35,075 nt of DNA from a virus. The notes under the pieces were generated by a model, which searched no databases, was not told where the DNA came from, and saw only the letters and a list, made by a program, of their open reading frames with translations. Position 1 is the stretch's first letter; each line of letters opens with the position of its first letter. The DNA is taken from positions 1 through 35,075 of the IMG/VR virus record IMGVR_UViG_3300017764_003348; one strand, 5' to 3'. This document shows, piece by piece, positions 1 to 35,075 of the stretch. Made by a program: the position numbers and the translations under genes.

Positions 1-2
1 AT

Positions 3-917
3 ATACCAGCAGGGTCGCCAGAGGAGGAACTGGAACAAGCTGTAGTGGGCGACAAGGCTAAGCTGCTTCGCATAGATGTAGATGTGAATCGGCTCGTTCC
101 GAATGAGGAGAACCCGAATGTCATGTCTGAGCAAGAGTTCAATTTGCTCTATGACAACGTAGAAAGGATGGGAATCACTGACCCGATACTGGTTCGACCA
201 TTAAACGGGGTGGCTGGTGCAGCTAATTGCACGTACAAGATTGTGGGAGGCCATCATCGGTGGGAGGTAGCGAAGCTCATAGGATTTGAAGAAGTGCCAT
301 GTACCATCATCTGTGACCCAGAGTTCGATGAAGACATGGAAAGGTTCCAGATGGTACGTCATAACGTAATTCATGGCAGGATGGACCCGAAGAAGTTTAT
401 GAATTTGTACCATCAGGTGCAGGGTCGGTACACTGAAGAACTGGCCGCAGAGATGTTCGGTTTCGCTAAGGAAGAGGAGTTCAAGAAGCTCATAGCCTCG
501 ACTGCCGCTTCACTCCCTGTAGAAATGAAGCAACAGTTTATTGACGCTTCCAAGGAGATAAAGACCATTGATGATTTGGCTATTGTGCTGAATCGTCTGT
601 TTACGACCTATGGAGATACGGTGCCTTGGGGCTTTATGATTTTCGATTTTGGCGGGCAGGACCATATATGGATACGCATGGAGAAGCATCAGAAAAAGGA
701 GTTCTTGAAGTTCAGTGATTGGTGTGTCAAGAATCAACGAACTGTAGATAAGGCCATTGCTTTGTTGGTGAAAATGGCGTCAGAAGACGCATTGGATGGC
801 TCTGAGTTCGTAGAAGAATTCGAGAAACTGCCTGTAGTAACCATCACTGAAGCTCCTGAAGGACGGGTGATGACTGAGGATTATTTCGCTACGTTGCAGC
901 AGTTAGACGAAATGTAA
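3..917 (+). CDS. ParB/Srx-fold N-terminal domain protein (5' partial)
   Basis: The reading frame is open from the window edge, and no start is needed at the in-frame GTG at 45, so the gene probably begins upstream. Visible product is 304 residues. Near the N-terminus it has the ParB/Srx pattern: a stretch predicting 'NRLVPNEENPN', then 'ITDPILVRP', then the box 'IVGGHHRWEVAK', comparable to the GEHRxxA box of ParB-type nuclease domains. The rest has no recognised domain and no obvious ParB helix-turn-helix. Proteins of this kind are often found beside terminase genes in phages, as here, where they have been linked to DNA binding or nicking. A role in packaging, segregation or DNA modification cannot be chosen from sequence alone. 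It ends 1.8 kb before the next gene. Confidence 0.75.
   Translation: MPAGSPEEELEQAVVGDKAKLLRIDVDVNRLVPNEENPNVMSEQEFNLLYDNVERMGITDPILVRPLNGVAGAANCTYKIVGGHHRWEVAKLIGFEEVPCTIICDPEFDEDMERFQMVRHNVIHGRMDPKKFMNLYHQVQGRYTEELAAEMFGFAKEEEFKKLIASTAASLPVEMKQQFIDASKEIKTIDDLAIVLNRLFTTYGDTVPWGFMIFDFGGQDHIWIRMEKHQKKEFLKFSDWCVKNQRTVDKAIALLVKMASEDALDGSEFVEEFEKLPVVTITEAPEGRVMTEDYFATLQQLDEM
218..231. repeat. TGCA-N6-TGCA palindrome, copy 1
   Basis: TGCAGCTAATTGCA inside the ParB-like gene. First of 13 exact TGCA-N6-TGCA sites in the window. Here the site is read in the GCA-GCT-AAT-TGC codon phase (A-A-N-C). Confidence 0.75.
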
Positions 918-940
918 CTCGACCCCCTGCACTTGTACCA

Positions 941-1010
941 AAAATCGTTTATCTGGTGTCTCTGGGGTAGAAGTTTTCGTAACACCTCTGGGAAGTAGAT
1001 AAACGATTTT
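941..1010 (+). terminator. Long hairpin after the ParB-like gene, possible terminator
   Basis: AAAATCGTTTATCT (941-954) and AGATAAACGATTTT (997-1010) are perfect 14-bp inverted repeats. A second pair inside, GGTGT (955-959) with ACACC (982-986), extends the structure. The stem starts 23 bases after the ParB-like stop codon and ends in only four T residues, so it could be a terminator or a structured RNA end. Confidence 0.55.
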
Positions 1011-1058
1011 CGTCTGTCTGGACCCCTTAGAAAAGTTAGAAACACGACCTTGAAGTTG

Positions 1059-1122
1059 CTGAGAAACGCATAGGGAAGTGACATCTTGGTTATGTGACTT
1101 CTCTGGTATGTATGTTTTTCAG
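1059..1122 (+). other. Imperfect RNA-type hairpin
   Basis: The arms begin CTGAGAAACGCATA (1059-1072) and end TATGTATGTTTTTCAG (1107-1122), pairing with G-U wobbles. Inside, GAAGTGACAT (1075-1084) faces ATGTGACTTC (1092-1101) with one mismatch around a 7-base loop. The wobble pairs suit a transcript on the + strand. Function unknown. Confidence 0.4.
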
Positions 1123-1524
1123 AACGTCTCAGAAAACGCATGTCCTAGAGTACTATGACTCCCTAGTGTATTATGAATGTAGCACATTTTGCTAGAACGC
1201 AAACTGCTCTATGGCGTTTCTACAGAAGTGCTATATATGAGAGAGGCAAAAAAGCCGGGGTTTTGAGATAGAAATGTAGAAGGTAGAGAAAGTATTTGTC
1301 AATGTTAGAAAATGGGTTTTGGTGAAAAAGTTATGTATGTTATATGTGACGCACAGATGAAATGCTGTAATGTAGATTACTATGACACTTAGTAGAAGGG
1401 TAGATACGTAGCACTATAGTTATGTAGTAGGCTAGTGATGTAGTAGGGCTATGACGTTAATGAATGGTGACGTTGAAACGATGTTAAGTAGGTTAAGAAT
1501 GTTTGAGTTGATTGAGAAGGTCAG

Positions 1525-1538
1525 TGCAATTAGTTGCA
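1525..1538. repeat. TGCA-N6-TGCA palindrome, copy 2
   Basis: TGCAATTAGTTGCA in gene-free DNA, so no protein constraint explains it. Identical to the copies at 5910 and 7667. Confidence 0.8.
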
Positions 1539-1639
1539 ACAGGTGATTGTAGGTGAAATCTGGTGGAGGATTACCCTGTAGGTCTGACAGATTTTACGTA
1601 GCTCACAGTTTTTGAGAATTGATAGTTGGGCAAAAGATT

Positions 1640-2340
1640 GATAGAAGTGCTATATACTGAGAGTTATATACTGAGAGTTATATATAGAGAGATGCATGAA
1701 GATAGAATAGATGATGTACTGAATGGCACTAGATAGAAGATAGACTAGACATAGAATGTAGATAGTTAGAAGAAAGATAGAAGAAAGATAGTCGTAGATA
1801 GTAGATAGAAGTAGTAGAATGATAGATAGAAGATAGATAGAAGATAGAATGCTAGTAGAAAGATAGTAGAAAGATAGAACGTGGGAGGTATGTAGATATG
1901 TAGTAGATAGTAGAGACTATATAGAGAGCTATATATAGAGAGCTATATACAGTGTTATATGTAGTGATATGTAGTGTTATATAGAGACATATAGTGGCAT
2001 ATAGAGAAAGATAGAAGAATAGATAGATAGTAGTAGATAGTTAGATAGTTAGATAGTTAGTAGAATAGTTAGAAAGATAGAAAGATAGTAGAAGATAGAA
2101 GTAGAAGATAGTAGATAGAAGATAGAGTAGTGAAGTAGATAGTTAGAGTAGTGAAGTAGTGTAGTGAAGTAGAATGCTAGTAGATAGAATGCTAGATAGT
2201 AGATAGAATGTATGATTATATATGTATGATATGTATGAATGATTGAATGAATGTTTGAATGTTTGATTGAATGTTTGATTGTTTGAATGATTGAGCAAGA
2301 GTAGTGAAGTAGAGGCAGAGTAGTGGGTAGTGTAGTGAGG
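1640..2340. repeat. Cytosine-depleted TAGATAG/AGAAGATAG satellite
   Basis: Irregular short repeats of AGATAG, TAGTAG, GAAGATAG and, near 1660-1990, TATATA-GAGAG units. Near 2220-2295 the motif changes to GAATGTTTGATT units. In 1741-2340 I count 15 cytosines in 600 bases, and 1999-2176 has none (178 bases). A + strand transcript would be almost without C and so nearly unstructured. TAG stops occur in every frame. No gene is present. Confidence 0.8.
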
Positions 2341-2422
2341 AAGATTTATGTATACCTGTAATACGTAGTAGGTAGTATCATGTACGGTGTTACGTATAGT
2401 TGAGTAAGGTGATCAGTCTGTC

Positions 2423-2436
2423 TGCAATCAATTGCA
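2423..2436. repeat. TGCA-N6-TGCA palindrome, copy 3
   Basis: TGCAATCAATTGCA in gene-free DNA, 55 bases before the tandem repeats upstream of the terminase. Same sequence as the copy at 20787. Confidence 0.8.
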
Positions 2437-2490
2437 CTGAGCAGGCGAAATCTTGGAAGTCAGAGCTTCTCGGTATTTTGCCCATCATGT

Positions 2491-2662
2491 ATGACGGTGG
2501 AGAAAAAATTTGGAAACAGTTTGACAAATAATGGTATGACGCCGGAGAAAATTTTTGGAAAATAGTTTGACAAAATAGGAGAATGAGACGGTGGGAGATT
2601 TTTGTAGTTTGACCAGTAGTGAAATGACGGTGGAGAATTTTTTGGAAATCAGTTTGACCATC
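2491..2662. repeat. Four tandem ~45-base repeats before the small terminase
   Basis: Units start at 2491, 2536, 2583 and 2624 (lengths 45, 47, 41 and about 39). Each reads roughly ATGACGGTGGAG, an A/T run, TTTGGAAA, then AGTTTGACA or AGTTTGACC. The third unit is the most diverged. The units look like iterons or protein-binding sites. Their TTGACA ends match the phage -35 box, but I see no matching -10 in the proper place. The position just before the terminase genes suits a terminase recognition site. Confidence 0.75.
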
Positions 2663-2726
2663 AAAGATTTCAATAATGTTGGGTGATTTTCGATGTGAAA
2701 TGTGTTTGTCAATTAGGAGGTGTGAT

Positions 2727-3488
2727 ATGAGTGGTAAAGTGATCAGTAAAGGTAGTGATAGAGGTGGAAAGGTGGGTGTGGTTCGTCCTGCGGTGGAAAG
2801 CAAGAATGTACTGGAAATCGCGGGGGCGGTGGTTGGTCGGAAGTTTAAGAAGATAGATGCGTTGCCTGCGGAAGACAGGGTGTTGTTAATGGACATGTTC
2901 TATCAGGGAAAGGCTGTACCAGATATAGCGGCTAATCTGATAGACATGGGCCACTTTAAGGACGTGAAGAAGGTGACTCTGGAGCAGTATTTGTACAGAT
3001 TCAAATGGGAGGTTGTGGATAAGCAAGCGTTGATCCGTACCGAACAGTTGAAAGAGGATTCAAAGATAAAGCTGTTAGATAAGGTGTCGAAACAATATGA
3101 CGTAATGGAGGAGTTGGCTGAATTGATTGGGAGCCAAAAGTTAAGATTGGCGAAGATACTCAATCGGGAGAAAGACATGCCGATGTTGTTCAACTCTGCT
3201 AATGCTGAAATTAAGGTATTGGCTGGACTGTTGCAACAATATGCCACTCTGCAATTCGATTTGGGGTACATGAGAAAATCCATCTCTGGGATTACGAAAA
3301 TTACGGATGATATGGGTAGGACACTCACTGTTGAGTCGGAGGGACAGACCAGTGTAATTGTTGGGACTGAACAAAGAAGTAAGATTGAGGATGCGGCTCG
3401 GAGTTTCTTTGATATTTTGAATCGGAGAGCTTTGGGGAATCAGAATGGGAGGGAGGCAGAGATTATTGAGGGTGAGATCAATGATTAA
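2727..3488 (+). CDS. Probable terminase small subunit
   Basis: A 253-residue protein. The ATG at 2727 is chosen because TAGGAGG lies at 2714-2720; longer in-frame starts have no ribosome site. I see no signature that proves the family. Residues around 40-90 contain a helical stretch compatible with a helix-turn-helix, followed by a long charged helical region. The call rests mainly on context: the next gene is the terminase ATPase, whose ATG (3481) lies inside this gene's last codons, giving an 8-base overlap typical of terminase pairs. The small subunit binds the phage genome at the packaging site and hands it to the large subunit. The repeats at 2491-2662 just upstream could be its binding site. 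An unrelated DNA-binding protein is the alternative. Confidence 0.55.
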   Translation: MSGKVISKGSDRGGKVGVVRPAVESKNVLEIAGAVVGRKFKKIDALPAEDRVLLMDMFYQGKAVPDIAANLIDMGHFKDVKKVTLEQYLYRFKWEVVDKQALIRTEQLKEDSKIKLLDKVSKQYDVMEELAELIGSQKLRLAKILNREKDMPMLFNSANAEIKVLAGLLQQYATLQFDLGYMRKSISGITKITDDMGRTLTVESEGQTSVIVGTEQRSKIEDAARSFFDILNRRALGNQNGREAEIIEGEIND

Positions 3489-5790
3489 GGTTATTAAGAA
3501 TGGGGTGGTAAGACCATTAGGAAAGACCACGGATGCTCAAGATTCGGAGTCTTCTAATCATCATGCTTCAGATATGCATTTTGAGGAGTATGCTCGGTTG
3601 GGATTGCGGAGTTCTTCTGATATGTCGGATGAACCGGATGTGTCAGAGGATTTGTCGGACAAGCCTATCACTGAGGATTTGTTGGATGAGTGGGTGGTGG
3701 CTCCTAATTTGTCTGATGAGGTGTACCTTGAGGTGATTCAAAATGGGAGGATGTTTTTTGAGAGTGAGTTTGGGAATGAGATGGGGAGGGTGGTGAGTGA
3801 TTCGTTATCTGCAATGAGTGCGATGGGGTTGTTCTTGCAGGCTAAGTATATGACTGCAATGGTAAAGGATGCTATGCTCAATGCTATTGGGGAGAGGGCG
3901 AAGTATGTTGACAAAGAGAAAGGGAAGTGGTTGTTGCATCAACCGGCTTCGGTGAAGACGTTTATTGAAGATCGGTATTTTATGGATGCTAAGGGGGTGA
4001 TTTACCCTAAAGTGTTGGATTGTTTGATTGAGATTAACTCTGGGAACTATCAGGAGGTAGTTTTAACAGGGGCGATTGGGACAGCGAAAAGTACCATTGC
4101 TTTGTATAGCATTGCGTATCAGTTGTATTTGTTGTCCTGTTATGCTTCTCCACATACGTTGTTTGATTTGGACCCTAGTTCGGAGATCATTTTTATCTTC
4201 CAGAGCATCAATGCTCGGTTGGCAAAATCAGTGGACTATGATCGGTTTAGGAGTATGTTGGAGAAGTCTCCTTATTTCAAAGAGCAGTTTCCGTTTAATA
4301 AAGAAATTGCTTCAGAAATGAGGTTTCCGAATCGCATCATTGTGAAGCCTGTTTCTGGGTCTGAAACGGGTGCGATTGGTCAGAACGTCATTGGAGGGAT
4401 GATTGATGAGATGAACTTCATGGCGTTGGTGGAGGGAAGCAAGTCGAGTGCGGATGGTGGGATGTATGATCAGGCCATAGCTTTGTACAATACGATTGCT
4501 AGACGGAGAAAGTCACGGTTTATGGTGCAAGGGAAGTTGCCCGGATTGTTGTGCTTGGTGTCGTCGAAACGGTACCCCGGACAGTTTACCGATAAGAAAC
4601 AGGAGGAGGCAGAACGGGAAGTTGAGATGTTTGGGAAGAGTAGTATTTATGTGTACGACAAACGGACATGGGACATCAAGCCTAGAGGGAGTTTTTCTGG
4701 GAAGTGGTTTGATTTGTTTATTGGTGATGAGTCGCATAAGCCTAGAATTTTGGAGGAAGGGGAGGTGGTGAGCAAGGCGGATGCTCATTTGGTGATGAAG
4801 ATACCGGAGGAGTATCGGATGGAGTTTGAGATGGATATGATGAATGCGCTACGGGATGTGGCAGGAGTGAGTACGTTGGCGACCTATCCTTTTATCGTCA
4901 ATCGGGACAAGGTGATGGATGCTATGAGGAGGGTGAACATTCCGTTTACAAGGGACTGGGTGGACTTTCATTCGACGTTTGTGGAGTTTGAGATGGGGCA
5001 GGTGATCAACCCCTCCATTCCGAGGTTTATTCATGTGGATTTGGCGGTGAGTGGGGATTCGGCAGGATTGGTGATTGGACATGTTTGTGGATTCAAGATG
5101 ATTCAAAAGGATGTGAAGGAAACCGAAGGGGATTATATGCCTCAGATATGGGTAGATGGGGTGTTGGAGATTAAGCCGCCGAAAGGTGGGGAGATTATCT
5201 TTCATCGGATTCGTGAACTGATTTACATGATGTCGAAAGTAGGGTTGGGTATTCGGTGGGTGACGTTTGACCAGTATCAGAGTACGGATTCGATTCAGTT
5301 GTTACGACAATCAGGGTATGTGGTAGGACGGCAGAGTATGGATGCTACGATGACCCCGTATGATTTTTTGAAGAATGCGTTGTATGAGGATCGAATTAAC
5401 ATTCCGTACCATCCGAAATTGGTGACTGAGTTAATCTCACTGGAAAAGGATGTGAAGAGGGGGAAAATTGATCATCCCGTACATGGATGCGCTCGTGAAG
5501 ATACACCTGTAGACTGCTCAGATGGTGTGGCTAGGTCTATGGGGAGTTTGGCAAATGATTGGGAGGCAGGAATTTATCATAAGGTCAAATCATGGGATGA
5601 GGAGCATCAGAAAGTTTGTGATAAGTGGGCGTTTAGGCCGCATGTCACTAAGTACGTCACTGAGCTAGTGGAGGTTGAAATGGAAAATGGAGAAGTGTTC
5701 CAATTTACCCCTGACCACCCGTTTTTAATGATGAATGGGGAGTATGTGGCCGCAGAAGATTTGAAAGCAGGGGATGACCTTCGGGCTTGA
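3481..5790 (+). CDS. terL: Terminase large subunit, N-terminal part, ending in the N half of a split intein
   Basis: 769 residues from the ATG at 3481, which overlaps the upstream stop. The first ~65 residues are acidic and Ser/Asp rich. The ATPase has a Walker A 'GAIGTAKST' (G197-T205, Lys203) and a Walker B ending in Asp309-Glu310 ('GGMIDE'). The RNase H-like nuclease shows the first acidic motif 'HVDLAVSGD' (Asp520) and the second 'VTFDQYQST' (Asp597). The third motif is missing: after 'HPVHG' the protein becomes intein at Cys670 and stops at 5788-5790. The rest, starting SKDVADA, is encoded at 6510-6773. The full enzyme pumps DNA into proheads and cuts it, so it must be rebuilt by trans-splicing with the second polypeptide. 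Removing the intein joins 'DHPVHG' to 'SKDVADALAG', the normal motif III context. Confidence 0.93.
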   Translation: MIKVIKNGVVRPLGKTTDAQDSESSNHHASDMHFEEYARLGLRSSSDMSDEPDVSEDLSDKPITEDLLDEWVVAPNLSDEVYLEVIQNGRMFFESEFGNEMGRVVSDSLSAMSAMGLFLQAKYMTAMVKDAMLNAIGERAKYVDKEKGKWLLHQPASVKTFIEDRYFMDAKGVIYPKVLDCLIEINSGNYQEVVLTGAIGTAKSTIALYSIAYQLYLLSCYASPHTLFDLDPSSEIIFIFQSINARLAKSVDYDRFRSMLEKSPYFKEQFPFNKEIASEMRFPNRIIVKPVSGSETGAIGQNVIGGMIDEMNFMALVEGSKSSADGGMYDQAIALYNTIARRRKSRFMVQGKLPGLLCLVSSKRYPGQFTDKKQEEAEREVEMFGKSSIYVYDKRTWDIKPRGSFSGKWFDLFIGDESHKPRILEEGEVVSKADAHLVMKIPEEYRMEFEMDMMNALRDVAGVSTLATYPFIVNRDKVMDAMRRVNIPFTRDWVDFHSTFVEFEMGQVINPSIPRFIHVDLAVSGDSAGLVIGHVCGFKMIQKDVKETEGDYMPQIWVDGVLEIKPPKGGEIIFHRIRELIYMMSKVGLGIRWVTFDQYQSTDSIQLLRQSGYVVGRQSMDATMTPYDFLKNALYEDRINIPYHPKLVTELISLEKDVKRGKIDHPVHGCAREDTPVDCSDGVARSMGSLANDWEAGIYHKVKSWDEEHQKVCDKWAFRPHVTKYVTELVEVEMENGEVFQFTPDHPFLMMNGEYVAAEDLKAGDDLRA
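5488..5787 (+). mobile_element. Split intein, N half (in terminase)
   Basis: 100 residues from Cys670 to the stop. Block A starts Cys-Ala-Arg-Glu-Asp-Thr with a following Asp-Gly. Block B is 'FTPDHPFL' with the TxxH residues. It ends just after a 'LKAGDDL' segment, about where natural split inteins are broken. There is no endonuclease domain inside. Its partner is the 38-residue C half at 6510-6623. Confidence 0.9.
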
Positions 5791-5796
5791 TCTAGT

Positions 5797-5841
5797 GAGC
5801 ATCCTCCTGTATAGTAAGGATTACACACAAGAGGATGTCTC
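5797..5841 (+). promoter_or_regulatory. Hairpin covering the HNH endonuclease ribosome site
   Basis: CATCCTC (5800-5806) pairs exactly with GAGGATG (5831-5837), and the stem extends to GAG/CTC (5797-5799 and 5839-5841) with one bulge. The paired strand contains the GAGGA part of the ribosome site (AAGAGGA, 5829-5835) for the ATG at 5843. The loop holds TATAGTAA (5810-5817). Hairpins that hide the ribosome site of homing endonucleases are known in T4; a role here is inference. Confidence 0.55.
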
Positions 5842-5842
5842 A

Positions 5843-6520
5843 ATGAAGAAAGTTCCGTTAGGTGGGTTGATTGGGAAAGAGAAGTTTGCTTTGGTGGATG
5901 ATGAGGATGTGCAATTAGTTGCAAAGTATACTTGGTACTTGAGTAGTACAGGGTATGCAGTAACAATGATTCACATCTCTGGGAGTAAGAAGACTGGAAT
6001 TGTTCAGAAGGGAATCAGTATGCACCGATTGATTATGGGATTCCCTGAAGAACAGGTGGATCATATAAATCGGGATAAGTTAGATAATCAACGTAATAAT
6101 CTTCGATTAGCAAGTCATACGCAGAACTGTTGGAATGCTGATAAGCAACCATCAAATACTGGGTATCGTGGGGTGAAGAAAGAAAGTGAGAATGTATTTT
6201 GTGCTAGAGTGGGTCAAAAAGTCATTGGGTATTATCGAACCGCAGAGTTAGCGGCTCAAGCAAGGGATATTGAAGCTCTAAAAGTTCGTGGGAAGTTTGC
6301 TGTTTTGAATTTTGATCCTAATGAATTACCTGAGTCAGTGGAGTGCTTGCCACCACGAAATGTAGGAGAACGGACTTCTAAAGTGGTGGGGGTGTCTTAT
6401 TTGAAGGGGAGAAAAGCAGTAGCTAAATGGAGAGTGGTTAAGAACAAGAAGCATTATGGGTGGTTTGAAACTGAAGAATTGGCGATAGCTAAACGATTGG
6501 AGTTAGATCATGAGAGTTAA
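5843..6520 (+). CDS. Free-standing HNH homing endonuclease with AP2-like repeats
   Basis: 225 residues. The start at 5843 is preferred over the ATG at 5774 because AAGAGGA sits 7 bases upstream. The N-terminal third is a beta-rich region typical of HNH/AP2 phage endonucleases. The HNH core is the segment around 'VDHINRDKLDNQRNNLRLA', preceded by 'MHRLIMGF'. Two AP2-like DNA-binding units follow, one around 'NTGYRGVKK...FCARV' and one around 'SKVVGVSYLKGRKAVAKW'. The gene sits exactly between the two terminase halves and overlaps the second by 11 bases. It should cut terminase alleles without the insertion and so spread itself by repair. This matches the fractured-gene layout (split intein plus free-standing endonuclease) known from environmental phage sequences. 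Confidence 0.9.
   Translation: MKKVPLGGLIGKEKFALVDDEDVQLVAKYTWYLSSTGYAVTMIHISGSKKTGIVQKGISMHRLIMGFPEEQVDHINRDKLDNQRNNLRLASHTQNCWNADKQPSNTGYRGVKKESENVFCARVGQKVIGYYRTAELAAQARDIEALKVRGKFAVLNFDPNELPESVECLPPRNVGERTSKVVGVSYLKGRKAVAKWRVVKNKKHYGWFETEELAIAKRLELDHES
5910..5923. repeat. TGCA-N6-TGCA palindrome, copy 4
   Basis: TGCAATTAGTTGCA inside the HNH gene, read as Val-Gln-Leu-Val-Ala. Identical to copies at 1525 (non-coding) and 7667. Confidence 0.8.
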
Positions 6521-6623
6521 AGCAGTAAGACGTATCCTATTGGAAAAACCTGTACCTGTTTATGATTTGACTGTACAGGGGACAGAAAATTTCAAATTGG
6601 CAAATGGGCCGTTTGTTCATAAC
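6510..6623 (+). mobile_element. Split intein, C half (in terminase)
   Basis: 38 residues, Met1 to Asn38, carrying intein blocks F and G, followed by Ser at +1. The length fits the C halves of known split inteins (about 35-45 residues). It should associate with the N half encoded at 5488-5787. Confidence 0.9.
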
Positions 6624-6773
6624 AGCAAGGATGTGGCAGATGCCTTGGCAGGTGTGGTGTATGGGTTGACTGTTCGACGGGAGATTTGGGCGATGTATGG
6701 TATTCCGTTGATGAAGATTCCTGCAACATTGAGTTTGGCGGTGGGGAAACAACCTGAAGTAAAGGGTGTGTAG
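6510..6773 (+). CDS. terL: C half of split intein fused to terminase large subunit C-terminus
   Basis: 87 residues. The ATG at 6510 overlaps the end of the HNH gene, with GGAG about 9 bases upstream. Residues 1-38 are the intein C half: block F 'VYDLTVQGTENFKLANG' and block G ending Val-His-Asn38. Ser39 is the +1 splicing residue. Residues 39-87 begin 'SKDVADALAGVVYG', the third acidic nuclease motif of terminase (Asp41 and Asp44), then the C-terminal tail. Alone this peptide has no packaging function. Joined by trans-splicing to the product of 3481-5790 it gives a 718-residue terminase (669 + 49). The stop is followed by a promoter, so the packaging unit seems to end here. Confidence 0.92.
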   Translation: MRVKAVRRILLEKPVPVYDLTVQGTENFKLANGPFVHNSKDVADALAGVVYGLTVRREIWAMYGIPLMKIPATLSLAVGKQPEVKGV

Positions 6774-6799
6774 AGTTCTGTTTTTCTGTTAGGTGTAGT

Positions 6800-6828
6800 T
6801 TGACAAATACTATGCACAGTAGTAGAAT
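6800..6828 (+). promoter_or_regulatory. Promoter, -35 TTGACA and -10 TAGAAT
   Basis: TTGACA (6800-6805), 17-base spacer starting AATACT, then TAGAAT (6823-6828), about 40 bases before the start at 6871. It belongs to the TTGACAAAT promoter family of this window. Confidence 0.75.
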
Positions 6829-6870
6829 ACTGTGTATAAATTTCCTTATAGTTAATACTGGAGGTATCGA

Positions 6871-7383
6871 ATGGCCGTTGCAATCAAGAAAGCTAAGTTA
6901 GAGGAAGGGGTGAAATCCTCGATTACCATCAATGGTGAGGTGATTGTGCAGGAATTGGTGAACATTGGAATTAGTCCACAGATTTCTGAGGAGTTGCAGG
7001 CAGAGGTGGATGAGATAGCTAAGGAGATAGGATTGGAGGAGCCGGAAGCAAGGTTTGATATGGGAGGGTACCAGTTTAGGGATTGGGAGAATATCAAGAG
7101 CAAGATTGCTCAATTGAAGGTGGAGATGGAGGAGAAGGAGCTATGGTTGGCGAAGCATCATTGCCCGTATGTCCCCGGAATGAAGTTGAAGACCAATAGA
7201 GGACTGGGGTTGATTGGTTTGGTGGTGCAAGAAATTGTGGCTCCGAAATTCTTTGGGGGAAGTAATCGTTGGGAGGTGGTGTGCTATGCAATAGCTAAGA
7301 ATGGGGAGGTAACGAAGCGCACTGTTTCATTCGATGAAGAACAGGCGGAAGATTTGAAGGTAACTTTGGTGAGCAAGAAATGA
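6871..7383 (+). CDS. Unknown protein with shared KKA N-terminus
   Basis: 170 residues; the ATG at 6871 has GGAGG at 6860-6864. Not recognised. The start, Met-Ala-Val-Ala-Ile-Lys-Lys-Ala-Lys, resembles the starts of the proteins at 7624 and 19525, which are otherwise unrelated. Residues ~38-95 are rich in Glu and Lys and look helical, possibly coiled coil. The C-terminal half (from 'YVPGMKLKTNRG') looks beta-rich. It is first in a run of small genes read from the promoter at 6800, and its stop overlaps the next start (ATGA). Confidence 0.8.
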   Translation: MAVAIKKAKLEEGVKSSITINGEVIVQELVNIGISPQISEELQAEVDEIAKEIGLEEPEARFDMGGYQFRDWENIKSKIAQLKVEMEEKELWLAKHHCPYVPGMKLKTNRGLGLIGLVVQEIVAPKFFGGSNRWEVVCYAIAKNGEVTKRTVSFDEEQAEDLKVTLVSKK

Positions 7384-7766
7384 TGATTCCGTGTGATGTA
7401 GGTGATGTGATAAAGCTGGTGGGCAATTGGGGAGAGGAGACTTTTTTGGTGTATTGCATCTACAAGCCATTGGTAAAGGATGTGAAGTACCAATGGCGGT
7501 TGGAGCTAATACCGATCAATAAGGACGATCCACTGTGTAAAACTCGTAGGATTTTTATCACGGATGTTGATGTGAGCATGTATGACCTTGAATTGATTAT
7601 TGATAAGAAGCGAGGAGAGTACGATGGCGATATTGATCAAGAAAGCACAGAAGGTTGTGAACCCAGTGCAATTAGTTGCAGAGGAGTTGGAAAACATTAC
7701 GGTAGATGCTTCGGTATTGGAGGATGTGGGTTTTTTGGAGGACAAGCCTGTAGGGAAGTATGCTAG
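7380..7766 (+). CDS. Unknown small protein with a long 3' overlap
   Basis: 128 residues from the ATG at 7380 (overlapping the upstream TGA). Not recognised. Residues 1-82 look like a normal protein, with 'CDVGDVIKLVGNWGEETFLVY' at the start suggesting a small beta barrel. The last ~47 residues are Gly/Cys rich and are encoded within the start of the next gene (7624) in another frame, a 143-base overlap. Either the tail is a by-product of a lost stop codon, or a frameshift has removed the original end. Confidence 0.65.
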   Translation: MMIPCDVGDVIKLVGNWGEETFLVYCIYKPLVKDVKYQWRLELIPINKDDPLCKTRRIFITDVDVSMYDLELIIDKKRGEYDGDIDQESTEGCEPSAISCRGVGKHYGRCFGIGGCGFFGGQACREVC

Positions 7767-7992
7767 GTTTGCAGAAGGTCAAAGGGTGATGGTGACTTTG
7801 CCTCCGTATCCTTGGACGACCATCTGGAAGTTAGGGGATGTGGGTACGGTGAAAAGGGTGTGGGAGGCCGCAAGGGAGTTTAAGGTGATAGGAGAATGGC
7901 ATGGGGTTGTTGCAGTACAAATGGATGTGGTGAGGCATGTTGATTGGCCGACGTTGTTCTTCTGTGACAGATATTTGGAATTGGTGCCATGA
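7624..7992 (+). CDS. Unknown protein with shared KKA N-terminus
   Basis: 122 residues; the ATG at 7624 follows GAGGAG. Begins Met-Ala-Ile-Leu-Ile-Lys-Lys-Ala-Gln, like the proteins at 6871 and 19525. The C-terminal two thirds contain 'GQRVMVTLPPYPW', 'GDVGTVKRV' and 'GVVAVQMD', a spacing that suggests a small SH3/KOW-like beta barrel. That is only a guess at the fold. It carries the TGCA-N6-TGCA site at 7667 as Val-Gln-Leu-Val-Ala. Its stop overlaps the next start. Confidence 0.75.
   Translation: MAILIKKAQKVVNPVQLVAEELENITVDASVLEDVGFLEDKPVGKYARFAEGQRVMVTLPPYPWTTIWKLGDVGTVKRVWEAAREFKVIGEWHGVVAVQMDVVRHVDWPTLFFCDRYLELVP
7667..7680. repeat. TGCA-N6-TGCA palindrome, copy 5
   Basis: TGCAATTAGTTGCA inside the gene at 7624 and in its overlap with the 7380 gene. 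Same bases as copies at 1525 and 5910. Confidence 0.8.
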
Positions 7993-8333
7993 GTCAGAAA
8001 GTCGTATGCCCTAGTTGCAGTAAGAATTGTAGTGTACTGACTATTGGATTTGGGGTCGCTGAGCATAGAACCATCAAATGCTTGCACTGTAAGAAAGAGT
8101 CTTCTACTGTTACGATACTGGCTGATGATCATCGTAAGATAGAAGAGCATATTCAGAAGTTAATGCTGAAGGCACATGGGTTCCAACGAGATAAGATTGT
8201 GGAGGTCACAATTGAATTGAGAAAGTTGCTGTACAAGGACATTCCGAAGAATGGGATATTGCAGAGACGAAATGCCTTATCGGAATTACAGGAGATAAGG
8301 AACTTGAGTAGAGAGGTGTGGGATGAATGCTGA
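7989..8333 (+). CDS. Small zinc-ribbon protein
   Basis: 114 residues. The start ATGA overlaps the upstream stop. The N-terminus has two Cys pairs, 'CPSC' at 7-10 and 'CLHC' at 31-34, with an extra Cys14, typical of a zinc ribbon that binds nucleic acid or protein. The C-terminal half is helical and charged. It overlaps the dCMP deaminase start by 11 bases, so the two are probably translated together. No specific family recognised. Confidence 0.75.
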   Translation: MSQKVVCPSCSKNCSVLTIGFGVAEHRTIKCLHCKKESSTVTILADDHRKIEEHIQKLMLKAHGFQRDKIVEVTIELRKLLYKDIPKNGILQRRNALSELQEIRNLSREVWDEC

Positions 8334-8799
8334 GCATAAGGTGGAGTACAGGAGAGTGCTAAAGGATAGAGTCTGGTGTCAGGTTGCAGAGGTCATTTCC
8401 TTGCTAGGAACCTGTAGACGTAGACAGACGGGAGCCGTGTTTTTAGATAGTCTAGGTCGTGTTTTAGCGACTGGATACAACGGAACTCCGGCAGGTGTGG
8501 ACCACTGTATTGACTATGGTTGTCCCGGTGTAGGACAAGCTAGTGGGCAAGGACTTGAGTTATGTCAGGCCATTCATGCTGAGCAAAATGCCCTAATTCA
8601 GTGTAAGTTCCCTGACAGTATTCATACGGTGTACTGCACGACATCGCCATGTATGCACTGTGTAAAGATGTTAGCTGCGACATCGGCCATTCGTATCGTG
8701 TTTGTAGATGAGTATCCCCACTCTGATGCTGAGAAGTACTGGAAGAGTCTAGGGAGAAAATGGGAGAGGCTGATTAAGTCAAGTGAGTTAGTCTGTTAG
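8323..8799 (+). CDS. Deoxycytidylate (dCMP) deaminase
   Basis: 158 residues. A zinc-dependent cytidine deaminase fold with His85-Ala-Glu87 ('HAEQNA') and the Pro-Cys-x-x-Cys site Cys110 and Cys113. The substrate loop 'GYNGTPAG' and the insertion with several Cys/His residues between 61 and 81 are typical of dCMP deaminases, where they form a second zinc site. The enzyme turns dCMP into dUMP, the substrate of ThyX (16399), and with the dNMP kinase (18851) would feed dTTP synthesis. Last gene before a terminator. Confidence 0.93.
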   Translation: MNAEHKVEYRRVLKDRVWCQVAEVISLLGTCRRRQTGAVFLDSLGRVLATGYNGTPAGVDHCIDYGCPGVGQASGQGLELCQAIHAEQNALIQCKFPDSIHTVYCTTSPCMHCVKMLAATSAIRIVFVDEYPHSDAEKYWKSLGRKWERLIKSSELVC

Positions 8800-8821
8800 T
8801 TAGACCATCATGTTGAAATTT

Positions 8822-8863
8822 TAAGACAAATATCTGGTAAAATAGGTATTTGTCTTATTTTTT
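8822..8863 (+). terminator. Intrinsic terminator after dCMP deaminase
   Basis: TAAGACAAATA (8822-8832) and TATTTGTCTTA (8847-8857) form a perfect 11-bp stem with a 14-base loop, followed by six T (8858-8863). Confidence 0.8.
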
Positions 8864-8871
8864 GAAGATGA

Positions 8872-8934
8872 TTTAGAGGATTTTTGAGGTTTTAGAGATT
8901 TTTAGAGGTTTTAGAGGTTTTAGAGGTTTTTTGA
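8872..8934. repeat. Tandem TTTTAGAGG repeats
   Basis: Five to six imperfect copies of a 9-11-base unit built from GAGG and a TTTT(A) run, directly after the terminator. Function unknown. Confidence 0.6.
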
Positions 8935-9000
8935 GAATTACGATATTTTATGTCTACTATTTTGACGTAACTATTTGGGGTGTATGGGTGACAGCAAAAT

Positions 9001-9080
9001 TTACGATTCAAATTTTGAGGTTACGATTCCCAAATTTTAGATTACGATTCAAAATTTGAGGTTACGATTCATTACGATTT
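9001..9080. repeat. TTACGATTC iterons
   Basis: TTACGATTC starts at 9001, 9021, 9042 and 9062, with a variant TTACGATTT at 9072; a partial copy TTACGATAT is at 8938. Spacing is 20, 21, 20 and 10 bases, so copies lie on the same face of the helix. Between copies lie AAATTTTGAGG-like blocks. The array ends 16 bases before the start codon at 9097, which suits an operator or a replication-protein site. Confidence 0.7.
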
Positions 9081-9096
9081 ATTTAGGAGAACTTGA

Positions 9097-9462
9097 ATGT
9101 CTGATCTTGATGTCACTCTTTTGAAGAGTATTTACAACAAGGGCTACAAGGCTTGTGTTAGAGGTGAGCCGAAAGCAGCACCATACGGAAAGCAAACGGA
9201 GAAGGCTGTTGAATGGAGGAGAGGGTATGATGCAGCCCGTAAGAAACGAGTTAAGGCTGTTGATGATGGGAAGTTTGACATGGGCAAGGTTGTAGAGTCT
9301 ACGAAGCCAAGACCATCCAAGACCGTAAGTAGTAAGGGATGGAGTAAGGCTGAGGAGGTGAGCAGGAAGGGTGAGTCACCCGCCTGTGTAGTAACGTCTG
9401 ATGTGGATGTCTGGGAGAAGGGTGAGGTTGATGGAGCAGATCGGAGGAGCAGGGCGCTGTAG
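9097..9462 (+). CDS. Unknown basic protein
   Basis: 121 residues; the ATG at 9097 follows TTTAGGAGA. Rich in Lys and Arg; the first half ('YNKGYKACVRGE', 'WRRGYDAARKKR') looks like a small basic helical domain of the type seen in phage proteins that bind DNA, the second half is low-complexity. No family recognised. The iteron array directly upstream suggests control of this gene or autoregulation. I see no -35/-10 pair of the phage promoter family before it. Confidence 0.7.
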   Translation: MSDLDVTLLKSIYNKGYKACVRGEPKAAPYGKQTEKAVEWRRGYDAARKKRVKAVDDGKFDMGKVVESTKPRPSKTVSSKGWSKAEEVSRKGESPACVVTSDVDVWEKGEVDGADRRSRAL

Positions 9463-9466
9463 TCGT

Positions 9467-9480
9467 TGCAGTTAATTGCA
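9467..9480. repeat. TGCA-N6-TGCA palindrome, copy 6
   Basis: TGCAGTTAATTGCA, five bases after the stop at 9462 and outside any gene. It shares 16 identical bases with the copy at 11358. The two flank the small cassette cluster. Confidence 0.8.
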
Positions 9481-9496
9481 GTTGGTGGAGGCAGGA

Positions 9497-9532
9497 GCAG
9501 TAGGAGGAGGTGATTTACCTGATTTCTACTGC
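9497..9532 (+). other. Hairpin containing GGAGG
   Basis: GCAGTAG (9497-9503) pairs with CTACTGC (9526-9532), and AGGT (9508-9511) with ACCT (9517-9520). There is no T tract, so it is not a typical terminator. It encloses AGGAGGAGG with no start codon at a useful distance. Confidence 0.45.
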
Positions 9533-9801
9533 TTACTTCCTATCATACCCCACATCAAACAGCATTCAGGAGTCTACAGTCGTCAGTAAAAGTTTAATTT
9601 TCCTCACATTTTTTCAGACCTCGTGGAGGAGCAGTGGAGGAGAAGTTGTTTTGTGGTGTTTTCGTGGTGGAGGGGTTGGTCAGGCTTAGGCTCAGTTGCA
9701 GGCTCAGCAGGTTGATGTGATCGAATGTCCGTATGTACGTGCGTTGTGTTTGTATGAGGATTTGAGTTGAAAAATTTTTTGTTTGGGAGATGAAAAAACA
9801 T

Positions 9802-9857
9802 TTGACCCCGTAAGTCACCTGTTAGAAGATAGTAATCGTGGGCAAAAAACTCCCCAC
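9802..9857 (+). promoter_or_regulatory. Promoter with leader hairpin for the acidic protein
   Basis: TTGACC (9802-9807), 17-base spacer, GAAGAT (9825-9830). A stem GTGGG (9838-9842) / CCCAC (9853-9857) lies where the transcript should begin. Weaker match than the other family members. Confidence 0.5.
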
Positions 9858-9897
9858 AAAATTTTCCTCCCCAATGAAGAGATGAAGGAGCAGCAAA

Positions 9898-10572
9898 ATG
9901 AAGACCACGACCACGAAAACGTACCAAAATGCCAACTCCGCTGAGAAGGCCGCCACCGCCAAAACGAAGAAAACCGGAATCGAGCATCTGGCCCTTGAGG
10001 TGGATGGACGGTGGATGGTTTTGACCACGGAGGAATTCGACCTCCTCGGTTCGACTGAATCGGAATTGGAATCGGTTGAACTGGAATCGGCACCGGAAAC
10101 GGTTTCGGAACCGGAACCGCAGGAATTGAGCATCCATGTCAACGGGTCGTTTGAACAGATTGACACGGACCCGGAGGAGGCTTCGACTGAATCGGAAGCC
10201 TTGCTGGAGGAAATAGTCGGATTGCTTGAAACGGCTTCGGAACCGGAAACGGTTGATACGGTTGAAACGACTGAATCGGCTGAAACGGAAACGGAATCGG
10301 CTGAAACGACTGAAACGACTGAAACGACTGATCCGGAACCGGAAATGGTCGCCAAACCGGAATTGGCCCCGTTTGGAATGAAACCCGGATATACGAAGGA
10401 GTTGACAATCCCCTACTTCGGGTATCAGGGTTTGAAATACCTGAAAACGGCAGACCCGCAGGGCAATCGGATTCGGTTGGCAGCCAGCAGGGTTCACGTA
10501 GTCAAGGTTGATGGGGAATGGGCCACGATCAAAACGACTCCGACCTACGCCGCCCATCGAAACTTTGCCTAA
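9898..10572 (+). CDS. Acidic Glu/Thr/Ser-rich protein in a moron-like cassette
   Basis: 224 residues; the ATG at 9898 follows GAAGGAG. A short basic N-terminus (Lys/Thr) is followed by 'GIEHLALEVDGRWMVLTTEEFD', then a long low-complexity acidic region (about residues 50-150) of Glu, Thr and Ser with repeated 'ETTE' and 'EPE' units, and a more ordered C-terminal end (~155-224). Codons and bases differ from neighbours: it is C-richer, with many CGG, ACG and CCG codons, unlike the G/T-rich rest. It has its own promoter and a strong terminator, the layout of an acquired moron. The function is unknown; strongly acidic phage proteins include DNA mimics, but nothing shows that here. Confidence 0.75.
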   Translation: MKTTTTKTYQNANSAEKAATAKTKKTGIEHLALEVDGRWMVLTTEEFDLLGSTESELESVELESAPETVSEPEPQELSIHVNGSFEQIDTDPEEASTESEALLEEIVGLLETASEPETVDTVETTESAETETESAETTETTETTDPEPEMVAKPELAPFGMKPGYTKELTIPYFGYQGLKYLKTADPQGNRIRLAASRVHVVKVDGEWATIKTTPTYAAHRNFA

Positions 10573-10587
10573 AACTTGACCACCAGC

Positions 10588-10607
10588 CCCGCCTCGGCGG
10601 GTTTTTT
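10588..10607 (+). terminator. Intrinsic terminator
   Basis: CCCGCC (10588-10593), TC loop, GGCGGG (10596-10601), then six T, 15 bases after the stop at 10572. Confidence 0.9.
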
Positions 10608-10624
10608 ATTTGTGAAGGTATGGT

Positions 10625-10678
10625 TTGACAAATTATTTGATCTAGTTGAGAGTAGTAATTGTGGATATTTCTCCACAA
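10625..10678 (+). promoter_or_regulatory. Promoter with TTGTGG leader hairpin
   Basis: TTGACA (10625-10630), 17-base spacer starting AATTATTT, GAGAGT (10648-10653). At the expected 5' end of the RNA, TTGTGG (10659-10664) pairs with CCACAA (10673-10678). Confidence 0.65.
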
Positions 10679-10746
10679 AATTCTTTCCCCTCTTTCAAAA
10701 TTTGGCATCCCCTATATTGGGTCGCCTTCGTCTACGGAGAAGCATC

Positions 10747-10962
10747 ATGAATAACATCGCCACTTTGCAGGGAACGAAAACGACTTCTGAATCCGCAGCA
10801 GTGAAGCAGGCAGCAAGGCTCGGAGGAGATTTCAGGGTTTTGAAAATTCAGGAGTTGTTCGGCAGGAAAAAATTGGTTTACATCCCGGTTCGTCAGGGCG
10901 AGCATTTGGAAACATGGTTGAAGCATATTGAAGATGCTTGGTATTTGGAATTGGTTGAATAA
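10747..10962 (+). CDS. Unknown 71-residue protein
   Basis: The ATG at 10747 is chosen because CGGAGAA lies just upstream and because the frame before it contains a terminator and the promoter. No known family seen. The C-terminal part ('RVLKIQELFGRKKLVYIPV', 'LKHIEDAWYLELVE') looks like a small alpha/beta fold. It sits alone between its own promoter (10625) and terminator (10977), second of the moron-like cassettes. Confidence 0.75.
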   Translation: MNNIATLQGTKTTSESAAVKQAARLGGDFRVLKIQELFGRKKLVYIPVRQGEHLETWLKHIEDAWYLELVE

Positions 10963-10976
10963 TTCTCCCCTCCACA

Positions 10977-10996
10977 CCCGCCTTCGGGCGGGTTTT
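10977..10996 (+). terminator. Intrinsic terminator
   Basis: CCCGCC (10977-10982), TTCG loop, GGCGGG (10987-10992), TTTT, 14 bases after the stop at 10962. Confidence 0.9.
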
Positions 10997-11016
10997 GTTT
11001 GTGTAGTATTTACAGT

Positions 11017-11067
11017 TTGACAAATAATTTGGCCTAGTTGAGAGTATAGATTGTGGCTAACACCACA
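11017..11067 (+). promoter_or_regulatory. Promoter with TGTGG leader hairpin
   Basis: TTGACA (11017-11022), 17-base spacer starting AATAATTT, GAGAGT (11040-11045). TGTGG (11052-11056) pairs with CCACA (11063-11067) at the expected RNA start. Same design as the promoter at 10625. Confidence 0.65.
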
Positions 11068-11093
11068 TTCACCCAACTTTGAAGGAGCAGGCC

Positions 11094-11309
11094 ATGAGTA
11101 AGAAGCAGCTTAATGATGTGGTAGTGTACCAGTCCAAAATGACGGCGGAGAAGGTGTTGGAGCATGTGGGGAACAAGGGGAAGGCAGTAGTGGCCTTCTA
11201 CGAGTTCAAGAACTCGAAGTTGCATTACATGGTGGAAGCCCCGGAGTTGATTCCGTATTTGACGGAGAAAATGGAGAAACGAGGGATGTGTAAGTGTAAT
11301 GGCATGTAA
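11094..11309 (+). CDS. Unknown 71-residue protein
   Basis: Start at 11094 (Met-Ser-Lys-Lys-Gln) fits GAAGGAG eight bases upstream better than the in-frame ATG at 11079. Not recognised. Mixed charge, with a short tail holding 'CKC'. Third single-gene cassette, with promoter at 11017 and terminator at 11321. Confidence 0.75.
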   Translation: MSKKQLNDVVVYQSKMTAEKVLEHVGNKGKAVVAFYEFKNSKLHYMVEAPELIPYLTEKMEKRGMCKCNGM

Positions 11310-11320
11310 GTAGGAACTAG

Positions 11321-11336
11321 CCCCGCTTCGGCGGGG
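11321..11336 (+). terminator. GC-rich hairpin terminator
   Basis: CCCCGC (11321-11326), TTCG loop, GCGGGG (11331-11336), followed by TGTTTGTTTG rather than a clean T run. It lies 11 bases after the stop at 11309. Confidence 0.8.
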
Positions 11337-11357
11337 TGTTTGTTTGAGTGTTGGAAT

Positions 11358-11371
11358 TGCAGTTAATTGCA
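11358..11371. repeat. TGCA-N6-TGCA palindrome, copy 7
   Basis: TGCAGTTAATTGCA just after the terminator at 11321, with 16 bases identical to the region at 9466-9481. Confidence 0.8.
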
Positions 11372-11389
11372 GAGGAGGGTGTGGTACAA

Positions 11390-11539
11390 ATGAAAACGAC
11401 CCACTATACCCCACATTCAACTCGTTCAAGCAGCTACCGCAGGGTTGCTGAGATTGTAGTGGTCATTTTGAGAGTTAAAATAAAATTTGACAAATTATAT
11501 GCCACAGAAGAGACTAGAAGTGTAGTAAATAATTTTTAA
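11390..11539 (+). CDS. Doubtful 49-residue ORF
   Basis: The ATG at 11390 has GGAGG about 12 bases upstream. The peptide is basic and Ser/His rich at the start with a hydrophobic middle ('IVVVILRV'). The last third overlaps the promoter for the SWIM gene (11487-11515), which argues against it, but the ribosome site is acceptable. No homology recognised. Confidence 0.3.
   Translation: MKTTHYTPHSTRSSSYRRVAEIVVVILRVKIKFDKLYATEETRSVVNNF
11487..11515 (+). promoter_or_regulatory. Promoter for the SWIM-finger gene
   Basis: TTGACA (11487-11492), 17-base spacer starting AATTATAT, GAGACT (11510-11515). No leader hairpin. The leader before 11563 nearly repeats that before 9898 (AATGAAGAG, then TGAAGGAGCA). 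Confidence 0.55.
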
Positions 11540-11562
11540 TGAAGAGCTGAAGGAGCAAGAAA

Positions 11563-11883
11563 ATGAAAGTTTACGCCACCTCTCCGATGTTCCCGGCCAA
11601 ATTGGGTCGAGATGGTAAGCCAGTAGTGGTTGAAGTGAACTCGATGACCAGTAGTAAGGTGTATCGAGTGGACTTGACGTATGGGCGGTGCAGTTGCCCC
11701 GCTTGGATTTATCAGAAGGGTGGGGGTCGGAAGCCCTGTAAGCATTTGCGTCAGCTAGGGTTTGTTGAAGCAGTTGGAATGGTTGAGGCTGGCCTAAATG
11801 CAAAGCTAGATGATGTGACCGAAGTGAAGATGGCGAAGATTGAGCATGAGCTTCGGCAGCCGGTGTTAGAACATGAAATGTAA
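11563..11883 (+). CDS. SWIM-type zinc-finger protein
   Basis: 106 residues; the ATG follows GAAGGAG. It has a SWIM finger pattern CxCx(n)CxH: 'CSCPAW' (Cys44 and Cys46) and 'KPCKHL' (Cys58 and His60). SWIM domains bind DNA or proteins. The rest is a helical tail. It stands between a phage promoter (11487) and a hairpin (11902), like the preceding cassettes, but the composition is closer to the rest of the phage. Confidence 0.8.
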   Translation: MKVYATSPMFPAKLGRDGKPVVVEVNSMTSSKVYRVDLTYGRCSCPAWIYQKGGGRKPCKHLRQLGFVEAVGMVEAGLNAKLDDVTEVKMAKIEHELRQPVLEHEM

Positions 11884-11901
11884 GGCTTGATCTCGAAAAT
11901 C

Positions 11902-11925
11902 CTCCGCCTAGATTGTTAGGCGGAG
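11902..11925 (+). terminator. Hairpin, probable terminator
   Basis: CTCCGCCTA (11902-11910) and TAGGCGGAG (11917-11925) are a perfect 9-bp stem with a 6-base loop. The tail is ATTAGTTTGTT, T-rich but broken. Confidence 0.7.
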
Positions 11926-11971
11926 ATTAGTTTGTTGAGGATCATAGAGTATATGAACATAGAGGTAAAAA

Positions 11972-12241
11972 ATGATTATTTTTGGTGAGGCATACTCCCC
12001 TATATCTTCAGTTGGAATCAGTCTAAAATCAGGTTTTTCAGAGCCAAAACAGAGGATTATTATGAGAACTCCACAGAGAGTAGTTAGTGATGCAGGGAAA
12101 GCGAGAAGGTGGCATGTGTTTGGTGTGAATGAAGGGATGCAATCGTGGCATGAGGTGTTCGATACCATCAGGGAGATGGAGGAGTGGTTGAGGAGGCATC
12201 CAGAGTACCGAGTGTACAGTCGTTGGATGTCTAATTTGTAA
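11972..12241 (+). CDS. Unknown 89-residue protein
   Basis: Start at 11972 follows GAGG; an in-frame ATG at 12062 after AGAGGATT is also possible and would give 59 residues. The C-terminal half ('WHVFGVNEGMQSWHEVFDTIREMEEWLRRHPEY' region, 12100-12215) looks like a small alpha/beta unit rich in Trp. No family recognised. Confidence 0.6.
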   Translation: MIIFGEAYSPISSVGISLKSGFSEPKQRIIMRTPQRVVSDAGKARRWHVFGVNEGMQSWHEVFDTIREMEEWLRRHPEYRVYSRWMSNL

Positions 12242-12264
12242 TCGTAACTTGTACGAGGTGTAAC

Positions 12265-12807
12265 ATGTCTGAAAGTGTACCGTTATTTGTAGTGCCTGAT
12301 GCAGGTTGGGGTGTGGGTTGGGAGGCTGGACTCGCCAAGACACCATTAGCTCTGGATGATATGAAGCTAGGTGATTATCAGTTGAGTCTGTGTTTACGTA
12401 TCAATTACGTACCGAAACACGTTGTTGATTCCATGAAAAATGGAGATTACGTAACAGATTACGTTTCAAATAAGGTTAGTAATGATGCTCTTGTTCCGTC
12501 AGTCCATCAGCAGATTGATAGGCTGATACAAGGGGTTAGGGAAGATTGTGGCGTCAGGGTGACGGAATATGTGACTTCATTTGGTGGAGGCACTTTTGTA
12601 GCATTTTTTGTAAATGATGGAGTACCATTAGTTAGGGTATTTTGTCAGGAGGAGGATGCTGAGAAATGGCGTAACACAATTGCTACGGATAATTGGAGTA
12701 GGAAGTTCGTAGACGATCCGCCGAAGGTAGGAATCGCTGATGAGTATTTTGCTCGGATGCCTGTGACCACCTACTTTAAGGTGTACTCAGCCGATCTTGT
12801 GATGTAA
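12265..12807 (+). CDS. Unknown 180-residue protein
   Basis: The ATG at 12265 follows ACGAGGTG. Not recognised. A mixed alpha/beta composition with a Gly-rich turn ('SFGGGTFVAFFVNDG') and no signal peptide or membrane segment. Followed by a terminator, so it ends a small transcription unit. Confidence 0.75.
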   Translation: MSESVPLFVVPDAGWGVGWEAGLAKTPLALDDMKLGDYQLSLCLRINYVPKHVVDSMKNGDYVTDYVSNKVSNDALVPSVHQQIDRLIQGVREDCGVRVTEYVTSFGGGTFVAFFVNDGVPLVRVFCQEEDAEKWRNTIATDNWSRKFVDDPPKVGIADEYFARMPVTTYFKVYSADLVM

Positions 12808-12813
12808 CCATTA

Positions 12814-12829
12814 GGGGGCTTCGGCCCCC
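12814..12829 (+). terminator. GC-rich hairpin
   Basis: GGGGGC (12814-12819), TTCG loop, GCCCCC (12824-12829), then GTAACTTTTCT. It lies between the stop at 12807 and the ribosome site of the next gene. The tail is not a full T run. Confidence 0.75.
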
Positions 12830-12853
12830 GTAACTTTTCTGGGAGATAAATGT

Positions 12854-13333
12854 ATGTCTGATGTGATGTTGAAGAACAAGTGGAAAATCTTTGCTATTGA
12901 TCAATTGACGTGTGCAGAGGATTGTGACGCCTTGGATCGGATAGCCCTGTTTGATAGGTTAGTAGGTGAGAACCATAATGGAGTATTAGGAGTGGAAGGT
13001 GTTGAAATTTGGGAACCGTTCATGTACTGGGAGTTTCAGGATTTTTGTGATTACTTGTTGGCCTTGGCTACTGCGGCACAGGCGACTGAGTTATGTAGGG
13101 GTAGGATTAAGGATAAATGGAAGAAGTATGTGGTAGAGCAGTTTGTGGCTTCACATAGTCAACCGATTAGTAAGGTGGATTTGTTCGATATGTTGACAGA
13201 GGGTGATGCTAAGTTTGTGATTGAGTTGTACAAGGTGAAGTTTTTTAGTATTTACAAGGGTAAGGGGGTGGAGTTGGTAAGAACGATGGCCTACAACGCA
13301 ATGATGATTCAACAGATTGATAATGAGGAGTGA
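12854..13333 (+). CDS. Unknown 159-residue protein
   Basis: The ATG at 12854 follows GGGAGATAA. Helix-rich and acidic at the start, with several Trp and Cys; 'WKKYVVEQFVASHSQPISKVDLFDMLTEGD' falls in a likely helical bundle around residues 92-121. No domain recognised. Its stop almost touches the ribosome site of the next gene, so the two are co-translated. Confidence 0.7.
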   Translation: MSDVMLKNKWKIFAIDQLTCAEDCDALDRIALFDRLVGENHNGVLGVEGVEIWEPFMYWEFQDFCDYLLALATAAQATELCRGRIKDKWKKYVVEQFVASHSQPISKVDLFDMLTEGDAKFVIELYKVKFFSIYKGKGVELVRTMAYNAMMIQQIDNEE

Positions 13334-13338
13334 GAAAA

Positions 13339-13860
13339 ATGATTACGCATGATTACAGTAGGTATCAGGAAATTGTGGTAAGTGGTGCAATTATCTTGAT
13401 AGATTTGGAGTGTGAGTTAGCTAGGATGAGCAGTTATGAGAAATTGCTAGATGAGTGGGGGATTCAGTTTAAGCATAGTAAGAGTTACCCACAGCAGTAT
13501 ATGGATTACGTAACCAATGACCGTTGCTATGATGGGGCAATGAAGTTGGCTAAGGATACTGATTTGGTGTATTGCGAAGGAGTTGTTTTGTTTATGACAG
13601 AGGGTGGGGTAGTGTATCCGATGGGGCATGGGTGGTGTAGTACTAAAGATGGTGATGTGGTAGACCCGACGATGTGGAAGTCTCAGACCAATCCTAGAAT
13701 TGAGTATTTGGGGATACCGATTAGAATGGACTTTATGGAAAGTTGGCAAGCCCACATGGGATATTCTGGGGTATTAGATGGGTATGTGAATGGTGATCCT
13801 AGTCCACTGTTTACGTTGCCTGCGATAGTTTGGTATGAAGGTGTAGATTATGAAGATTGA
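13339..13860 (+). CDS. Putative papain/transglutaminase-like protein
   Basis: 173 residues. ATG at 13339 preferred over the GTG at 13330 because GAGGAG (13325-13330) is correctly spaced. The order Cys63 ('DRCYDGA'), His97 ('GHGW') and Asp109 ('VVDPTMW'), with a 'YCEGVV' strand between, recalls a phage/bacterial family of papain-like proteins with a Cys-x-Asn-Ala start, a Gly-tyr strand, His-Ala-Trp and Asp-Pro-Thr. If right, these form a Cys-His-Asp triad. That is inference from spacing. The protein overlaps the next gene by 11 bases. Confidence 0.65.
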   Translation: MITHDYSRYQEIVVSGAIILIDLECELARMSSYEKLLDEWGIQFKHSKSYPQQYMDYVTNDRCYDGAMKLAKDTDLVYCEGVVLFMTEGGVVYPMGHGWCSTKDGDVVDPTMWKSQTNPRIEYLGIPIRMDFMESWQAHMGYSGVLDGYVNGDPSPLFTLPAIVWYEGVDYED

Positions 13861-14107
13861 GCTAGGTCAAACAGAGTTAGCGTCGTTAAGGTGGTTGAAG
13901 TGGCGTGGTGGGGTTTGTGCATATCATGTTGAGGGACCGCAGAAGTTAGGAATTTTTGGGGAGTTGATAACGCCGGGGACAAGGACATTGAATAAGTTGG
14001 TGAAGAAAGGATTGGTGATACTGACTGAGGAGGATGGGGAGTTTTCTCCAATGTATGATATAACTGACTTAGGTGAGGAGGTGTTGAAACAAATAATTGA
14101 CAAATAA
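13850..14107 (+). CDS. Small winged-helix-like protein
   Basis: 85 residues. The segment 'GTRTLNKLVKKGLVILTEEDG' followed by 'YDITDLGEEVL' matches the recognition helix, wing and last helix of MarR-type winged helices. It starts within the end of the gene at 13339. It may be a regulator; the ligase promoter, overlapped by a near copy of the palindrome, lies at its 3' end. Confidence 0.65.
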   Translation: MKIELGQTELASLRWLKWRGGVCAYHVEGPQKLGIFGELITPGTRTLNKLVKKGLVILTEEDGEFSPMYDITDLGEEVLKQIIDK

Positions 14108-14144
14108 GTTGGATTTTAGTAGTATAACTGTGCAGTTAATTTCA
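14097..14144 (+). promoter_or_regulatory. Ligase promoter with a near-palindromic operator
   Basis: TTGACA (14097-14102), 17-base spacer starting AATAAGTT, TAGTAT (14120-14125). TGCAGTTAATTTCA (14131-14144), one base off the TGCA-N6-TGCA motif, covers the expected start of transcription, where a repressor could block initiation. Confidence 0.7.
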
Positions 14145-14163
14145 TTTAGTTCAGGAGGGTAAG

Positions 14164-15054
14164 ATGGCTCAAAACGTAAGACCAATGTTAGCCGCCGCAG
14201 TGAAGGTTGAGGAAATCATGTATCCAGCCTTTGTGTCTCCGAAGCTGGATGGTATCAGGGGGATTATCCATGAGGCCAATGCCCTCACGAGAACCTTGAA
14301 ACCAATACCGAACAATTATGTGAGGCACACGTTCTCTAGCGGTGAATTGACTGGATTGGATGGTGAGTTCATTTTGGGTTCGCCAACGGCTCCGAATTCT
14401 TACCGGAAGACGAACTCAGCTTTGATGACTCATGAAGGGATGCCAAAGCCGAAGTACTACGTATTCGATGACATGACCATCCCAACTGATTCCTTTGTGG
14501 ATAGGTTAGCTAGGTTGAAAAATAGGGTGCAGTATTTAGATCACCCTGACATTGTTTTGCTAGAGCAAGTTTTGGTGAAGAATGTCATTGAATTGGTGAA
14601 GTACGAGGAGATGACAATTGAGATGGGTTATGAAGGGGTTGTGATAAGGCATCCAAAAGGACTGTACAAGTACGGTCGTTCTACGGTGTCTCAGGGGTGG
14701 ATGGTTAAGTTGAAGAGGTTTGTGGATTCGGAGGCTGAAATTACTGGGTGTGTGGAATTGATGGAGAACAAGAACAAGGCAGTAACGAATAAGTTGGGGT
14801 ATTCAGAAAGATCGCACCACATGGAGAATAAGGTACCGGGTGGTCGTCTAGGGGCTTTTCAAGTACGTGATGTAGGGAGTGGTTGGATGTTTGAAATTGG
14901 AACAGGGTTTAGTGAGGCAGATAGGGTGGAGTATTGGAAGAACAGGGAAAGTATGATTGGAAAGATTGTGAAGTATAAGTACTTTGCAGTAGGAATGAAG
15001 GATGTGCCACGGCATCCATCCTTTATCGGCCTCCGTGATACTAGGGATATGTAG
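14164..15054 (+). CDS. ATP-dependent DNA ligase
   Basis: 296 residues, about the size of small phage and viral ligases; the start follows CAGGAGGG. Motif I is 'KLDGIRG' with Lys27 as the site of adenylation. Motif III is 'LDGEFILG'. Motif IV is 'EGVVIRHP', and motif V 'MVKLKRF'. The C-terminal OB domain ends around 'KYKYFAVGMKDVPRHPSF'. The enzyme seals nicks using ATP, needed for lagging-strand joining and repair. It has its own promoter (14097) and starts the DNA/nucleotide metabolism block. Confidence 0.92.
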   Translation: MAQNVRPMLAAAVKVEEIMYPAFVSPKLDGIRGIIHEANALTRTLKPIPNNYVRHTFSSGELTGLDGEFILGSPTAPNSYRKTNSALMTHEGMPKPKYYVFDDMTIPTDSFVDRLARLKNRVQYLDHPDIVLLEQVLVKNVIELVKYEEMTIEMGYEGVVIRHPKGLYKYGRSTVSQGWMVKLKRFVDSEAEITGCVELMENKNKAVTNKLGYSERSHHMENKVPGGRLGAFQVRDVGSGWMFEIGTGFSEADRVEYWKNRESMIGKIVKYKYFAVGMKDVPRHPSFIGLRDTRDM

Positions 15055-15063
15055 GGGTGATTT

Positions 15064-15351
15064 ATGAATCTTGCCCAAAAGGTAATGGATGATGTCGAAA
15101 GGGTTGGTTTTTCTCCAAGAATAGCTTTGGAGGCATGTAAGAAGCATCAAGGGTATTTGGTGTACAACAAGGAGGAAGATGGGAAAATTCCTAGTGGTGA
15201 CTTGGTTTGGAAGATTTTTAGATTTACGGATGGGAGCTTGGTATACTTAGACCTACGGGGTATCTCAGTTCAGGATGAAGAAAGTATGATCTTAGAGCAG
15301 GATAGCCCGACTTGGGAATCGATCCGAACAACCTGTATGAGTGAGAGATGA
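15064..15351 (+). CDS. Unknown 95-residue protein
   Basis: ATG at 15064, ten bases after the ligase stop, with GGGGTGA upstream. Not recognised; a single small alpha/beta domain is likely. Its stop lies at the start of the MazG-like gene, so it is in the same operon as the ligase. Confidence 0.7.
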   Translation: MNLAQKVMDDVERVGFSPRIALEACKKHQGYLVYNKEEDGKIPSGDLVWKIFRFTDGSLVYLDLRGISVQDEESMILEQDSPTWESIRTTCMSER

Positions 15352-15352
15352 G

Positions 15353-15931
15353 ATGTTAGACAAGATTGAGGATTACCAGAAGTTTGCGATTCGTACCATT
15401 AAGCAGGATTCTAAGACTAGAATGATTCTGCATTGTACGATGGGAATGTCAGGTGAGATTGGTGAGTTTATTGAAATTGGAGGAGGTGATATTCAGGCAA
15501 GGAAGTTAGAGTTGGGTGATTGTATGTGGTATGCCGCAAATTTATGTGAACTTATGGAGTTGCAGATTCAGGAGATCATTGTGGCTGCTCAGGCTAGGGA
15601 TAGGACGATGGAACACACGGTAGAGCTAGGATACCTGCCTGCTGATATTCGTGGGGTTATTTGGGCTGCAAGACTTTGTGATTTTGTAAAGAAGATGGTG
15701 TTTTATGGAAAGGAGATTGATGTAGTTGCAATCAATACTCCGTTGATCAAGTACATTGGTTCTGTGGTGGATATAGCAGCCATGTACAATTTAGATATGT
15801 ACGATGTGCTTCGGGCCAATATCGCCAAGTTGGAAACAAGGTACCCGAACTTGGTGTTTGATGCACAGAATGCATTGAATCGGAACTATGATGCAGAAGA
15901 ACTTGCAACGCAGGAACCGATTGATCAGTAA
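15353..15931 (+). CDS. MazG-like nucleotide pyrophosphohydrolase
   Basis: 192 residues from the ATG at 15353; a GTG at 15341 is an alternative. It has the MazG helix pattern 'GMSGEIGEFIE' (acidic GExGEF-type metal site) followed by 'ELGDCMWY', and near the end 'RANIAKLETRYPN' and 'NALNRNYDAE', typical of phage MazG-like proteins. Such enzymes split nucleoside triphosphates to monophosphate and pyrophosphate, and have been proposed to affect nucleotide pools or (p)ppGpp. Beyond one MazG core the middle region (~100-150) adds extra helices. It lies in the ligase operon ahead of ThyX. Confidence 0.8.
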   Translation: MLDKIEDYQKFAIRTIKQDSKTRMILHCTMGMSGEIGEFIEIGGGDIQARKLELGDCMWYAANLCELMELQIQEIIVAAQARDRTMEHTVELGYLPADIRGVIWAARLCDFVKKMVFYGKEIDVVAINTPLIKYIGSVVDIAAMYNLDMYDVLRANIAKLETRYPNLVFDAQNALNRNYDAEELATQEPIDQ

Positions 15932-15954
15932 TTCTATTATGTTTGGAGGTTGAG

Positions 15955-16389
15955 ATGAGCGAGTCAGATGGGGTTGTGGAGTGCTATGTGGATTCTTACG
16001 ATACTGTGAAGCCTGTTGTTATGGAGTTCATTAGTAAGTATGCAACTGATAATGAATTCTTTACAGGTGGGGATTTGTTGGCAGAGTATCGGAAGTCGCA
16101 GTTGCCCGGATTCACATTGAATTGGCGTAACAAATGGGGTGTTGTAGTTTCAGAAGGAGCTAGGCGAGGATGGTATAGGAAGGCAGGGAAGGTTACGCCA
16201 ACCACGAAGCAATCTCATACTGACAAGCTAGTTTTGTGGCAGTCCAGAATCTACTCTGGAACTCAGAGTTTGGCGGGTCAGACCATTGGAGATCAGTTAG
16301 AGGAAATAAGGAAGAGTTTTGTTTTAAGGAAGATTGACATAAAGAAAGCTCTTTGGTTGGCGTATGAACTTGGTGATCAATCGGAATAG
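15955..16389 (+). CDS. Unknown 144-residue protein
   Basis: ATG at 15955 follows GGAGG. Residues ~25-90 ('FTGGDLLAEYRKSQLPG', 'WGVVVSEGARRGWYRKAGKV') have helix-turn-helix-like spacing and basic character, so a winged-helix DNA-binding unit is possible but unproven. Sits between MazG-like and ThyX genes with a gap of nine bases to the latter. Confidence 0.65.
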   Translation: MSESDGVVECYVDSYDTVKPVVMEFISKYATDNEFFTGGDLLAEYRKSQLPGFTLNWRNKWGVVVSEGARRGWYRKAGKVTPTTKQSHTDKLVLWQSRIYSGTQSLAGQTIGDQLEEIRKSFVLRKIDIKKALWLAYELGDQSE

Positions 16390-16398
16390 GAGATGAAC

Positions 16399-18249
16399 AT
16401 GAAAATTGTAGAGCCGCAAGTTTTTATAGTAGGTGAGTCTGAATTGAATACGCAAGGTTTGAACGAATTGTTGACATCGTTTGGAACCCCGGAATGGTTT
16501 ACTGATAGTTCTAATTCAGCAGAAGTGTTAGTTGAAGTAGCGGGGAAACTCTGCTTTGATCCAGAAACAGAAATACTAACCAAACGTGGTTGGGTTATGT
16601 TTCCAGAGTTGAATGAAGGGGAGGAGGTTTTTACACTGAATAAACAAACCCAGATTGTGGAATGGCAAGTACCATCTAAGGTACATACCCATGATTACAA
16701 TGATGAACTGGTATGCTTTGAGGGGCGTGACCTAGACTTCAAGGTGACTAAAGATCATAGGTTTTGGGCTAGGGAGCCTGATAAAGAGTGGTCGTTTTAT
16801 GTAGCCGGTGAATCAGTGGAGTCAAGGTTAGACTTCAAGGTAGGGGGCTGTCATTGGAAGGGATACTTCCCTTCGCAGGTTAAGCTTGAAGGGTGTAAGT
16901 TTCTACAAAAGCAGTCTAATCATACTGGTAAAGATTGTGGTGTTAGGTGGCAAGTAACTGCACTGCCAAAAGAATTGTCTCAGGAACAGATGGAGTCCTT
17001 TGCTTACCTGATTGCGTACTTTGTTACTGAGGGGACTATCAATGAGGCAGGAACTAATAAGAGGGCTACGGTATATGGAACGCCTCATGTTCCAGAAGTT
17101 CGCAAACTGTGTGCTGATTTGGGGGTGACGATTGGAACATATCGTGATAAACGTAATGGGGTTGAACGTGCTTGTATAAACAGTAGGCAGATCGCTGATT
17201 ATCTTGAAAAGTATTGCAATCATGGGTCAAGCATAAAGAAATTCCCACGATGGGTACTTGACCTTCCACGAAGTGTTCTGGAGAAGATATGGTCAATACT
17301 TGTAGCTACTGATGGGCATAGGTATGAAAACGGGACTGAGGTATTAGTCACCGTTTCCCATGAGTTAGCGGGACAAGCGCAGGAGATACTGACCAAAATA
17401 GGTTTTCACGGGTCAATCTCTAGTAGTATTGGGGAAAACTATCCAGTACTTACTGTTAGAAAAAAGATACGTGATGTAGCACAGGTAAATAACCAAAAAT
17501 CTAAGATGTATTTGGAAAAGTACCAAGGAACAGTGCATTGCGTTACAACGCAGAATGGTGTTGTGTATGTCCGTCGTAATGGGAAGTGCCATTGGTCAGG
17601 TAATTGTTATATGTCCTTTGATACTTCGTTGAATGAAAACCTGACTGCTACAGGGACGAGAAATAATTTTACGTACATTCAAGAAGGGTTGATTGCTACA
17701 GGGCATGGGTCAGTACTAGAACATGTTACTGTGTCATTAGCTTTTAAGGATGTCAGTAGAATCTTTGCAAATGAATTGGTACGTCACAGGGTAGGTGCAG
17801 CCTACAGTCAAACCAGTGGCAGATTTGTACGTAATTCTGAATTGAATTTTTGGGTGCCTTCATGTATTAGGGAGAATTTGGAATTAGCTGCATTGTTTGA
17901 TGAAGCAGTGAAGCATCAGGAAGACATATTGCAGAGAATGGTGGATGTCTCTGGGATTGGAAGATTGAAAGGAGTTGATGCCTTTCAGAAGAAGAAGGAA
18001 CTGACCTCAGCATTTAGACGTATTGTGGGGAATGGTGTAGCAACGAATATCCTTGCTACGTATAACCACAGAGCATTACGTAATATGATTGAGCAAAGGA
18101 CTTCACGCCACGCAGAGGAGGAGATACGGTTAGTTTTCAACAAGGTGTATAGTTTGGTCGAATCCAAGTACCCGGCGTTTTATGATGACGCTACAGGGGT
18201 GGATGTTAATGGGTTGTTTGAAATCACGTTCAAGTCAAAGAAGGTGTAA
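16399..18249 (+). CDS. thyX: Flavin-dependent thymidylate synthase ThyX, interrupted by an intein
   Basis: 616 residues including a 351-residue intein; the spliced enzyme would be 265. The ATG at 16399 has TAGGAG six bases upstream. After the intein come 'GSVLEHVTVS' and 'RHRVGAAYSQTSGRF' (R462-H463-R464), the ThyX signature region; the spacing to the second Ser is one residue longer than the classical RHR-x7-S. 'RALRNMIEQR' near the C-terminus matches the conserved dUMP/FAD-binding end. It makes dTMP from dUMP using methylenetetrahydrofolate, FAD and NADPH, downstream of the dCMP deaminase. The intein lies between 'AGKL' and 'CYMSFD', ahead of all these motifs, so no activity is expected before splicing. 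Confidence 0.93.
   Translation: MKIVEPQVFIVGESELNTQGLNELLTSFGTPEWFTDSSNSAEVLVEVAGKLCFDPETEILTKRGWVMFPELNEGEEVFTLNKQTQIVEWQVPSKVHTHDYNDELVCFEGRDLDFKVTKDHRFWAREPDKEWSFYVAGESVESRLDFKVGGCHWKGYFPSQVKLEGCKFLQKQSNHTGKDCGVRWQVTALPKELSQEQMESFAYLIAYFVTEGTINEAGTNKRATVYGTPHVPEVRKLCADLGVTIGTYRDKRNGVERACINSRQIADYLEKYCNHGSSIKKFPRWVLDLPRSVLEKIWSILVATDGHRYENGTEVLVTVSHELAGQAQEILTKIGFHGSISSSIGENYPVLTVRKKIRDVAQVNNQKSKMYLEKYQGTVHCVTTQNGVVYVRRNGKCHWSGNCYMSFDTSLNENLTATGTRNNFTYIQEGLIATGHGSVLEHVTVSLAFKDVSRIFANELVRHRVGAAYSQTSGRFVRNSELNFWVPSCIRENLELAALFDEAVKHQEDILQRMVDVSGIGRLKGVDAFQKKKELTSAFRRIVGNGVATNILATYNHRALRNMIEQRTSRHAEEEIRLVFNKVYSLVESKYPAFYDDATGVDVNGLFEITFKSKKV
16552..17604 (+). mobile_element. ThyX intein with LAGLIDADG-type endonuclease
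   Basis: 351 residues from Cys52 ('CFDPETEIL', block A) to 'WSGN', followed by Cys as +1. Block B is 'VTKDHRFW'. Two DOD/LAGLIDADG motifs are visible, 'LIAYFVTEGTI' and 'ILVATDGHRY'. The end 'VYVRRNGKCHWSGN' resembles the end of the portal intein; both have Gly rather than His before the last Asn. Confidence 0.9.
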
Positions 18250-18250
18250 T

Positions 18251-18412
18251 ATGAGTGATAATTTGCCGGTTATTCTAAGGGATAGGGTGAGTATCATAAT
18301 TAGTGCAGTTCTGCTCATAGTTGTTGGGCCTGCTGGACTAGCTTGTATCACTGGATTGTATCTCAAGTTGATGTGGATGTGTTTCCAATGGGGGTGGAAT
18401 TATTTAGGTTAG
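18251..18412 (+). CDS. Small single-span membrane protein
   Basis: 53 residues; the ATG comes right after the ThyX stop. About residues 13-37 form a hydrophobic stretch ('IIISAVLLIVVGPAGLACI') that should cross the membrane, with charged residues before it and a Trp-rich end ('WMCFQWGWNYLG'). It could act in lysis, superinfection exclusion or membrane attachment; nothing decides. No ribosome site better than AAGGTG upstream. Confidence 0.6.
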   Translation: MSDNLPVILRDRVSIIISAVLLIVVGPAGLACITGLYLKLMWMCFQWGWNYLG

Positions 18413-18414
18413 GT

Positions 18415-18428
18415 TGCAATTAACTGCA
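18415..18428. repeat. TGCA-N6-TGCA palindrome, copy 8
   Basis: TGCAATTAACTGCA in the 31-base gap between the membrane protein and the next start, next to the ribosome site GGGGAG. Its reverse complement is the sequence at 9467 and 11358. Confidence 0.8.
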
Positions 18429-18443
18429 TTTGGGGGAGAAGAA

Positions 18444-18854
18444 GTGAAAATCAATTATTATGTGGATGACGATGATAGATACCTGTTTGGTCTACTCGTA
18501 AAGCCATTTAAGGAGGGAGTGGTAATTGATTTGGAGGGGTATAGAAGGTGTCGTAAACTGTTCTTCTCCAATAATATGCAGGTGGTTGTGCAGAGGGTAA
18601 AGGATAGTGGGTACATGATGTCAGTAGTACGCAATGATGGAGGCAAGTTTGAGTGTTTAGATTACTTGCCTGATTTGAGAAGTCAGTTGTTTCCCTACAA
18701 TTATAGAATTGAGGGAGGAGCAAGGAGGTACGAGGAGAGTTTTGAACCGTTGTATCCAGTATGTGTAATCTTTGATAGGGTATTCAGGCAGTCTAGGCTG
18801 AATTATGATGAAAGTAGTATCACTCGTTGTATCATTAAGAGGGTTGGGTTATGA
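18444..18854 (+). CDS. Unknown 136-residue protein
   Basis: GTG at 18444 chosen because GGGGGAG (18432-18437) is well spaced; a TTG at 18414 would run through the palindrome. Begins 'VKINYYVDDDDRYLFG' with a strongly acidic patch, then mostly beta with many Tyr and Arg. No family seen. Stop overlaps the dNMP kinase start (ATGA). Confidence 0.65.
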   Translation: MKINYYVDDDDRYLFGLLVKPFKEGVVIDLEGYRRCRKLFFSNNMQVVVQRVKDSGYMMSVVRNDGGKFECLDYLPDLRSQLFPYNYRIEGGARRYEESFEPLYPVCVIFDRVFRQSRLNYDESSITRCIIKRVGL

Positions 18855-19426
18855 AGAAACTTATTGGCGTACATGGGAAGAAAGGTAGTGGTAAGGATAC
18901 TGTAGCGATGTTGATTGCTCAGTATGTCCACAGGGAGTTGAGTAGTAGAGAGGTAGTTGTAAAGCATTACGCTGATGCATTGAAGTGCGGATTAGCTGCT
19001 ATGTTTACTGTACCCATTCAGAATTTTTATGAAGAGTCTTTGAAGGAACAGGTAATTCCGGGGTTAGGAGCATCGCCTCGTGAACTCATGACAAGAATGC
19101 ATGATCTGTTAGTTCCTCTGTATGGTGATCAGATTTGGGTGAATCCTATTAGGGATGATTACTGTAGTAGGTGGTTGGGGAATAGCCGGGAAGGATTGTA
19201 TGTAGTAGCTGATGTTCGTTACGACGGTAGGGAGACTGATTGGATTCGTAAGGAAGGTGGGCATATTATTCATGTTGTTAGGGCAAGTACGGATGTTAAT
19301 GCTGGTAAGCATTCCTCGGAAATGGGTGTGGAGGTCCATCAGGAAGATTGGGTGATTCATAATGATGAGACTCTGCTACATTTACGTATGGAAGTATGGG
19401 GGATTATGAGCAAGATTATGGGGTAG
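18851..19426 (+). CDS. Deoxynucleoside monophosphate kinase
   Basis: 191 residues. P-loop 'GKKGSGKDT' (residues 9-17, Lys15). The 'YADALK' strand, the Arg-rich lid region and 'VVADVRYDGRETDWIRKEGG' fit phage dNMP kinases of the T4 gp1 type. It raises dNMPs, including the dTMP made by ThyX, to diphosphates. ATGA overlap with the upstream gene; ends the ThyX-containing operon. A promoter for the dikinase-like gene follows. Confidence 0.88.
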   Translation: MKKLIGVHGKKGSGKDTVAMLIAQYVHRELSSREVVVKHYADALKCGLAAMFTVPIQNFYEESLKEQVIPGLGASPRELMTRMHDLLVPLYGDQIWVNPIRDDYCSRWLGNSREGLYVVADVRYDGRETDWIRKEGGHIIHVVRASTDVNAGKHSSEMGVEVHQEDWVIHNDETLLHLRMEVWGIMSKIMG

Positions 19427-19454
19427 GAAAGAATGTGAAGGAGCAAAATACTAT

Positions 19455-19496
19455 TTGACAAATAAATAGGTACCCTAGAGAATTAAAGGGTACCTA
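19455..19496 (+). promoter_or_regulatory. Promoter flanked by a 10-bp inverted repeat
   Basis: TTGACA (19455-19460), 17-base spacer, GAGAAT (19478-19483). TAGGTACCCT (19467-19476) and AGGGTACCTA (19487-19496) are exact inverted repeats bracketing the -10 box, which fits an operator or a cruciform. Confidence 0.7.
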
Positions 19497-19524
19497 ATTA
19501 TTTATATGTAGAAGGAGCAAGGGC

Positions 19525-21753
19525 ATGGCAGTTATCGTTAAGAAGGCTCAAGAGTTGGAGTTTAAGATTTACCGCTTTGGTTCTTGTACTGATGGATCAG
19601 CGGTAATGAAGGAAGAATTAGGGGGAAAGGGAGCAAACCTAGCAGAAATGTCTAGTATAGGTATGCCGATTCCATCCGGGTTTACGATTCCATGTATCGT
19701 ATCTGTCAAGTACAAGAAGATTGCATCCGTAGCCTTTGCACGGGCTAAGTATTTGCAATATGTATGGGCGCAGGTGCAGGGTGGAATGAAGTATTTGGAG
19801 GGAGTCTATGGGTACACGCCTCTGGTGAGTGTAAGGTCAGGGGCAAGAGTATCAATGCCCGGTATGATGGACACGATTCTGAACATTGGATTGACTAGCC
19901 AGAATCTCGATTATTGGATGAAGAAACTTGGGGATAGGGTGGTGCTAGACTCCTATCGTCGGTTGATTCAAATGTATTCTTCGGTAGTATGGAATGTACC
20001 GATGGAGGAGTTTGAGGAGATTTTGGAGAATGTTAGGTTGATTTATGGTGTTGACTCAGACACCCAAATCCCTGTTTCTGGATTAAAGGCTATTTTAGAT
20101 CAGTATGCAAAACTACTGGATTCTAAGAACCTGATATTCCCCGATAAAATGGAGGATCAATTGCATGGAGCAATTCTGGCAGTATTCGATTCATGGGACA
20201 ATCAACGAGCTAAGGATTACCGGATGCTGTATGGAATCCCTGATGATTGGGGAACAGCAGTGAATGTGCAATCAATGGTGTTTGGAAACATGAATGAGAA
20301 GTCCTGTACGGGCGTTGTGTTTAGTAGGAATCCCAGTACAGGGGAGAATGAAATAACCGGAGAGTATTTGGTCAATGCTCAAGGGGAGGATGTGGTTGCA
20401 GGTATCAGAACCCCGGAGAACATTGGCACTTTGGCTGTATGGAACAAGGGCATTGCAAAAGACTTGTTCAATTGCGTTGAGGAGTTGGAGCAGCATTATC
20501 GGGATATGCAGGATATTGAGTTCACTGTACAGGATGGGAAACTGTACCTGCTTCAAACGAGGAGTGGGAAACGGGCATCGCAAGCAGCGTTTAAGATAGT
20601 ACATGATATGGTGGAGGAGGAGTTGATTGGGGTTGAGGATGTCGTAAAAAGATTAACGAGGGACCAGTTGTTTTCATTATTGCAAGATCGTATAGATGAG
20701 GCCAACTGCATATTCAACCCCAACACTGTAGGAATTGCATCGGGTGGAGGGGTTGTTGTAGGACAAATGATGCTATCCGCAGATAGTGCAATCAATTGCA
20801 AAGGTGATTGCATACTGGTTCGTAAAGAAACAGACCCCAATGATTTGCTAGGGATGAATGCATCAGTAGGTGTTTTAACCTCTACAGGTGGCTTAACTTC
20901 CCACGCCGCAGTAGTAGCAAGGGGAATGAATAAGACCTGCGTAGTAGGTGCTACGGAGTTAGAGGTTGATGAGTTGTATAAGGTAGTGACTGTTAATGGG
21001 CATCAGTACCATGAAGGTTGTAAGGTGACGTTAGATGGGTCAACTGGGAAGGTATGGTTTGAGGAAGATATACCGATTATCCGAGGCAGCATGACGGATG
21101 AAGTTCTCAAGCTAGTTAAATGGATGGTGGAGTTAAAGGGGTGTGTGGAAAGACTAGAGATGCATGTTGGAATGTCTGGGGTAGATTTGAAGAGTGCAGT
21201 AGACAGGGTTGTTGGGTCGTCACTGTACATTGATTTGGGAATGTTGGAGTTGAAGATGGGGGTCGGGGAGTCTTTTGAAAGTAAGGTGAAGTTTCTAGGG
21301 AATGCTTTGGTGGATTCCCCAGTATCAGTATTTGTAGTAGATATTTCAGATTTAGCCGACTTCTATGAGGATGAGGATAGGCTTTATGATGTCTTGTTAG
21401 GAACAGAAACTCGGCCTACCTACCAAGATAAGGTAGCAATGCTAATGAAGTGGCCGAGTGCTGTTCTGGATAAGGTGTTTGTGAAGTCTAAGGCTGAGAA
21501 CCAAGATTTAGCAAAAGTACTCAAGAAGTATAAGCTACGTACCGTATCTAGGGTTAGTAACGTAGCAGATTTGGTAAATGCTGAAGGGTATTACGAGGTT
21601 ACGGATGATGTGATTCAGAAGGTGTTTGGATCGAAGGAAGTCTATGTTGCAATGAAAGAGGCTATCGAAATGAAGTTTGGGAAGAACTACTCCGATGGAA
21701 GCATTAGGGAGCTAGGATTGCCGGTGTATTGGTACCAGCTTTTTGGGAGATAA
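19525..21753 (+). CDS. Pyruvate-phosphate-dikinase-like protein with a replaced C-terminal domain
   Basis: 742 residues; the ATG follows AGAAGGAG. The ATP-grasp half is clear: 'GGKGANLAEMSSIGMPIP', 'SVRSGARVSMPGMMDT', 'GVVFSRNPSTGE', 'LVNAQGEDVVAGIRTP' and 'LYLLQTRSGKR'. The phosphohistidine domain has 'GGLTSHAAVVARGM' with His460, close to the His position of PPDK (455 in the Clostridium enzyme). From about residue 530 on, the ~340-residue PEP/pyruvate barrel is not recognisable: I find no RTEHMF, no LDPPLHEFLP and no catalytic Cys loop, only ~210 residues of unknown sequence. The N-terminus has the KKA motif shared with 6871 and 7624. It may phosphorylate itself and pass the phosphate to an unknown acceptor. 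PEP formation from pyruvate seems unlikely. Confidence 0.85.
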   Translation: MAVIVKKAQELEFKIYRFGSCTDGSAVMKEELGGKGANLAEMSSIGMPIPSGFTIPCIVSVKYKKIASVAFARAKYLQYVWAQVQGGMKYLEGVYGYTPLVSVRSGARVSMPGMMDTILNIGLTSQNLDYWMKKLGDRVVLDSYRRLIQMYSSVVWNVPMEEFEEILENVRLIYGVDSDTQIPVSGLKAILDQYAKLLDSKNLIFPDKMEDQLHGAILAVFDSWDNQRAKDYRMLYGIPDDWGTAVNVQSMVFGNMNEKSCTGVVFSRNPSTGENEITGEYLVNAQGEDVVAGIRTPENIGTLAVWNKGIAKDLFNCVEELEQHYRDMQDIEFTVQDGKLYLLQTRSGKRASQAAFKIVHDMVEEELIGVEDVVKRLTRDQLFSLLQDRIDEANCIFNPNTVGIASGGGVVVGQMMLSADSAINCKGDCILVRKETDPNDLLGMNASVGVLTSTGGLTSHAAVVARGMNKTCVVGATELEVDELYKVVTVNGHQYHEGCKVTLDGSTGKVWFEEDIPIIRGSMTDEVLKLVKWMVELKGCVERLEMHVGMSGVDLKSAVDRVVGSSLYIDLGMLELKMGVGESFESKVKFLGNALVDSPVSVFVVDISDLADFYEDEDRLYDVLLGTETRPTYQDKVAMLMKWPSAVLDKVFVKSKAENQDLAKVLKKYKLRTVSRVSNVADLVNAEGYYEVTDDVIQKVFGSKEVYVAMKEAIEMKFGKNYSDGSIRELGLPVYWYQLFGR
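20787..20800. repeat. TGCA-N6-TGCA palindrome, copy 9
   Basis: TGCAATCAATTGCA inside the dikinase-like gene, read as Ala-Ile-Asn-Cys. Same bases as the non-coding copy at 2423. Confidence 0.75.
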
Positions 21754-21757
21754 GGCG

Positions 21758-22195
21758 ATGTCATTGGTATTGTCGTTACGGAAGGGTCATGACTTTTACG
21801 TGGGAGACACCAGAATCTTTGTAGCTTGGATTAACTCAAGTACGAAGTTCTGCCTGAAGATGCCGGATGGAAGTCCTAAAATCATTCAGAATGATAAGTG
21901 GTATCCACTGCTAGATAAGGTATTCGTAAAAGCAGGGACTTCTAGTTTGTCTGATATAGGCACTGTTGATATAGTCATTCAAGCTCCCAGAGATATTGTT
22001 ATTTTGAGAGGCCACTTGTATAGGAGGGCCAGAAAGATAGTGAGAGTATGTGAGACTTGTAAGGGTAGTGGTTCTTTAAGGACTCTGGTGTTATGTGATG
22101 CTTGTGCTGGTCACGGTTGTCCAGCTTGTAAGAGTGGGTTCCTTGTTGAAAATTTCAAATGTCCTGACTGTGAGGTATACGATGAAGCTGAATAA
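21758..22195 (+). CDS. CsrA-like domain fused to a DnaJ-type zinc finger
   Basis: 145 residues; ATG at 21758 just after the dikinase stop, with GGGAGATAAGG upstream. The start 'LVLSLRKGHDFYVGDTRIFV' resembles the first strands of CsrA/RsmA. Residues ~77-93, 'VIQAPRDIVILRGHLYRR', resemble the last CsrA segment, including the RNA-binding Arg. About 40 residues are inserted between the two parts. After this come 'CETCKGSG', 'CDACAGHGC', 'CPACKSG' and 'CPDC', which fit DnaJ-like zinc knuckles. If the match is real, it could bind GGA-containing leaders and alter host or phage translation. This is a motif match by eye, not proven. Confidence 0.6.
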   Translation: MSLVLSLRKGHDFYVGDTRIFVAWINSSTKFCLKMPDGSPKIIQNDKWYPLLDKVFVKAGTSSLSDIGTVDIVIQAPRDIVILRGHLYRRARKIVRVCETCKGSGSLRTLVLCDACAGHGCPACKSGFLVENFKCPDCEVYDEAE

Positions 22196-22781
22196 TGGTT
22201 TTATGGTGGCATTGGGTGAGTGGGAAGCAATGATTTATGGTGGGTCGTTTAAGAACTTTGATCCCACGACCAGAAGGTTAATTGGGGTGAAGATGGCTGT
22301 TGAAATAAATCATCCTCATGATCTGTCAGTCCCCACTCGTGATTATTCAGTTCCTAAGTTGGATGATTTGGAATATGCCTTGAAGGAGGTGTTTAGGTTC
22401 ATTCGGTTAGGTAATGATATTTATGTAGGGTGTATGGGGGGAATTGGTCGTACTGGGTTGTTTATGGGATGTTTGTTGAAGTGTATTGATGTTTATGATG
22501 GTGTGGAGGTTGATGTTGATGATATTGTCTGTAGAGTAAGGGAGAAGTATAACCCTCATGCTGTTGAGACGAAGGAGCAAAAGGATTTTATTGGGAAGTT
22601 GAATGTGGAGAATGTTGTATGCAGGATGCATGAATTGTTTGATACGCCTGTAGTGGTGGAGAGCGTAGTAGAGAGGGTGGTGGAAAAGGTGGTGGAAAAG
22701 GTTGTAGAGAAGGAGGTGGTGGTAGAAAGAGTGATTACTCCTTGGGAATGGTTTATGAAATTTCTGGTAGTAAGAAGCTAG
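22182..22781 (+). CDS. PTP/dual-specificity-type phosphatase with charged C-terminal helix
   Basis: 199 residues; the ATG at 22182 overlaps the previous gene by 14 bases, with TGAGGT six bases before it. The catalytic loop 'VGCMGGIGRTGLFMG' fits Cys-x5-Arg-Thr of the PTP/DSP fold. An acidic residue that could act as general acid lies in the loop before it. C-terminally it has a Val/Glu/Lys/Arg segment with repeated 'VVEKVVEK' units (coiled-coil-like), then 'TPWEWFMKFL', possibly for oligomerisation or binding. A paralogue is at 23984. The substrate could be phosphoprotein, RNA 5' end or nucleotide; unknown. Confidence 0.8.
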   Translation: MKLNNGFMVALGEWEAMIYGGSFKNFDPTTRRLIGVKMAVEINHPHDLSVPTRDYSVPKLDDLEYALKEVFRFIRLGNDIYVGCMGGIGRTGLFMGCLLKCIDVYDGVEVDVDDIVCRVREKYNPHAVETKEQKDFIGKLNVENVVCRMHELFDTPVVVESVVERVVEKVVEKVVEKEVVVERVITPWEWFMKFLVVRS

Positions 22782-22821
22782 GCATTGTTTGTCAGATGCT
22801 TGTGTATCTCTACACGGGCAT

Positions 22822-22850
22822 TTGACAAATATATTGTAACCAAGTAGAGT
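22822..22850 (+). promoter_or_regulatory. Promoter, TTGACA and TAGAGT
   Basis: TTGACA (22822-22827), 17-base spacer starting AATATATT, TAGAGT (22845-22850), 46 bases before the start at 22897. Confidence 0.75.
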
Positions 22851-22896
22851 ATAGTTTTACACATCAAACATTAAGTGTCTTAGGAGGAGAAGGAAA

Positions 22897-23982
22897 ATGA
22901 CTGTTGAAAAAGATACTCTTGCCTATCAAATGATTAGGCCGGGAGTAGTTCATAGGGATATATCGAAAGTCTATGTGCCTGATTTAGTGGCTCAGATAGA
23001 GTGTTTAATGAATCAGCAATTTATTGGAGGGTTGGTGGGTGATGAGAAATCAGGGGAGATAGTAGCAAGTCCTGAAGAGGACGCTTTGGTGTTCTATATG
23101 CTGAATCATGCAGTATCAGTTATTCGGCAGAAGGTGCATCCTTATGAAAGTTTAGGGAGGTACATGCCGATAGTTAATGAGTACCATAGGCAATTGTCGT
23201 ATCGTTCAGCAAGGGTGTTTGCCTATATGCTTTTGATTTGCACTAGGGAATCTAGGCACATAAAGAACAAGGTTGATTCGGGCTTTATGAAGAAATTGTT
23301 TGCACCTACTGGTGACAAGATAAGTAGCTTTCATGGATTGATTAGGGGTACAGGGTCGAGTACAGCAGTTAGCTTGTTTAAGCAGGAACCGCCAAAAGTT
23401 ACGTTAGGGGAGTACACGAATTACCTTGTGCAGGCTTTCAATGAAGGGCAGTACTCGTCAGGTTACGGGGGAAAAGCATGGGGGTCTATAGCACAGGTGC
23501 TTAGGGACTATGTGTGGGGTACGATTACCGCAGAAATGATGATGGATACAGCATTTACCTTGTGTCATAACAATGGCCCGATTTTTAATAAAGGGATGCT
23601 GTATACCTCCTACTCTGACCAGATTTACACGATACTGGATGTACAAAGGTCTGGACAGATACCGCAGTTGATTGGAAATAAGGAATGTCCGAAGGCTCAA
23701 GTAGCACATATCATGAATTGGTGGAGTATGTGCCATGAAGTAATGCCAAGCGAGTTTGGGGGATACGTGGATTGGTTTTTGGTGGAAGCATTAGGAGCCA
23801 AGAAGACCTATCACTATCAAAAGAAGGATCAGGAAGCAAAGTATGGTGAACCGCCAATGGTGAAGGCTAAGAAATTGGCTGAGGTGATCAAGCATAAGCT
23901 AGAGCCTGTGAAAGGTACGAATGAAGTTTGGGTGGACATCATGCCTACTTTGAAAGTTAAGGTTGTAACGAGGGGAATTTGA
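22897..23982 (+). CDS. Unknown 361-residue protein between two phosphatases
   Basis: ATG at 22897 follows TTAGGAGGAGAAGG. Not recognised. Mixed helical protein with a conserved-looking centre, 'YGGKAWGSIAQVLRDYVWG' and 'FTLCHNNGPIFNKGMLY', that could be an active site or a lid because of clustered Gly, His, Asn and Cys. The C-terminus is Lys rich. It sits between two PTP-type phosphatases and has its own promoter; the next start is two bases after its stop. It may be their partner or target. Confidence 0.75.
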   Translation: MTVEKDTLAYQMIRPGVVHRDISKVYVPDLVAQIECLMNQQFIGGLVGDEKSGEIVASPEEDALVFYMLNHAVSVIRQKVHPYESLGRYMPIVNEYHRQLSYRSARVFAYMLLICTRESRHIKNKVDSGFMKKLFAPTGDKISSFHGLIRGTGSSTAVSLFKQEPPKVTLGEYTNYLVQAFNEGQYSSGYGGKAWGSIAQVLRDYVWGTITAEMMMDTAFTLCHNNGPIFNKGMLYTSYSDQIYTILDVQRSGQIPQLIGNKECPKAQVAHIMNWWSMCHEVMPSEFGGYVDWFLVEALGAKKTYHYQKKDQEAKYGEPPMVKAKKLAEVIKHKLEPVKGTNEVWVDIMPTLKVKVVTRGI

Positions 23983-23983
23983 G

Positions 23984-24718
23984 ATGAGACTTTGGCATAC
24001 TGAAAAAGATAGTTTTGATGCAGTGAAAGTTAGATGCTTTCAATCGCATCCTCCGTTGATACTCAATGATGGGTTGCAGATTTATGGAGGATCGTGTTCA
24101 AGTCCTGTAGTAACAGATGCAGAAGTCTATGTGGGGTTTGATTACTCCATGAAGAAATCCCCGCTGTCCTATCCTTGGGAGTCAGGGGAGTCGTTTCTAT
24201 ACCCGATACAGGATATGGGTGCGCCTAGTGATTGGCCTTCCTTTGCTAAACTTGTTGAATGGTTGGCTGTGCAATTAACTGCAAAACGGAAGGTGCATAT
24301 CGGATGTATTGGAGGGCATGGAAGGACTGGATTGGTCTTGGCAGCCCTTGTTAAGACTATGATGAATGAGGAGGATGCAATAGCTTATGTAAGGAAGAAC
24401 TACTGTGTGAAAGCAGTAGAAAGTAGCAGCCAAGTAGATTTCTTGGCACATAGGTATGGGATTAAGAAGGTAGCACCCGCTAAGGAGCATCATGGGAGTG
24501 TTGCGGTGCAACCGCATCCACATGGTATAGCAAGAAAGGAGCCTGAGAGAAAGGGGATTGGAAGTAGTGGAGGGGTTGTAAGGGACTGGGTGAACGAGCC
24601 AGTATCTAAGAAGTTTTCGGTAGAAGGAGCCAAGCTTAAAGAAACAAAGTTTAGTGGGAAAGTGAAGTCAATCTGGGGACACAAATCACCATTTGGGAGT
24701 GTCGGAGATGGTAGTTAA
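23984..24718 (+). CDS. PTP/dual-specificity-type phosphatase (second copy)
   Basis: 244 residues. The catalytic loop 'IGCIGGHGRTGLVLAALV' gives Cys-x5-Arg-Thr, the same plan as the protein at 22182; 'YPIQDMGAPSDWPSF' before it provides an Asp that could be the general acid. The C-terminal ~90 residues are basic and Ser/Gly/Lys rich and look unstructured. It contains the TGCA-N6-TGCA site at 24270 as Val-Gln-Leu-Thr-Ala. Overlaps the next gene by 11 bases. Confidence 0.82.
   Translation: MRLWHTEKDSFDAVKVRCFQSHPPLILNDGLQIYGGSCSSPVVTDAEVYVGFDYSMKKSPLSYPWESGESFLYPIQDMGAPSDWPSFAKLVEWLAVQLTAKRKVHIGCIGGHGRTGLVLAALVKTMMNEEDAIAYVRKNYCVKAVESSSQVDFLAHRYGIKKVAPAKEHHGSVAVQPHPHGIARKEPERKGIGSSGGVVRDWVNEPVSKKFSVEGAKLKETKFSGKVKSIWGHKSPFGSVGDGS
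24270..24283. repeat. TGCA-N6-TGCA palindrome, copy 10
   Basis: TGCAATTAACTGCA in the second phosphatase gene; identical to the copy in the spacer at 18415. Confidence 0.8.
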
Positions 24719-25472
24719 GACGAAGATAGGGGCTAAAATGTCCACGATATGTAAAAAAGAATTACTGGTTTTTGGAGTTAATAAGTATCTGATAGAGGAG
24801 ATAGAGACGCTAGGTGGGCTAGTCAGTTATGTGATGGTTGGTGGAGGTGGTAGTTTCAAGGTTAGTAGTAGTGATGGGTGTATTGGTGAGAGCGTACCTG
24901 TTACGGGTCAGGTGATGACCTTGATTAAGATAGGTAAGCTAGGTCCGGCTTCAAAGCAGGCTATTCAATACCAGATTGAAGGGTATATGAATAAGGTGAT
25001 TATGTATGAGAAGAGTAAGTCAGGCGGCTACGTCGCTATAGAACCTAAAACGGTAGATGTAAGCATACCCACTGATATGTGGGATTCCAAAACCTCTGTT
25101 GATACTGTGGGAGAAGCCATGATTCCTTCTAGTGGTGCATTGAAAGACGCGGTAAAGGTGTTGACGCATGTTTCTGGTACGTCAGCAGGTTCCGTATACA
25201 TTGTAGTAGCAATCTTGAAGGGTGCTGCTATAGCAGTTCGTTGGAAGAATGGAACGCTCTCTATTCGGGTTGAGGGGAGTCAGTTGGCGAACTATGTGGA
25301 TGCTCTGAAAGATTTGGGATTTATGGTAAAGAAGGAGTATGCCTCGGTTCACTATGATGTGAAAGATAGTGGGCTAGTTTGTAAGACCGTAGGGGCTGTA
25401 CTGGGTCGGGTTGGGTTGATGAACATAGTTGATGTGTGTGATGTAATGGAGGGAGTTTGCAATGAACATTGA
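24708..25472 (+). CDS. Unknown 254-residue protein
   Basis: ATG at 24708 follows TGGGAG at 24694-24699; an ATG at 24693 is less well placed. No family recognised. Two alpha/beta-looking halves are separated by a loop around residue 130: an N-terminal half with a Gly run 'VGGGGSF' and a C-terminal half rich in Val, Ala and Lys ('SVYIVVAILKGAAIAVRW'). No membrane span long enough to be sure. Overlaps neighbours on both sides. Confidence 0.7.
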   Translation: MVVKTKIGAKMSTICKKELLVFGVNKYLIEEIETLGGLVSYVMVGGGGSFKVSSSDGCIGESVPVTGQVMTLIKIGKLGPASKQAIQYQIEGYMNKVIMYEKSKSGGYVAIEPKTVDVSIPTDMWDSKTSVDTVGEAMIPSSGALKDAVKVLTHVSGTSAGSVYIVVAILKGAAIAVRWKNGTLSIRVEGSQLANYVDALKDLGFMVKKEYASVHYDVKDSGLVCKTVGAVLGRVGLMNIVDVCDVMEGVCNEH

Positions 25473-25698
25473 AACCATCCTGAAATTGAATGTGGGGGAT
25501 GTTATCGAGATTGATGGATTGTTGTTAGGGTTAAGTGATGAGAAGATGCTGCTTATAGCTATGTGGGCAGTTAGTAGGAGTGGAGGTAGGGAGAAGACGG
25601 TAGAATTTTCGATAAAGTATTTTGGGGTGTACTTGGGTAAGGCAACTTGTAGGGTTGTCAAGAATGAAGTCACTTGGGCGATGGGAGGTGCGAGATGA
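25462..25698 (+). CDS. Unknown 78-residue protein
   Basis: ATG at 25462 overlaps the previous stop, with GGAGGG upstream. Short beta-rich protein ('LNVGDVIEIDGLLLG', 'VEFSIKYFGVYLG'). No family seen. Stop overlaps the next start (ATGA). Confidence 0.65.
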   Translation: MNIETILKLNVGDVIEIDGLLLGLSDEKMLLIAMWAVSRSGGREKTVEFSIKYFGVYLGKATCRVVKNEVTWAMGGAR

Positions 25699-26108
25699 GT
25701 GTTAAGAATTGCTTGAAAGTATTTTCGGATGTGTTGGGAGTTGAGTTGAGAATGGAGAATGGTGAGCCAGTACATACGGGTATTGGCATGGTGAAGACTC
25801 CGTTGGGATTGTCAATGTTAGTAAAGATTGATTATTTGGCTAGTTTTCAGAGTCAGCAGGTGGGAGTAGTGTTTCGGATTTTGGGTGATCTTGGAATTAT
25901 GATCAGCTATTTTCCCAAAACCGAATCAGTGTCAGTGTACCTCTTAAATCTAGCTAAAATAGTGGAGAGAGATGAAATCATCAATATCAGAAGAGTAATC
26001 AAATCCAGTGGCTCTTTGAGAGAGAATATAGAGGTTATTAGAGATGCTATAGTAGCATCCTACTATTTGAAGGATGGTAATTATGCTAAATTAACACTTC
26101 CATCCTAA
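25695..26108 (+). CDS. Unknown 137-residue protein
   Basis: ATG at 25695 follows GGGAGGTG. Beta then helix composition; 'QQVGVVFRILGDLGIMISYFPKTESVSVYLLN' spans likely strands in the middle. No recognised domain. Last gene before a small terminator and the DNA polymerase. Confidence 0.7.
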   Translation: MSVKNCLKVFSDVLGVELRMENGEPVHTGIGMVKTPLGLSMLVKIDYLASFQSQQVGVVFRILGDLGIMISYFPKTESVSVYLLNLAKIVERDEIINIRRVIKSSGSLRENIEVIRDAIVASYYLKDGNYAKLTLPS

Positions 26109-26112
26109 TTCC

Positions 26113-26130
26113 ACAGCTAAGCTGTATTTT
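26113..26130 (+). terminator. Weak terminator-like hairpin
   Basis: ACAGC (26113-26117), TAA, GCTGT (26121-26125), A then TTTTT. The stem is short. It falls between the stop at 26108 and the polymerase gene. Confidence 0.5.
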
Positions 26131-26170
26131 TCGCCCACATTATGATCAGTAGTTAATGAGGATTGTGAAG

Positions 26171-29100
26171 ATGAGTATTGTGATTTGGTCTAGTGCTGAA
26201 AAAACGAACTTTAACCAGACTATTCAAACAGTCTTGTCTCAGTTGCAGGTGAGGTACACGTTATGTCAGGATACGGCGAAGTTTCCGCCTGTAAGTAATG
26301 GAGACATCGTATTGTCTTGTGGGTCGAAAGCCTTGGCGGTGTTGCAGGCTTTGGGGGTTGTTCCGAAGAACAGGAGTATTGCTTCCCTGAGAGGTAAGCA
26401 ATTTAGTCATTTTGGGGCGAAGGTGTTTGTAACGTATGATCCGATGATAGTGAATCGTGATTATGGGAGAATGCCGGATATTCAGTGGGATACGCAATTA
26501 GCTGTAAGACTGGCGGTGACGGGTAGCTTAGAGCCTGTGTATGGTGAGTACAGGTATGTAGAATCGTTGCATGAATTGATTGAGAAAGTTGAGGAAAAGT
26601 ACAAGAAGTCAGGTAAGCCTGTAGAGGTAGCGTGTGATTTAGAAACAAAAGGGTTGGTGCCATATAGTGATAATGTTTGGATTATTACCTGTCAGTTTAC
26701 TGTAGAGAAAGGCAAGTCTGATGTCTTGTATTTTGAGTATGGAGAAAAGCCAGTAGCTCCGTTGCCTTGGAAGAATGAGGAGGAATGGACATACTGGGAG
26801 GGGTTATGGGTGCAGTTGGATTGGATTTTTAAGTCTCCGATGGTCTCTTTGAGAGGGGCTAATTTCAAGTTTGATATGACTTGGTTGAAGTTGAATTGGG
26901 GTATTAGTGTAACGAATTTCAAATTCGATACGATGTTAGTAGGGTCTTTGCTTAATGAAAATCGTAGTAATTCGTTGAAGCTACATGCGAAGATAATGAC
27001 ACAGATGGGTGGTTATGAAGATGGAATGGATAAGTATGATTTTGGGTGCTTAGAAAGGGTGCCAAGGGATGAGTTGTTGCTGTATGCTGGTGGGGACACT
27101 GATGTAACGTATCAGGTTTCTCAGGCAATGAAGGAGGAGATACTTCGTGATAAAGTCTTGTCTAATTTTTATGTGAAGTTAGTGCATCCTGCATCACTGG
27201 CTTTTGAAAAGTTGGAGCAGACAGGAGTATTGGTAGATCAGGAGTATTACTACCAGTTGCAGCAAGAATTGCAGGTAGAGATTGCTAGGATTCAAGGATC
27301 GATGTTGGAGTGTTTGCCGAATAAGCTACGGATTAAGTACAAGGATGATATAGCAGGTGCTTTGAAGGAAGGTAAGTCACCGTTTAAGCCAAAGGTGTTA
27401 TTGGATTTTTTGTTTACCAGTAATGGCTTGAATTTGAAACCTAAGATGTTCACGGCTAAGACGAAAGCCCCGTCTACTGCTATGGATCATTTGATGATGT
27501 TTGGGGATGATGAAGTTGCAGCTAATTTCATTGGATTGTTTAAGGAGTTGGGGTCAGCCTCAAAAACGCTTTCGACTTTTGTAGTTGGGTTCCTCAAGCA
27601 TCTGAGAAAAGATGGTAGGTTACATGCCACTTACATGCTTCATAGAGGGGATTATGGGGATGATGATTCAGGAACCACCTGTTTGGCTCCTACGACACCA
27701 GTTTCTACCAGTATGGGTGTTTTGTTTGCTAAGGATGTTGAAGTAGGGATGAAGGTGCTTACTCATAATGGGAACTGGATGGAGGTGGAGGATAAGATAG
27801 ATAATGGGATTAAGGTGGTGTATAGAGTTGTTTTGGATAGTGGGCATCATGTAACTTGCACAGGTAATCATCCGTTTTATACTGAGGATGGTTGGGTGTG
27901 GGCGAATGAGTTAGAAGAAGGGGATAAAGTATGGGTGTACGGGGATTCAGAAGTTTGGAGGGTGGTAGACCTAGATCAAAGGTATGAAGTTTCTAATTGG
28001 GGTAGGGTAAGGCATGTTATGAGTAGCAGGATATTGTCGCCTACTAAAAAGGGTAAATGGGGTCACTTGAAAGTGGAACTTGGGCATAGAGAAAATCGCT
28101 TGTCCATTGGGGTGCATAGGCTAGTAGCAATGGCTTTTGTTTCTAATCTGTACGGTGGAGATCAGGTAAGGCATTTAGATGGTAAGGGTTGGAATAACGT
28201 AGCTTGGAATCTTGAGTGGGGGACTAATTCTGATAATCGTAAGGATGCGGTTAAGCATGGGACTATAAGGAGGACTGATTCTGATTATGCTAAGTTAGAT
28301 TGGGATATGGTTGCCTATATTCGGTCAGTTGAATGGGGTCTAGGTTCTGCTGCTAAAGTAGCAGTGGAATTAGGGGTGTCTAGGAGGTTAGTGAGTGATG
28401 TTCGTAATGGGATAAGGTGGGTGAGTAAGCCTATAGAGAAGTTTGATTATGGGTTTACTTTAGCTACTGTAGTATCTGTTGAAGAATTGGGAACTATGAG
28501 GACTTGGGGGTTGCAGGTTAAGGGAGATCATTCTCATGTAACGGCAGGGATTGTTACACATAATACGGGAAGAACAAGTGCGAAAGACCCCGCTATCCAG
28601 ACATTGCCGAAGCACTCCAAATGGGCGAAGAGGTTAAGAAAGGCGTTTATTGCACCGCCCGGAAAGGTGATATTGAATTGCGTTGATGCTATGACCAGAG
28701 TGCTTACGTCTGATTTAAGGTGGGTGAAAGCTGGTGATGTGCAGGTGGGGGATTCTCTTGTTGGGTTTGATGAGGAGTTACCTGCTAAATGGACTGAGAG
28801 GTGTCTTCGTGAGGCTATAGTTACTCATGTAGCTACTAAGAAATCGCCAAGGATAAGAATTACTTTTGAAAGTGGAAGAGTTGTTACTGTTAGTAGTGAT
28901 CATAGGTGGTTAGGTTGTCGGGTTGTAGATAAGGGGAACAGACCGTTGGAATTTATAAGGTCTGATAAATTAGAAGCAAGAAGGCATAAGGTAAGGGTTG
29001 TTTTAGAGCCTTGGGAGGATGTTGTGCAGGATTATGATCTTGGGTATTTGTCTGGGGTATTAGATGGGGAAGGGTACATTAATCAGACAACTGGGACAAC

Positions 29101-30961
29101 ATTAGGGGTAGCTCAGGTAGAGGGGATTGTCTGGGATGAAATACTACGTTTGATGGTGAAGTTTGGGTTTCAGGGTGCTGTTGATACTGTGGATAGAACT
29201 CATATAAAGGAGTCCTATAAAATTTTGTTGCAGTATCGTATCTCTAATATGGCTACTGTGATGAGGTTGTTGGGTATTGTTAGGCCAAAAAGATTGTTAT
29301 GTAAGGCTCCTTGGGTGGGGAAAAATATGCCTAGAATTGGTTTTGATAAGGTAATGAGAGTACAAGTAATTCCGGTGGGGGAGGTAGTTAGTATTACTAC
29401 CTCTACACGTACTTTTGTTGCTGAGGGGTTGGCTTCACATAATTGTGATTATTCTCAGGGAGAGCTACGCATTTGTGCAGTAGTAGCTAATGAGCCAACG
29501 ATGATTAAGGCATATCAGGATGGCATGGATTTACATGCTCTGACTGCTGCTCAGTTAAGTGGTTATGAGTATGATGAGTTTATGGCTCTTCCAGATGACA
29601 TACGGGAAGAGTTAAGGTACGGTGGAAAGGCAGGTAATTTCGGACTTTGTATCGCAGAGGGGCAACTTGTTTTGACTGATTCAGGGTTGATCCCTATTGA
29701 ACAGATTATGTGTTGCCATAAAGTATGGGATGGGGTATCATTTGTTAATCATGATGGTTTGATTTATAAAGGGGTTAAGCATGTCATCACCTATCAAGGT
29801 CTTACCGCAACTGAAGATCATGAAGTGTGGGATTCCAGTGGGAAAACCGTTTCCCTTAGGAGAGCTTCATCCGAAGGTCGTACCCTTGCAAGAACTGAAA
29901 TTGAGGGTAAGCCAGTTGCAGTTAATTTCACTGAAAATAGATTTAGACACAATTCGGAAGGAGGGTGGGTACAGGTTAGTGGATGGTTTGTGTCTGCACT
30001 GCAATACTGTAAGGACGTATTACTTGGACAATTTGCTGGCTGGAAAGACAACAAAATGTCGGTGTCAGAGAAATCAAAAGTACCACGATCCGAGAGCAGA
30101 GACTTTAGGGATGCGGTACGATGCAATGATGCAGAGGTGCTACAGGGACACACATGTTTCAAGTCACAGGTACAAGGGACGTGGTATCATTGTGGAGTTT
30201 TCTTCAAGAGAGGACTTCGTTACTTGGGCCTTAGCCAAGTACCCGGATTCAAGTTTTCAAAAACTCGATTTCGACAGGATAGACAACAACGGGAATTACT
30301 CCAAGACCAATTTGAGGCTGGTTACTCGGTCAGTAAATCTCAAGAACAAGTGAAGGTTTATGATCTTTTGAACGCTGGTCCAAATCATCGCTTTACTTGT
30401 AGTGGGGTTTTGGTGAGTAATTGCTACGGTATGCAGCATAGGGGGTTTAAGGAGTACGCCTTTCAAACGTATGGGGTTAAAATGACAGATGAGGAGGCGT
30501 ACATAAAAAGGGAGAAATTCTTTGAATTGTATAGTATGCTTCCGGGGTGGCATGAGAAGTATAAGAGGTATGCTCACCAGTATCAGATGGTGAGATCACC
30601 GTTAGGTAGGATTAGGCATTTGCCGTTAATTGCATCGAAGGACAGTGATATGGTGGCACAGGCAGAGAGACAGGCTGTCAATGCCCCAATTCAATCCTGC
30701 TTATCTGATATGATGCAGCTTGCTATGGTTTACATTCAAAGGGAGTACGGAGATCAGATTCAAATGTTCATGATGACTCATGATTCTTTGAGTTCGTATG
30801 TTCCTGAAGATGAAGCTGAGCTTTGGGGTAGGAGGCTGAAGGAGATTATGGAGAATCTACCTCTTGCTAGGGATTTTAATTGGAACAGTCCATTGAAATT
30901 CTATGTAGATGCTGAGTCAGGGCCAAATTTGGCTGAACTGAAAAAGTTGAAGAATTTGTAA
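26171..30961 (+). CDS. Family A DNA polymerase with three inteins
   Basis: 1596 residues; removal of three inteins leaves 788. The ATG at 26171 is preferred over 26156 for its GAGG. The 3'-5' exonuclease shows 'CDLETKG' (Asp156, Glu158), 'GANFKFDMTWL' and 'YAGGDTDVTY'. The polymerase has 'TGRTSAKDPAIQTLPK', motif A 'CDYSQGELR' (catalytic Asp1093), motif B 'RYGGKAGNFGL' + 'CYGM' (Arg1149, Lys1153, Tyr1419), and motif C 'MMTHDSLSS' (His1537, Asp1538). No 5'-3' exonuclease domain. It copies the phage genome. The inteins sit before 'TGR', directly before motif A, and within motif B, so no polymerase activity is expected before splicing. An unrelated frame of the third intein encodes an HNH endonuclease (29781-30353). 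Confidence 0.95.
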   Translation: MSIVIWSSAEKTNFNQTIQTVLSQLQVRYTLCQDTAKFPPVSNGDIVLSCGSKALAVLQALGVVPKNRSIASLRGKQFSHFGAKVFVTYDPMIVNRDYGRMPDIQWDTQLAVRLAVTGSLEPVYGEYRYVESLHELIEKVEEKYKKSGKPVEVACDLETKGLVPYSDNVWIITCQFTVEKGKSDVLYFEYGEKPVAPLPWKNEEEWTYWEGLWVQLDWIFKSPMVSLRGANFKFDMTWLKLNWGISVTNFKFDTMLVGSLLNENRSNSLKLHAKIMTQMGGYEDGMDKYDFGCLERVPRDELLLYAGGDTDVTYQVSQAMKEEILRDKVLSNFYVKLVHPASLAFEKLEQTGVLVDQEYYYQLQQELQVEIARIQGSMLECLPNKLRIKYKDDIAGALKEGKSPFKPKVLLDFLFTSNGLNLKPKMFTAKTKAPSTAMDHLMMFGDDEVAANFIGLFKELGSASKTLSTFVVGFLKHLRKDGRLHATYMLHRGDYGDDDSGTTCLAPTTPVSTSMGVLFAKDVEVGMKVLTHNGNWMEVEDKIDNGIKVVYRVVLDSGHHVTCTGNHPFYTEDGWVWANELEEGDKVWVYGDSEVWRVVDLDQRYEVSNWGRVRHVMSSRILSPTKKGKWGHLKVELGHRENRLSIGVHRLVAMAFVSNLYGGDQVRHLDGKGWNNVAWNLEWGTNSDNRKDAVKHGTIRRTDSDYAKLDWDMVAYIRSVEWGLGSAAKVAVELGVSRRLVSDVRNGIRWVSKPIEKFDYGFTLATVVSVEELGTMRTWGLQVKGDHSHVTAGIVTHNTGRTSAKDPAIQTLPKHSKWAKRLRKAFIAPPGKVILNCVDAMTRVLTSDLRWVKAGDVQVGDSLVGFDEELPAKWTERCLREAIVTHVATKKSPRIRITFESGRVVTVSSDHRWLGCRVVDKGNRPLEFIRSDKLEARRHKVRVVLEPWEDVVQDYDLGYLSGVLDGEGYINQTTGTTLGVAQVEGIVWDEILRLMVKFGFQGAVDTVDRTHIKESYKILLQYRISNMATVMRLLGIVRPKRLLCKAPWVGKNMPRIGFDKVMRVQVIPVGEVVSITTSTRTFVAEGLASHNCDYSQGELRICAVVANEPTMIKAYQDGMDLHALTAAQLSGYEYDEFMALPDDIREELRYGGKAGNFGLCIAEGQLVLTDSGLIPIEQIMCCHKVWDGVSFVNHDGLIYKGVKHVITYQGLTATEDHEVWDSSGKTVSLRRASSEGRTLARTEIEGKPVAVNFTENRFRHNSEGGWVQVSGWFVSALQYCKDVLLGQFAGWKDNKMSVSEKSKVPRSESRDFRDAVRCNDAEVLQGHTCFKSQVQGTWYHCGVFFKRGLRYLGLSQVPGFKFSKTRFRQDRQQRELLQDQFEAGYSVSKSQEQVKVYDLLNAGPNHRFTCSGVLVSNCYGMQHRGFKEYAFQTYGVKMTDEEAYIKREKFFELYSMLPGWHEKYKRYAHQYQMVRSPLGRIRHLPLIASKDSDMVAQAERQAVNAPIQSCLSDMMQLAMVYIQREYGDQIQMFMMTHDSLSSYVPEDEAELWGRRLKEIMENLPLARDFNWNSPLKFYVDAESGPNLAELKKLKNL
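27680..28564 (+). mobile_element. Polymerase intein 1, with HNH/NUMOD4-type endonuclease
   Basis: 295 residues, Cys504 ('CLAPTTPVSTSMG') to His-Asn798, +1 Thr. Block B is 'VTCTGNHPFY', block G 'AGIVTHN'. In the middle is an HNH unit of the NUMOD4 + HNH_3 kind: 'YEVSNWGRVRH', 'GVHRLVAMAFVSN', 'VRHLDGKGWNNVAWNLEW'. An additional helix-turn-helix-like segment 'AAKVAVELGVSRRLVSDV' follows. In-frame HNH domains are rarer in inteins than LAGLIDADG ones. Confidence 0.9.
28679..29443 (+). mobile_element. Polymerase intein 2, LAGLIDADG-type, at motif A
   Basis: 255 residues, Cys837 ('CVDAMTRVL') to His-Asn1091, +1 Cys of 'CDYSQGELR'. Block B 'VSSDHRWLG', block G 'AEGLASHN'. One clear LAGLIDADG motif, 'LGYLSGVLDGEGYI'; a second is not clear, so the endonuclease may be small or degenerate. 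Confidence 0.88.
29648..30421 (+). mobile_element. Polymerase intein 3, carrying an out-of-frame HNH gene, in motif B
   Basis: 258 residues, Cys1160 ('CIAEGQLVL') to Ser-Asn1417, +1 Cys of 'CYGM'. Block B is 'TATEDHEVW', block F/G 'VKVYDLLNAGPNHRF' to 'GVLVSN'. The middle (about 29950-30350) has no recognisable domain in this frame, but reads as an HNH endonuclease in the +1 frame. A mini-intein seems to have taken up an HNH gene without losing its own frame. Confidence 0.88.
29781..30353 (+). CDS. HNH endonuclease in the +1 frame of polymerase intein 3
   Basis: The open frame has up to 190 residues from the ATG at 29781 (AAAGGGG upstream), offset +1 to the polymerase. The recognisable domain starts near 29950: a Cys knuckle 'CLHCNTVRTYYLDNLLAGK' with 'CRC', then 'LGMRYDAMMQRCYRD', 'YKGRGIIVEF', 'EDFVTWALAKYP', and the end 'DFDRIDNNGNYSKTNLRLVT'. 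This is a common phage HNH family. The first ~55 residues look like out-of-frame intein, so translation may begin internally: AAGGAGG (29958-29964) precedes the GTG at 29979. No other stop occurs in either frame over this segment. A +1 frameshift is another route. Confidence 0.8.
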   Translation: MSSPIKVLPQLKIMKCGIPVGKPFPLGELHPKVVPLQELKLRVSQLQLISLKIDLDTIRKEGGYRLVDGLCLHCNTVRTYYLDNLLAGKTTKCRCQRNQKYHDPRAETLGMRYDAMMQRCYRDTHVSSHRYKGRGIIVEFSSREDFVTWALAKYPDSSFQKLDFDRIDNNGNYSKTNLRLVTRSVNLKNK

Positions 30962-31011
30962 GTAGTTATCTGGTATCATACCTAACATGTATCAATTATT
31001 GGAGTCTAGTC

Positions 31012-33663
31012 ATGTCTGATGAATCGGTTAGCCAAGGTTCTGCGTACACCCTGATGACGGGGGATGTTCGTAAGGCGGATACGGCAGCACTTATTACAAA
31101 TGGAGCAGATGCATTCCCAGAAGATTCATTTACTGGGATGTATTGGACTGGTGGTGCCGCTGGTGGGGATGGTGTTTACGTACTAGAGCCGACCTATACC
31201 CCCGGAGTACTGGCTACTCTGGCATCCCAAAATAATATGTTGGGTAAGTGCATTGAAGCAATGGAAGTAAACATTGATGGCACTGGTCATGTCATTAAAT
31301 TGGTTACAGGTGAAGAGGAAGATAAGGTTGAGAAGACTCGACTAGAGAATTTCTTTAAGGAGCCATACCCCGGTAAGTCTATGGTGGAGATTCGTAGGGC
31401 GCTACGTAGGGACATTGAAACAACGGGTAATGGGTACTTGGAAGTGATTCGTAATCTGGCCGATGAGATAGTCATGCTCAACTGGTTGGATGTACAGGAT
31501 ATGAGGTTGCTTCGATTAGGGGATGTTGTAGAAGTACAGAAGGTGCTAGATAGGGATGGTCAGGAGATGACTGTAACTATTAGAACTAGGGAACGTAGAT
31601 ACGTGCAGTTAGTTAATGGGAAGTCTATCTATTTCAAAGAGTTTGGAGCGGGTCGTGATATTAACCGGGTGACAGGTGAGTGGATAAAGGATGGTGAAAG
31701 ATTGCCGATTCACTTGAGGGGTAGTGAGGTGATTCATTTTGTTGGAGTTAAGGAACCGAAAACTCCGTATGGAAGCCCTAGATGGATTAGTCAATTGCCT
31801 TCAGTCTTAGGGTCACGTAAAGCTGAAGAGCATAATTTGGAATTTTTTGATGGAGGTGGGATACCTCCAGTATTGGTCATTGTGCAGGGTGGTACTTTGG
31901 GTAGGGAAGTTAAGGAAGACTTGAAACAGCATTTGTCAGGTGTAGGTGGAAGGCATCGGGCAGCAGTTGTGGAAGCCATTTCAACCTCTGGTTCTTTGGA
32001 GTCAGCAGGTACAGTACAGGTACGGGTTGAGAGATTCGGTTGCACGGATGACAAGACAGAGGTATTGACTAAGAAGGGGTGGCAGTTTATTCAAGATTGG
32101 GATGGGTCTCAGGTGGGTACTGTGGTTGGTGGTTACTTGGAGTACCAGAATCCCCTTCAGTATCATGTATATGATTATGAAGGTGATATGATTCATATTG
32201 AAGGAGGTGCTACCGAGTTTATGGTGACTCCAAATCATAGGGTTTGGTATCAGCAGCCACGCGATAAGGCTATGCGTTTTGAATTCGCATATAGCTCTGT
32301 AGCTCGTAGTAATCTGGTTGTACCTGTTGCCCCTGTTAATGGAGCAGTCTCAGAGTTCAATTTTTATTTTGAGATTGTAGGAAGAAATTTTCCGCAGGAT
32401 GTTTGGTTGGATTTTCTTGGTATGTTTATTTCTGATGGATCAACGAATGAACATGAAAGTAATCCAAATACGATAACGATAACCGTTAAGAAGTCACGGA
32501 AGAAGGAGTTTATTGAATCCTTTATGAAGGAGATAGCTGAGGCTTCTGGGGCTAAGTATACCGAACATGACTACGATGATGGGTATACACGGTATGCTTT
32601 GTACCACTGTGAATTAAGGGGATGGTTACGGATGGAGGTTGGTGCTAATGCTAAACAGAAACGCATCCCTTCTCAATTCCTTGAATTGAATCAGGTGCAA
32701 AGTGAGCGTCTGCTTCAATCATTGATGCAGGGTGACGGCCACTATAATGGTGAGAATGGGAAGCATGGGTGGACTTTCACTACCTCTAGTGTTGGGTTGG
32801 CAGATGATGTGCAACTACTTGCACTTAGAGCAGGGTACAGATCAGTACTGACTCCGGTGAAGGGTAGGGAGTCAGAGTACTGTATCTCTATTACTCCGAG
32901 AACTTTTGCTCATGTAACTAAGGGGAAGTGTCCTGCTTGGGGGGTTGTACCCTACGTAGGTAAGGTGTACTGCTTTACGATGCAGTCTGGGGTATTTATT
33001 ACCCGTAGAAATGGGAAGGTTTGTATTACTGGTAATTCTGAACGGCAGCAGGATGCGATGTTCCAGAATTACGATAAGTCCTGTGGTGAGAATATCCGTA
33101 CTTCGTTTCGATTGCCAGAAATGTTCATTGGTATGTCTGGGGATTTGAATTATGCTACTGCATATACAGCGTATATGGTGGCAGAAGCTCAAGTATTTTT
33201 CCCAGAACGTGATGAATTTGATACGCTGATTAACACTCGTATTGTTAGGGGTATGGGGGTTAAGAAGTATGTGTTTAGCTCATTGCCTGTAACATTGGTA
33301 GATGTGCAGAATCAGTTAAAGGCTTTGGAGTATGTACGTGAAGATCAGACTGTAGCCAAGGAAGAGATTGTTGAGGTATTGAACAATATTACGGGTCTTT
33401 CGTTGAATTACACGGAACCACCGCCTCCCCCGGAGCTTACGGAAACAGGTGCCCCTACCTCTCCTACCTCAGCCGGAGGAAAAACGCCCAAAAAGCCTCT
33501 CAAGCAGGTAAAACAGCCAATAAACGCGCAATCTACAGGCACAGGAGCGAGTCCTCCGTATCGGGTGGGGAAACAGGAGTTGGAGGATTTGGATTTGGTT
33601 ATGGATATTTCGGGGATTGAGGAACTTTGTGATTGTGCTGATCACTTAATGGGTGAAGTATGA
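31012..33663 (+). CDS. Phage portal protein with an intein
   Basis: 883 residues including a 332-residue intein; the extein is 551. ATG follows TTGGAG. Extein motifs: 'LEVIRNLADEIVMLNWLDV', 'YGSPRWISQLPSVLGSRKAEE', 'GGIPPVLVIV' and, after the intein, 'SFRLPEMFIGMSGD...NYATAYTAYMVAE', all typical of portal proteins of the PBSX/HK97-like kind. The C-terminal tail is Pro/Lys rich. The portal forms the dodecameric DNA gate at the head vertex, working with the terminase. The intein lies after 'VERFG', inside the helical core. The stop overlaps the next start (ATGA). Confidence 0.93.
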   Translation: MSDESVSQGSAYTLMTGDVRKADTAALITNGADAFPEDSFTGMYWTGGAAGGDGVYVLEPTYTPGVLATLASQNNMLGKCIEAMEVNIDGTGHVIKLVTGEEEDKVEKTRLENFFKEPYPGKSMVEIRRALRRDIETTGNGYLEVIRNLADEIVMLNWLDVQDMRLLRLGDVVEVQKVLDRDGQEMTVTIRTRERRYVQLVNGKSIYFKEFGAGRDINRVTGEWIKDGERLPIHLRGSEVIHFVGVKEPKTPYGSPRWISQLPSVLGSRKAEEHNLEFFDGGGIPPVLVIVQGGTLGREVKEDLKQHLSGVGGRHRAAVVEAISTSGSLESAGTVQVRVERFGCTDDKTEVLTKKGWQFIQDWDGSQVGTVVGGYLEYQNPLQYHVYDYEGDMIHIEGGATEFMVTPNHRVWYQQPRDKAMRFEFAYSSVARSNLVVPVAPVNGAVSEFNFYFEIVGRNFPQDVWLDFLGMFISDGSTNEHESNPNTITITVKKSRKKEFIESFMKEIAEASGAKYTEHDYDDGYTRYALYHCELRGWLRMEVGANAKQKRIPSQFLELNQVQSERLLQSLMQGDGHYNGENGKHGWTFTTSSVGLADDVQLLALRAGYRSVLTPVKGRESEYCISITPRTFAHVTKGKCPAWGVVPYVGKVYCFTMQSGVFITRRNGKVCITGNSERQQDAMFQNYDKSCGENIRTSFRLPEMFIGMSGDLNYATAYTAYMVAEAQVFFPERDEFDTLINTRIVRGMGVKKYVFSSLPVTLVDVQNQLKALEYVREDQTVAKEEIVEVLNNITGLSLNYTEPPPPPELTETGAPTSPTSAGGKTPKKPLKQVKQPINAQSTGTGASPPYRVGKQELEDLDLVMDISGIEELCDCADHLMGEV
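32041..33036 (+). mobile_element. Portal intein with LAGLIDADG-type endonuclease
   Basis: 332 residues, Cys344 ('CTDDKTEVL') to 'ITGN', +1 Ser. Block B 'MVTPNHRVWY'. Endonuclease motifs 'WLDFLGMFISDGSTN' and 'LLQSLMQGDGHYN'. The end 'VFITRRNGKVCITGN' resembles the ThyX intein; both end Gly-Asn. Confidence 0.9.
32810..32823. repeat. TGCA-N6-TGCA palindrome, copy 11
   Basis: TGCAACTACTTGCA inside the portal intein, read as Val-Gln-Leu-Leu-Ala. Confidence 0.7.
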
Positions 33664-35075
33664 TTAAGGCGGAGACGTTTCGGTATCTTGAAGTCACCTT
33701 GGCAAACAAGTTAGTGAAGGCTGTGAATGAGGTAACGAAGCCTTTATACACTAAGATTATGAGTAGCATTGCTGATGGTGATTATGATTTGGCAAAGGAA
33801 ATGGTAGGTAGATTATCGTTGGCGAGTATCTATTTTAAGATGGAGCCTACGTTAATCTACCATACGCATTTGGCAATGTTGTTCGGAGCATCGAGAGTAA
33901 CGGAGCATCCGGGTACTTCAGTGGTGGGTCTTGGGTTTGAAAAGATGGTTGTGCAGCAAATAGTACAGGGTTTCATGGGTGTGTTTACGGTTGGGCAAAC
34001 CTACTTGCAGGATAAGCTGTTGCAACTAATTGCAGAGATTGAGGAGGGTGAGAGGCAAGTTCAGAAGGCAGCTAAGAAGCCTAGAATTTTGAAAGATTTT
34101 CAATCCCACATGGATAGGGAGGGAAAGTCGTTTCTTAATGTGGTGTCCTCTCTACATACGTCTAGGGTGTCTGCATACGGGTTTACTGCTGAGGCGGAAG
34201 TATTAGGGTTGAAGGAGTATCAAATATCTGAGCAGTTAGATTCTCGTACTTGTCCCGTTTGCCGTAAGATGCACGGTAAAAAGTTTCCTGTTCGTGAGGC
34301 TCGTAATTTTTTAAATGTTGTAGTTAGGATGACTGATAATGAAGGATTGAAGTTAATGCAGCCTTGGCCTAAACATGATAAGGAATCATTAACTGCTTTG
34401 GATGGAATGACTCCAGAGGAGATGGTTGCTAAGCATTGGCATGTACCTCCGTTCCATCCGCATCCGGTATCTGAAGACACAGAATTTCTTGGGAAGGGTG
34501 GGTGGAAGCTGGTCAAAGAAGCTAAAGTAGGTGATTTGGCGTTCTCTTTGAATCCTGATACTTGTAGGGTGGAGTGGGTTCCAGTAGTAGGAGTGGTTGT
34601 CGCTGGTAAGGCTCCTAATGGTCGCATGGTGCATTTTTTATCACAGAATGCTGATCTTTTAGTAACTGAATACCATGAGCAACCGTACTTGCAGTATCTT
34701 AATAAGGGGTCTCAGTTGGCTATTAAGCCTGCTAGAGAATTGCTTGCTTACTCTAAGGTAACTATCCCAAGAGGGGGTGATTGGGTAGGTGGTGATTGTG
34801 GATTGTCTACTGAGATGGTGCAATTACTTGCATTATGGATTTCCGATGGGTCAGTGGTTGTTAAAGGCCCAAATTCGTATTATGTGACTATAGCCACTAG
34901 GAAGTATTCTAATTTGGCTAAAGAGTTATTAGAGGCTGTAACAGGGAAGACTGCTTACATACGGAATTCTAGTGTTGAGTGTAATGATACGGAGCTTGGT
35001 AAGTATCTACATGATGTAGTAGGTACTGGGTGTTTAGGTAAGAGGATACCAGAAGTAATTATGGGAGCTAGTCAG
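33660..35075 (+). CDS. Head morphogenesis (Mu gpF/SPP1 gp7-like) protein with an intein, 3' partial
   Basis: At least 472 residues, running off the window; starts at ATGA overlapping the portal stop. The extein ends with the family core: 'ISEQLDSRTCPVCRKMHGKKF' and 'HVPPFHPH', where family members continue Cys-Arg-Cys. Here an intein begins at residue 269 (Pro). The protein is an internal capsid/minor head protein that joins the portal during assembly. Gene order portal, then minor head protein, is standard. The C-extein is outside the window. Confidence 0.85.
   Translation, partial: MIKAETFRYLEVTLANKLVKAVNEVTKPLYTKIMSSIADGDYDLAKEMVGRLSLASIYFKMEPTLIYHTHLAMLFGASRVTEHPGTSVVGLGFEKMVVQQIVQGFMGVFTVGQTYLQDKLLQLIAEIEEGERQVQKAAKKPRILKDFQSHMDREGKSFLNVVSSLHTSRVSAYGFTAEAEVLGLKEYQISEQLDSRTCPVCRKMHGKKFPVREARNFLNVVVRMTDNEGLKLMQPWPKHDKESLTALDGMTPEEMVAKHWHVPPFHPHPVSEDTEFLGKGGWKLVKEAKVGDLAFSLNPDTCRVEWVPVVGVVVAGKAPNGRMVHFLSQNADLLVTEYHEQPYLQYLNKGSQLAIKPARELLAYSKVTIPRGGDWVGGDCGLSTEMVQLLALWISDGSVVVKGPNSYYVTIATRKYSNLAKELLEAVTGKTAYIRNSSVECNDTELGKYLHDVVGTGCLGKRIPEVIMGASQ
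34021..34034. repeat. TGCA-N6-TGCA palindrome, copy 12
   Basis: TGCAACTAATTGCA in the head protein extein, read as Leu-Gln-Leu-Ile-Ala. It is the exact reverse complement of the 1525/5910/7667 sequence. Confidence 0.75.
34464..35075 (+). mobile_element. Head-protein intein starting with Pro (partial)
   Basis: At least 204 residues. Block A reads Pro-Val-Ser-Glu-Asp-Thr-Glu-Phe-Leu, matching the other inteins position by position except for Pro in place of Cys1. Block B is 'LLVTEYHEQ' (TxxH). A LAGLIDADG motif 'LLALWISDGSV' is present. The C-terminal blocks are beyond the window. Confidence 0.8.
34819..34832. repeat. TGCA-N6-TGCA palindrome, copy 13
   Basis: TGCAATTACTTGCA inside the head-protein intein, read as Val-Gln-Leu-Leu-Ala within the LAGLIDADG segment. 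Confidence 0.7.

Follow-up and report, generated by a model that had tools for sequence, protein, structure and literature searches.

The window (the whole 35,075-nucleotide stretch of viral DNA that was analysed) carries a family A DNA polymerase (PolA) gene whose reading frame matches PF00476 (DNA_pol_A; E = 8.7e-48) and PF01612 (3'-5' exonuclease; E = 4.1e-15) and contains three inteins. Within the third intein, a second coding region is read in the +1 frame relative to the polymerase. The features of this locus are as follows:

26156..30961, plus strand: family A DNA polymerase (PolA) gene, a single unbroken open reading frame with three inteins
27680..28564, plus strand: intein 1 of PolA, with an in-frame HNH endonuclease (NUMOD4 + HNH_3)
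28679..29443, plus strand: intein 2 of PolA, with an in-frame LAGLIDADG-like stretch; boundaries set by sequence
29648..30421, plus strand: intein 3, at PolA motif B (NFGL/C...SN/CYGM), 258 amino acids in the polymerase frame; placed by sequence and same-site homologues
29648..29917, plus strand: N-terminal Hint half (Cys1, block B TATEDH), polymerase frame; conserved among relatives
29768..29774, plus strand: putative Shine-Dalgarno (SD) sequence AAAGGGG, 6 nucleotides before the ATG at 29781, within Hint codons K-G
29781..30353, plus strand: nested HNH endonuclease gene, +1 frame, 190 amino acids, from the ATG at 29781 to the TGA at 30351-30353
29928..30350, plus strand: structured part of the HNH protein, a Zn-ribbon (CxxC...CxC) followed by a DRIDN-type HNH domain; from the AlphaFold2 model and alignment
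29934..30337, plus strand: dual-coding stretch, HNH in the +1 frame and a variable linker without family match in the polymerase frame
30338..30421, plus strand: C-terminal Hint half (VYDLLNAGPNHRF...SN), polymerase frame

PolA inteins 1 and 2 provide an internal contrast to intein 3, in that their endonuclease stretches lie in the polymerase frame (the LAGLIDADG_3 match of intein 2 is weak, E = 0.23). Intein 3 has the residues expected of an intein at a conserved extein site: a nucleophilic Cys1 at 29648, a block B TxxH motif, and a terminal Asn (30419-30421) followed directly by a Cys at position +1. Residues C1, T55, H58 and N258 are invariant in the Hint alignment of relatives (A5). Family searches recognise both ends of the intein as Hint, whereas the middle of the polymerase frame matches no family. 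AlphaFold2 models of the polymerase-frame product are consistent with this division, with block pLDDT values of 88-98 at residues 1-90 and 90-96 at residues 231-258, and values mostly below 60 in the intervening linker (residues 91-230). The model aligns with the Mtu RecA mini-intein (VIA-align Z 16.8, rmsd 2.0 over 115 amino acids), the top VIA-align entries are all Hint or hedgehog proteins, and Foldseek matches the model to NpuDnaE with a probability of 1.00. A Hint fold is thus predicted for intein 3, and we infer from its catalytic residues and this predicted fold that the element splices.

The +1 product matches the PHROGs HNH endonuclease family phrog_374 over residues 68-190 (E = 4.8e-21), and is not recognised by Pfam or NCBIfam models. 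A tblastn search with the same translation matched 602 phage records, with homology beginning near 29934. In the family alignment (A4), which includes the window copy, 17 residues are invariant or nearly so (Cys, Arg, Asp and Asn residues being invariant), and the window copy contains neither a stop nor a frameshift. AlphaFold2 predicts a well-ordered protein over residues 51-190 (block pLDDT 84-98). For the beta-beta-alpha-metal core expected of this class, the best structural match of model residues 100-190 is PacI, a restriction enzyme with an HNH domain (Z 6.5; 77 amino acids aligned at rmsd 2.4), which falls below the tool's caution level and sits close to an unrelated chain at Z 6.2; Foldseek found no significant match to the HNH model in the PDB. 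The family is of the DRIDN type and lacks the classical first His, so that the activity of the nested protein is assumed from its family.

Within intein 3 the polymerase frame has no stop codons, as against 28 in the +2 frame. Stops in the +1 frame occur at 29673, 29688 and 29760, and then only at 30351, 30369 and 30414, such that 196 codons (29763-30350) are free of stops in both the polymerase and +1 frames. These findings agree with an earlier note on this DNA, which had described a polymerase frame that is open yet devoid of a recognisable domain in mid-intein, and a convincing HNH endonuclease in the +1 frame that ends at 30353. The same note had proposed a search of the +1 translation against HNH families, and the phrog_374 match is its outcome. 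Its doubly open stretch is likewise real, but longer than the approximately 135 codons it gave.

Single-sequence scans of viral contigs with the window's HNH or intein gave no usable match, and alignments were needed. Two scans of IMG/VR were therefore seeded with alignments, followed by HMM searches over all three frames. Because the intein scans were seeded by the Hint sequence rather than the HNH frame, out-of-frame cases were not favoured. Among 121 Hint-N hits, a count in which near-duplicates remain and the window's own record appears two times, the HNH is in the +1 frame in 105, in the +2 frame in 8 and in the polymerase frame in none. The remaining 8 lack an HNH and are mini-inteins of 125-188 amino acids. 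Nested copies served to train the HNH model, but the complete inteins without a match do not have the length to contain a different endonuclease. Distinct HNH-bearing sequences from phage and IMG/VR DNA number 91 (83 in +1 and 8 in +2), and an independent sample of bacterial genome contigs holds 55 (52 in +1, 3 in +2; the HNH of L232 fills two +2 rows and is counted once here), one of them behind a Hint whose frame is broken. In every intact HNH-bearing relative found, the HNH is out of frame.

Public phage genomes contain the same variety at the same site. Ruminococcus phages have mini-inteins of 140 amino acids without an HNH; Gardnerella AB1, Streptococcus Javan255 and others have inteins of 309 amino acids with the HNH in +1; and Pseudomonas MR14, Vibrio 97.13, Sodalis SO-1, Dhillonvirus and Salmonella Jerseyvirus have the HNH in +2. 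In the record of Jerseyvirus Ent2, the intein is annotated as 'encoding splicing domains' only. Two other candidates were rejected. An apparently in-frame HNH on a bacterial contig (L238) proved to adjoin a Hint domain broken by a frameshift, and the second piece has its HNH in +1; a free-standing HNH with an open second frame (L169) is a GC-rich chance reading frame with no Hint in its translation.

Flanking sequences, read by eye, place most nested-HNH inteins at PolA motif B. Others occur at PolA motif A (L048, L049 and L232), at a second PolA site (GGK..VEN/C.QA.AR; L078, L084, L186, L214, L237 and L240) and at a helicase-like site (GRG.R..PGK.D/C..LDF; L052, L056, L063, L089, L091, L105, L141, L176 and L179). 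In three near-identical contigs (L078, L079 and L082), a single PolA reading frame contains two such inteins. Pfam recognises DNA_pol_A in 33 of 61 C-exteins, and no helicase Pfam model matched in the C-exteins examined; the helicase-like hosts are apparently SF2 helicases, a label taken from flank motifs only. Assignment of host genes by phmmer with the window's own extein succeeded for only 24 of the 91 sequences because the polymerases are too diverged. In a tree of HNH sequences, many of whose deep branches are weakly supported, the +2 copies form one clade (support 100), the main +1 copies group together, and three +1 copies from the second PolA site fall among free-standing HNHs. This grouping suggests that nested HNH genes were acquired in probably at least two or three captures.

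The distribution of substitutions over codon positions reverses inside the intein. In equal-length pairs, substitutions at polymerase-frame positions 1/2/3 number 40/19/86 in Hint-N and 191/110/72 in the HNH zone, where the peak corresponds to the third position of HNH codons. A +2 pair yields 14/57/27 in the HNH zone, and the peak again coincides with the HNH third position. Similarly, variable sites among seven Jerseyvirus-type polymerases are distributed 75/53/318 in the N-extein and 6/36/14 in the HNH overlap. A set of 34 independent pairs gives 1298/1018/2236 and 153/115/263 at HNH-frame positions 1/2/3, a comparison biased towards this frame because codons were aligned in the frame being tested; the equal-length pairs and the Jerseyvirus sites are free of that bias. 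The window compared with L014 (61% HNH identity) gives 47/34/77, in agreement with the other results of the 34-pair set. The reversal indicates that within the overlap selection acts on the HNH frame, and beyond it on the polymerase frame.

The polymerase frame bears a different mark. Across the HNH region, 90 of the 91 nested copies have no stop in it, compared with 1 of 65 homologues that are free-standing. The latter average 14.9 stops in one register and 6.6 in the other; the value near 15 belongs to the register that is open in +1 copies. In the window, all 13 two-fold pyrimidine codons of the HNH overlap in which a final T would produce a polymerase-frame stop end in C, versus 8 of 70 in the same codon context in PolA (Fisher p = 4e-10). 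As judged from these substitution and codon patterns, the HNH frame is under purifying selection among relatives and the polymerase frame is kept stop-free.

For the HNH protein of the window, the most likely start is the ATG at 29781 behind AAAGGGG. The predicted duplex energy of this SD is moderate at -7.3 kcal/mol, where -8 kcal/mol or better was counted as strong. About ten relatives have an ATG at the same Hint position preceded by AAGGAG or AAGGGG. The exact start in the window is uncertain, given the moderate SD and the lack of an ATG at this place in L014, the nearest relative. Across the 91 inteins, a strong SD precedes an HNH-frame ATG in 43 and an ATG of another frame in 3 (Mann-Whitney test of SD strength over ATGs, p = 2e-7). 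The SD recurs at two positions. One is AAGGAGGT, formed by Hint codons K-E-V, with the ATG in the next Y-D/E codons. The other, used by the window in the form AAAGGGG, is AAAGGAG from codons K-G, and its ATG lies twelve bases upstream of the first position. The specificity of SD sequences for HNH-frame ATGs makes internal initiation the likely mechanism of synthesis.

Evidence of mobility comes from polymerase comparisons across phages: similar polymerases occur in 404 records, and in 151 of these the match spans 80% or more of the gene with the intein. Among close Jerseyviruses, polA is 3099 bp long with the intein and 2202 bp without it. Salmonella phage S119 has an exact empty site (L249), with flanks that are 86% and 100% identical over 120 nucleotides. 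This presence or absence at an exact site, seen among the +2 relatives, conforms to the pattern expected of a homing element.

We consider it highly probable that the locus is an intein with a homing-endonuclease gene nested out of frame. Frame 0 encodes the polymerase with a Hint-type intein at motif B, in which the Hint halves flank a linker whose residues hardly matter, and intein and linker would be spliced out together. The DNA of the linker is at the same time a complete HNH gene in +1, which would be translated separately from an internal start, with both the start ATG and its SD buried in Hint coding sequence. The HNH protein would then presumably cut intein-free polA at motif B, and repair would copy the intein into the cut site.

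Four other explanations have to be weighed against this reading. The most drastic, that the overlap is a chance reading frame or an assembly error with two compensating indels, is scarcely credible. When the window's HNH peptide was recoded with window codon usage, a mean of 19.9 polymerase-frame stops resulted and none of 20,000 recodings was stop-free; moreover, the +1 frame belongs to the phrog_374 family and has its own stop just before Hint-C, as a stand-alone gene would. The layout recurs in named isolates and in metagenomes, and its presence in so many independent sequences excludes two compensating read errors. The nested HNH frame is thus neither chance nor assembly error. The earlier note had named two observations that would speak against its proposal, compensating indels in the reads and stops in the +1 frame of relatives; the first is set aside by this recurrence, and the HNH frame of relatives proved to be kept open. 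Its suggested comparison of change in both frames found HNH-frame third positions dominating the overlap. Alternatively, the HNH frame could be a relic of a decayed endonuclease that yields no product. Degraded copies do exist, since L007 retains only an N-terminal HNH remnant and in L006 a stop occurs beyond the HNH domain, but the intact window copy, its fit to the conserved positions of the family alignment and the purifying selection across relatives render this account very improbable.

The remaining two explanations accept a functional HNH frame. Polymerase-translating ribosomes could shift frame near the end of Hint-N and produce a Hint-N/HNH fusion that ends at the HNH stop. Both frames are open before the HNH domain, such that a shift is not blocked, and L075 and L014 have no good ATG and SD. 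In many relatives (for example L004, L020, L024, L047 and L066), however, an HNH-frame stop lies 6-9 nucleotides before the SD-bearing ATG, which would confine a shift to the short stretch after that stop. The SD enrichment is restricted to HNH-frame ATGs, and the shift needed would be +1 in one clade but -1 in the other. Frameshifting is therefore quite unlikely, and of the two routes that the earlier note had offered, internal initiation is the better supported. It is also unlikely that the nested HNH is expressed without being a homing enzyme, whether it has another phage role (nickase, recombination or defence) or another target. Free-standing homologues in many phages would fit such a role, yet HNHs from three separate groups of the tree occupy the same position between the two Hint halves, there are mini-inteins as well as empty sites, and the intein recurs at conserved PolA and helicase-like sites, as homing predicts.

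The homing interpretation can be extended from the window to its relatives. We think it likely that they form a clade of 'entangled' inteins in essential replication genes, which always carry the endonuclease in an overlapping frame, with its SD in Hint codons, and which arose through at least two or three captures. Endonuclease synthesis would be uncoupled from splicing, and the entanglement would be protective: most indels that disrupt the endonuclease would disrupt the essential gene as well, and the selfish gene would thereby be guarded against loss.

Several known systems resemble this arrangement in part. Canonical homing-endonuclease inteins such as PI-SceI have a LAGLIDADG or HNH domain in frame. 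They share with intein 3 a Hint domain at a conserved polymerase site, an endonuclease between blocks B and F, and presence/absence polymorphism; the endonuclease of intein 3 is instead encoded by a gene of its own, which starts and stops independently in a different frame. That frame is +1 in the window, and none of the relatives found has a genuinely in-frame HNH. Group I introns carry nested endonuclease reading frames, as with I-HmuI in a phage DNA polymerase gene, and thus also hold an endonuclease gene with its own start inside a mobile element of a phage polymerase gene. Unlike them, intein 3 would be removed at the protein level by Hint, and its host frame is read through, making the DNA dual-coding. 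In 2009, Dassa et al. reportedly described split inteins whose halves are separated by a free-standing endonuclease gene. These have a stand-alone gene between Hint-N and Hint-C, whereas intein 3 is contiguous and its endonuclease overlaps the linker in another frame.

The closest published parallels are the ShiLan domain and the Pacc40 gp60 insert, out-of-frame zinc-finger HNH genes in mycobacteriophage methylase genes (PMC11855218). As in intein 3, the host frame is stop-free, the distribution is patchy and internal initiation is needed. For ShiLan, the authors report no splicing domain, no Shine-Dalgarno sequence and a non-essential host gene, and presume that the insert stays in the host protein (PMC11855218). 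In contrast, the HNH studied here lies between complete Hint halves in an essential polymerase and has an SD-bearing start in many members. The gp39 gene of Sodalis phage SO-1 has the same architecture (+2) and is annotated as HNH; its record labels it a type I self-splicing intron and gives no analysis of the nested layout. A passing remark in a paper on brucellaphages concerns a terminase gene with a putative HNH gene that is intein-encoded and lies in another frame (PMC4422536). The earlier note did not know of the layout as a described standard one. This holds insofar as searches of open-access PMC full text found no account of a genuine intein with its endonuclease in a different frame, and novelty is provisional; ShiLan, SO-1 gp39 and the brucellaphage remark all precede it. 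The note's central proposal, a nested other-frame endonuclease in an intein, is supported, and the arrangement recurs across a clade, in several host genes and in two registers.

Textbook inteins carry their endonuclease as an in-frame domain; here, a clade uses overlapping genes within polymerase and helicase-like genes. The layout is present even in the well-studied Jersey-type phages of Salmonella, in which annotation recognised the splicing domains only. It accounts for inteins whose middle appears free of an endonuclease and which are nonetheless too long to be mini-inteins, and adds a hidden gene to these loci. Laboratory phages offer easy systems for studying internal initiation, splicing with scrambled linkers, and homing. 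Nested-HNH inteins look like a widespread and largely overlooked way to carry a spreading gene, and they represent a natural case of a selfish gene entangled with an essential one, an idea that is used in synthetic biology.

A single phage polymerase gene in the window is interrupted by three inteins, as follows.

26156-30961, + strand: family A DNA polymerase (PolA) gene
Intein 1: in-frame NUMOD4/HNH endonuclease
Intein 2: weak, in-frame LAGLIDADG-like match
Intein 3: out-of-frame HNH

The PolA ORF of one related locus (L078) carries two inteins, at 861-1811 and 2181-3089 of that locus, as do the near-identical contigs L079 and L082. In all three contigs each intein has its own out-of-frame HNH, and these two nested HNHs represent different HNH lineages.

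In Kagunavirus KMB36, annotated HNH genes flank the intein-bearing polA, at 1-83 and 3375-3471 of its locus (L248), and a hidden HNH resides inside polA in addition to these two. Across the intein-bearing polA of Salmonella phage SS3e, three separate hypothetical ORFs are annotated, and the stretch that matches has 2 bp more than its counterpart in relatives. Given this annotation and extra length, either the gene is broken or the old record contains a sequencing error.

The long-type nested ORF of a Streptococcus phage (L006) reaches a stop at 3231-3233, shortly past the HNH domain, even though the amino acids downstream are still conserved. This early stop suggests that the C-terminal extension is dispensable or was recently lost.

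Elsewhere in the window, thymidylate synthase families are matched by two ORFs that lie apart from each other, and a free-standing HNH belongs to a different subfamily from the nested HNH.

5774-6520: free-standing HNH endonuclease (phrog_99, E 8.5e-33)
16393-18249: thymidylate synthase-family ORF, 618 aa, longer than expected; may contain an intein
23984-24718: thymidylate synthase-family ORF

Like the polymerase gene before them, the next two genes both appear to contain inteins.

31012-33663: portal protein gene, first after the polymerase
33660-35075: Mu-F-like head protein gene, second after the polymerase

The apparent portal intein includes an in-frame LAGLIDADG_3 match (E 4e-7), and that of the head protein gene is incomplete because the window ends inside it. 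This region is unusually rich in inteins.
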